From a virus, in IMG/VR virus record IMGVR_UViG_3300008050_000133, positions 1 to 35,822 of that record: 35,822 bases of DNA; one strand, written 5' to 3'. A program made the translations under genes and the position numbers. Below, in pieces: positions 1-35,822 of this stretch. The notes beneath the pieces were generated by a model. That model was not told the origin of the DNA. It saw only the letters and a list, made by a program, of their open reading frames with translations, and did not search any database. Position 1 is the first letter of the stretch. Each line of letters opens with the position of its first letter.

Positions 1-248
1 CCTGAGATAACGTGTTCGGCATACATCCAATCGAACTGTCCACCATAGTGGCCCTTAGCACCTCGTGCTACGTGGGGGGTGTGCTTGAAATTAGCCAAAG
101 ACTCCCCTGAATGTTTTGCTAGTTCCGGGATGGATGCTGCCAAATCCTGTATAAATTTCACACCATCAAAATACTCTAAGACGCCCAAACCCTTGGCCTC
201 GTGAACTGCCTCTATTGCTTCATTCAATTGTCCACATAATGTTTTCAT
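1..248 (-). CDS. Tagged small protein, probable capsid-targeted cargo (partial)
   Basis: The reading frame starts at ATG 248 behind an AGGAG site six bases upstream and runs off the left edge, so only about 82 residues are visible. The first ten residues, MKTLCGQLNE, nearly match those of the next gene upstream (MKTLCEQLNE) and belong to the tag shared with proteins near 14.8 and 22-26 kb. L-N-E at residues 8-10 fits the L-x-E sites of T4-type prohead proteases. The rest (IEAVHEAKG, then KFIQDLAASIPELAK) is helical and not recognised. I infer a head-packaged protein; function unknown. Confidence 0.7.
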   Translation of the reverse strand, partial: MKTLCGQLNEAIEAVHEAKGLGVLEYFDGVKFIQDLAASIPELAKHSGESLANFKHTPHVARGAKGHYGGQFDWMYAEHVIS

Positions 249-266
249 TTTGTACTCCTGTAATAC

Positions 267-650
267 TTAAACCCTATTATCATACAAAATCGAAGCCATT
301 TCTTTGGCTAAATCAAAGGGACGCTTACTCCTTATATCCACACTTTTAGAAGAAGCTATTTCTCGTGTTCCTTTTCTTATACGAGAACGCAATTGACCTT
401 CCCTTACTTCCAGATCAAAATTAACATAACGATTCCTATCGTCATAATGAGTCAATTCAAAATGAATTCCATGCATATCAAGCGCACCCATCTTAAAATG
501 AGTAAAACCTGAATTAGATGTAACCCGTAACTTTAATTCGTAAAAATCCCTTTCAACAAGAACATTTTCTATTTCTTCCAAAATGTCCTCTTCTTCGGGA
601 TTTACCCTAGATCGAGTCAGCTCGTTCAATTGCTCACACAATGTTTTCAT
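267..650 (-). CDS. Tagged 127-residue protein, probable capsid-targeted cargo
   Basis: Starts at ATG 650 with an AGGAG site in the preceding spacer and ends with TAA. The N-terminus MKTLCEQLNE is the recurrent tag, with L-N-E as a possible protease site. Behind it come an acidic helix (EEEDILEEIENVLVE) and a beta-rich stretch around residues 36-95 (KLRVTSNSGF, GIHFELTHYDD, NFDLEVREGQ), then a basic segment. The globular part is not recognised. It sits 17 bases upstream of a second tagged gene and just after the baseplate genes, so it is probably a late gene. Targeting to the capsid is inferred from the tag only. Confidence 0.75.
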   Translation of the reverse strand: MKTLCEQLNELTRSRVNPEEEDILEEIENVLVERDFYELKLRVTSNSGFTHFKMGALDMHGIHFELTHYDDRNRYVNFDLEVREGQLRSRIRKGTREIASSKSVDIRSKRPFDLAKEMASILYDNRV

Positions 651-659
651 TTTTTACTC

Positions 660-2636
660 CTAAATGTAACCTGGATTACCTGGATCGGAATCACCTTTGA
701 ACTCGTTGAGCGATGTTTGATCTGAAGTGAAGGTAATGGATACTGTTTTTCTCTTGTAGTATTCCCCAAAATTAAGAGCCCGATCCTCATAAGGATATTC
801 CATGTAGACTCGAATAACCCCGGAAAGAGCGTTAATGCTTTTGATAATTGAACCTACGAACAATGTTACCCCCAGTTGGAGGGTAGCAGCATCTAAAATA
901 GCTTCTATGGAAGTCTGGAGCGTTCCGGTAGCTGCTGAAGTCTCATGGATAACCGTCATCTTAAAATCGACTTCTTTGCGTGTGGAAGGAATTAAATTGA
1001 TCTTGGTTCCGGCTATCTTGTGTTTCACTTCGTAGAAATCTTTGAAATCTTGGATCTCCTGTGCCGTAAGTATATGGATAGCGCTAACAGATGTCCCAGC
1101 CAAAAAAGCTTCGTTCGTATTGAAATCTTCAACGACCTCAACTTTAGAATTTCCAGTAATACTGAACACAGTATAGGTTCCATTATTAGCAGCCGTGTTA
1201 GCTCCTGTTACATTAAAAGTTTGGTTGAGAGTTAAACCTCCAAAAGGATTTAAAGTCGTATCTTCCAAATAAGCCTTGTTTCCTCCAGCAGCCTTTGTGA
1301 AAGAAGTAGAAACCCCCACAGCCCCCGCTCCATTTTCTGGATTCATGACATAAGAAACATCCATCTCACATACAGCACTGGGAGTTTCTCTAACCTGAGT
1401 GCTCTGGAAGTGGGTAAAGCGAAGGGAGATAGCTTCAGAATCTTTGAGAGTAACTGCCCGACCGACTGACGCATAATATCGAGGAGCTAATTTTTGAACT
1501 GTTTTGGTGGCTTCCTCGTTAGTTCCTGTGGTCGCTATATCCCCTCCAGCTATCTGCTGAATGTTGGTGATGTTCGCATGAGTAGAAGTAAACAAGGATA
1601 GAGACAGATCGATAGCATCCAAAACCTGTCCCGGAGTTTCCAGGGCTAACAAATTCACAATAGTTGAAGCAGCAGGTTTAGCGCCGTTGATACCATCCCC
1701 AAATTGAAGGATGCAATCTCCGTCAAAACGTGAAAGAAGGAGGATGTCATTAGCTCCAATAAAATCTTCTCGATTGAATACCAGAGTTTTTGAAACCCCG
1801 CCGAAATCAATAAAAGCGTATTTGGGCAATCCATTAGCATCCACATCCGAACTGATCTGATAATCAGTAGATCCCAGTAAATAGGAAGCAAAATCAGTAG
1901 CCGAAGTAATGGTCTTGGAATAGGTTTTCCAGGTCCCTAGAATCACAGAGAATTTTCTTCCTAAAGCTGCCAGCGTAGTTCCTTCCAAGAAAGCTTCGTT
2001 AGTATCAAAATCCTCAACTATTTCTACTTTAGAGGTAGAGACAATATTGAACACAGTATAGGTCCCATTATTAGCTGCTGTTGCTGAACCTGCTGTGGTG
2101 AATTCTTGATCAGCCGAGAGGGAACCAAAAGGACTCAAAGTGTTGTCTTCGATATAAGCCTTGTTCCCTCCAGCAGCTTTCACATAATTGGTTGTGGTTC
2201 CTACTGTGAGAGAGGATGCTATAGCTTTCTTGATTTCTGTATTGTCATTCTCAATCGAAACAGTATAGGTTCCTAAAGTTCCGATCTTGCCCCTGCTCAG
2301 AACAATAGAAGCATTTCCTACGCCAGGATCTATATCAGCTCTGATTGAAAATCTGGGAGCTGTCTTCCTCCGGACATTGTATCCAAGAGCTTGGGCTATC
2401 AGATAAATGGAGGTTGTGAGCTTGGCTTCGGATATGTAGCTTTCCCTTCTAATGGTATCAATTCGATAATTGAACATAGAACCAGTTCCCGCCATGAGTT
2501 CAATCATGGCTTCCCCGGCTCCAGACTCAAAGAAATCTACCCAAGTCTGATAGTCATCAAGACCTTTTATATATTCCTGAAGATCAGCTTTGACAGCATC
2601 AAAAGAAAGGAAAGAACAAGTTTGAATAGCAGCCAC
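660..2636 (-). CDS. Baseplate wedge protein, gp6 / baseplate J-like
   Basis: This 658-residue protein occupies the position of T4 gp6 downstream of a gp25-like gene. The central segment 365-408 (GGDIATTGTNEE, then RYYASVGRAVTLKDSEAI) is the conserved 'RAVT..D' region of gp6/baseplate J proteins, which build the wedge ring around the tail hub. The N-terminus (DFFESGAGEAMIELMAG, then YISEAKLTTSIYLIAQALGY) matches the usual start of phage gp6-like proteins. Unusually, two copies of a roughly 73-residue domain (about residues 150-223 and 445-517) are inserted. The gene starts at ATG 2636 with an AGGAG site and ends in TAG. Confidence 0.85.
   Translation of the reverse strand: MAAIQTCSFLSFDAVKADLQEYIKGLDDYQTWVDFFESGAGEAMIELMAGTGSMFNYRIDTIRRESYISEAKLTTSIYLIAQALGYNVRRKTAPRFSIRADIDPGVGNASIVLSRGKIGTLGTYTVSIENDNTEIKKAIASSLTVGTTTNYVKAAGGNKAYIEDNTLSPFGSLSADQEFTTAGSATAANNGTYTVFNIVSTSKVEIVEDFDTNEAFLEGTTLAALGRKFSVILGTWKTYSKTITSATDFASYLLGSTDYQISSDVDANGLPKYAFIDFGGVSKTLVFNREDFIGANDILLLSRFDGDCILQFGDGINGAKPAASTIVNLLALETPGQVLDAIDLSLSLFTSTHANITNIQQIAGGDIATTGTNEEATKTVQKLAPRYYASVGRAVTLKDSEAISLRFTHFQSTQVRETPSAVCEMDVSYVMNPENGAGAVGVSTSFTKAAGGNKAYLEDTTLNPFGGLTLNQTFNVTGANTAANNGTYTVFSITGNSKVEVVEDFNTNEAFLAGTSVSAIHILTAQEIQDFKDFYEVKHKIAGTKINLIPSTRKEVDFKMTVIHETSAATGTLQTSIEAILDAATLQLGVTLFVGSIIKSINALSGVIRVYMEYPYEDRALNFGEYYKRKTVSITFTSDQTSLNEFKGDSDPGNPGYI
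1086..1304 (-). repeat. Intragenic repeat, copy 2 (gp6-like gene)
   Basis: Encodes about residues 445-517 of the gp6-like protein. Key segments are KAAGGNKAYLEDTTLNPFG, TAANNGTYTVFSI and EDFNTNEAFLAGT. They match copy 1 nearly residue for residue and are also similar at DNA level. The 'NNGTYTV' pattern looks like a small beta domain used as an accessory module in phage tail proteins. Confidence 0.85.
1968..2189 (-). repeat. Intragenic repeat, copy 1 (gp6-like gene)
   Basis: Encodes about residues 150-223 of the gp6-like protein. Key segments are KAAGGNKAYIEDNTLSPFG, TAANNGTYTVFNI and EDFDTNEAFLEGT. Copy 2 lies about 880 bases further along the gene. Confidence 0.85.
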
Positions 2637-2646
2637 TCAAATACTC

Positions 2647-2907
2647 CTATGTTCGTTTCTTAAGCTTGTGGGACTTCTTCTGGGCTCTGGAGATCTTGGC
2701 CTTTTGAGATGCAGACATAGGACCTCTCCGTTTTGGGGTTCTGCGCTTTCTGAGTTTCTTCCTCTTTTTTAAGTCTCGAAGATCAGTAGCAGACACATCA
2801 ACGACCTTTCCGCCCCGAACCACTCGGATCTCTTCCAGGGGAACTCCCTCAGCATAAATTTGATGATCTATGAGAGCTTCTTTCATTCTATCTAGGCGAG
2901 ATTCCAT
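2647..2907 (-). CDS. Small, very basic protein of unknown function
   Basis: ATG 2907 is chosen over an upstream in-frame start at 2931 because AAGGAG lies six bases before it. The product is 86 residues. The N-terminal half is mixed helix and sheet (LDRMKEALIDHQIYAEG, then VRGGKVVDV). The C-terminal half is a Lys/Arg-rich tail (DLKKRKKLRKRRTPKRRG) containing a segment like SASQKAKISRAQKK. Such a tail could bind nucleic acid or a negatively charged partner, but this is inference. It lies between the gp25-like and gp6-like baseplate genes with short spacers, so it is co-transcribed with them. Confidence 0.65.
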   Translation of the reverse strand: MESRLDRMKEALIDHQIYAEGVPLEEIRVVRGGKVVDVSATDLRDLKKRKKLRKRRTPKRRGPMSASQKAKISRAQKKSHKLKKRT

Positions 2908-2917
2908 CTCCGACTCC

Positions 2918-3316
2918 TTAAGTTGAAGCAACGGGTACAGCTACCCGAAATTCTTTAATATCGTTCGTGCGAACTCGTTTGTAACGAATTTTTATGTTGT
3001 AACGCCGTTTATATTGTTCTACCAGAATTTCACTTTCATTCAATAAAATAAGAACACGAGGGTCCCATCTTTCAATAGAAGATCCCAGCTCATTCAAGAT
3101 TCGGAAAGCAGTGTTTTCTGACAAAGGCTCAAAAAGAAGATCCTGAAATCCAGAGCCAAATTCTCTATTACGAAAACGAGTCCCTATGCGGGTCATCATG
3201 ATATTCTCAATGCTTTGATTTATAGAGTTTTCTTCGTTTGTAAGAGTAGGACGAAGATCTCCTAGAACAGAGAATCGTTGATTTATGTCAAAAGGAATTT
3301 CCGTTTTTCTAGGCAT
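2918..3316 (-). CDS. Baseplate wedge protein, gp25-like
   Basis: This 132-residue protein has the gp25 family layout: an N-terminal segment, then NQSIENIMMTRIGTRFRNRE followed by FGSGFQDLLFEPL, then IERWDPRV near residues 82-89, then a C-terminal strand pair (YNIKIRYKRVR). In the family the last motif is usually E-P-R, the core bundle contact that holds sheath initiator and wedge together; here it is D-P-R. gp25-like proteins sit at the inner baseplate and prime sheath assembly. The gene lies directly after the spike gene, as expected in a baseplate cluster. Confidence 0.88.
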   Translation of the reverse strand: MPRKTEIPFDINQRFSVLGDLRPTLTNEENSINQSIENIMMTRIGTRFRNREFGSGFQDLLFEPLSENTAFRILNELGSSIERWDPRVLILLNESEILVEQYKRRYNIKIRYKRVRTNDIKEFRVAVPVAST

Positions 3317-3317
3317 G

Positions 3318-3986
3318 TCAGGACGGGTTAATTTTAACCTTCCCGCTGCCTTTGGAAGAGATTGTTATATTAGCGTCACTTTCTATTGTAACATCTTGAG
3401 CCCCATCAAGAGTAATTTTTGCTTGTCCTGTGACAGTGACATCCTTCGTAGCATTGAGATCCACGGTATCTTCCGCATTAATGATCAATTCTTTTTGGCA
3501 TGTAATGGTTGTTTTGCCTGTCTTTTCGACAAAGATTTTTGTCCCGGAGGAATGCTCGAACGTGACTTCTTCTTCTTTCTTGTTGACGAGGAAGTAGTTC
3601 CCTTTCTCGTCTTCCCATCCGTACATTTCTCCGTAATCCGGGGAAGTGAATTTGTTTGATTGGATACCAGAGGCTTTTGAAAACACATCGGGCAAGTACA
3701 CCCCAGAATAAACAGAGTTTTCGAGAAACAAAACGGACACATAATCATCCTTCTTCGGTATGTAGAAAAAGTAACCTGTCTGGGGTCCTCTCATCATGCC
3801 CATCCAGGGAAGGTCTGCGTCTGGAGTCTTGGTTGTGTCTCCGAAGAGTTCATCAATTCTGATCTGTAGTCTGCCTATTTTTAGAGTGTCGTCCTGGGAT
3901 ACGACCTTTCCTCTAAACATTTTTCCAGTGATAGAAGAAACCTTGCCCTCGAAAAGCCGAGCCATATTTACAAGAGAATTTGTCAT
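3318..3986 (-). CDS. Central spike protein, gp5/VgrG-like (no lysozyme domain)
   Basis: Of 222 residues, the first ~110 form a gp5-type OB-fold region: FRGKVVSQDD, IGRLQIRIDELFGD, LPWMGMMRGPQTGYFF, KKDDYVSVLFLENS. From about residue 125 the pattern changes to short strands rich in T, V, I, D and N (NYFLVNKKEEEVTFEH, KTTITCQKELIINAE, DVTVTGQAKITLDG, VTIESDANITISSKG), as in the beta-helical C-terminus of gp5 and VgrG spikes. The lysozyme domain of T4 gp5 is absent, so any tail-associated muralytic activity would be separate. Its ATG overlaps the TGA of the hub gene (ATGA), suggesting translational coupling. Confidence 0.85.
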   Translation of the reverse strand: MTNSLVNMARLFEGKVSSITGKMFRGKVVSQDDTLKIGRLQIRIDELFGDTTKTPDADLPWMGMMRGPQTGYFFYIPKKDDYVSVLFLENSVYSGVYLPDVFSKASGIQSNKFTSPDYGEMYGWEDEKGNYFLVNKKEEEVTFEHSSGTKIFVEKTGKTTITCQKELIINAEDTVDLNATKDVTVTGQAKITLDGAQDVTIESDANITISSKGSGKVKINPS

Positions 3987-5143
3987 ATTTGTCGATGTCC
4001 TTCTCTACAAAAATGTATTCTCTCGTAGTAACCACTGTGGGAATACCCTCGGACAATTCGAGTGAGGATGTATTCTCCAGATAAAAAGGGATCTGATTTA
4101 GCTGAGGGAATTTCAGATACATTAGGATCTTGAAAGAAAAGGGAAGCTTTGTCCAAAGGACTAATCGTTCTCTTCACAGCTCCGAGAGTCGTTCTGTCTG
4201 CAATTACAACAGAACCCCCTACCCTGGAAAATTGAGTGAGTCCCTTCATATTAGACAAACGAGCTTTGTGATAATCTTTATGTTGATTTGATGCTGTGTA
4301 ATGGGCGGTAGGCATTCTATTCTGCGTCCTGGTATGAGTGGACTGGACTTTGGTTTTCCCCTCAACCGATTGTGGATCAGTTTCCGTGTAAACCCCTTGC
4401 TCCAGATCCCACACAGCTTGAGACTTTCCTTGAGCTGTCCATGCATTAAGAAATCCAGAACTGTCAGAAACATATGGGGCTGTGAATGTGAAATCAGAGG
4501 AAGAGGATTCCGACCCATGCTCTGCCAGAGATATAGAAGATATTCCATTATGAATGCGGTCAATAACATCGATGTAACGAAATACGCCATCCACTGTAAT
4601 AGCAGGGACAAACAAAGAACCTTCCTTGTACCCATGCATCCAAAGATGATCTACAAATGCTCTGGGAGAAAGTCCCCATGAGATCCATTTCATGGAATCA
4701 GCAGAGGACGTAGCCACTACAGGAGTCGCTGCTGTATTCACGTAGACAGAAGCCATATTTTTAATCACATCGGTAGAAAGTCCATCATAAGATCCGACCA
4801 CCCTGGAATTAAAGTATTTGTCAGCTCCTGCAAGAAGTCCCGTTATCTTAACAAGATATTCGTGTCTGGCTCGAACCCCTGGAGAGACTTCGACTTTCAC
4901 AGGGTCAAATTTATATCGAAAAGATTCATCCCGATTGGGTCCTATCTGAATCTGAACCTCTTGCCCTACGTTGAGTTTTTCCGAAATGATGGTGTAGTCG
5001 GTTAAAACCAAATTCAACTTGAAAGAGGGAAAGACGTTTCCCGGCTCTTCGACAATAATCAGCTCAGTAACAGCGTCGAAGTTTACCTCAGTGCCTCCTA
5101 TAGACACATCTAAATAAAGCTGGTTTGTTATCTCGAAGCCCAT
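3983..5143 (-). CDS. Baseplate hub protein, gp27 / late-control-D-like
   Basis: A 386-residue protein whose N-terminal half is a run of beta strands with a phage tail-hub pattern (LYLDVSIGGTEVNF, ELIIVEEPGNVFPSFKLNL, VGQEVQIQIG, YLVKITGLLAGADKYFNSR). DGLSTDVIKNMASVY around residue 119 resembles the segment of gp27/gpD proteins before the second barrel. The C-terminus (RTISPLDKASLFFQD, SGEYILTRIVRGYSHSGYYE) matches the usual closing strands of hub proteins. Position between gp53-like and spike genes supports the call. It begins at ATG 5143 directly after the preceding TGA and overlaps the spike start. Confidence 0.8.
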   Translation of the reverse strand: MGFEITNQLYLDVSIGGTEVNFDAVTELIIVEEPGNVFPSFKLNLVLTDYTIISEKLNVGQEVQIQIGPNRDESFRYKFDPVKVEVSPGVRARHEYLVKITGLLAGADKYFNSRVVGSYDGLSTDVIKNMASVYVNTAATPVVATSSADSMKWISWGLSPRAFVDHLWMHGYKEGSLFVPAITVDGVFRYIDVIDRIHNGISSISLAEHGSESSSSDFTFTAPYVSDSSGFLNAWTAQGKSQAVWDLEQGVYTETDPQSVEGKTKVQSTHTRTQNRMPTAHYTASNQHKDYHKARLSNMKGLTQFSRVGGSVVIADRTTLGAVKRTISPLDKASLFFQDPNVSEIPSAKSDPFLSGEYILTRIVRGYSHSGYYERIHFCREGHRQI

Positions 5144-5491
5144 TCACGCAATCCCCGAAAAATCATTTAAAGAATCTGAATTAGCAAAAATAACTTTTTC
5201 TAAATCAGCCAAAGAGGGGTAATACAACCTTTGTCCTGTTTCTAAAAGAAAAGGATTCAAGAGATAATTGAACTCAGCCAAAACCCACCACAATTCATCG
5301 TTATTGTAAATATCCAATGCGATGGAATCTATGGCGTAGCGATTGCTTTCAGATACCTCAGCATAGCCGGACACATTTAATTGAAGAAGAACTTCCCGGA
5401 CATCAGAATCCATTGAATCGAAATCTTCGATAGTTTCATTGAAAGTAAATATTCGGGCTCTATCAAAGCGCCTTGAAATTTGAACAGCCAT
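5144..5491 (-). CDS. Baseplate wedge protein, gp53-like
   Basis: 115 residues. The segment from about 50 to 98 (SNRYAIDSIALDIYNNDELW, WVLAEFNYLLNPF, TGQRLYYPSLADLEKVI) has the LysM-like layout of gp53-type wedge proteins: a small helix pair with 'lWWvla..N.l..P' followed by a G-x-x-L-x-x-P-S strand. The N-terminus SRRFDRARIFTFNETIEDF is less typical. gp53 links wedges in the T4 baseplate. It lies between the gp48-like and hub genes. Start ATG 5491 has GAGGG a few bases upstream. Confidence 0.72.
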   Translation of the reverse strand: MAVQISRRFDRARIFTFNETIEDFDSMDSDVREVLLQLNVSGYAEVSESNRYAIDSIALDIYNNDELWWVLAEFNYLLNPFLLETGQRLYYPSLADLEKVIFANSDSLNDFSGIA

Positions 5492-5502
5492 ATTCCCTCA
5501 TC

Positions 5503-6333
5503 TTATTTTGTCCATGTCCCTATCTCGACCACACCAGATTCCAAAGCCCTGCCTAGAAATTTTTTATCTGCTCCTCTTGCTTTTTCCAATAACACACCTG
5601 CATCTTGTTCAGTTAATTCTCTGAAATCCGCAGCTTGGCCCAGAAACCATTTCTCAACTTGCTCAGCAAAAGGAACCATGTAGGTTGTTAAAGTTAAACC
5701 TATGGTAGCCACCGTTGGTTTTCCGTTTTTATCAGGAACCTTTTTATAAACAGGCTGAGGATTAGATAGAATAAGAGCATTATTGATATACAGCCAATTC
5801 CCTATTTTTAAAGACAGGAGCCCTTTCCTGGTATTAGGATCATAGGCCAATGGAGGCGTAAAGGTTAGATTGTCTGTAGACCCTCCCTTGGGATATGAAG
5901 CAGCCATGATCTTGGCTATGGGTTTTAGAACCTCTTCTTCTGTCTTAGCCTTGTCCGTAGATAAAAAAGTTAGCTGAAGAGGAATAATGAGATGATTGGA
6001 ACCCGTCCATTTTAATTGGGTTAGAAACTGGGTTTTAAGAGTGAAGGGATCAGCGTCTGTGAAGGAACTTATAGGATTGATCCCTAAAACTTTTTTTCCT
6101 ATTTGTCCAGCTCCCCGAACAAAAGAAGTTATGTCAGAAGCTCGTTCAAAAGCATCTATCGTAGATTGAAATCGATTGCCCCATTCCGTGGATAGTTGAG
6201 GCTGAATATCATGCTCCAAAATTCCTGTAATATTAAAAGCCCCGGCAGTAGAATCACTGCCATCCCATATTCTTACCTGGAGAAATTCTTGGGAACGAAG
6301 TTGGTCTATGTAGAAATCAGCTTGTCCCGCCAT
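5503..6333 (-). CDS. Baseplate / tube-cap protein, gp48-like
   Basis: The start is placed at ATG 6333, which has GGAGG six bases upstream and overlaps the stop of the tape measure gene (TAATG). The result is 276 residues. Recognisable parts are STEWGNRFQSTIDAFERAS, LKWTGSNHLIIPLQLTF, EVLKPIAKIMAASYPKGG and KGLLSLKIGNWLYINNAL, followed by GLTLTTYMVPF. This order (WGN, W-x-G-S, 'PI..L' helix, then 'G..L.I..' strands) recalls T4 gp48/gp54-type proteins that cap the baseplate hub and start the tube. Placement directly after the tape measure agrees. Whether it is closer to gp48 or gp54 cannot be told by eye. Confidence 0.68.
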   Translation of the reverse strand: MAGQADFYIDQLRSQEFLQVRIWDGSDSTAGAFNITGILEHDIQPQLSTEWGNRFQSTIDAFERASDITSFVRGAGQIGKKVLGINPISSFTDADPFTLKTQFLTQLKWTGSNHLIIPLQLTFLSTDKAKTEEEVLKPIAKIMAASYPKGGSTDNLTFTPPLAYDPNTRKGLLSLKIGNWLYINNALILSNPQPVYKKVPDKNGKPTVATIGLTLTTYMVPFAEQVEKWFLGQAADFRELTEQDAGVLLEKARGADKKFLGRALESGVVEIGTWTK

Positions 6334-7991
6334 TACAATCCTCCAAAATTCCATAGATTAGTTTGGATATCTCCAATGTCTGTATCTGCTTGTCTCGCTT
6401 TAGGTGTGATGGATGCCTGATTTCCGCTTCCTCCTGAACTCGGCACTTGTACTACGATAGGAGCAGTGTCCTTTTTCTCTGAGTCCAATGAGGTGGATTC
6501 CGAAGTAGACACCCCGGCATTTTGAGGAATGCCCGATCCCTTTGCCCCGGTAAACTTCCTCCACATTTTATCTGCTGTAGATCGAGTCTTAGCTCTCCTC
6601 CATTTTGGTAAGTCGGGATCTAAGGACCCGTCCTCTTTGGGTAAAAAAGCAGGGTCTATATAAGCGCTGTCTCTGTTGTAGAAACCAGAGCCTAGTTTAA
6701 ATCCCTTGCCCTGAAGGATTAATTCATTTCCTTTTTTTCGTCCCTCTGCTGTGTTGTAATCAATATCCTCATCAAATTCAATGAGCTTCTTTTTTATAGC
6801 TCTTCGCCGTAGAACTTGATCAGATAAAATACTGGTTACAGAATTTCCTCCGACAGTAGCTCCCAGGATTTTACGTCCCTCTACACTATTATGATCTAAC
6901 CCAGCTTTAATACGCCTTTCAGTCGCATCTTCCTGTTCCTCTAATTGAACTTTAATAGCTTTTTCATTGCTTTTACTTTTCCACCACTCCCATCCCTCAT
7001 CGGCTGCATCTGACATAGCTTTTATAGACGAACCCAGAGCAACGATCCCCAAAGACGTTTTAAGTAAAAGGGATATCCCTAGAACTGGAAGAGCTAGAAA
7101 ACTAGACATGGATTTACCAATACGCTCTCTCCACTTTTTATATCCTTCGTGCTGCTCTTTAAGGAAAGTAAACCCGGATTTAACGGCCTCATACATCCGC
7201 ACAATAAGCATTTTTTGCTCGGACTTCTCTTTTTTCTCAGACCCAAGTGTAATTGGAGTTTCTTCGGGTTTATTTTTTTCATCCGAAGAAACAGAAGTAG
7301 CATCGATAGAAGCTTTTACTGGTTCCAGATCCTTTTCAAGGATTCCATGTAATCCCTGCATAAAACCTGCTGCATCCTCCGCAGATAAAACAGATCCTTT
7401 TCCTTCCCCTTTTCCAGCTCCTGTGGTTAGTCCGGCTGCTGTTCCCCCAAGAAAAGTAGAAAGAACCTTCCCTCCAAAAGACTTCCGGTTTACTTGTTTT
7501 CCTATCTCTTCAGCGCTCTTCTTAGATATATGGGCTCCAGAACTTCCTTTGATTACTCCTTGAATAGGCCCTGTTTGGGTTTGGGCTTCTTGAAGCGACT
7601 TCTCTGTTTTTTCCGCTATTTCTATTTGAGCTTTCCGCTGCTTCCTAACTTGATTTGCCTCAAGCATCTTTTCAATTTCTTGTTTTCTGGAGGGCTTGGC
7701 TGTGGACTGCCCTGCGCCGGATTGAGATAAAAGCTGACCTTGTTGAGTGACCAATAATTTAAGCTGTTTTTCCGATAATTTAGCCAGATCCTGGAATGTT
7801 TTGGTTGTTTCTTTAGCTCTTGTTTTCAAAGAGTCAACCGCATCCCCCATCTTCCTAAATTGATCTTTGGCTAATTGGATGAGCTGAAGAGAATCTAGTT
7901 TTTCAACAGAAGGAGAAACAGAAGGGGAAGTCTCGGAAGAAGATCCCCCGCCATGGAAAGAACCAGCTAAAACAGATGTTAATGTAGGCAT
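6333..7991 (-). CDS. Tail tape measure protein
   Basis: 552 residues, near the size of T4 gp29, lying between the tail chaperone and the first baseplate gene as tape measures do. The N-terminal half is coiled-coil-like and rich in K, Q, E and A (LQLIQLAKDQFRKMGDAVDS, KLSEKQLKLLVTQQGQLL, QRKAQIEIAEKTEKSLQEAQ). A hydrophobic stretch lies around residues 295-325 (SSFLALPVLGISLLLKTSLG), followed by more charged helix (VQLEEQEDATERRIKAGL) and a flexible Ser/Gly-rich C-terminus. Tape measures set tail length and are thought to be ejected into the host envelope. It starts at ATG 7991, two bases after the stop of the +1-frame segment, and overlaps the next start by one base. Confidence 0.8.
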   Translation of the reverse strand: MPTLTSVLAGSFHGGGSSSETSPSVSPSVEKLDSLQLIQLAKDQFRKMGDAVDSLKTRAKETTKTFQDLAKLSEKQLKLLVTQQGQLLSQSGAGQSTAKPSRKQEIEKMLEANQVRKQRKAQIEIAEKTEKSLQEAQTQTGPIQGVIKGSSGAHISKKSAEEIGKQVNRKSFGGKVLSTFLGGTAAGLTTGAGKGEGKGSVLSAEDAAGFMQGLHGILEKDLEPVKASIDATSVSSDEKNKPEETPITLGSEKKEKSEQKMLIVRMYEAVKSGFTFLKEQHEGYKKWRERIGKSMSSFLALPVLGISLLLKTSLGIVALGSSIKAMSDAADEGWEWWKSKSNEKAIKVQLEEQEDATERRIKAGLDHNSVEGRKILGATVGGNSVTSILSDQVLRRRAIKKKLIEFDEDIDYNTAEGRKKGNELILQGKGFKLGSGFYNRDSAYIDPAFLPKEDGSLDPDLPKWRRAKTRSTADKMWRKFTGAKGSGIPQNAGVSTSESTSLDSEKKDTAPIVVQVPSSGGSGNQASITPKARQADTDIGDIQTNLWNFGGL

Positions 7992-7993
7992 AA

Positions 7994-8116
7994 TTACTTC
8001 TCAAGCTGCTTCATAAGCCTTGCGTACAAAGCATAGACCTCGTTAAAAGGCATTCGCTTGAGCCCACTAAATTGTTGATTAGCGTGATAACCCAAAGCGA
8101 ATTCTATTTCGATCAA
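7994..8116 (-). CDS. +1-frame segment of the tail chaperone, or small overlapping gene
   Basis: The gap between the chaperone stop (8079) and the tape measure start is filled by a frame open from 8149 to a TAA at 7994, in +1 relative to the chaperone. It reads LIEIEFALGYHANQQFSGLK then RMPFNEVYALYARLMKQLEK. This resembles the C-terminal or second chaperone part in many myoviruses (helix, 'F...MP..E/R..Y', helix). Either the ribosome shifts +1 (a fitting place is the TTT-C near 8135, giving ...LPF-VPWGTLIE...) or a separate 40-residue protein starts at TTG 8116 behind GGGGA. Tail chaperone genes are a classic site of programmed frameshifting. The shift mechanism itself is inferred. Confidence 0.6.
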   Translation of the reverse strand: MIEIEFALGYHANQQFSGLKRMPFNEVYALYARLMKQLEK

Positions 8117-8933
8117 AGTTCCCCAAGGTACGAAAAGGGAGAATGTCGATTACCTCAAAATCGACATTGAACGAGTACCTGTATCCACAGGAGGGTTTAC
8201 TATCCCCGTCACCCAAAGGAGCTTTTTTCTTCTTCTTCCTTTGGTCATTAATTGTTTTTATTTGCTCGTCATCAGGATTCAGACAAACATTCTCTCTAGG
8301 AATAAGTCCGTGAAAAAGTTCCCGATCAACAGCCTCGATCATTTGCCCTGTTTCCACATCTTCTAGATTTTCAATGTAAGACAAGGCTTCATCAAAAGGA
8401 AAATTCTCGATACGAGCTGCGAGAATAGCATGATCTAATCGAGCCCCATTCTCCACAGCCTTGATGACAAGATTCCTGTGCTTCTTTCGGAACACACTCA
8501 AATGAAGTTCCTTATCCTGGTGATCTGTTATGACCACAGGAAGAGCTTTCACTTCCAAATCTCTGAATTGAAGATCTTTGGGAGAAAGTTGAACTGTATT
8601 TGGTTTATTACATTTGGCACAGGTGAATGTTGGGTTCCATGTCTTTCCTGGGGTTGTTTGAAAAGCTATGTAATTGGTAATGAACCGCAAGTCATCCGTA
8701 GATAACTCTTCTGGATCAATTCCTGAGATAGCTTTTGAAGCTATCATCTCAGCATCCTCATTAGTAAGGTTAGCGATATTCAGTCCTTGCATCTCATGGA
8801 AGGTCAGAGGTCGCCAGTGAACCATATTCTCCTTATAGGGGAGAAATTTAGAAGGCAGCGTAGTTAATTTATTCCACACTATATCCGGAGAGCTGCCTAT
8901 CTCTACCGTGGGAAGTTGCGCTGTCTGTTCCAA
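8079..8933 (-). CDS. Tail assembly chaperone, gp26-like, with Cys4 zinc ribbon
   Basis: 284 residues, located between tube and tape measure genes. The segment LPYKENMVHWRPLTFHEMQG with following helices resembles the T4 gp26-type 'baseplate/tail chaperone' family. C105-x2-C108 (FTCAKCNKPNTVQL) together with C217 and C249 could form a zinc ribbon. The C-terminus ends SFNVDFEVIDILPFR followed by a short tail, while an alternative +1 frame continues with much better family-like sequence (see 7994-8116). So this ORF may be only the shorter product. It starts at ATG 8933, 13 bases after the second tube-like gene. Confidence 0.7.
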   Translation of the reverse strand: MEQTAQLPTVEIGSSPDIVWNKLTTLPSKFLPYKENMVHWRPLTFHEMQGLNIANLTNEDAEMIASKAISGIDPEELSTDDLRFITNYIAFQTTPGKTWNPTFTCAKCNKPNTVQLSPKDLQFRDLEVKALPVVITDHQDKELHLSVFRKKHRNLVIKAVENGARLDHAILAARIENFPFDEALSYIENLEDVETGQMIEAVDRELFHGLIPRENVCLNPDDEQIKTINDQRKKKKKAPLGDGDSKPSCGYRYSFNVDFEVIDILPFRTLGNFDRNRIRFGLSR

Positions 8934-8946
8934 ATTATCCTCCTAT

Positions 8947-9489
8947 TTATGAATGGCTTTTGCCTGTTACAGCAAAAGTGATTGAATATGTTAAAAGTTC
9001 ATTCCCGTCCGAGGTTAAAGTTTTGGGTATCTCTCCTTTAGGATACACCCAAAAAGCTGTCGTCATAACAGGTTTCTCTTGCCCAGGAGCAAATTCCAAA
9101 ATATCTAACTGCCTGCTAATGTTTTTGATACATCCTACAGTATGGGTTCTGGCATCAAAAACACCGGACTCTGCCCAATATTGAAGGTACTTATGGATGT
9201 GGCGCATAGCAGAATCATAGAACTCAATAACAACCTGCTCAGCAGCTCCTCCAACAGGAACATCCACAGATCTGGGATAGTTGATAGTTTCTGTCTCTAC
9301 CCCAGCTATGGGATATGTCACAGTCCTAACAGGGAGCCATTTAGTCCAATCGATAGCAACACTATTCCCTGGACCACTTTTACCTTGAAGAAAATTCCGC
9401 TCTTCTCCTTTAGGATGAAGGCGAACTAAAAAATCGAACGCATTAGCGAACTCAATACGGGATAGCTGTTTAGGATCAATTGAGGCCAC
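8947..9489 (-). CDS. Tail-tube-like protein, gp19/gp54 family (second copy)
   Basis: 180 residues, the same length as the neighbouring tube gene, and made of similar strands: NAFDFLVRLHPKGEERNFLQ, WTKWLPVRTVTYPIAGVETE, VDVPVGGAAEQVVIEFYDSA, HKYLQYWAESG, TAFWVYPKGEIP, LLTYSITFAVTG. These are typical of T4 gp19-type tubes, including the 'f.v.f.l.tY' closing strand. T4 has a tube paralogue, gp54, that starts the tube on the baseplate; two adjacent tube-type genes here could divide the work the same way, or one could form a specialised ring. The start at ATG 9489 lies just after the stop of the first tube gene. Confidence 0.7.
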   Translation of the reverse strand: MASIDPKQLSRIEFANAFDFLVRLHPKGEERNFLQGKSGPGNSVAIDWTKWLPVRTVTYPIAGVETETINYPRSVDVPVGGAAEQVVIEFYDSAMRHIHKYLQYWAESGVFDARTHTVGCIKNISRQLDILEFAPGQEKPVMTTAFWVYPKGEIPKTLTSDGNELLTYSITFAVTGKSHS

Positions 9490-9491
9490 AT

Positions 9492-10034
9492 TTATCTATC
9501 GTTCGGTTCCCCGCCCTTGTTGTAATCAAAGGTAAGGTAATTCAAAGTAAAATCCACTCGCCAGACATCGTTAGTCTCGCCAGCGAAAGATCCCCCAGTC
9601 ACAACCTGAGGAGAACAGGCCAGAAGAGTCCAAGAACTCGCAGGAGTATCATCGATCTTAAGAGCCTGAAGAACAGCCTCTCTCAAATAATCCTGTTTTG
9701 GTTTCATCTTACCTGTGGCAGAATCATAGATCTCATTACTCCAGGCATTGATAGCCGAAATAACCAGAGCATCTTCTCCCTCAACAAATTGCATGGGAAT
9801 GGATTGATTGAATTCTGGGAAGCCTTGAGTTTGAAAAGGCATTCCTTTGATCCTTCCCTGGATAGGGGTATGTGTCTTTTCAGGGGCTGTGAAGCCCAGA
9901 CAACGAAAATCCAGGTGTTTTCCACCCGGCCCGATGTCTACGCCCGGAATGTCGCCTTTGATGATGAGACGGTATTTATACAGTCTCTGGTATTCTGGAT
10001 GTCCAAGAACGTCTGATTGAGTTAGAGAAGCCAT
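9492..10034 (-). CDS. Tail tube protein, gp19-like
   Basis: 180 residues immediately downstream of the sheath gene, the classical sheath-tube order. Features of the gp19 fold are YKYRLIIKGDIPGVDIG, LGFTAPEKTHTPIQGRIKGM, PEFNQSIPMQFVEGEDALVI, a helix INAWSNEIYDSATGKM, and closing strands SWTLLACSPQVV and WRVDFTLNYLTFDYNKG. Tube proteins stack as hexameric rings around the DNA channel. The gene begins at ATG 10034, 12 bases after the sheath stop, and is followed two bases later by a second tube-like gene. Confidence 0.85.
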   Translation of the reverse strand: MASLTQSDVLGHPEYQRLYKYRLIIKGDIPGVDIGPGGKHLDFRCLGFTAPEKTHTPIQGRIKGMPFQTQGFPEFNQSIPMQFVEGEDALVISAINAWSNEIYDSATGKMKPKQDYLREAVLQALKIDDTPASSWTLLACSPQVVTGGSFAGETNDVWRVDFTLNYLTFDYNKGGEPNDR

Positions 10035-10046
10035 ATATTATCCGCC

Positions 10047-11675
10047 TTATGTTGTCGAAAGGATTTGCTGCTCATCAAATCTCAGGGAAAAGTCAGTAGC
10101 AATAATTCCGAACTTGAGTTCTTCTGCTCCGTAAGGAGGAGCAACATAAACATCCACAATGAATTTCCGAGCTGCTAAAGTCTGAGGAGTGTTGTTTACT
10201 CCGATCTCAGCAATCACACGAAAATCCGTTACGCCACCTCTTGATTTGATGTCCCTCATCGTTGCCCGGACTGCCCCAGCAAAATCATCCAGGTTTTCCT
10301 GAGTAATGAATTCGAAGGCTTGATCCATGAGAGCTTCATTAAAGGTCTTCTTCAAATGGTTGAAAAGCTTTCGAACATGAACCCGGCTATCTCGTGCTGA
10401 GTTATCTCCGTAGAGAGTCCTCTGATCCCAAACATTCACTCCCCTTCGTACAGTCACGATATAAGAGTTGATATCATATTGAGCCAGAACATCTCGTTCG
10501 GTTTCGCTATACTTGCGAAAAGGCTCTAGGACAGAAATTCGACCTCTCCTGGTTCCGGCTGGAATTACCCAAGGCTCTTCGCTGGCTGCTCTTGCGTGAA
10601 CTTGTGCGACTAAGCCTTCAATGGGAACCAATACTTTTCGATCTCCGTTCCAGGGATCATTGATCCACATCCAGGAAGAATGAAGAGCAGCAAAGCTCCC
10701 GGTCTTTCCGGTTATTCCTGCTGAAGATAAAGCAGTTCTATAAGCAGCGACCGAAGCAATGGCATTGTTAGCCTCTATGCTCTGAGGTATTCCAAGAAGA
10801 ACGAAACTGTTATTTCTCTCTGCCCAATTAGTCATCTTAGCAGCTAAGGTATAGGTCCCGTCAGCAGCTAAGCCCCCTTCAAGAACAACATCCACGAGAG
10901 GGTTATAAATATTGGTTGTGTTTGTTTCCCAAACACCCCCAGCATCATAAAGTTTCCCAAAATCGGAATTATCAGGAGAAGAACCATCATCCCCCTCAGC
11001 CAAAACAATTTTAGTGCATAGTCCAGGCCGAGTAGCTTCAGCTACATCTGTTTTGTCATACACATAAATGTATTCAGACATGGGATTTACCACGTCCTCT
11101 ACATAAATGGTTTTGCCTCCAGCGTCCTTGGCCCCCTGTGTCCTGGAAACATCAAAGGTTTCAACCAGGACATCAGATCCACTTGAAGAATCATAAACCT
11201 CAATGGTGAATCTATGAGCTACAGAAGCATGATGGAGAATAGATATTTTGAGATTGTCTCCATGAGCCCCTGCTGATCTGGCTCGAATAGCTAAAAGAGC
11301 ATCAGCCACATCAGTAAAAATACCAGCATCATCAATCCCAGTCTCGTCCTCATCTATTCCCGCTGGAGTTTCTTTTTGTGTTTGAGAGGTAGCCCCATAG
11401 TTTTTCCAGGCTATTGTTGCTCCGCTATGCACACGAATCGTATACACACGCTTTCCAGTTTGGAGAGCTAAGAGGGCTGCGTAAGCTGTGGGAGTTCGAA
11501 TCGGATCTGGAGCGCCGAACTCTCGAACCCAATCCTCTGGAGATGTCTTGAGGACAGGGACAAAAGAACGCCCTTTGAGCGCCTCGATATGAACTCCGAT
11601 AGAGAAAGATTCATTAGGAACAATAGGCCAAAAATCTTGACGTTCCTCAAAGGTGATACCTGCTGTAAAAGCCAT
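10047..11675 (-). CDS. Contractile tail sheath protein, gp18-like
   Basis: 542 residues. The N-terminus (FTAGITFEERQ, FSIGVHIEALKGRSFVPVL, WVREFGAPDP, AYAALLALQTGKRVYTIRV) and C-terminus (GVNVWDQRTLYGDN, RVHVRKLFNHLKKTFNEALM, FITQENLDDFAGAVRATMRD, FIVDVYVAPPYGAEELKFGI) carry the two-part core of T4-type sheath proteins, with variable outer domains between (residues ~115-350). Sheath subunits polymerise on the tube and contract on infection. The start ATG 11675 has GGAG seven bases upstream. Its presence makes the contractile tail certain. Confidence 0.93.
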   Translation of the reverse strand: MAFTAGITFEERQDFWPIVPNESFSIGVHIEALKGRSFVPVLKTSPEDWVREFGAPDPIRTPTAYAALLALQTGKRVYTIRVHSGATIAWKNYGATSQTQKETPAGIDEDETGIDDAGIFTDVADALLAIRARSAGAHGDNLKISILHHASVAHRFTIEVYDSSSGSDVLVETFDVSRTQGAKDAGGKTIYVEDVVNPMSEYIYVYDKTDVAEATRPGLCTKIVLAEGDDGSSPDNSDFGKLYDAGGVWETNTTNIYNPLVDVVLEGGLAADGTYTLAAKMTNWAERNNSFVLLGIPQSIEANNAIASVAAYRTALSSAGITGKTGSFAALHSSWMWINDPWNGDRKVLVPIEGLVAQVHARAASEEPWVIPAGTRRGRISVLEPFRKYSETERDVLAQYDINSYIVTVRRGVNVWDQRTLYGDNSARDSRVHVRKLFNHLKKTFNEALMDQAFEFITQENLDDFAGAVRATMRDIKSRGGVTDFRVIAEIGVNNTPQTLAARKFIVDVYVAPPYGAEELKFGIIATDFSLRFDEQQILSTT

Positions 11676-11705
11676 CGTATTACTCCAATATGTCGAGCTG
11701 CGCTA

Positions 11706-11990
11706 TTAGCTTTCAAAATGAAGCTCAAGAGATTTCTCCTTAGCTTCTTCTTTGAGAGATTCGAACTCGGACTGGGATAGTCCTCGAAGAGTTTTAACAC
11801 CCTTACTAGGAATATGCCATGAACGAGGTTCCCCGCTGCCCGTGGGAATAACAATGGTCTTGGAGAATTTTCGAGAATGATTAGAAACCTTGATCATAGA
11901 AGGGACTTTTTCCTTCTTCTTAGGTTTTTTAACTTCGACCACTTCTTCAGAAACAGGTTCTTTTAAAATGGTTTCTACAGTATCTGTCAT
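11706..11990 (-). CDS. Small protein upstream of sheath, function unknown
   Basis: About 94 residues. Two nearby ATG codons are possible (11996 and 11990); the second is better spaced from AAGAG. The N-terminal third is acidic then Lys-rich (EPVSEEVVEVKKPKKKEKV). The middle forms strands (SMIKVSNHSRKFSKTIVIP, EPRSWHIPSKGVKTL) and the end is a helix (SQSEFESLKEEAKEKSLE). Not recognised. Its position just before the sheath gene suggests a tail or connector role, by inference only. Confidence 0.65.
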   Translation of the reverse strand: MTDTVETILKEPVSEEVVEVKKPKKKEKVPSMIKVSNHSRKFSKTIVIPTGSGEPRSWHIPSKGVKTLRGLSQSEFESLKEEAKEKSLELHFES

Positions 11991-12055
11991 ATTCATTCTC
12001 TTAATCCAGAGATATTGCTACATTCAGTTTAGCATATAACCAAAGAAAAAAAGAA

Positions 12056-12766
12056 CTATTCTGTGAGATCTCGTGTCAAAGTAGCCTCAAGAACAGGAGC
12101 ATCATCAGGCTCATCATCCACCCAAGGATCTTCATCCTCATAGAGATTGAGAACTAATTCTTCAATTGGAGCATAGTCCGTAGACAGTGGAGATAGGATA
12201 GGAGCCACGAGCATGACATCCCAACCAACCATGTGGATGAATCCTTTTACCCCTTCTTGCTGGACATCATCTTCCTGAAACATGTTCTGTTCGTAGAACA
12301 TCGCCACAGAGTAATTCACAGGAGTTCCATCCATATCCACAGATACAGGAAAATGGCCTTGATCTCGTTCGTCTACAAACCACCATTGAGCTATTTTGTC
12401 TGTGTATTGTCTTTGATTGGTGAAGAAACGAAGGGAGACAAGAAACTGAGCCCATTTGATGTGTCTCGTTATAACTTCTCCTGTTACACCATTGATTCCT
12501 GTACTGACCAGTTTCTTCCTGCCATGGTATTTATCAGGAACTGGTTGCAGTGGAGTTCGAGCAAAGGCAAGGACTGTATATTTTGAACTGGGAACTGTGT
12601 CGATTTCGGATGTCTTGACTGTCTTAGCTCCAAAGAGTTTCCCCAAGACTGTTTCGTGATCCAGGGAATTGATAGAGTAGTTTCGTGCATCCAAATCCAC
12701 ACTAAGCTTAGCCAGCTCTGTGCGAACCCGATTTACATAGCCCTCTAGATACAAAGATTGAAGCAT
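12056..12766 (-). CDS. Probable neck or tail-completion protein (unassigned)
   Basis: 236 residues with no family I can name. Visible pieces: a helical start (SLYLEGYVNRVRTELAKLSV), strands YTVLAFARTPLQPVP and KWAQFLVSLRFFTNQRQYTD, WWFVDERDQGHFPV, GFIHMVGWDVMLVAPILSP, and an acidic C-terminus (EDEDPWVDDEPDDAP). In T4-like phages the genes between head and sheath include neck and tail-terminator proteins, so a connector role is plausible. The start overlaps the preceding stop (TAATG), indicating coupling with the 62-residue gene. Confidence 0.65.
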   Translation of the reverse strand: MLQSLYLEGYVNRVRTELAKLSVDLDARNYSINSLDHETVLGKLFGAKTVKTSEIDTVPSSKYTVLAFARTPLQPVPDKYHGRKKLVSTGINGVTGEVITRHIKWAQFLVSLRFFTNQRQYTDKIAQWWFVDERDQGHFPVSVDMDGTPVNYSVAMFYEQNMFQEDDVQQEGVKGFIHMVGWDVMLVAPILSPLSTDYAPIEELVLNLYEDEDPWVDDEPDDAPVLEATLTRDLTE

Positions 12767-12954
12767 TATTCCTTCTTTTCCATCCCAGACATTTTCTTAG
12801 TTATCGAAGTAACCAATTTCCAAAATCCGTCGTCTTCCTTGGTCAGCTCATACTGACTGGAAACAATCTTCTGAGCCTTGTCCCAATTCTTCTCTACATC
12901 ATCTATGGAAAGACCAGAGGAAGAGGCTATGACTTTGACTACGCTACTCGGCAT
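12766..12954 (-). CDS. Small helical protein, function unknown
   Basis: 62 residues. SGLSIDDVEKNWDKAQKIVS and DGFWKLVTSITKKMSGM suggest a compact helical bundle. The pattern 'W.kAk.i' followed by 'fW..vt.I.kkM' is, from memory, seen in small hypothetical proteins of other phages, but no function is known to me. Start ATG 12954 has AGGA seven bases upstream. It overlaps the next gene by one base (TAATG). Confidence 0.7.
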   Translation of the reverse strand: MPSSVVKVIASSSGLSIDDVEKNWDKAQKIVSSQYELTKEDDGFWKLVTSITKKMSGMEKKE

Positions 12955-13003
12955 TTTTATTTCCTCATAGATCTAAAGAGATGTTTATAAAATGAGAAAA
13001 GCC

Positions 13004-13648
13004 TCATTTAGTCCCCCGGATCTTTTTGGCTCTAATCAATTCTCTCATGAATCCAAAGAGATGTTTACAAAATGTGGGAACTTCTTTCGGATTCCGGATC
13101 TTGGGAGGTTCCATGTTTAGCTTGTCCGGCCTGCCTAAATAGGAATGATGTTTGTGAAGGACATAGGCAAGCCAAAAATCCATAGCCTCACACTGGCAAA
13201 AGACCTCGCAGGGAGTTGAGAGGGTCAAAGTATCTGAAGACTCATGGCGAAGTAGTCTAATTCCGACTTTGAATCTTTTACTCTGCTCTCTCTTTTTATT
13301 CTGAGATCTTACAATGGATCTGAATGTCACGAAGCGATTAGAGAGATCATTGTGAGATATCTTTTCAAAATCATTGGAAGGGGAGGGGACAGAAGTTTGG
13401 AGTCTACGCTTTCCACTCTGAGCTGTTTTGGTATCCGGATTCTGAGGAAACACCCTTTCAAAATTATTTGCTAAGATCCAGAGGGATAGCTTCTTGCTCA
13501 GACTGTCTGATTGAGCCTCTGCAAACTCCTCAACAATTCCAGGCCCTAAAGATTGTTTTAATCGATCAGAAATGGAGGATTCACCCAGGAGCTGGCCTGC
13601 TGTTTTTAAGCCTAGTTTTCGGATAGCATCTGCTGTTGCCTTGTCCAT
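13004..13648 (-). CDS. SWIM-like zinc-finger protein, late region
   Basis: 214 residues. The C-terminal third has Cys147, Cys151 and Cys153 (CEVFCQCEAMDFW) followed 40 residues on by Cys194 and His196 (PTFCKHLFGFM), with IRNPKEVPTFCKHL between. The C-x-C ... C-x-H spacing with 'NP....CKHL' is the SWIM-type zinc-binding layout, and I have seen this pattern in structural-region proteins of other phages. The N-terminal part is helical and basic. The role could be in the head-tail connector or nucleic-acid binding; undecided. Start ATG 13648 has AAGGA six bases upstream. Confidence 0.7.
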   Translation of the reverse strand: MDKATADAIRKLGLKTAGQLLGESSISDRLKQSLGPGIVEEFAEAQSDSLSKKLSLWILANNFERVFPQNPDTKTAQSGKRRLQTSVPSPSNDFEKISHNDLSNRFVTFRSIVRSQNKKREQSKRFKVGIRLLRHESSDTLTLSTPCEVFCQCEAMDFWLAYVLHKHHSYLGRPDKLNMEPPKIRNPKEVPTFCKHLFGFMRELIRAKKIRGTK

Positions 13649-13649
13649 A

Positions 13650-14333
13650 TCAAATCCTTAGCCATTCAGGAATATCTGATTCAGGAGCTTTGTTAGCCAC
13701 TTCCAAAGGAGACTCAAAAGGAATCCCATTATCCCCACAAAAGTTCTTCACACAATTCCATCGACGCAAAGTATCCCGCTCTCCAATACCGTCTTCTCTT
13801 TTGTACCACTTGAGACACTTTTTGAAATGAAGAAACCAAGCTGGATTGAACTCAACACAAAGCTTTAAAGCCCTGTGTAATTTCCCATTTACAGAAATAT
13901 GGAATTGGGTATGGTAATCGATCAGGAGGAGGATACTGCTTACAGAAAAAGCTAAATGCTCAATTCCCATAAGGTCGTTAATCCTATGGAGTCCTTTGTC
14001 CACATAAGCCTGCGATGCCTCCATAATAATGGCCTGTGATTCTGGCATCATGAGAAGATTGTTAAGCTTGTGGATCACATGAGGGATATCTTTGATTTCC
14101 GGCTTGGCTAAAAGGATATCCAATTCCTCTAAAGTGACCCCGCATTCTAGAAGCATTTCCCGCCCTTGTCTGTTGTGAGAAATATCAAATTGAATAGGTC
14201 CTACGGAATAACCTGAAGGAGGAACAGACTTATACAGCCCAAACATCTTCTCTACTTTGTTCCCTGTCTCAGAATATGAGACACAATCCAAAGCCAATTT
14301 CCTGAGTTTTTTCGTTATGCGGATATTTCCCAT
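13650..14333 (-). CDS. Possible lysozyme-like muralytic protein
   Basis: About 227 residues; the second of two adjacent ATGs is better spaced from GAGGA. The segment VSYSETGNK followed by PSGYSVGPIQFDISHNRQGR resembles lysozyme-superfamily enzymes, where a Glu is followed by a 'G.S.G..Q.D' turn and strands; here Glu would lie near residue 22. The remainder is helical (EELDILLAKPEIKDIPHVIH, then SSILLLIDYHTQFH). The spike lacks a lysozyme domain, so a separate cell-wall enzyme would make sense. The similarity is short and no catalytic proof is visible. Confidence 0.45.
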   Translation of the reverse strand: MGNIRITKKLRKLALDCVSYSETGNKVEKMFGLYKSVPPSGYSVGPIQFDISHNRQGREMLLECGVTLEELDILLAKPEIKDIPHVIHKLNNLLMMPESQAIIMEASQAYVDKGLHRINDLMGIEHLAFSVSSILLLIDYHTQFHISVNGKLHRALKLCVEFNPAWFLHFKKCLKWYKREDGIGERDTLRRWNCVKNFCGDNGIPFESPLEVANKAPESDIPEWLRI

Positions 14334-14418
14334 CATTCCTCTTATGTCTTGTATTACTTGTTATGCTTCTCTCGAAAAACAGAAGAAGACAAAGCATTAA
14401 GTTTTTCTACTAACAGAA

Positions 14419-14787
14419 TTACCTTCTCCAGCTCCGAGCACTTTTCTTGTACATAGCAAAATTATTAGAGGATGCTTTCCGAAGAATCCTCTCAATATCA
14501 TCCAAAGATTTCCAAGATCCACTCACAAAATGAGACGTACTCCCACTCCATCCAGATCCCGTAGCATCCGTAGGGGGAGATCCCATATCCCATTCACCTT
14601 CATCGCCATCCATAACATCCTCTAGATCGTAAAAGGTCAGAGTGTATTTATTGTTACCTGGATAAGTAACATATTCAAAATAAGAAAAAGGAGTGTAATG
14701 ATCCCCTAATTCCCATACACCAACTTTTTGAGGAAGGTCTGGTTCCTGTCTTTCCAAAACTTGTTTTAATTTTTCTACTAAATTCAT
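14419..14787 (-). CDS. Tagged 122-residue protein, probable capsid-targeted cargo
   Basis: ATG 14787 is chosen because GGAAG lies five bases upstream and the preceding stop ends at 14790. The N-terminus MNLVEKLKQVLERQE matches the tag seen near 22-26 kb (compare MNLIEQLQTALYE), although L-E-R replaces the clean L-x-E. Behind it are strands and aromatic residues (YTPFSYFEYVTYPGN, YTLTFYDLEDVMDGDEGEWD), a Gly/Ser-rich stretch, and a helix SLDDIERILRKASSN. Function unknown; head packaging is inferred from the tag. Confidence 0.68.
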   Translation of the reverse strand: MNLVEKLKQVLERQEPDLPQKVGVWELGDHYTPFSYFEYVTYPGNNKYTLTFYDLEDVMDGDEGEWDMGSPPTDATGSGWSGSTSHFVSGSWKSLDDIERILRKASSNNFAMYKKSARSWRR

Positions 14788-14789
14788 AG

Positions 14790-16463
14790 TTACTTCCATT
14801 TATCTGGAGAATCGCCTTCCCCGTGAGGTTCTTCCATTATGTCTCGTCCTCCGAGCCACGTTCCATTATACCAATCCCCAGCTTGCCATTCACCATTCTT
14901 CCAGGTTCCCCCGTACCATGTGCCATCTAACCAAATGCCATCAGTCCACACACCACCCCACCAAATTCCTTTTTTCCAAACACCTATTTCCCAAAAACCC
15001 TTTACCCATTGCCCGTCTTTCCAAATACCGTTTTTCCATTCCCCTTTTCCCCACCTTCCATCATTCCATTGACCATTCCACCAAACCCCATCATGCCATT
15101 CCCCATATCTCCAAACCCCATCCAACCATTGTCCCCCATACCAGGAGCCTTTTTCCCAAATCCCCTTTTCCCAGCGTCCTTTTTTCCAAAGTCCATCTTG
15201 CCATTGAGCGCCTTGCCAAACCCCACTTTCCCAAATTCCACCTTCCCAGATATGTCCTTTGAATTCACCTTTTTGCCAAACCCCGCTCTCCCAAGCCAAT
15301 GACAGGGAATCAATCCAGTTTCGAACAACCCTAACCTCAGCAGATCGAACAGAAACAGTTTCATCCAAAATGCCCTGGATAAACCAAGCTATATCGGCCG
15401 ATTCTAGGATGTGATCTTTTGTGATGCCATCTTGCATATCGAAACGAACAGAACGGGTCAATTTTTCCCACATGTCGTCTTTCTGCTTCTGAAGAGAACC
15501 ATCTAATACAGATCGATTTGTGTTAGCTGTGAGGTAAGTCTGCAAGGTTTTCTTATTCTTTATATCCACCCATTCGAATTGTCTGGGATCTGATTTAGAA
15601 AACGAGGTGTCTGGAGCATGTGTGGCCTTGAAGGGAAACAGAACTTGAGGAGTGTAAACAACAGCTACCCTTCCATCAGTTCTCCCTGTAAAAAGAAGGC
15701 CATCATATTTCATGATTGCCTTAATGTAAGAACGATACAAAAATAGAGCCGGATCAGAAGTAAGCTTTCCTTTGTTGTAAAAAAGGGCATTGAAATAAGC
15801 CTGAGCAAATTTTGAATCAAAGGCTCTAGGGTTCATCTTTTTTACATACTCAAAGAAATCATCTAAATGATCCTCATCCACACGAATTCTAGGATGAACT
15901 TTCTTGAACACTTCTATATCCAGGATGATGAACTTATCCAGATTGATCTTGGAAGCTATGATGTAGTCACCATATCGACCAGACATCACATCGTTTTGCT
16001 GAGAAACAAATTCATAGGTAGTGTAAGCTGCCGTTCCATACAGACCTTTGAAAGCTTTGAATCCTGTTCTTTCAATTTTGGGGACTATATCTTCCTTGGT
16101 TCTGTGGTAAACAATTCCAGATTTCCCAGCCACGGCTTCAATCAATTTACTTGTTAGAGTTTCATCCATTTCTAAGAATTCCCAATCGATCAATTTAGCA
16201 GAGCGTAAACTAAGCTCAGGTTCTCGATCTTCTATATTCCCGGAAGTGATATCCTCTTTTTTGAAATGAAAGGTGAGGAGCACTTCCCTGTCAGCCAGCC
16301 CACTGTAATAATCCAAGACATATTGTTTACTTGTCCCAACATAAATACCGTCACCCTTCATTCGGATTTCAGCATTCTTCTTTAGGTTAAAGCTTTGCCT
16401 TGAATCAGCCCCAGATATAACTTTTCTCCCATCGGTGTTCATTATCTTGTACCCGACAAGCAT
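14790..16463 (-). CDS. ADP-ribosyltransferase-like N-terminus with thirty W-x-x-G-x repeats
   Basis: 557 residues from ATG 16463 (AGAAG upstream; a longer frame to 16535 would overlap the previous gene). The N-terminal region reads LVGYKIMNTDGRKVISG, EIRMKGDGIYVGTSKQYVLD, then GIVYHRTKEDIVPKIERTGF, GLYGTAAYTTYEFVSQ and SGRYGDYIIASKI. 'YHRT...GF...GLYGTAAY' resembles the start of ADP-ribosyltransferase-type folds; the catalytic Glu cannot be fixed by eye. The C-terminal ~150 residues are thirty consecutive five-residue units W-x-x-G-x, which should form a regular repeat helix. Possibly a surface or binding module. Function uncertain. Confidence 0.65.
   Translation of the reverse strand: MLVGYKIMNTDGRKVISGADSRQSFNLKKNAEIRMKGDGIYVGTSKQYVLDYYSGLADREVLLTFHFKKEDITSGNIEDREPELSLRSAKLIDWEFLEMDETLTSKLIEAVAGKSGIVYHRTKEDIVPKIERTGFKAFKGLYGTAAYTTYEFVSQQNDVMSGRYGDYIIASKINLDKFIILDIEVFKKVHPRIRVDEDHLDDFFEYVKKMNPRAFDSKFAQAYFNALFYNKGKLTSDPALFLYRSYIKAIMKYDGLLFTGRTDGRVAVVYTPQVLFPFKATHAPDTSFSKSDPRQFEWVDIKNKKTLQTYLTANTNRSVLDGSLQKQKDDMWEKLTRSVRFDMQDGITKDHILESADIAWFIQGILDETVSVRSAEVRVVRNWIDSLSLAWESGVWQKGEFKGHIWEGGIWESGVWQGAQWQDGLWKKGRWEKGIWEKGSWYGGQWLDGVWRYGEWHDGVWWNGQWNDGRWGKGEWKNGIWKDGQWVKGFWEIGVWKKGIWWGGVWTDGIWLDGTWYGGTWKNGEWQAGDWYNGTWLGGRDIMEEPHGEGDSPDKWK
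14848..15294 (-). repeat. 15-base coding repeat, W-x-x-G-x x 30
   Basis: The 3' third of the gene is an array of 15-base units, each starting with TGG (CCA on the plus strand) and carrying a Gly codon in position four. Examples of single units are WEKGI, WLDGV, WHDGV, WKNGE and WYNGT. One unit starts with F instead of W, and one has A in place of G. Variable positions favour K, D, N, E and Q, consistent with a solvent-exposed five-residue beta solenoid with a Trp stack. DNA identity between units is limited to these key codons, so this is a protein repeat rather than a recent DNA amplification. Confidence 0.9.
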
Positions 16464-16492
16464 CTGAGCTTCTTTTAATCGATGAGTTAGAT

Positions 16493-16951
16493 TCACTCTG
16501 GATCTCCCCACTTGTAAGGCTCTAAAACAAACCATTGAATGAGAACTTTCTTGATTCCTTCAATCTTTTCCAGGTCTTTGATCCTGTACCGAAGGGTTCG
16601 ATCTCTTCCAGTTTTCTTGAGAGTAAATACCAGGACCGCATTAGCAGTTAAATTCTCAGGAACAGTCAGGGGATATGCTTTATAGTCTTCCCCTGGATCT
16701 GGGTTCATGGAATAGGATTTGATCCCTCTCACTTGATACAGACTGGTCAAAATAACCTTCATAGTCCCGTCAGCAGCTCCAGTCAAATCATAATAGTTGG
16801 AGGAAGACTCAGATCGATCCATAAAATGATCTGTAGCAGGACGAGCTTTGGGAAGATAATACTTACAATTCAATCCCCAGAATGTAAACAAAGGCTTAAG
16901 CCGATTAGGGTTTGAAAGAATATCTTCTACAACCTCTTGAAGCTTAGACAT
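16493..16951 (-). CDS. Conserved-looking protein of unknown function, head-tail region
   Basis: 152 residues starting at ATG 16951 behind AGGGA. It begins with a helix (KLQEVVEDILSNPNRLKPLF), has an aromatic stretch FTFWGLNCKYYLP, then beta segments (GTMKVILTSLYQVRGIKSY, NAVLVFTLKKTGRDRTLRYR) and ends in LIQWFVLEPYKWGD. The N-terminal helix weakly recalls the tag of other proteins but lacks the L-x-E pattern. I do not recognise it. Confidence 0.65.
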   Translation of the reverse strand: MSKLQEVVEDILSNPNRLKPLFTFWGLNCKYYLPKARPATDHFMDRSESSSNYYDLTGAADGTMKVILTSLYQVRGIKSYSMNPDPGEDYKAYPLTVPENLTANAVLVFTLKKTGRDRTLRYRIKDLEKIEGIKKVLIQWFVLEPYKWGDPE

Positions 16952-16952
16952 T

Positions 16953-17180
16953 TTATCCCTTTGTTTTGATATTCCGTCTGTGTAAAATTGATTTGATTTT
17001 ATCTAAGGATTCCGGATCAAGAAGAGGAGCCCCGGCTAACACAACAACAGAAGTGGGCATCAAGCGCATAGCCCCGGAGTCCTGGTCATATGTCCCTTGT
17101 ACTTGAAACAGGACTTTATTAGCTTCCTGAACAGTCGCTTCTCTCAATTTCACAACAAGAGATTTTTTTTCGTCTGGCAT
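16953..17180 (-). CDS. Small protein of unknown function
   Basis: The start is set at ATG 17180, with AGGAG six bases upstream; a longer frame to 17330 would overlap the neighbour and has no ribosome binding site. 75 residues: KKSLVVKLREATVQEANKVL, FQVQGTYDQDSGAMRLMPTS, VVVLAGAPLLDPESLDKIKS, then a basic end. A strand-helix-strand pattern. No family recognised. Only eight bases separate it from the preceding stop. Confidence 0.7.
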   Translation of the reverse strand: MPDEKKSLVVKLREATVQEANKVLFQVQGTYDQDSGAMRLMPTSVVVLAGAPLLDPESLDKIKSILHRRNIKTKG

Positions 17181-17188
17181 GGCTTCTC

Positions 17189-17734
17189 CTAAGCTAAATC
17201 TGTGTGGAGCACAATTCTGTCGTAAGCTCGTAATCCTTTTTCCGAAGCTGTATCTAAAATAGCCTGAGTATCTATGCCCAGTTCGATATCCAGTTTCCCC
17301 AGATTCAGAACATGGTGAATAGCTTTGCAATATTCGCCAAAAATATAATCTTGGAGATCCACAGGCATTTTAGTTTCGTCAGCATAGGTAGAGAGCTTGA
17401 TGGTGGTATTGCCTGTTCGGAGGATAAAGGTTCCCGGATAGATCTGAGAAAGAATGGGATTGTCGTAGCAGAAATCATCTACGTAGATTCGATTATCTTT
17501 GTCGAAGACCCACTCTACAGCATCAGGGGCATCCACAGCGTCGAATACATGCGTATCTGTGGTCTTATTCTCGATTTCAAGGGTCCCAGTCCCGTCTGTG
17601 GCAGAAACCTTGTTGTATTGAGAATATAGCTTGAGGCAGTGGTTAATAATTCCGTCGATTTCTACAAGCGCTTGATCTAGAGCACTCACTCCGAGACGGG
17701 AATTTAAAAACTTAATGAGTTCGTCTTTAGTCAT
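17189..17734 (-). CDS. Probable head-tail connector / neck protein
   Basis: 181 residues, start ATG 17734 with AAGGGG seven bases upstream. The N-terminus DELIKFLNSRLGVSALDQAL then EIDGIINHCLKLYSQYN is helical, the middle is beta-rich (GTGTLEIENKTTDTHVFDAV, NRIYVDDFCYDNP, IYPGTFILRTGNTTIKLS), and the C-terminus is helical again (LQDYIFGEYCKAIHHVLNLG, then QAILDTASEKGLRAYDRI). A helix-sheet-helix connector two genes after the capsid protein suggests a neck role like T4 gp13, but this is by position and shape only. Confidence 0.6.
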   Translation of the reverse strand: MTKDELIKFLNSRLGVSALDQALVEIDGIINHCLKLYSQYNKVSATDGTGTLEIENKTTDTHVFDAVDAPDAVEWVFDKDNRIYVDDFCYDNPILSQIYPGTFILRTGNTTIKLSTYADETKMPVDLQDYIFGEYCKAIHHVLNLGKLDIELGIDTQAILDTASEKGLRAYDRIVLHTDLA

Positions 17735-17769
17735 CTTGCGCCCCTTGGATAGGAACGCTGAAAAAGACT

Positions 17770-18102
17770 CTAGGGTTTCTTTTGAACAGCACTTTTCTTA
17801 CGTCCCTTTGTGCTGCCCTTGATTTTTGGTTCTACAGCTACCCTTCCGGTTTGAGCTGTTTCCATAATAGAAGGAGGAGGAACTGTAACAGTTTCCTCAG
17901 CCACTGTTTCGACTTTTTCTACCTTCTTAAGATTCTTCTGTCCCTTATATTGTACTACACCCATACGCTTGAGCGTCAAAATAACATTGGCATTCACCAA
18001 TTCTTGAGGGATATCTGTGGGTTCGTTAAAAGTAAATTCAAAATGTCTTCGACTGATATAAGTGGAAATAATGCGTTTAGATACTTCGGAATGAAACAGC
18101 AT
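17770..18102 (-). CDS. Small head-region protein with basic tail
   Basis: 110 residues from ATG 18102 (AAGGAG four bases upstream). The first 60 residues look globular (LFHSEVSKRIISTYISRRHF, VNANVILTLKRMGVVQYKG). The rest is a low-complexity linker (ETVTVPPPSIMETAQ) ending in GSTKGRKKSAVQKKP. It is the first gene after the capsid terminator and has its own promoter at 18126-18153. Decoration, connector or DNA-binding roles are all possible. Confidence 0.65.
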   Translation of the reverse strand: MLFHSEVSKRIISTYISRRHFEFTFNEPTDIPQELVNANVILTLKRMGVVQYKGQKNLKKVEKVETVAEETVTVPPPSIMETAQTGRVAVEPKIKGSTKGRKKSAVQKKP

Positions 18103-18125
18103 AAAACTCCTTGTTGAATATAATA

Positions 18126-18153
18126 CCTATAACACATTCTATAAATATGTCAA
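18126..18153 (-). promoter_or_regulatory. Sigma70-like promoter for the connector/tail unit
   Basis: On the minus strand: a perfect -35 TTGACA (18153-18148), 16-base spacer, extended -10 TG-T-TATAGG (TG at 18134-18133, hexamer 18131-18126). It lies between the capsid terminator and the gene starting at 18102. Confidence 0.65.
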
Positions 18154-18160
18154 GAACAAG

Positions 18161-18187
18161 AAAAGGGCTCCGAATAAACGGAGCCCT
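18161..18187 (-). terminator. Intrinsic terminator after the major capsid gene
   Basis: Minus strand: nine-base stem AGGGCTCCG/CGGAGCCCT (18187-18179 with 18172-18164), six-base loop, then TTTTCTT. It lies 63 bases beyond the capsid stop. Confidence 0.8.
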
Positions 18188-18249
18188 ATCTTTAGAGGCC
18201 CTTCAAGCAGGTGGGCAGCTTGAAATTACCTACTCTCCAGGCCAAACCA

Positions 18250-19719
18250 TTAAGTTAAAGAAACTTTATGGGTGTATCGTGGTACGAGTGTCTCGTAAGC
18301 AGACCACTCCGCTACAGCCCTCTGGCTAACCAGTGGGTTCTTAGCGTGAGGACGCATTTCCGTCATGAACATAGGCATGTAAGTTGCCTTCACAACAGCA
18401 CTCTTGAAAGGACTGTTGGGAGAGTTGTACAGACAGATAGCATCGTCATCACCGATCTGATCAGGTGAGTACACAACCGTAATGGTTCCGAAAGTTCCAA
18501 GAAGTTTTGGTCCCAGTGTCTCGTCAAAAGCCACTTTTACAAAACTGTCCTGATCCAGGAGAAAAGAAGCCATGTTCTTTCCAACGACCATTCGATTGAT
18601 AGACCCGTTACCAGAACGATAATTCAGATCCAGGTTAGCTTCCTCAATTGCAATGGAAAGCCCTTGCCTGTAACGCTTCTCTTCGATACTCCCTACAGCA
18701 GGGTTTATCTTAGTGAAGGTCTTAGCTGTGGCTCCTCCAGCAGTGAAGGCCGACTTGATCGTCTCAATAACACGAGTGGAACTAGCAGCAGCCATAGCCT
18801 CAGACAGATCTTGAACGATCTCGTCTTCCAGAACCTTTCCAAAACGCTTCTGCATGGAATATGCTTTCAGAGTTTGGTGAAGTCCTTTGAAGGCTGCAAC
18901 ATGAGCATTCACGCTCTTGCTGGTGTACTGTGTTCCAATCGTTGGAAGATCATCAGCCAATTCCAGGTCAATCTCATAAGTCAATAGAATGTCGTTTCCG
19001 TCATTGGTATCGTCAGTGAGATTGATAACTACTTGACCGTTGGTGTAATTAACCGTTCCACCACCAGCAGAACCGATCATGTTTCCAGATCCGTCATCAA
19101 CGAAAGAGAGGGTATCTATAATACAAGTTACCTTGCTCTTGCGAAGTGGGAGATTGGAAGCAGTCACAGTGTACTGTGCGGTTCCGGTAGCAGTGTTTGT
19201 CCCGGTATCCTCATTCTCAATGAGGGTAGCGCCGAAATCCATCATCTTCTTGTATGAGCCAGAAGCCATTCCCTGATCAGATTTCAGGTAGTTGTCTCCC
19301 TTGGTCACACTGGCAGAAGCTTTGGTGGTTTCGAAAAGGAGTTCCTTGAAATAAACATTTCCGGTTTCTTCGTCAATGGGCTGGTGAGAAGCCAGAAGAC
19401 TTGCAACACCAAGACCGTACTGAGAAGAAATTACGTCAAATGCCAGATTAGGAAGAACTCCGAGATCACTGGCTGATCCAGTTTCATGGATCATGGCCTC
19501 GTACATAAGCTGGAAGTTCTCCAGCATTGATCCGACATAGAAAGCATCGTGTTCATTGAACTGCTTTCCTGAGATTACGAAGATGTCGGCACTTCGTAGG
19601 GGGTCTAACCATTTGCCGTACTGCTCGTCGTAGCGATTTGCTTCTCGCTCAACGATAGCGCCGTAACGGTCTTCGTTCAAGCCTCCCCCGAATTTTGGTC
19701 TTTGTTTCATGATATGCAT
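18250..19719 (-). CDS. Major capsid protein, T4 gp23-like
   Basis: About 489 residues. The strong GAGGAG site favours the second of three close ATGs (19719). Family-typical segments: FYVGSMLENFQLMYEAMIHE, LPNLAFDVISSQYGLGVASL, TGNVYFKELLFETTKASASV, then an inserted beta domain with GTVNYTNGQVVINLTDD and LLTYEIDLELADDLP, and the helix LHQTLKAYSMQKRFGKVLED. Further on, RMVVGKNMASFLLDQDSFV, PDQIGDDDAICLYNS and VKATYMPMFMTEMRPHAKNP match the gp23 C-terminal half. It follows the protease/scaffold gene, as in T4. The N-terminal region has I-V-E and L-N-E as possible maturation sites, not decidable here. Confidence 0.88.
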   Translation of the reverse strand: MHIMKQRPKFGGGLNEDRYGAIVEREANRYDEQYGKWLDPLRSADIFVISGKQFNEHDAFYVGSMLENFQLMYEAMIHETGSASDLGVLPNLAFDVISSQYGLGVASLLASHQPIDEETGNVYFKELLFETTKASASVTKGDNYLKSDQGMASGSYKKMMDFGATLIENEDTGTNTATGTAQYTVTASNLPLRKSKVTCIIDTLSFVDDGSGNMIGSAGGGTVNYTNGQVVINLTDDTNDGNDILLTYEIDLELADDLPTIGTQYTSKSVNAHVAAFKGLHQTLKAYSMQKRFGKVLEDEIVQDLSEAMAAASSTRVIETIKSAFTAGGATAKTFTKINPAVGSIEEKRYRQGLSIAIEEANLDLNYRSGNGSINRMVVGKNMASFLLDQDSFVKVAFDETLGPKLLGTFGTITVVYSPDQIGDDDAICLYNSPNSPFKSAVVKATYMPMFMTEMRPHAKNPLVSQRAVAEWSAYETLVPRYTHKVSLT

Positions 19720-19740
19720 GATCATGTCTCCTCTAATTGC

Positions 19741-19812
19741 GATAGCCTAGTGAGCTATCTCAAACAATGATCCCGAACGTCCGTCCGTAGGTACGCAACC
19801 AGAGGTTTCGGG
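19741..19812 (-). promoter_or_regulatory. Structured leader upstream of the capsid gene
   Basis: In the 112-base spacer before the capsid gene the minus strand can fold into an outer stem CCCGAA/TTCGGG (19812-19807 with 19777-19772) that encloses two small hairpins, AACC-TCT-GGTT and CGTA-CC-TACG. A separate hairpin GATAGC/GCTATC (19759-19754 with 19746-19741) follows. No U tract follows, so this is not a simple terminator. It may stabilise or regulate the abundant capsid mRNA. Confidence 0.45.
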
Positions 19813-19837
19813 CTAAAAGATAAACAGGATGCTAGTT

Positions 19838-20653
19838 TTACTTATCATCCTTCTGAACCGAACCTGTGAGTCGGCCTTTGCCTTCGACAAAAGCACGACC
19901 GGAAACAACCGATCTCACAGAACTCCCGCTTCCTCCATACAATCTCTCGGAAAGGAATTCAGCTTTCTCTCCGTCGTTTGTATAAGGGGCTTTAGGGGTC
20001 CCGTTTTCCTGCATTCGGGACATAAGATCCCCGTTTGCACTCGGCCTCTTTCCGTGAACAGCTTCGATGGTTTCCCGCAGCTTTCCAAAAGGAACTCCAT
20101 TTTCCTGGATACTTTTGATGGTATCCTCTTCCATTCCGAATTCCTCAGACAGTTCTTTCAATTGAACTGCTTGAGTATCTTCCTGGACTTTCTGGAGTTT
20201 CCCCATAGCTTCCTTGATAGAGGTAGCACAAGCTTCGGGAGTTTCAGCAATCTCTCGCCACTCTTTGAGTTCTTTATCCTGCTCCTCAAGAGCTTCCTCG
20301 ATTTCCTTCATGGAACCAAGTTTCTCGAAGAATCGGTTATTGCACTCAATTTTCTCCAGGGCTTCCGTAAGAGCTATCGTAGCCTCCGAAGGGGAAGGGC
20401 CAATGTCTTCTTTGAAAGACTTGAACTCTTCTACCGTTCCGATGGTTTCAAACTCTTGGAGTTTTTCCTGGATATTGGATGCTCTGTCTTTCTCCTCCTG
20501 CAAAGCAGAAGCAGACTCAGACAAATCATCTTGTTTTGATTGGTTGAGAGTCTTTAAACTCTCATTGGTTTTTTCCAGCTCGACGATTTTTTTGCTTTGA
20601 AGCTTAGATTCGTCACGAGCCTCATTGAAAAGATTTTTGTACTCTTCGCTCAT
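19838..20653 (-). other. Possible internal start giving free scaffold protein
   Basis: Within the fused gene an in-frame ATG at 20653 (residue 276, MSEEYKNLFNEARDE) is preceded by AAAGGAAGAGAAA, a credible ribosome binding site eight bases away, exactly where the coiled-coil scaffold part begins. Lambda-type phages make scaffold from such an internal start inside the protease gene. Here it is inference; the purine-rich codons AAG GAA GAG could mimic a site by chance. Confidence 0.45.
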
Positions 20654-21478
20654 TTTCTCTTCCTTTACATCAGGCAAAGCTACCGTAGCCTTGCTGTTTT
20701 GATCAAGGTCGAGCGAGTCATCATACCTCGAAGGGATCGTGGGTGTATCCTCGCCTCGTTTCTTAGGTTTTTTCTGTTCGAACAAATATGCTTGCTGTTC
20801 GGCAAGCTCAAAATCATTGTTCGCTAACCCTTCATTTTCTGATTGTGCCACAAGAGACTCGAACAATGCAACATCTTCGCTGTTTAAGTTCTCACGAACA
20901 TTCTGAAATTCGGGCTGTGCTTTGAGAAATCCAGGTTGTGGTACAACATCGAATCTCTCTAATTTATACTTTTTAGGATCAACAACCGGGATATGTTTAC
21001 CGAGCTTCTCACTATAATGTTTGGCTCCTGGTTTAAAAGAACCATCAGCTCTAGAGGATACGAACATCTTCGAACCCCCGGAGAGATATGCATGGAGAAC
21101 CCGTCCAACAGGAGTATCCAGAACATACGACTCAGCGTATCCTTGGATTTCTCCACCCCTGCGAACTAGCTGCATATTCTTGGTATAGTGGGAAACCTTG
21201 CCCTCTCTGAGAGCTTCTTCGGTTATTTCCAGATCATGTCCTATTGTTCCAAACATCTGTCCATTGCCCATTCGCTCTTGTATGCGAACATTACCCTGAA
21301 CAGTTTCCCAAAGATCAGCTCCGTAGAACCGCTCATTTCGGCTTTCACCATTTGGAACAAAATGATCCCCTTTGAGAACTCCCAAAACATTTGGGAGATT
21401 TTCTTCTATTTGTTTAGACTCATCAAAAGGGAGATAAGAATAGTTGATGGGAGAAATTGTACCAACTATGCGACTCAT
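19838..21478 (-). CDS. Prohead protease fused to scaffold-like domain
   Basis: 546 residues. Residues ~70-185 match T4 gp21-type (S80) prohead proteases: QMFGTIGHD with His81, EIQGYAESYVLDTPVGRVLH, KMFVSSRADG with Ser141/142, and KLERFDVVPQPGFL. After a Glu/Pro-rich linker the C-terminal ~270 residues are acidic coiled coil (KLQSKKIVELEKTNESLKTL, EALEKIECNNRFFEKLGSMK, EEALEEQDKELKEWREIAET), typical of a scaffold core protein, ending in a Gly/Ser/Arg segment. T4 keeps protease (gp21) and scaffold (gp22) separate; here they are one frame. The protease should cleave scaffold, capsid and tagged internal proteins. ATG 21478 has AGGAG six bases upstream. Confidence 0.85.
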   Translation of the reverse strand: MSRIVGTISPINYSYLPFDESKQIEENLPNVLGVLKGDHFVPNGESRNERFYGADLWETVQGNVRIQERMGNGQMFGTIGHDLEITEEALREGKVSHYTKNMQLVRRGGEIQGYAESYVLDTPVGRVLHAYLSGGSKMFVSSRADGSFKPGAKHYSEKLGKHIPVVDPKKYKLERFDVVPQPGFLKAQPEFQNVRENLNSEDVALFESLVAQSENEGLANNDFELAEQQAYLFEQKKPKKRGEDTPTIPSRYDDSLDLDQNSKATVALPDVKEEKMSEEYKNLFNEARDESKLQSKKIVELEKTNESLKTLNQSKQDDLSESASALQEEKDRASNIQEKLQEFETIGTVEEFKSFKEDIGPSPSEATIALTEALEKIECNNRFFEKLGSMKEIEEALEEQDKELKEWREIAETPEACATSIKEAMGKLQKVQEDTQAVQLKELSEEFGMEEDTIKSIQENGVPFGKLRETIEAVHGKRPSANGDLMSRMQENGTPKAPYTNDGEKAEFLSERLYGGSGSSVRSVVSGRAFVEGKGRLTGSVQKDDK

Positions 21479-21510
21479 GGACTGCTCCTATGTGCAAGGC
21501 GAAGTGCCTT

Positions 21511-22194
21511 TTAACTTAAGCTGCCCGTGTCTTCAAACATTTCGTGGAATTTAGGAAAGTCCTTTTTAGGCTTTTCCTTCGCCACTTCTTCAAGTGTTTT
21601 CGGATTAAGAAGAGACATTATAAGATAGAGATCGTCTTCTTCTATAATCCTGAACTCTTCTAAACATTGTACCACACAAGTTAGGCGTTTGTTCGCATAT
21701 TCAAACAGTATGTCCCACTCAGCCTGTTCAAGAACAGTAGGGACTACATAGCGATTACAAATGTTCAGATGAGATTTGAGGGAGTATATATCGGTCAAGA
21801 TATCCCCGAAAGACTCTTCTACTGTTTTCTTGCGTCCGGTCTTTGGGGCTCTGTCATCTGTCTGGGAACGGGTAGCTACGAAATTACCGAGAGCCCTGTG
21901 GAATCTTTTCCCTTTGGCTGATCGGTGGAATCTGCGAATACCTCTTTTGTATTTGGCTTTGTTCCTACGATAATTGTGTTTTTGGTTTTGGGATTTCTTC
22001 CTGTCTTTGACCTGATCTACATCCCGGTCCCTGTGTATAACAAATTCGTGTACGTGGGATTCTTGAGTGAGATCTAAAGCAGGGTCGTATGTAGAAGCCT
22101 CTGTTTGGAGAATCTCTAAATCGTATTCTTGTATTTTATACGGACGAAACATAGTGGACAAACAGAAAACTCTGTTCTCTTTAAGTTTAACCAA
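21511..22194 (-). CDS. Basic protein of unknown function next to the protease
   Basis: Up to 227 residues. The start is uncertain: TTG 22194 overlaps the previous stop by eight bases, ATG 22152 lacks a clear ribosome binding site. The middle is strikingly basic (KKSQNQKHNYRRNKAKYKRG, IRRFHRSAKGKRFHRALGNF), while the C-terminal half is acidic and helical (EQAEWDILFEYANKRLTCVV, EEFRIIEEDDLYLIMSLLNP). It lies immediately upstream of the prohead protease. A head-associated DNA-binding role is possible, inferred from charge and place. Confidence 0.6.
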   Translation of the reverse strand: MVKLKENRVFCLSTMFRPYKIQEYDLEILQTEASTYDPALDLTQESHVHEFVIHRDRDVDQVKDRKKSQNQKHNYRRNKAKYKRGIRRFHRSAKGKRFHRALGNFVATRSQTDDRAPKTGRKKTVEESFGDILTDIYSLKSHLNICNRYVVPTVLEQAEWDILFEYANKRLTCVVQCLEEFRIIEEDDLYLIMSLLNPKTLEEVAKEKPKKDFPKFHEMFEDTGSLS

Positions 22195-22780
22195 TCCCTA
22201 TAGCGGATTCAATCTTTTTTACACTTGATTGAATTCGTCTCAATTCACTGATCACAAGACTGGCCTTATCTTCTGGGAAAGCTTGACCAAAAGAAGAGGG
22301 AGAAATTTTCCATCGATTAGAAAGACTGAAACTCAATCGGAAGTATTTCATCCAAGTAGGAGATTTGGAAAAGGCTATGGATGTTTTGTCCTTTAGGCGG
22401 AAGCCTTCCTTGGTTAGTGCTTTGCGAAACAACCCCCTCCAATTGTCCGGGAGCTTAGAAATGTCCACAGGTTTGATTTTGTACCTTTGATTAAATCCAG
22501 GGGAAGGAACATCTTGAATAGTGGTACGACTGGGTTTGATTTTACGTGGTCGATAAATTCCTTTGAAATCCGGCTGTCTTAAATCAGGCTCTTTTATCTC
22601 TGTATCGGATTGAGATGTGAAACTTTGCTTAACATTCTTTACAAAATTCTTGAAGAAATTCACATCCCGTTCATCTAGTTCTGTTTGTTCTCCAAACACT
22701 TCGAACAAAATAAGATCTTGAACAGTCAATTCCTGAACCGTTTGTTCTTTGAGAACATTGTTTAATTGTTCGATCAACAT
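22187..22780 (-). CDS. Tagged 197-residue protein, probable capsid-targeted cargo
   Basis: Starts at ATG 22780 behind GGAG. The N-terminus MLIEQLNNVLKEQTVQE is the clearest form of the tag; the same VLxxQTVQE extension recurs inside the 854-residue protein (residues 730-738), which shows true relatedness. L-K-E at residues 10-12 is a fitting prohead-protease site. The body contains DERDVNFFKNFVKNVKQSF, a Pro/Lys-rich linker (FKGIYRPRKIKPSRTT) and a C-terminal domain (LPDNWRGLFRKALTKEGFRL, MKYFRLSFSLSNRWKISPSS). Domain function unknown. Confidence 0.78.
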   Translation of the reverse strand: MLIEQLNNVLKEQTVQELTVQDLILFEVFGEQTELDERDVNFFKNFVKNVKQSFTSQSDTEIKEPDLRQPDFKGIYRPRKIKPSRTTIQDVPSPGFNQRYKIKPVDISKLPDNWRGLFRKALTKEGFRLKDKTSIAFSKSPTWMKYFRLSFSLSNRWKISPSSFGQAFPEDKASLVISELRRIQSSVKKIESAIGIG

Positions 22781-22789
22781 TGTTCGCTC

Positions 22790-23083
22790 CTAATGCCTGT
22801 ATGAAAAAGATCCGTAGTTTGAAGGGACGAACAAACCGTAGCCTTCCATTTTTTTAAGGATCTCAAATGTGAGTCCGGGGAAATAGGACAGGAACATGAC
22901 CCGAACGGAATCTTCCATTCTCCGGGCAGTATCGTCCGAATCCACATATCCCCCAAGACTTGTAACAATTCTTTCAAATTCATTAAATTGAATTTCCCTA
23001 CTGCTCATGACTGCCCAAGGCACAAGCTCTAAATCACTTGCTTTCACTGCCCCCCTATCTATTTCAGTAGAGGAAAAAGTCAT
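22790..23083 (-). CDS. Small protein of unknown function
   Basis: 97 residues: TEIDRGAVKASDLELVPWAV, IQFNEFERIVTSLGGYVDSD, TARRMEDSVRVMFLSYFPGL, and a short end LFVPSNYGSFSYRH. It lies inside the tagged cluster but lacks the tag at its own N-terminus. The ribosome binding site before ATG 23083 is weak. No family recognised. Confidence 0.6.
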   Translation of the reverse strand: MTFSSTEIDRGAVKASDLELVPWAVMSSREIQFNEFERIVTSLGGYVDSDDTARRMEDSVRVMFLSYFPGLTFEILKKMEGYGLFVPSNYGSFSYRH

Positions 23084-23098
23084 TCCTACTTTCGTAGA

Positions 23099-23368
23099 TC
23101 AATAAAACTGCCTAAGTGCTTTAAAATACTTGTTGATGTTCTTAAACATCCAGGAATTGTCTTCTGTAGAAGTATAGCCTCTCTTCTCATTACGAGCTAG
23201 AATAGCTTTAACCTCTTTGACATCCTCTTTAGATCCAAAGTGAGTAGCCAAGAGAAGGTAATTTTCTGTGTGATGATTACGCTCTTCATTTTCCTTATAT
23301 TCCTTGGCAATAGCCTGGAGATCCTTAGCTTCGTATAGTGCGGTTTGAAGTTGTTCAATTAAGTTCAT
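23099..23368 (-). CDS. Tagged 89-residue protein, probable capsid-targeted cargo
   Basis: ATG 23368 with AGAGG five bases upstream. The N-terminus MNLIEQLQTALYEAKDL carries the tag with L-Y-E at residues 10-12; 'EAKD' also follows an internal tag copy of the 854-residue protein (LVSEAKDVPE). The remaining ~75 residues are helical and charged (IAKEYKENEERNHHTENYLL, GSKEDVKEVKAILARNEKRG, MFKNINKYFKALRQFY), suggesting a small helical bundle. Function unknown. Confidence 0.75.
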   Translation of the reverse strand: MNLIEQLQTALYEAKDLQAIAKEYKENEERNHHTENYLLLATHFGSKEDVKEVKAILARNEKRGYTSTEDNSWMFKNINKYFKALRQFY

Positions 23369-23378
23369 AATGTCCTCT

Positions 23379-23684
23379 CTATTTACTTCCTATTATTTTC
23401 CTAAGCCGACCTAAAAGCTCCCCAACAGTATCCCCAGAAATTGTAGAAGATCCAGTTCCCCAGTTTTTATAAGGGGCCTTCAGCTTAGCTATATGCTGAG
23501 TATCTTTTACATAATAATCAGCTATGTACTTGTTTAAGGGAGCCTGTTTCACAACAAATGAAAAAGGCTTGTCTAACTTCACCTTGGGATTCATCAAGGC
23601 GGATATAAGCGCCAAGAATTCATGAACTTCCAGATCCTCCAGAAGAGTGTTCAATTGATTACACAAAGTTGGTTTCATATCCAT
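23379..23684 (-). CDS. Tagged ~100-residue protein, probable capsid-targeted cargo
   Basis: Two near starts, ATG 23684 and 23678, give MDMKPTLCNQLNTLLEDLE; no strong ribosome binding site, and a longer frame to 23723 would begin inside the previous gene. The TLCNQLNTLLE core matches the tag of the two leftmost genes (TLCEQLNE) and has L-L-E as a possible cut site. The rest: VHEFLALISALMNPKVKLDK, FSFVVKQAPLNKYIADYYVK, then DTVGELLGRLRKIIGSK. Unknown domain. It is translationally close to the upstream polyprotein gene. Confidence 0.72.
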   Translation of the reverse strand: MDMKPTLCNQLNTLLEDLEVHEFLALISALMNPKVKLDKPFSFVVKQAPLNKYIADYYVKDTQHIAKLKAPYKNWGTGSSTISGDTVGELLGRLRKIIGSK

Positions 23685-23701
23685 CACGTATGCTGCTCTT
23701 T

Positions 23702-26266
23702 TTAGGCGTTGGCATCTTTCCAAGCTTGTAGCGCATCATCATGGCCCATGTCCAAGTTTAAAGAGTTCGAGATTCGATACGTTTTCATCAAATACGTATA
23801 GGTCCTACCTAAAGAACGGAAAACCTCAGTGTCCCCTTTTAAATTTGTAAAAGCATACCCGATTGATCCCAAGTCCTCTAACTCTCCTATCTGCTTATTC
23901 CGGACATACACAGGAGTAGAGACAACCAAATCATCCAAATCTAACTCTACTAACTTATTAAGCCCTTCGATCAAAGTCTCTTTCTTTTTCTCGTCAGGGA
24001 TATTTCCATCATTCTTAAACTGAGCTTTCATGGAGTCTACCTGAGAGGTTTCTTCCTGAACTGTTTGTTTGTTCAAGACACTGTTCAGGCCCTCGATTAT
24101 CTTGGGCTTGTGTTCGTTCGTTTCTCCTTCTGGGGCTTCGTTCGATTCCTCTTCTTTTTCTTCGGGAACATCCTTGGCCTCAGAAACCAGAGCTGACAGA
24201 CCCTCAATTAAAAGACCTTCAGATTTCTTTTTGCGTGTGGTGAATTCTCTGTCAGAAGATTCAGCTAATTCAATGTTATGAGGAGCCACTCTTTCCGAAC
24301 GAGAAACTCCAGGAACGGCAACAACATAACCAGCTCCTCTGGAGCTATCCCCCTTGTCAAATCGGACTATTTCCCCCTTTACCATTTTCCCATTAAGGGG
24401 GATTTTTACAGCAGTCCCATCAGAATATATTTTTTCATCCATAGCATTCTCCAGTAAATCCAAGAGGTAATTCTCTTTTAATTTCTTCTTGATGACCCCT
24501 AAAATATTAGGGTCCGCCACATGACCATGAACTGTAAATTGATCGTCTTTCAATAAAGTCTTCCCAAGAGTCTTGGTCTTTTGGAATATCTTTTTCATTT
24601 TCTTGCTCAAATCCGAAAGATCTTTGGCTTTAGTTTTTCTCAAACCAATTTTAGCTCGTCCATAAGCCATCCTTCGATTCTCTGGATTTATGGTGTAGCT
24701 TTGCTGGGAAAATTCGACCTCTATCTTCTTCCCTAGATCAATGTGGAATTCAAGAGACAAAGGATCATTTCGTCTTATTCCATGAGAGAATTCCGTGTTA
24801 TTTGATCCAAGGGTAGCTGTGAAATATAGAGTCCCTTCTCCTCCTAAAGACATGTGAGCAGTAGTCAACAAAGCATTAGGAAAAACATCATCCCAAACAG
24901 ATTTGACCGCCTTGGTTATGTCTTCTTTACTAAATTTTCCCTCTATAGCATTCTCCAGTACGGCTGTTGAATAGTCCTGGGTCTTTGCCATCCCCAGATA
25001 CATATTCAGTTCATAGGTTCCTGTGTCAGTCCCCCGGTTATAGATTTGAAAGTGAACAGATTTTTTTGCGGGCTTCTTATCCTTGAACAAAAGAAGACGA
25101 AGTCGGTTAGTATTTCCTTCAGATGGTTTTCTTGGTCCGGCTCCAATTGTGTTGGCTGCTTCCTCGGGGTCAATCTCAAATCCCTGACGCTTGACCCAGC
25201 GTTTCATTTCCTGGATTGCTACTGTGTAGGAATCATGATATAGCGTGTATTCATCCTTGGGAGATTTTTCACTTAACAGCCCGTCGAATTGACCACAAAG
25301 GGATTCAGATTTACCTTCGCCTTCTGGTTGATTTCCAAATGATCCAAAATCAATATCACCCAAAGGCGTTTTATATTTTTTGGATATCTTAGTCTGGATG
25401 TCCTTTAGATTAGATCCCTTTATACTAGATCCTTTTCTACCAAAAACAAATACATAATTTCCATCACCTAGAGATCTCAATTCCCCTAAAGGAGCCCCAT
25501 TTATAAAAACAACATCTCTAGCTTTACCTTTTCCTGCTTCTTTTATTTCCAATCCTTCCTTTTGTTGATTACCAATCGCATTTCCGTAGCTTCGTCCTAT
25601 CTTCAAAAGAAGATCAATTTTGAGAGGGACGACCAGAGCATCAAACTTCAAATCAGGATCTGACAACATCACTTGAGCATATCTGTGATGCCCATCCAAT
25701 ATAAACCCTTCCTGGGAAACTATGATGGTTGTCTTGAGTAAGGGAGATCCTTTCTTAGCTGGTCCAAACTTAGCTAACAAAGGAGCTATCTTGTCCAACC
25801 AAATTTGATTCTGAGTGGGGAATAACTGTCTTCCTGATATCTTCTTTCGCTTAGCTTTGATTCTCTCGTCATTTTCCTTTCCGTCCTGGTGTCCTAAAAA
25901 GACAAATTCAGCCCGATCCTGGGAAGGTTGGGTCAGAAGATCTTTGGGAAAATAGGGAGAATTGAATGCGTAAGGTTTAAAGATGTCCAGATCTCCGTTA
26001 TTCAGAGCTATTTGAAAAGCCTTGATATCAGAAGGTTCAATAACGGGCATGTCTTTTCTGGGATAGTGAGGAGTGCTGTGAAGGCGTTTCTGCAAATCGA
26101 CATAGTCCTTGTCAAAGTCAGGGAAGTCTGCCTCAAAACTCTTCCCAGAGGCTTCAAACACACCTGAAAGTAGGTCTTTCGCCTTCTCTAAAGAGGTTGT
26201 GGCTATATTTGTGGTAAAACCGCCCTCAGAAGATTCCAAAATTTTATTCAAAGAGTCAATGAGCAT
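23702..26266 (-). CDS. 854-residue modular protein with ParB-like domain and repeated tags
   Basis: Begins MLIDSLNKILESSEG, the tag, at ATG 26266 (GGAG eight bases upstream, TAATG overlap with a small membrane gene). Residues ~140-235 form a ParB/Srx-like domain (LFPTQNQIWLDKIAPLL, IIVSQEGFILDGHHRYAQVM with DGHHR at 191-195, LLKIGRSYGNAIGN). The tag recurs at about 321-332 (ESLCGQFDGLLSE), 684-696 (GLLIEGLSALVSE), 721-733 (PKIIEGLNSVLNK) and 764-774 (TLIEGLNKLVE), with a weaker copy near 600 (LLDLLENAMDE). Between them lie a domain with HFQIYNRGT...YELNMYLG (404-425), a small beta domain (616-667) and a twice-used module VFINGAPLGELRSLG / VYVRNKQIGELEDLG. I infer a packaged polyprotein cut by the prohead protease. 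Confidence 0.75.
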   Translation of the reverse strand: MLIDSLNKILESSEGGFTTNIATTSLEKAKDLLSGVFEASGKSFEADFPDFDKDYVDLQKRLHSTPHYPRKDMPVIEPSDIKAFQIALNNGDLDIFKPYAFNSPYFPKDLLTQPSQDRAEFVFLGHQDGKENDERIKAKRKKISGRQLFPTQNQIWLDKIAPLLAKFGPAKKGSPLLKTTIIVSQEGFILDGHHRYAQVMLSDPDLKFDALVVPLKIDLLLKIGRSYGNAIGNQQKEGLEIKEAGKGKARDVVFINGAPLGELRSLGDGNYVFVFGRKGSSIKGSNLKDIQTKISKKYKTPLGDIDFGSFGNQPEGEGKSESLCGQFDGLLSEKSPKDEYTLYHDSYTVAIQEMKRWVKRQGFEIDPEEAANTIGAGPRKPSEGNTNRLRLLLFKDKKPAKKSVHFQIYNRGTDTGTYELNMYLGMAKTQDYSTAVLENAIEGKFSKEDITKAVKSVWDDVFPNALLTTAHMSLGGEGTLYFTATLGSNNTEFSHGIRRNDPLSLEFHIDLGKKIEVEFSQQSYTINPENRRMAYGRAKIGLRKTKAKDLSDLSKKMKKIFQKTKTLGKTLLKDDQFTVHGHVADPNILGVIKKKLKENYLLDLLENAMDEKIYSDGTAVKIPLNGKMVKGEIVRFDKGDSSRGAGYVVAVPGVSRSERVAPHNIELAESSDREFTTRKKKSEGLLIEGLSALVSEAKDVPEEKEEESNEAPEGETNEHKPKIIEGLNSVLNKQTVQEETSQVDSMKAQFKNDGNIPDEKKKETLIEGLNKLVELDLDDLVVSTPVYVRNKQIGELEDLGSIGYAFTNLKGDTEVFRSLGRTYTYLMKTYRISNSLNLDMGHDDALQAWKDANA

Positions 26267-26397
26267 TATTTAATCTCCAAGAGGTTACAGATAAGTTTGA
26301 CGCACCCAGCTACAGCTACCGCACAAAGAAAGACAGGAAGGATTTCGTCACAGGCGAAAACCAGTGCCTGCCATAAATCAGTTAAAAACTTTTTCAC
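26266..26397 (-). CDS. Small membrane protein coupled to the polyprotein gene
   Basis: A 43-residue frame from GTG 26397 to TAA 26266: after KKFLTDLWQALVFACDEI comes a hydrophobic segment (LPVFLCAVAVAGCVKLICNL) ending LEIK. Its stop overlaps the next start (TAATG), and it is the first gene after the promoter at 26425-26433. One membrane span with a short charged end could suit a holin-like or signalling peptide, but nothing proves that. No strong ribosome binding site is visible. Confidence 0.55.
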   Translation of the reverse strand: MKKFLTDLWQALVFACDEILPVFLCAVAVAGCVKLICNLLEIK

Positions 26398-26424
26398 GGC
26401 GTACCAGACTGCCCCGACTCTTAT

Positions 26425-26433
26425 ATTGTATCA
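26425..26433 (-). promoter_or_regulatory. Extended -10 promoter for the tagged-protein unit
   Basis: Minus strand TG-A-TACAAT followed by ATAAGAG, member of the shared promoter family (see findings). It drives the small membrane gene and the polyprotein. Confidence 0.6.
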
Positions 26434-26473
26434 CGAATATACTTTGATTAGGATTTTCTGGCTTTTCGGCTTT

Positions 26474-26506
26474 AAATAAAAAGCCCCTGGAGAAATCCAG
26501 GGGCTT
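26474..26506 (-). terminator. Intrinsic terminator after the cysteine peptidase gene
   Basis: Minus strand: perfect 11-base stem AAGCCCCTGGA/TCCAGGGGCTT (26506-26496 with 26491-26481), loop TTTC, then TTTATTT. Confidence 0.9.
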
Positions 26507-26541
26507 AGATCAATTAAGTTTAAACCAATACATCCCGCATT

Positions 26542-27339
26542 CTATTCCTCCTTTTTCCAGTAACCATACACGCATCGAGTTCCATTATTGGAAGGGTCAA
26601 ACGCATCATTGATAACTCCATCGATCATGGTGCTGTAGTGTCTGCTCACCAATACCATGATTGTTCCTCCAGGAAGTTCGTCTCGATTGAAATGCACCTT
26701 GCACCCAATCGCCACTTTCATAGTTGAAACCCATGTCCAACCAAGATCCGCCATGTACTTTCTGGCGATTTCTTCCCATAAACCGTTCCTGGGAGATGTT
26801 CCAATTCTTTTAGCCTTCTTTGCAGATCGACTGCGCCCTTTGGCAAATTCTTTGGTACGCTTGTGGATCTCGTCATAGACTTCTTTGTATGGAAGTCCGG
26901 TCACGATAGCAATGGATCTGGTTCCACAATCTCCGGTCACTCCCTTGAAACCAGCTTTTTCCCTTCCCCCATCATTATAATGAAAAAGCTTGTTGGATGC
27001 TGGATTCACTCTTTCCGGTTTGGGAATTATCTTCACTGCATCGCTTTTGTGTTTCGGAAATAACGCCGGGAATTTTCTAATTAGATTCTCATACACCTTC
27101 GAATGGTTATCTATGAGAAACCAGTTTCCTTCTATCGAATCCAAGAAGACATCTTTAGCAACCGGGCTCAAGACATCTAATTCAATAACAGGATCTTTGG
27201 ATTTCAAAATCCTGGTAAAGGCCATAGCTGCTTCTGTGACAGCCGAGGAAGTGTGATGCTCTTCTAGGGCTTCCGCTAAACAGTCGTCTAGCTCCATGCG
27301 ATCTAAGATCAGTTCCGCTTCTTTCTTTGATAATCTCAT
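26542..27339 (-). CDS. Papain-like cysteine peptidase-type protein
   Basis: 265 residues from ATG 27339. The first ~110 residues are helical (LSKKEAELILDRMELDDCLA, EALEEHHTSSAVTEAAMAFT). The C-terminal domain has GVTGDCGTRSIAIVTGLPYK (Cys138 at a helix start), LPGGTIMVLVSRHYSTMIDG (His234) and NDAFDPSNNGTRCVYGYW (Asp245/Asp248). This Cys-His-Asp order with 'hy..mIdG.i.D' fits the papain-like fold, and similar phage proteins are common. It could process a viral or host protein or deubiquitin-like substrate; the target is unknown. It is a single-gene unit with its own promoter and terminator. Confidence 0.68.
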   Translation of the reverse strand: MRLSKKEAELILDRMELDDCLAEALEEHHTSSAVTEAAMAFTRILKSKDPVIELDVLSPVAKDVFLDSIEGNWFLIDNHSKVYENLIRKFPALFPKHKSDAVKIIPKPERVNPASNKLFHYNDGGREKAGFKGVTGDCGTRSIAIVTGLPYKEVYDEIHKRTKEFAKGRSRSAKKAKRIGTSPRNGLWEEIARKYMADLGWTWVSTMKVAIGCKVHFNRDELPGGTIMVLVSRHYSTMIDGVINDAFDPSNNGTRCVYGYWKKEE

Positions 27340-27386
27340 TGAACCTCCAGTTCTATAACCTACTAATACATCCTTCCCACATCTAT

Positions 27387-27415
27387 ATTATACCATAACA
27401 AGTATAATAGTGCAA
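27387..27415 (-). promoter_or_regulatory. Promoter for the cysteine peptidase gene
   Basis: Minus strand: -35 TTGCAC (27415-27410), 17-base spacer, extended -10 TG-G-TATAAT (hexamer 27392-27387), then ATAGATGTGGGA. The best-matched member of the promoter family. Confidence 0.75.
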
Positions 27416-27441
27416 AGGCGTTCTATTATAGATCCTTGGTT

Positions 27442-27637
27442 CTATCCGTATTTCTTTTTCAGTCTTTTGTACAGCCTTAATTCTTCTTTTTCTAAAGAGG
27501 CTTTCCCTGAACGTGAGCTATCCTCATTATGCAAACTCTCTGCATCAGCCTGAGAAATCTCAGACATTCCCAAAAAATACAAACGCATCCATAACACGTC
27601 CGATTCCAATCCAAAAAGCCATTTTCTTGTTGATCAC
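27442..27637 (-). pseudogene. Small gene shifted +1 at an A4 run
   Basis: A GTG at 27637 with AAGGAG five bases upstream opens a frame that stops after 25 codons at 27560. If one A of the run 27625-27622 is skipped, the frame continues to TAG 27442 and gives a well-formed 64-residue protein: MINKKWLFGLESDVLWMRLY, FLGMSEISQADAESLHNEDS, then a Lys/Glu-rich helix KASLEKEELRLYKRLKKKYG. So this is a frameshifted gene, a programmed shift, or a sequencing error. The product is not recognised. Confidence 0.5.
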
Positions 27638-27690
27638 TGTGTCTCCTTCCCCTTCCAATCAGGCCACTTTCGGCCTGTTGATCACTGTGT
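27628..27690 (-). repeat. 15-base direct repeat across a gene end
   Basis: ACACAGTGATCAACA occurs at 27690-27676 (inside the C-terminus of the zinc-finger gene, coding TVIN) and again at 27642-27628 (start of the next small gene, coding TVIN again). The distance is 48 bases, so both copies are in the same frame. Confidence 0.85.
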
Positions 27691-28441
27691 GCTTAGTACC
27701 CCTGAACTCATCATGCTTCTTGACCGTGGCCTTGAGAACTACTGGCTTGTCTTTCTCGACTTCTTCAAGAGCCTTTCCAAAGTAAATAAACTCATTACCA
27801 TCAGCATCCTCAAGCTTGACCATTTCCTTCGAACCGTTATACATACAGTCCAGATGCTTGCGAAACTTGATAGTGACTGCGAATTCCTCACGAACTCCGA
27901 TGGTTCCTACGTGGACCTTAGTCGCATTGGCCTCTGCTTTGTTCAGGAACTCCAGAACCGTGTCAGTTACCAATGTCTCCAGGAACGATACCGCCCTTAC
28001 TGAAAGCCTTCCCCCGTTATTGACACGCTCTGCCATATCAAACACGATACCCACACCATAAGGAGCTTCTGTCTTCCCCGTCCAATTCTTAAGGTAATCG
28101 TCCACGATCTCCCAAGAGGCTTTGGTAAAAGTGACATTAGCACGGGCGATTTTCTTGGCTTCTACTGCCTCACTTTTCGCCTTCTCGATCTTACGAGCTT
28201 CCCTACGCTCACGAGCTGCCTCCTTCTTAGCAAACTCATCAAGGGTATAAGCCCTGGAAGGCTTACGTTCTAATCCATTGCCCCTGCAACGAAAACAGAC
28301 CCCATTCTCTACATGACGGAAACCACTCAAGAACTTGTCTCCTGTACAACGCCCACAATCAGCAATGTAATACTTTTTGCCATTGTCATCGAATATGCGC
28401 TTTGTAATCTCTACCCCATATATGCTTACCATCTTCTCCAC
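27659..28441 (-). CDS. Zinc-finger protein with C-terminal OB-like domain
   Basis: GTG 28441 is chosen as start because AGGAGG lies six bases upstream; 260 residues. YYIADCGRCTGDKFL followed by ENGVCFRCRGNG gives two C-x-x-C pairs, a DnaJ-type or zinc-ribbon finger. A long Lys/Glu/Ala-rich helix follows (FAKKEAARERREARKIEKAK). The C-terminal ~85 residues (HVGTIGVREEFAVTIKFRKH, MVKLEDADGNEFIYFGKALE, PVVLKATVKKHDEFRGTKHT) have the 'G..G.R......GN.....F....VKkH..f.g..hT' pattern of OB-like domains seen in phage replication-type proteins. Probably nucleic-acid binding; the exact role is unknown. Confidence 0.65.
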   Translation of the reverse strand: MEKMVSIYGVEITKRIFDDNGKKYYIADCGRCTGDKFLSGFRHVENGVCFRCRGNGLERKPSRAYTLDEFAKKEAARERREARKIEKAKSEAVEAKKIARANVTFTKASWEIVDDYLKNWTGKTEAPYGVGIVFDMAERVNNGGRLSVRAVSFLETLVTDTVLEFLNKAEANATKVHVGTIGVREEFAVTIKFRKHLDCMYNGSKEMVKLEDADGNEFIYFGKALEEVEKDKPVVLKATVKKHDEFRGTKHTVINRPKVA

Positions 28442-28486
28442 TTTGAACCTCCTGATAGTTCTTCTCTTCTTCCCACCCACATATAT

Positions 28487-28495
28487 AGTATAACA
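28487..28495 (-). promoter_or_regulatory. Extended -10 promoter for the zinc-finger gene
   Basis: Minus strand TG-T-TATACT (hexamer 28492-28487) followed by ATATATGTGGG. Upstream TTTTCTAATACA and TCTCTTATAGAAA are shared with the promoter at 29335. Confidence 0.7.
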
Positions 28496-28523
28496 TGTTT
28501 CTATAAGAGAGTCTAGTTTGTAT

Positions 28524-28557
28524 TAGAAAAGGACACCCTTATTAGAGAGTGTCCTTT
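28524..28557 (-). terminator. Intrinsic terminator after the 239-residue gene
   Basis: Minus strand: nine-base stem AAAGGACAC/GTGTCCTTT (28557-28549 with 28536-28528), 12-base loop, then TCTAATA. The T tract is short, so moderate strength. Confidence 0.65.
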
Positions 28558-28569
28558 AGTCAGGAGGTA

Positions 28570-29289
28570 TCAAAGAGCTTCTTTTAGCTCAGCTAGGGAA
28601 ATGTCACGATAAAGGATCTTATTGTCCGAAGTAGATACAAGAACTTTGATAGTTGTGTTATTGATCAAGTGCGCCGACACCGATGAAAGAACCGGAACTC
28701 CTTTTTCGTCAGCCTTAGCTTTCTCCAGAACACTGTAGGATACTTCACGAACAGCCGTATCCATATTCGAAGCTGCTTCTACCGCACTATCAATCCCATT
28801 CCTACGAGCAAGACCAGCCAAGCGCAAGAATTCCGGATTATCAATACACCCGGAACCATCCATTCCATAAGATTCCATCTTCTCAGCATAGAGCCTTTCC
28901 ACTGTGCTCATGTTACGAGAAAAATGAGTGTATATTACAAAATCCTCTGGGAGAATGGTCGAGATTGAAATATTGGAGCAGTCAGGATGTTCTTTGTCTA
29001 ACTCAATAACATGAACAGAAGCCGACTCGTATCCAAGCCCTTCCAGGGCTTCGAGGATTTCATTCGTATATTTCTCTGGATGGTCATAGGTATTGTGAAA
29101 CAACCTGCGTCCAGATTTATTGAATAATTCCAAAGCCTCTGTACTGGACGTAGCATGAGAATACATCGCATGAAAATCTGATACGATGTGAGCTACCGCC
29201 CTCTCTAAAGGGTCTTTGATATCTTTTCTTGGTAAAAAAGTAGCCAAGCTCAAAATGACATCCCTGCGATATTTACTTAATTCTCTCAT
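28570..29289 (-). CDS. 239-residue protein of unknown function
   Basis: ATG 29289 chosen for its GGAGGA site. The N-terminal half is helical (VILSLATFLPRKDIKDPLER, AVAHIVSDFHAMYSHATSST), followed by TYDHPEKYTNEILEALEGLG, a strand VHVIELDKEHPDCSNISIST, helices with SRNMSTVERLYAEKMESYGM, and a C-terminal strand pair (INNTTIKVLVSTSDNKILYR). No motif I recognise. It has its own promoter and terminator, like other accessory genes here, so it is probably expressed independently of the virion genes. Confidence 0.65.
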   Translation of the reverse strand: MRELSKYRRDVILSLATFLPRKDIKDPLERAVAHIVSDFHAMYSHATSSTEALELFNKSGRRLFHNTYDHPEKYTNEILEALEGLGYESASVHVIELDKEHPDCSNISISTILPEDFVIYTHFSRNMSTVERLYAEKMESYGMDGSGCIDNPEFLRLAGLARRNGIDSAVEAASNMDTAVREVSYSVLEKAKADEKGVPVLSSVSAHLINNTTIKVLVSTSDNKILYRDISLAELKEAL

Positions 29290-29334
29290 TCTTCCTCCAG
29301 TTAATCCGTTTCTGTTCTTATTTCCCACTCTTTT

Positions 29335-29343
29335 AGAATAGCA
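29335..29343 (-). promoter_or_regulatory. Extended -10 promoter for the 239-residue gene
   Basis: Minus strand TG-C-TATTCT (hexamer 29340-29335) followed by AAAAGAGTGGGA; preceded by TCTCTTATAGAAA as at 28487. Confidence 0.65.
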
Positions 29344-29387
29344 TATTTCTATAAGAGATAGGAAGATGTATTAGAAAAAGACACATA

Positions 29388-29415
29388 ATAAAAAAGACCC
29401 TCCGAAAAGGGCCTT
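29388..29415 (-). terminator. Intrinsic terminator after the paralogue operon
   Basis: Minus strand: stem AAGGCCC/GGGTCTT with one G-T pair (29415-29409 with 29400-29394), eight-base loop, then TTTATTATG. It closes the unit that starts at 30771. Confidence 0.75.
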
Positions 29416-29446
29416 ATCTAGAAGTAAAGAGTGATTCAATGAAACA

Positions 29447-29554
29447 TCAATTTTTAGTGTCGCATTTCCCACAGGTATACGTCCCGGTCAATTGTTTCTT
29501 AAATCCTTTAGGCTCTCCACATTCTGAACATTCATATACATACAATTTTTCCAT
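29447..29554 (-). CDS. 35-residue zinc-ribbon microprotein
   Basis: A frame from ATG 29554 to TGA 29447 with GGGAGGG upstream. It reads EKLYVYECSECGEPKGFKK then GTYTCGKCDTKN: two C-x-x-C pairs 16 residues apart, enough to bind one zinc. The start overlaps the stop of the previous gene (TGATG). Similar tiny zinc ribbons are frequent in phage accessory regions; partner unknown. Confidence 0.7.
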   Translation of the reverse strand: MEKLYVYECSECGEPKGFKKQLTGTYTCGKCDTKN

Positions 29555-29892
29555 CAATCCCTCCCTATCGTAATGCAATTATCGTATCTGGGAGCCCCTG
29601 AACTGAACCACCCTTCCAGAACTCCTGTTTCCAGCATATTGATACGAACTACACGGAACTCTTCAACAGTATGATAATTCTCTACTGCGACAATATCATG
29701 TCGCTCCTCAAAAGATATTTTGGAGGAAAGCTGCTTATCTATGAACACGGGATTTTGTTGAAATATACAATCCCAGAATTTTGTAAAAGAAAACCTCCGG
29801 ATCTCCAGAGCATAATATTTTCCTCGGACATAAACCTCACCCAAAATAAACAAGGTTCCGGTTTTTATAGATGAGATAAAATCAGGCTTCAA
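29554..29892 (-). CDS. Paralogue family member 1 (FWD-motif protein)
   Basis: 112 residues from TTG 29892 (GGGGG six bases upstream, overlapping the previous TGA). It shares with three neighbours a strand followed by an F-W-D-x-x-F motif: GEVYVRGKYYALEIRRFSFT then KFWDCIFQQNP, and a closing strand (EEFRVVRINMLE). Each member is ~100 residues and starts on or near the previous stop. Function unknown; a head-to-tail tandem family suggests duplication and diversification. Confidence 0.65.
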   Translation of the reverse strand: MKPDFISSIKTGTLFILGEVYVRGKYYALEIRRFSFTKFWDCIFQQNPVFIDKQLSSKISFEERHDIVAVENYHTVEEFRVVRINMLETGVLEGWFSSGAPRYDNCITIGRD

Positions 29893-30185
29893 AGCGCACC
29901 CCCATCAGAACAAATATAAACAAACCGAGTTCGTGCTTGTATAGAAGCAAACTCTGAAATCTCCTCTATCAATAGATCCGAATCCAAAACAATATCTGTT
30001 GGATGAACATATTGAAGAGAGGCAGTCCATATTTTCGGATTCCACTCAAAAACATGATCCCAAAATACAGAGAAAGAGAAAGAAAAAAGTCGAGTTCCAG
30101 GATATACAGGAAACCGATTCTCATCCAAACAAAAAACTACATCAGCCTCCAATCTAGGTTTAGTACCGATCATAGCCCGTTCCAT
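29889..30185 (-). CDS. Paralogue family member 2 (FWD-motif protein)
   Basis: 98 residues from ATG 30185. EADVVFCLDENRFPVYPGTR is followed by LFSFSFSVFWDHVFEWNPKI, the family motif, and the protein closes with RFVYICSDGGAL. The start lies inside the end of member 3; the stop overlaps the TTG start of member 1. The V-F-C-L-D segment is also present in member 4 (VFCLSVD) and as V-Y-V-L-D in member 3. Confidence 0.65.
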   Translation of the reverse strand: MERAMIGTKPRLEADVVFCLDENRFPVYPGTRLFSFSFSVFWDHVFEWNPKIWTASLQYVHPTDIVLDSDLLIEEISEFASIQARTRFVYICSDGGAL

Positions 30186-30456
30186 ATTGAATGAGGAAAA
30201 GCCCACACTTTGTCACGCAATTATGAATATTTGTGTGGCCTCCAATCAAAACAGGGCCTTTACAAGAATACATATACATGCCTCCAGCTTGTATAAGAGG
30301 AACCCACTTTAACTCAATCACATTATCACTAAAAACACCCTCTCAAAAATCTGAGAAGGACAAGAAGGCATCGGTAGTAGTCGAAGCCCGTCCTGTCACT
30401 CCTAAATAGTCCAGGACATAAACACGACTATCCGTATACAAAGAAGGAGCTGTCAT
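30160..30456 (-). pseudogene. Paralogue family member 3 with in-frame TGA at the conserved Trp
   Basis: From ATG 30456 (overlapping the TGA of member 4) the frame runs 98 codons to TAA 30160 but carries a TGA at 30345-30343. The TGA falls at SFSDF-*-EGVF, exactly where paralogues have the Trp of F-W-D-x-x-F; a single TGG to TGA change explains it. Sequence on both sides is family-like: RVYVLDYLGV before, GLFLIQYGTG (compare RFVILDYGKG of member 4) after. It is either a nonsense-mutated gene, UGA read as Trp, or a base error. Confidence 0.6.
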
Positions 30457-30771
30457 TCACATCCCTTACCATAATCCAGGATCACAAAACGAGAACCATT
30501 CAGTCTATCTGAATCATGGATCTTTCCTGGGATAAGAACACCCCCCTCTCCAGGTACGGACTTTTTTAGAATCCTTCTTGATAATTTTGGTGTAGGACTG
30601 CTTGAACATCTTGTCCCAAAATCGCCTAAAAGAACAATGGTTATATGGGTATTCAATTTGACTGTGATCTACCGACAAACAAAAAACATAGTTAGGCCAC
30701 ATCCTTAACAGGAATTCTTGAAGAGATCCTAGATGCATATACTTGTCTTGAACTATCAGTAGATTACTCAT
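30453..30771 (-). pseudogene. Paralogue family member 4, frameshifted at an A6 run
   Basis: The frame from ATG 30771 (NLLIVQDKYMHLGSLQEFLL, NYVFCLSVDHSQIE, CSFRRFWDKMFKQS) stops at 30514 after a changed tail. Skipping one base at the A6 run 30567-30562 continues to TGA 30453 with family-like sequence (VPGEGGVLIPGKI, SRFVILDYGKGCE). First gene of the operon, four bases after the likely transcription start, with only a weak AAGAG before the ATG. Confidence 0.55.
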
Positions 30772-30780
30772 ATCTCTTAT

Positions 30781-30809
30781 AGTATAGCAATTATATAATA
30801 ACTAGACAA
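30781..30809 (-). promoter_or_regulatory. Promoter of the paralogue operon
   Basis: Minus strand: -35 TTGTCT (30809-30804), 17-base spacer, extended -10 TG-C-TATACT (hexamer 30786-30781), then ATAAGAG. The ATG at 30771 follows almost at once, so the message is nearly leaderless. Confidence 0.75.
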
Positions 30810-30913
30810 GGATAAAAGTTTCTCGTATTATTTTACAGAAGACATAAAAAGAACTATATTTTTGTCGATGTTTTAAGTATATGAAGACAAAACAAACATA
30901 CAGGGAGTTATTT

Positions 30914-31159
30914 ATGTCACAGTATTATAATATGTACGGGAATGGAGTCAGACTGAAAGAAATGTCTGACAAATTGAACAGACTCAGAAGACGCAGGCAT
31001 GAGAACTGGAAGTATATCCGGGAGAGGCTGGGAGAGATCCCTATTGAGCTTCACTCTCACGCAACCTGCGAAGAGGTAGAAGGATTAAGGGTATCCTTTC
31101 AACGGATATGGGAGAACTCAATGACAAGAGCACATGGGGACAAGGGAGGAAATAAATGA
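30914..31159 (+). CDS. Small basic helical protein on the plus strand
   Basis: ATG 30914 is preferred over 30881 because GGGAG lies six bases upstream; 81 residues. YNMYGNGVRLKEMSDKLNRL then RRRRHENWKYIRERLGEIPI, a helical basic protein. It is one of only two plus-strand genes, divergent from the paralogue operon. Its stop overlaps the next start (ATGA). No family recognised; a small regulator is possible but unsupported. Confidence 0.6.
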   Translation: MSQYYNMYGNGVRLKEMSDKLNRLRRRRHENWKYIRERLGEIPIELHSHATCEEVEGLRVSFQRIWENSMTRAHGDKGGNK

Positions 31160-31308
31160 CAGTCTTGGTATTCAACACTTGCCGACACGAATTCTGTAAC
31201 GGGAAACTAATTGTTGTGGATGCTGTTTTGAAATGTGGGGAATGTGGCCATGTAATTTGTAAAGATTACAGGCCAGAGAAATTCAACAGATCAGCAGCCT
31301 ATCGCTAA
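31156..31308 (+). CDS. 50-residue zinc-binding microprotein, plus strand
   Basis: ATG 31156 (GGGAGG upstream) to TAA 31308. VFNTCRHEFCNGKLIVVD followed by LKCGECGHVICKDYRP contains C-x4-C, C-x-x-C and another C, enough for a zinc ribbon. It is coupled to the preceding gene and ends eight bases from the stop of a convergent minus-strand gene, with no hairpin between. Confidence 0.65.
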   Translation: MTVLVFNTCRHEFCNGKLIVVDAVLKCGECGHVICKDYRPEKFNRSAAYR

Positions 31309-31316
31309 AAGAGGAA

Positions 31317-31877
31317 TTAGTAATCAGGGGAGCCGACGATGATTTTTCGGAATTTGGTTCCTCTGATTGCTCTTGTGTAATGGAACCCGTCATCATCATA
31401 ACTCAGAATAGGGTGCTTAGCTCCTATCAGATCTTGGGCTTTCTCAGAAGGAACCTTATATTTCTCTCCGCCTAATCGCATGACAAAACGCTCCATGGGT
31501 CCACTGATCTCAGCCCAGGACTTCTTTAGCCCCTTCTTTATCATGGATCTGAGAGCATCTTTGCCCTCTTTGGTCCCATTGGTAGCAGAAGCAATCCCTT
31601 TTAATCCGTGAGCCTGTTTGTAGACCCTCAGAGCTATGACTTCGCCTTCTTTCTTAACCAAAGTCCAGATATGGGATTTGCTTACCAAATGATCAATGTC
31701 TCTGGCTGTTTTGAATCCACCGGGAAGAGGAGCGTAGGCTTTAATCAGAAGATCCCAAGCCACGTCAGCGACTTTCATCATGTCTTCTTTGGATCTTATG
31801 TACTCTTTCTCTTCTATGAGAGCGAAGGCGAGTTCTCTTAAAAGGGCTTCAGTTAGATTAAGGGGCCTTCGTCGCAT
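31317..31877 (-). CDS. Possible GNAT-like acyltransferase
   Basis: 186 residues. GGFKTARDIDHLVSKSHIWT, LVKKEGEVIALRVYKQAHGL, KGIASATNGTKEGKDALRSM and KKSWAEISGPMERFV follow a pattern I associate with phage proteins of N-acetyltransferase type ('W..v+++G.i.A..vYK....++......G..GK'). No clear acetyl-CoA loop (Q/R-x-x-G-x-G/A) is seen, so the call is weak. The N-terminus is helical (NLTEALLRELAFALIEEKEY). The gene overlaps the preceding hydrolase gene by 25 bases. Confidence 0.45.
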   Translation of the reverse strand: MRRRPLNLTEALLRELAFALIEEKEYIRSKEDMMKVADVAWDLLIKAYAPLPGGFKTARDIDHLVSKSHIWTLVKKEGEVIALRVYKQAHGLKGIASATNGTKEGKDALRSMIKKGLKKSWAEISGPMERFVMRLGGEKYKVPSEKAQDLIGAKHPILSYDDDGFHYTRAIRGTKFRKIIVGSPDY

Positions 31878-32515
31878 GATAGATCAAATGCTGCCCCCAA
31901 CATCCATTTAATCCTATCATAACTCTCAAAGCCATGTCCACCCCATGCAAAAGATGCATGGACATTCAAAAAGTCCCCCAGAACCGGGAGAACATGAATC
32001 TTTTCCCTCACAACTTCGTCATTCTTACACGTAGCCACGAAAATACAATCCGGATGATTATACTTGACCTCAGACAAAAGAGCTTCGCTGGACAAACAGA
32101 AATTATCAAGATTGGGAAGATCCGCATCCTCTAAATTTACGCTGTCTTTCAATGACGAAGAAGGAGACAGGCAAGGATTTGTCACGACACAAGGAGCGTC
32201 AAACATATTCGCCAAACAAACGGAATACATCCCACCTAAACTTGTTCCTACAAAAATACACTTTCCGTCACTGCGAAAGATTTTCTTCAAATGGGGAATC
32301 AAATTCTCGGTCAAATGCTTTTCGAAATCCTCGACGATTTTGGACTCCATGACCAGTAACACATTCCCATCCTCTGGTAAGTTTGACGGAATTCCATCAA
32401 ACACACGAGAGCTATCAATTTCAAGATACTCTTTTAAGAAAGATATCTTCTTTGAATTTTCAGACCTGTCCCCGTGTAATCCGGGGAAGTAAACTATTGT
32501 TTTCATGTTGCTCAT
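31853..32515 (-). CDS. Alpha/beta hydrolase, YqiA/UPF0227-like esterase
   Basis: 220 residues from ATG 32515 (AAGGGG five bases upstream). YFPGLHGD (residues 9-16) is the oxyanion strand, FVGTSLGGMYSVCLA carries nucleophile Ser92, KNDEVV places Asp166, and GGHGFES His194: a complete Ser-Asp-His triad. VVTNPCLSP after the nucleophile is typical of the YqiA-like group of small esterases. Substrate unknown. It is transcribed from the promoter at 32608-32616, behind a 16-codon leader, and co-transcribed with the gene at 31877. Confidence 0.72.
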   Translation of the reverse strand: MSNMKTIVYFPGLHGDRSENSKKISFLKEYLEIDSSRVFDGIPSNLPEDGNVLLVMESKIVEDFEKHLTENLIPHLKKIFRSDGKCIFVGTSLGGMYSVCLANMFDAPCVVTNPCLSPSSSLKDSVNLEDADLPNLDNFCLSSEALLSEVKYNHPDCIFVATCKNDEVVREKIHVLPVLGDFLNVHASFAWGGHGFESYDRIKWMLGAAFDLSCDEGPLI

Positions 32516-32536
32516 TGTATCCCCTTACATCCGAAA

Positions 32537-32587
32537 CTAGCAAAGCATAACCAGCAAGTTGATATCTACGTTTGGAAATCTTCTCAT
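32537..32587 (-). CDS. 16-codon leader ORF before the hydrolase
   Basis: ATG 32587 sits behind a perfect AGGAGG (spacing six) right after the promoter and encodes MRRFPNVDINLLVMLC, stopping 21 bases before the hydrolase start. The strong site makes translation likely. It may be a leader peptide or the remnant of a lost gene. Confidence 0.4.
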   Translation of the reverse strand: MRRFPNVDINLLVMLC

Positions 32588-32607
32588 ATCAAACCTCCTA
32601 CTCTTAT

Positions 32608-32616
32608 AGTATACCA
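32608..32616 (-). promoter_or_regulatory. Extended -10 promoter for the hydrolase unit
   Basis: Minus strand TG-G-TATACT (hexamer 32613-32608) followed by ATAAGAGTAGGAGG; upstream TCTCTTATA as in two other family members. No good -35. Confidence 0.7.
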
Positions 32617-32655
32617 TTTATAAGAGAGAAACCGAAGTATATGATATTTTGCGAC

Positions 32656-32690
32656 ATAAAAAAAGAAGCCTGAGTTCAGGCAGGCTTCTT
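32656..32690 (-). terminator. Intrinsic terminator after the small membrane gene
   Basis: Minus strand: ten-base stem AAGAAGCCTG/CAGGCTTCTT (32690-32681 with 32672-32663), eight-base loop, then seven T. Between it and the stop at 32794 (~100 bases) I see nothing else. Confidence 0.9.
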
Positions 32691-32793
32691 CTCGATCTGG
32701 TGATTTTGTACGTTAATACAAACTCAACACACTAGATTCAGTGTAGCCTACTTTAGATCAAAAAGTCTATGTTCTGACATGCGCTGTTTTCAT

Positions 32794-32967
32794 TTACTCA
32801 TCGGCCTTAATCAAATCAGACAAATACTGACCAAAAGATATCTGCTCAGGTCCTGGGACATTATCCATTATCCAGGAGTACCTCAAATAGGCTGCGCCTA
32901 AAAGCAACCCTATCAACGACCACAATACAATGAACGAAATCACATCATCTTTGTACTTACTCAGCAT
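32794..32967 (-). CDS. 57-residue single-span membrane protein
   Basis: ATG 32967 chosen for the GGAG six bases upstream; it overlaps the previous stop by 11 bases. After a charged start (LSKYKDDV) comes one transmembrane segment, ISFIVLWSLIGLLLGAAYLR, then an acidic tail (DNVPGPEQISFGQYLSDLIK). One span with a charged cytoplasmic or periplasmic end could be holin- or spanin-like, but no lysis cassette surrounds it. Last gene before a strong terminator. Confidence 0.6.
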   Translation of the reverse strand: MLSKYKDDVISFIVLWSLIGLLLGAAYLRYSWIMDNVPGPEQISFGQYLSDLIKADE

Positions 32968-33283
32968 CTTCCTCTCCAAATGCCACATAGATTTCGTAGC
33001 CTTCCTCTCCACGCTGAACCCGGACTTCGGTATCCTTGGGATAAACGATCTCTCCCTTGTCTCGCAGATCCTCTAGAAAAGCGTGAACCCTTCTAATTGT
33101 AACAAGCTGAATCATTTCGTCTAAATACTTCTCTGGATCTTTTTGGATGACTGTTACCGAATCTTCTAGAATAAACTGAACCTGTTCTGACAAAAACGTG
33201 GTCATCTCATCCACAGCCTGTTTCCCAGGAATTTCTAATTTTTGTTTGAGCTTAAAGCGATCTCGTGCGTCGATCACAGCCAT
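32957..33283 (-). CDS. Small acidic helical protein
   Basis: 108 residues from ATG 33283, which overlaps the upstream stop (TAATG). IDARDRFKLKQKLEIPGKQA, VDEMTTFLSEQVQFILEDSV and KYLDEMIQLVTIRRVHAFLE are helical; the end is a strand pair (DTEVRVQRGEEGYEIYVAFG). Unknown function. It is coupled to genes on both sides, forming one unit from the methyltransferase to the terminator at 32656. Confidence 0.65.
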   Translation of the reverse strand: MAVIDARDRFKLKQKLEIPGKQAVDEMTTFLSEQVQFILEDSVTVIQKDPEKYLDEMIQLVTIRRVHAFLEDLRDKGEIVYPKDTEVRVQRGEEGYEIYVAFGEEDAE

Positions 33284-33567
33284 TAGAATCCCATCCAACG
33301 AAAGAACCTATTAAAGAGTCCCCGGTTATATCTGCGATATCGATCTGAAAGGAGAAACCACACTCTCCGGAATCTCTCCTCATCCATTCCCCGAAGCTCT
33401 ATAAGATTGTTCTCTACTTCCCGTGAGAGCTTCAAAACTCGTTCTGATCTTTCTCACTTCTGCTTCTCTTTTGCATCCTCATACATCCGTTGGAATTTCC
33501 CTGTTTTACATAGCTCCAAAAGATGCTCATCGTATTCCACAAAGACCGTTTTGTTTTCATCACTCAT
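33283..33567 (-). pseudogene. 94-codon gene interrupted by an in-frame TGA
   Basis: From ATG 33567 (GGAG seven bases upstream, overlapping the methyltransferase stop) the frame stops at TGA 33456-33454 after 37 codons, then stays open with convincing coding sequence to TAA 33283, which overlaps the next start. The halves read VFVEYDEHLLELCKTGKFQR and MYEDAKEKQK, then after the TGA ERSERVLKLSREVENNLIEL, RGMDEERFRRVWFLLSDRYR. A single TGG to TGA change would explain it. The second half has no clear start of its own. Unknown function. Confidence 0.55.
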
Positions 33568-34480
33568 CCAAACTCTCCATTATCCGAATACGAGCCAATC
33601 TAAAATATTCTTCTTCCTTTTCTATTCCTATAAACCTTTTCTCATTATTTCCACAAGCAATCCCAGTCGTTCCAGATCCCATAAACGGATCAAGCACTGT
33701 TCCACCTTCAGGACAGCCAGCCAACACACAGGGTTCAATCAGGGCCTCTGGGAACGTCGCAAAGTGTGCACCACGATATGGTTTGGTATTTACACTCCAC
33801 ACACTCCGCTTGTTGCGTCCCTTGCTAGGATCACCCAACATATTATGTCCACCTTTCATATTTTTGGTGGATTTCTCAGAGTCCCCATGAGAAGACACTA
33901 TCCGTTTTCTCTTCTCGTGTTCTGCTTGGGAAGTAAATGGCTCTCGAATAGCATCCACATCAAAATAATACTTCTGTGATTTTGTGAATAAAAAAATATA
34001 TTCGTGTGCCCGTGTGCATCGATCCCGCACACTCTCTGGCATGGGATTATTCTTTGCCCAAATAATATCATTTCGTAGGTACCACCCATCCTCCTGTAAA
34101 GCAAAAGCAACACGCCAAGGAACCCCTATCAAATCTTTGATCTTTATCCCACTTGGCATCTTGGGAAGCTCTTGTGATTTTTGTATTCCGTTGGATTTGG
34201 TATCGCTGTCATACGATTTACGATTCCCACTTGAATAACTATCCCCCATGTTAAGCCAAACCGTCCCGTCCTCTCGCAAAACACGACGCACTCGACGAAA
34301 GACAAAAACAAGCGCTTGTATATACGATTCAAGTGTTTCTCCAAATCCAAGTTGACCAGGAACACCATAATCCCGCAACCCAAAATAAGGAGGACTGGTT
34401 ACACAAGTATGTACTTGAATCCCGTCACACGCCCACTTTCCTAATATCTGTCCACAATCCCCCACTTCTATCCGATCCAT
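33560..34480 (-). CDS. Beta-class DNA methyltransferase (N6-adenine or N4-cytosine)
   Basis: 306 residues from ATG 34480 (AGAGG upstream). The catalytic motif TSPPY lies at 28-32, and the AdoMet-binding motif DPFMGSGTT at 264-272, followed by FIGIEKEEEYFRLARIRI. Catalytic motif before the AdoMet motif defines the beta class. VWLNMGDSYSSG and IIWAKNNPMPESVRDR between them are also typical. SPPY occurs in both N4-cytosine and N6-adenine enzymes, so the modified base is open. No restriction partner is adjacent, so it may protect phage DNA or tune packaging or host defence escape. Confidence 0.88.
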   Translation of the reverse strand: MDRIEVGDCGQILGKWACDGIQVHTCVTSPPYFGLRDYGVPGQLGFGETLESYIQALVFVFRRVRRVLREDGTVWLNMGDSYSSGNRKSYDSDTKSNGIQKSQELPKMPSGIKIKDLIGVPWRVAFALQEDGWYLRNDIIWAKNNPMPESVRDRCTRAHEYIFLFTKSQKYYFDVDAIREPFTSQAEHEKRKRIVSSHGDSEKSTKNMKGGHNMLGDPSKGRNKRSVWSVNTKPYRGAHFATFPEALIEPCVLAGCPEGGTVLDPFMGSGTTGIACGNNEKRFIGIEKEEEYFRLARIRIMESLDE

Positions 34481-34522
34481 ACTACCTCTTCTGTTTTACA
34501 CCACCCACTCTGTTTTAATATA

Positions 34523-35680
34523 TCATTCCCGCAACAATAATTCCTCCAACATGCCCGGGAGATCACCCCCATCTTCCAAATGGGCTTCCATTTCAGCGAT
34601 CAAATTGCCTGTGTCCCCGTGTGGCATGAATTCACTTGTAGCTGCTGAAGAGACGGATCCTACAATGCCGTCCGCCCCGTCCTTACTCCCGGGTTCCCCG
34701 TCACCATACTTGTCCGGGTGATCAAACTTCTTGCCTGTGTCGCGGAGTTCGATCAACTCCTTAAAGAGTCTAGGATGGGCTGGTCCTACCCAGCGCCCTT
34801 CGTTCACTGCGGTTCGAAATCTCTGGTGATGTTCCTTGGTCTTATCCAGGGAAAGCTTATCGGTTTCAAATCCCTGGAGCTGTGCACGCTGTCTGAAATC
34901 GACGGACTGGAATCCGTCGGTCGTGATCTTAGCGATGTACAAACCATAGACATCCCTGAGCTCCACAAAGAAGTTGAGGATCTTATACAGGGGGATCTCT
35001 TCGCCGGGACGTGCTTTGATAAACAGCACAAAGTCTGACTGTATGACGGGCTCTGTGAACGTCCGACGCTCCCCGAGATTAGCATCGAAGCGTTCCAGGG
35101 ATTTAGATCCTTGGGGATAGGAGCAGCCGATACCTGTGAGATCCCCGGATTCTGAAAAGTCACAATGGATGAATCGAGGAGCTTCTTTGTCCGCGAGATT
35201 ATACAGCACAGCATCATTGATATAAGCCGAGATCTGATCATCCCCAAACAAGGAGGGAGAAATCACCTGTTGTGTGGTAACGAGTGGGAGAGAACACGCC
35301 TCGTTGAGTTTAGCCGGTTTAATTATGAGTTTCCTGGTCGCATTGGTTGAACGTCCAGCCAAGTCTTTCAACGATCCAAAAATGTCATCGTCAAATTCCT
35401 GCCTGTGCTCCACTGGCACGTCAAGTACCAGAGTCTCATCCAACATCGCGTTGAGTTCGGTATCCTTCTCATCCATAACGAATGGATCCGTTGTGATGTC
35501 CCCTGCGTACACCTTAAACGTCCCACCTGTATATACATGGGGCTTGGCTTCCCAGAATGGAAACTCAACCACATACACGTACGGGAGATCCTTGCAGCGC
35601 TCGATATGAACAGAAACAAGCAGACAGGAAAAAGTTGAAGTACGTAAGGCACAGCTGTTTTTGACAGAGCTTATAAAGCT
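34523..35680 (-). CDS. Large terminase, C-terminal nuclease half (incomplete)
   Basis: From GTG 35578 the product is 351 residues. PRFIHCDFSESGDLTGIGCS (Asp140), IAKITTDGFQSVDFRQRAQL (Asp221) and PGSKDGADGIVGSVSS (Asp300/303) are the acidic motifs of the RNase H-like nuclease of TerL, and FDHPDKYGDGEPGSKD is its typical closing segment. VYVVEFPFWEAKPHVYTGG then TFKVYAGD matches the end of the ATPase half. The ATPase P-loop and DE box are missing: the frame stays open beyond GTG 35578 but meets a stop at 35683-35681. GTG 35578 has only a distant AAGGA, so I doubt it is a real start. Split gene, intron, frameshift or truncation are possible. Confidence 0.75.
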   Translation of the reverse strand, partial: SFISSVKNSCALRTSTFSCLLVSVHIERCKDLPYVYVVEFPFWEAKPHVYTGGTFKVYAGDITTDPFVMDEKDTELNAMLDETLVLDVPVEHRQEFDDDIFGSLKDLAGRSTNATRKLIIKPAKLNEACSLPLVTTQQVISPSLFGDDQISAYINDAVLYNLADKEAPRFIHCDFSESGDLTGIGCSYPQGSKSLERFDANLGERRTFTEPVIQSDFVLFIKARPGEEIPLYKILNFFVELRDVYGLYIAKITTDGFQSVDFRQRAQLQGFETDKLSLDKTKEHHQRFRTAVNEGRWVGPAHPRLFKELIELRDTGKKFDHPDKYGDGEPGSKDGADGIVGSVSSAATSEFMPHGDTGNLIAEMEAHLEDGGDLPGMLEELLLRE

Positions 35681-35822
35681 TTAACTAACCAGATTATGAT
35701 ATTCGCCTGCTCAATAATCCAGGTTGTTGGTTCTTTGTCGTAGATCGCCCCCTTTTTGTCTGGATTGACAAGGTGTTACGTTCCCAAAAAACGCCATCAT
35801 CGTAACCTTGAATACTTGGCTC
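35681..35822 (-). other. Unresolved end region upstream of the terminase frame
   Basis: Three minus-strand frames are each open for 28-42 codons here, none starting clearly; one reads VNPDKKGAIYDKEPTTWIIE. None joins the terminase frame without a shift. Two small hairpins are possible near 35660-35685. I cannot assign it; it may hold the rest of the terminase gene in another frame or intron sequence. Confidence 0.3.

Follow-up and report, generated by a model that had tools for sequence, protein, structure and literature searches.

In the window, the 35,822-nucleotide stretch of DNA from a large uncultured phage (IMG/VR record IMGVR_UViG_3300008050_000133) that was analysed, seven non-homologous proteins begin with a common amphipathic N-terminal tag of 11-14 residues. 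The tag is probably a capsid-targeting sequence like those of the T4 internal proteins, serving for docking, protease cutting and delivery, with one gene, for an 854-aa protein, stringing tagged cargo modules together. Since seven unrelated proteins are tagged, and since related phages place tags on enzymes, some of them labelled as virion proteins, its most likely role is to load effectors into the head for delivery to the host. The seven tagged genes and a possible eighth member are:

1..248, minus strand: tagged protein, incomplete at the contig end; tag MKTLCGQLNE at 219-248
267..650, minus strand: tagged protein, 127 aa; tag MKTLCEQLNE at 621-650
14419..14787, minus strand: tagged protein, 122 aa; start MNLVEKLKQVLERQE at 14787, tag MNLVEKLKQVLE at 14752-14787
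14790..16496, minus strand: possible eighth member, outside the seven; MNLTHRLKEAQ, GTG start, C-terminal WxxGxW repeats
22187..22780, minus strand: tagged protein, 197 aa; tag MLIEQLNNVLKE at 22745-22780
23099..23368, minus strand: tagged protein, 89 aa; tag MNLIEQLQTALYE at 23330-23368
23379..23678, minus strand: tagged protein; tag MKPTLCNQLNTLLE at 23637-23678, start possibly two codons further upstream
23702..26266, minus strand: tagged multi-module protein, 854 aa; N-terminal tag MLIDSLNKILE at 26234-26266

The tag follows approximately the pattern L-[IVC]-x-x-L, then hydrophobic-x-E. The initial annotation had proposed seven such starts on otherwise unrelated proteins; all seven were present where it had placed them, and the parts following the tag have no mutual BLAST similarity at E 0.05. 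When the first 18 residues of the 46 minus-strand proteins were compared, 17 pairs scored at least 25, far more than among shuffled N-termini (mean 2.1 pairs, maximum 9 in 300) or random internal 18-mers (mean 2.3, maximum 8), and these controls disfavour a chance origin of the shared starts. The gene at 22790-23083, within the cluster, is untagged. The protein at 1..248 resembles L085:269-550 of a related contig (E 1e-4). The N-terminus of 14790..16496 scores 23 against the tag of 14419-14787; this protein was suspected by eye to be an ADP-ribosyltransferase, which no family match supports. Family searches gave no confident family for the protein at 22187..22780, an NCBIfam search returned no significant names, and solved-structure searches with two window proteins gave nothing useful. 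AlphaFold models for which no alignment was used reached only pLDDT 40 and 32 and were set aside.

The likeness of the tags is not a matter of copied DNA, because the post-tag parts are unrelated and, where tags have a residue in common, the codon also agrees in 41% of cases, versus 33% expected. Codons at the tag thus vary at the background rate, so selection acts on the peptide. It is therefore very improbable that the common starts are functionless relics of a gene duplication or of a DNA element at the translation start that these genes share. The adjoining genes at 1-248 and 267-650, whose starts are nearly identical, would fit such an origin, but the peptide pattern is also seen within a reading frame and on a second virus contig.

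The tags end in a candidate cleavage site. A hydrophobic-x-Glu motif lies within residues 7-17 in all seven tagged proteins versus 15 of 44 others (p 0.0015). The initial annotation had noted L-x-E or I-x-E in most tags, and the strict form [LI]-x-E is indeed present in six of the seven, the protein at 14419-14787 having V-L-E. It had also reported a gp21-like protease near the cluster, and the enzyme was confirmed one gene away; it is listed here together with the major capsid protein (MCP):

18250..19719, minus strand: major capsid protein, 34% identity to the MCP of Rhizobium phage RHph_TM39
19838..21478, minus strand: prohead protease, extended at its C-terminus by a long segment that is probably the scaffold; phrog_207, E 8e-12

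His81 and Ser141 of the protease are invariant in a nine-protein alignment, and the homologue in TM39 is annotated as 'prohead core scaffolding and protease'. The product of 19838..21478 is likely both the enzyme that cuts the tags and the core that binds them. The MCP N-terminus contains LNE, a candidate cut site shaped like those of the tags, and a similar x-Glu site near the N-terminus is found in all nine aligned MCPs except that of YerA41. No relatives emerged when viral contigs were searched with the protease, capsid or 854-aa protein singly, and the nine-row capsid alignment proved too diverse for use as a query.

Three features of T4-type targeting are found together in the window: a short N-terminal peptide common to unrelated proteins, a candidate cut site at the end of that peptide in all seven, and a gp21-family prohead protease encoded in the same genome. 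The T4 proteins IPI-III and Alt likewise carry, on differing mature parts, a capsid-targeting sequence (CTS), a short N-terminal peptide (10-20 residues) that ends in Glu and is cut by gp21. T4 cargo is delivered with the DNA (PMC9026906, PMC12373910), and the tag of IPIII alone suffices for packaging a foreign protein (PMC9026906). The two systems differ in several respects. The window tag, compared by eye, is unlike the T4 sequence MKTYQEFIAE, the capsid protein belongs to a different clade (phrog_1014), and tags also lie inside one long protein. Seven genes are tagged within the 36 kb of the window, whereas in T4, used as a control, a strict CTS pattern recovered only IPII, IPIII and one unrelated match. 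In the giant phages SPN3US and phiKZ, too, several inner-head proteins are cut after x-x-Glu by a gp21-related protease, and gp53 and gp54 have an identical start; their propeptides, however, mostly exceed 100 residues, compared with about 9-14 in the window, and no internal repeat of a short tag is mentioned in the portion of the source used here (PMC5694885).

Tags were also found in related phages. A profile trained on the window gave four N-terminal matches of at least 10 bits among the 115 proteins of contig G001 (0.07 expected); without the match by which this contig was found, three further tagged proteins remain (p about 5e-5). Tags in G001 precede S-AdoMet lyase-like and HTH/DnaD-like domains, and those in L020 precede NUDIX, ART-PolyVal, AAA and PolyA_pol domains. 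Other phages with the same capsid-protein family place tags of a form particular to them on NUDIX, ADP-ribosyltransferase, CCA-adding, AAA and pyrophosphatase proteins. The NUDIX relative in phage GAP32 starts at the domain, without a tag; the comparison rests on GAP32, the stretch from PA5oct being an in-frame translation from a chosen position. The NUDIX relative in BcepSauron has an N-terminal extension. By pair counts the N-terminal excess in TM39 is marginal, and no excess of tags was seen in the examined DNA of relatives L014, L016, L018 and L019.

Evidence from virions comes from Yersinia phage YerA41, which has a capsid protein of the same family. Six of its seven tagged proteins are labelled 'structural protein', a label counted for 42 of 207 proteins (p 0.0003); if all 63 virion-associated proteins are taken as background (PMC7354516), the enrichment is p 0.0035. 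We take these labels to rest on published LC-MS/MS. The YerA41 tag, SRISxLNxKFEA, is unlike the window tag in sequence, so the link between the two is one of architecture and shared capsid family. Because the particle preparation also held polymerases and other enzymes, detection in it is not proof of location in the head.

Amphipathic helices are common docking motifs, and the tag might instead dock these proteins to another phage machine, for example in replication, transcription or tail assembly, by binding a partner common to them in the infected cell, so that they stay outside the head and need no cutting. The scatter of tagged genes across the TM39 genome, beyond its head cluster, and the presence of some tags without a clean cut site would suit this explanation. 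We nevertheless consider it unlikely, given the virion labels in YerA41, the enrichment of hydrophobic-x-Glu at the tag end and the prohead protease near the cluster. The T4-like targeting of head cargo put forward in the initial annotation is supported, in that the module is defined at the peptide level, enzyme domains follow the tag in relatives, the tag recurs in a related contig and most tagged YerA41 proteins are labelled as structural.

The 854-aa protein has further tag-like segments, overlooked in the initial annotation, which were scored with a tag profile trained without this protein and are listed here after a domain of the same chain:

25577..25870, minus strand: ParB/sulfiredoxin-like domain, residues 133-230, motif DGHHR; phrog_2859, E 1.4e-8
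25268..25300, minus strand: internal tag 1, LCGQFDGLLSE, residues 323-333; 10.8 bits, within the Melnitz-homologous stretch
24434..24466, minus strand: internal tag-like segment 2, LLDLLENAMDE, residues 601-611; weak, 3.4 bits, spacing and final Glu fitting by eye
24179..24211, minus strand: internal tag-like segment 3, LIEGLSALVSE, residues 686-696; moderate, 5.6 bits
24068..24100, minus strand: internal tag 4, IIEGLNSVLNK, residues 723-733; 10.8 bits, nearest Glu site downstream at VQE
23945..23974, minus strand: internal tag 5, LIEGLNKLVE, residues 765-774; 14.2 bits

The ParB/sulfiredoxin-like domain has relatives in Microcystis phage Mel-JY01 and Aeromonas phage 65; it had no Pfam match, and the ParB name is taken from the motif. 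Residues 268-423 match part of a protein of phage Melnitz; the chain has both a ParB-like match and this Melnitz-homologous domain. Three internal tags reach at least 10 bits, versus 0.13 expected; two of the five segments are weak. Eight contigs fitted a DNA pattern built for the internal tag LIEGLNxVLN, but each carried the same RecA-like protein, and the matches were judged to be due to chance.

Because of its internal tags, the 854-aa protein looks like several cargoes in one chain. The same alternation of tag and domain is seen in a pyrophosphatase of two related Vibrio phages, and in one of these phages the next gene starts with a sequence like the internal tag. Tentatively, one gene may encode a tandem chain of cargoes, each with its own tag; the prohead protease would cut this chain apart within the capsid, and several injected effectors would thus arise in fixed proportion from one translation product. 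Somewhat doubtful, if still credible, is the explanation that the internal segments are spacer helices only and that the protein goes into the head in one piece, in the manner of a polyvalent effector, with the N-terminal tags still targeting the capsid. The weak pair of segments, and a strong one lacking Glu at the usual place, would be expected of spacers. Polyvalent proteins of phages and plasmids are described, in the part of the source drawn upon, as multidomain chains that include ParB-like, ART and pyrophosphatase domains and are predicted to be injected; their processing is ascribed there to built-in metallopeptidase domains, whereas in the window a tag with a candidate prohead-protease site stands before the modules (PMC5512222). 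The fit of three segments to the N-terminal profile and the near identity of the Vibrio internal tag to a neighbouring gene's start argue against mere spacers. Entry as a whole chain would bear on the splitting step alone and does not conflict with capsid targeting by the tag.

Under capsid targeting, the amphipathic helix would dock cargo on the prohead core, probably at the long extension that the protease protein carries at its C-terminus. During head maturation the protease would cut after the Glu of hydrophobic-x-Glu and the tag would be lost, and the freed cargo would stay beside the DNA in the head and pass into the next host. Modules of the 854-aa chain, each behind its own tag, could be split inside the prohead into separate products. 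Comparison supports the targeting role of the tag well; we infer docking on the scaffold, cleavage after L-x-E, splitting of the chain and injection, as well as the presence of the tagged proteins in the virion of their own phage.

These results suggest that capsid-targeting tags are used well beyond the T4 group and can sit inside a chain. The ip genes of T-even phages were found by their signal sequence, and a recognizable lineage-specific tag would similarly make it possible to list, from sequence alone, the effectors that large uncultured phages probably inject. The tag points at likely actors in early infection, including, in relatives, a SAM-lyase-like protein and an ADP-ribosyltransferase.

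Seven proteins encoded in the window begin with a common segment of up to 14 residues, approximately L-[IVC]-x-x-L and then hydrophobic-x-Glu. Among their N-terminal 18-mers, 17 pairs scored at least 25; none of 300 shuffles gave more than 9 such pairs, and none of 300 samples of internal peptides gave more than 8. After removal of the first twenty residues, the seven showed no mutual similarity at E 0.05, and the common start on otherwise unrelated proteins that the initial annotation had described is thus borne out. The hydrophobic-x-Glu site is found in all seven tags versus 15 of 44 other N-termini; gene calls came from a simple script that scored ribosome sites, and some protein starts may therefore be wrong. 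Where two tags share a residue, the same codon was used in 41% of cases versus 33% expected from codon usage, and five further phage sets behaved alike, each with a fraction (0.29 to 0.57) close to the value expected for that set. Because codon agreement is near expectation and the remainders are dissimilar, the likeness is, as judged from the sequences, maintained as a peptide.

The minus-strand structural genes of this 35.8 kb virus record are ordered as terminase part, tagged-gene cluster, protease, major capsid protein and tail genes. Features of the window are:

35579-35822: 244 bases upstream of the terminase frame, up to the contig end, without continuation of that frame
34523-35578: terminase frame, starting at about residue 295 of the terminase of a related virus contig, G001
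33560-34480: probable DNA methyltransferase, judged by eye from its motifs; several Microcystis phage Mel-JY01 proteins resemble it
23702..26266, minus strand: tagged protein of 854 residues
19838-21478, minus strand: prohead protease
18250..19719, minus strand: major capsid protein
14790-16496: protein with many WxxGxW repeats forming its C-terminal part

The capsid protein shares 34% identity with its counterpart in Rhizobium phage RHph_TM39 (TM39), with remoter kinship to those of Vibrio, Yersinia, Cobetia, Thermus and other phages. A gp21-like protease had been proposed, and its match to phrog_207 confirms this; it has a long C-terminal extension, and the homologue in TM39 carries the annotation of a core scaffolding and protease protein. 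Near the capsid-protein N-terminus, an x-Glu site occurs in the clade, as LNE in the window and INE, IAE, IQE, VDE or PLE in relatives; none is visible at the start of the YerA41 capsid protein. These sites agree with a single protease that would cut both capsid protein and tags.

The 854-residue protein carries further tags inside. A profile trained without it gave 14.2 bits at residue 765 and 10.8 bits at residues 723 and 323, three matches versus 0.13 expected in a chain that long (p 0.0003); two weak segments, at residues 686 (5.6 bits) and 601 (3.4 bits), agree with the tag on visual inspection. Separate homologues cover two regions of the chain: for residues 133-230 these are phrog_2859 and shorter proteins from Mel-JY01 and Aeromonas phage 65, and for residues 268-423 a portion of a protein of phage Melnitz. 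The latter match spans the tag at 323, which is therefore no simple marker of where that region starts. The inorganic pyrophosphatase of two related Vibrio phages opens with a tag-like segment and holds a tag internally, MKSAKDILTICESL in one phage and MRSAHNILSICESL in the second; in one of them the following gene begins MKTAQDILTICESL. We take this enzyme, from its sequence, as a probable second case of fused cargo.

The 75.7 kb contig G001 was found through one exact match to the pattern MKTLCxQLN, and is a relative of the window phage because the terminases are 55% identical. Among its 115 proteins the window-trained profile picked out four with N-terminal tags scoring 10 bits or more, versus 0.07 expected, an excess that holds when the protein behind the contig's discovery is left out (p about 5e-5). 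Two tagged proteins have recognizable domains: one matches the S-AdoMet lyases (E 3.6e-6, narrowly missing the Pfam cut-off), and the other is a helix-turn-helix protein resembling replication initiators and DnaD-type loaders. The G001 terminase is itself broken by a segment with intein-like ends (L088:3000-5693; start CFSKLNRCW, and VYDLETEEFHNFALGCGVI in a later piece).

Phages of the same capsid-protein family carry tag versions of their own.

Tag versions in relatives of the window phage
L020: MSKAxDLIxxMNE; twelve matches among 33 genes, about 0.6 expected
L017: MNKAQKLINLIEE
TM39: MSKAxxLLxxLNE
Vibrio phage 150E35-1: LLEICES
YerA41: SRISxLNxKFEA

Profile seeds were our choice from N-terminal similarity clusters, so the counts in relatives are descriptive, with leave-one-out scores and shuffles as controls; one of the twelve L020 matches (11096-11659) is no cargo but a fragment of the capsid gene. 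The L020 tag precedes NUDIX, ADP-ribosyltransferase (ART-PolyVal), AAA ATPase and CCA-adding/poly(A) polymerase domains. In Cronobacter phage GAP32, a related NUDIX protein lacks the tag and begins directly with the domain; the tag thus behaves like a module that has been added. On the DNA compared, similar N-termini were not in excess in several relatives. In Tunturiibacter phage Tunturi_5 (L113:2611-6423) the NUDIX domain is embedded in a very long chain that resembles a polyvalent protein. The L020 major capsid gene is in three pieces split by two insertions (G002:8908-11872; L020/L089), one with an ORF of GIY-YIG-like look (L020:9296-9994), which suggests introns. Structure prediction gave no usable model. 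The portion of the open literature consulted held no account of such tags in this capsid-protein clade, and one may exist elsewhere.

A link to virions comes from YerA41, for which LC-MS/MS of purified particles gave 63 particle-associated proteins (PMC7354516). Six of the seven KFE-tagged proteins are named 'structural protein' in its record versus 42 of 207 tabulated (p 0.0003), two of the 42 being named otherwise but noted as associated with particles; p was 0.0035 when all 63 formed the background. The annotated start of one of these six tagged proteins (23860-24207) may be wrong, since its tag begins 16 residues further in. Reading paper and record together, we take the label to derive from mass spectrometry. 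These labels are the strongest evidence for such tagged proteins in particles, for a different tag sequence and with the place within the particle not given.

In T4, ten residues of IPIII are enough for packaging; residues 4 and 7 are important for targeting and residues 8 and 10 for gp21 processing, and the packaged cargo enters the host by injection (PMC9026906). Each of IP1, IP2 and IP3 inhibits one GmrSD nuclease type (PMC12373910). Proteins of Melnitz (L009 4606-6947) and Aeromonas phage 65 (L011 4156-5004) start MKKFSEL, MKKFSEI or MKKFSEF, resembling the T4 capsid-targeting sequences. By analogy, the tag system of the window most likely works as T4 capsid targeting does: tagged cargo would contact the scaffold, the protease would cut the tag, and the cargo would be injected into the host.
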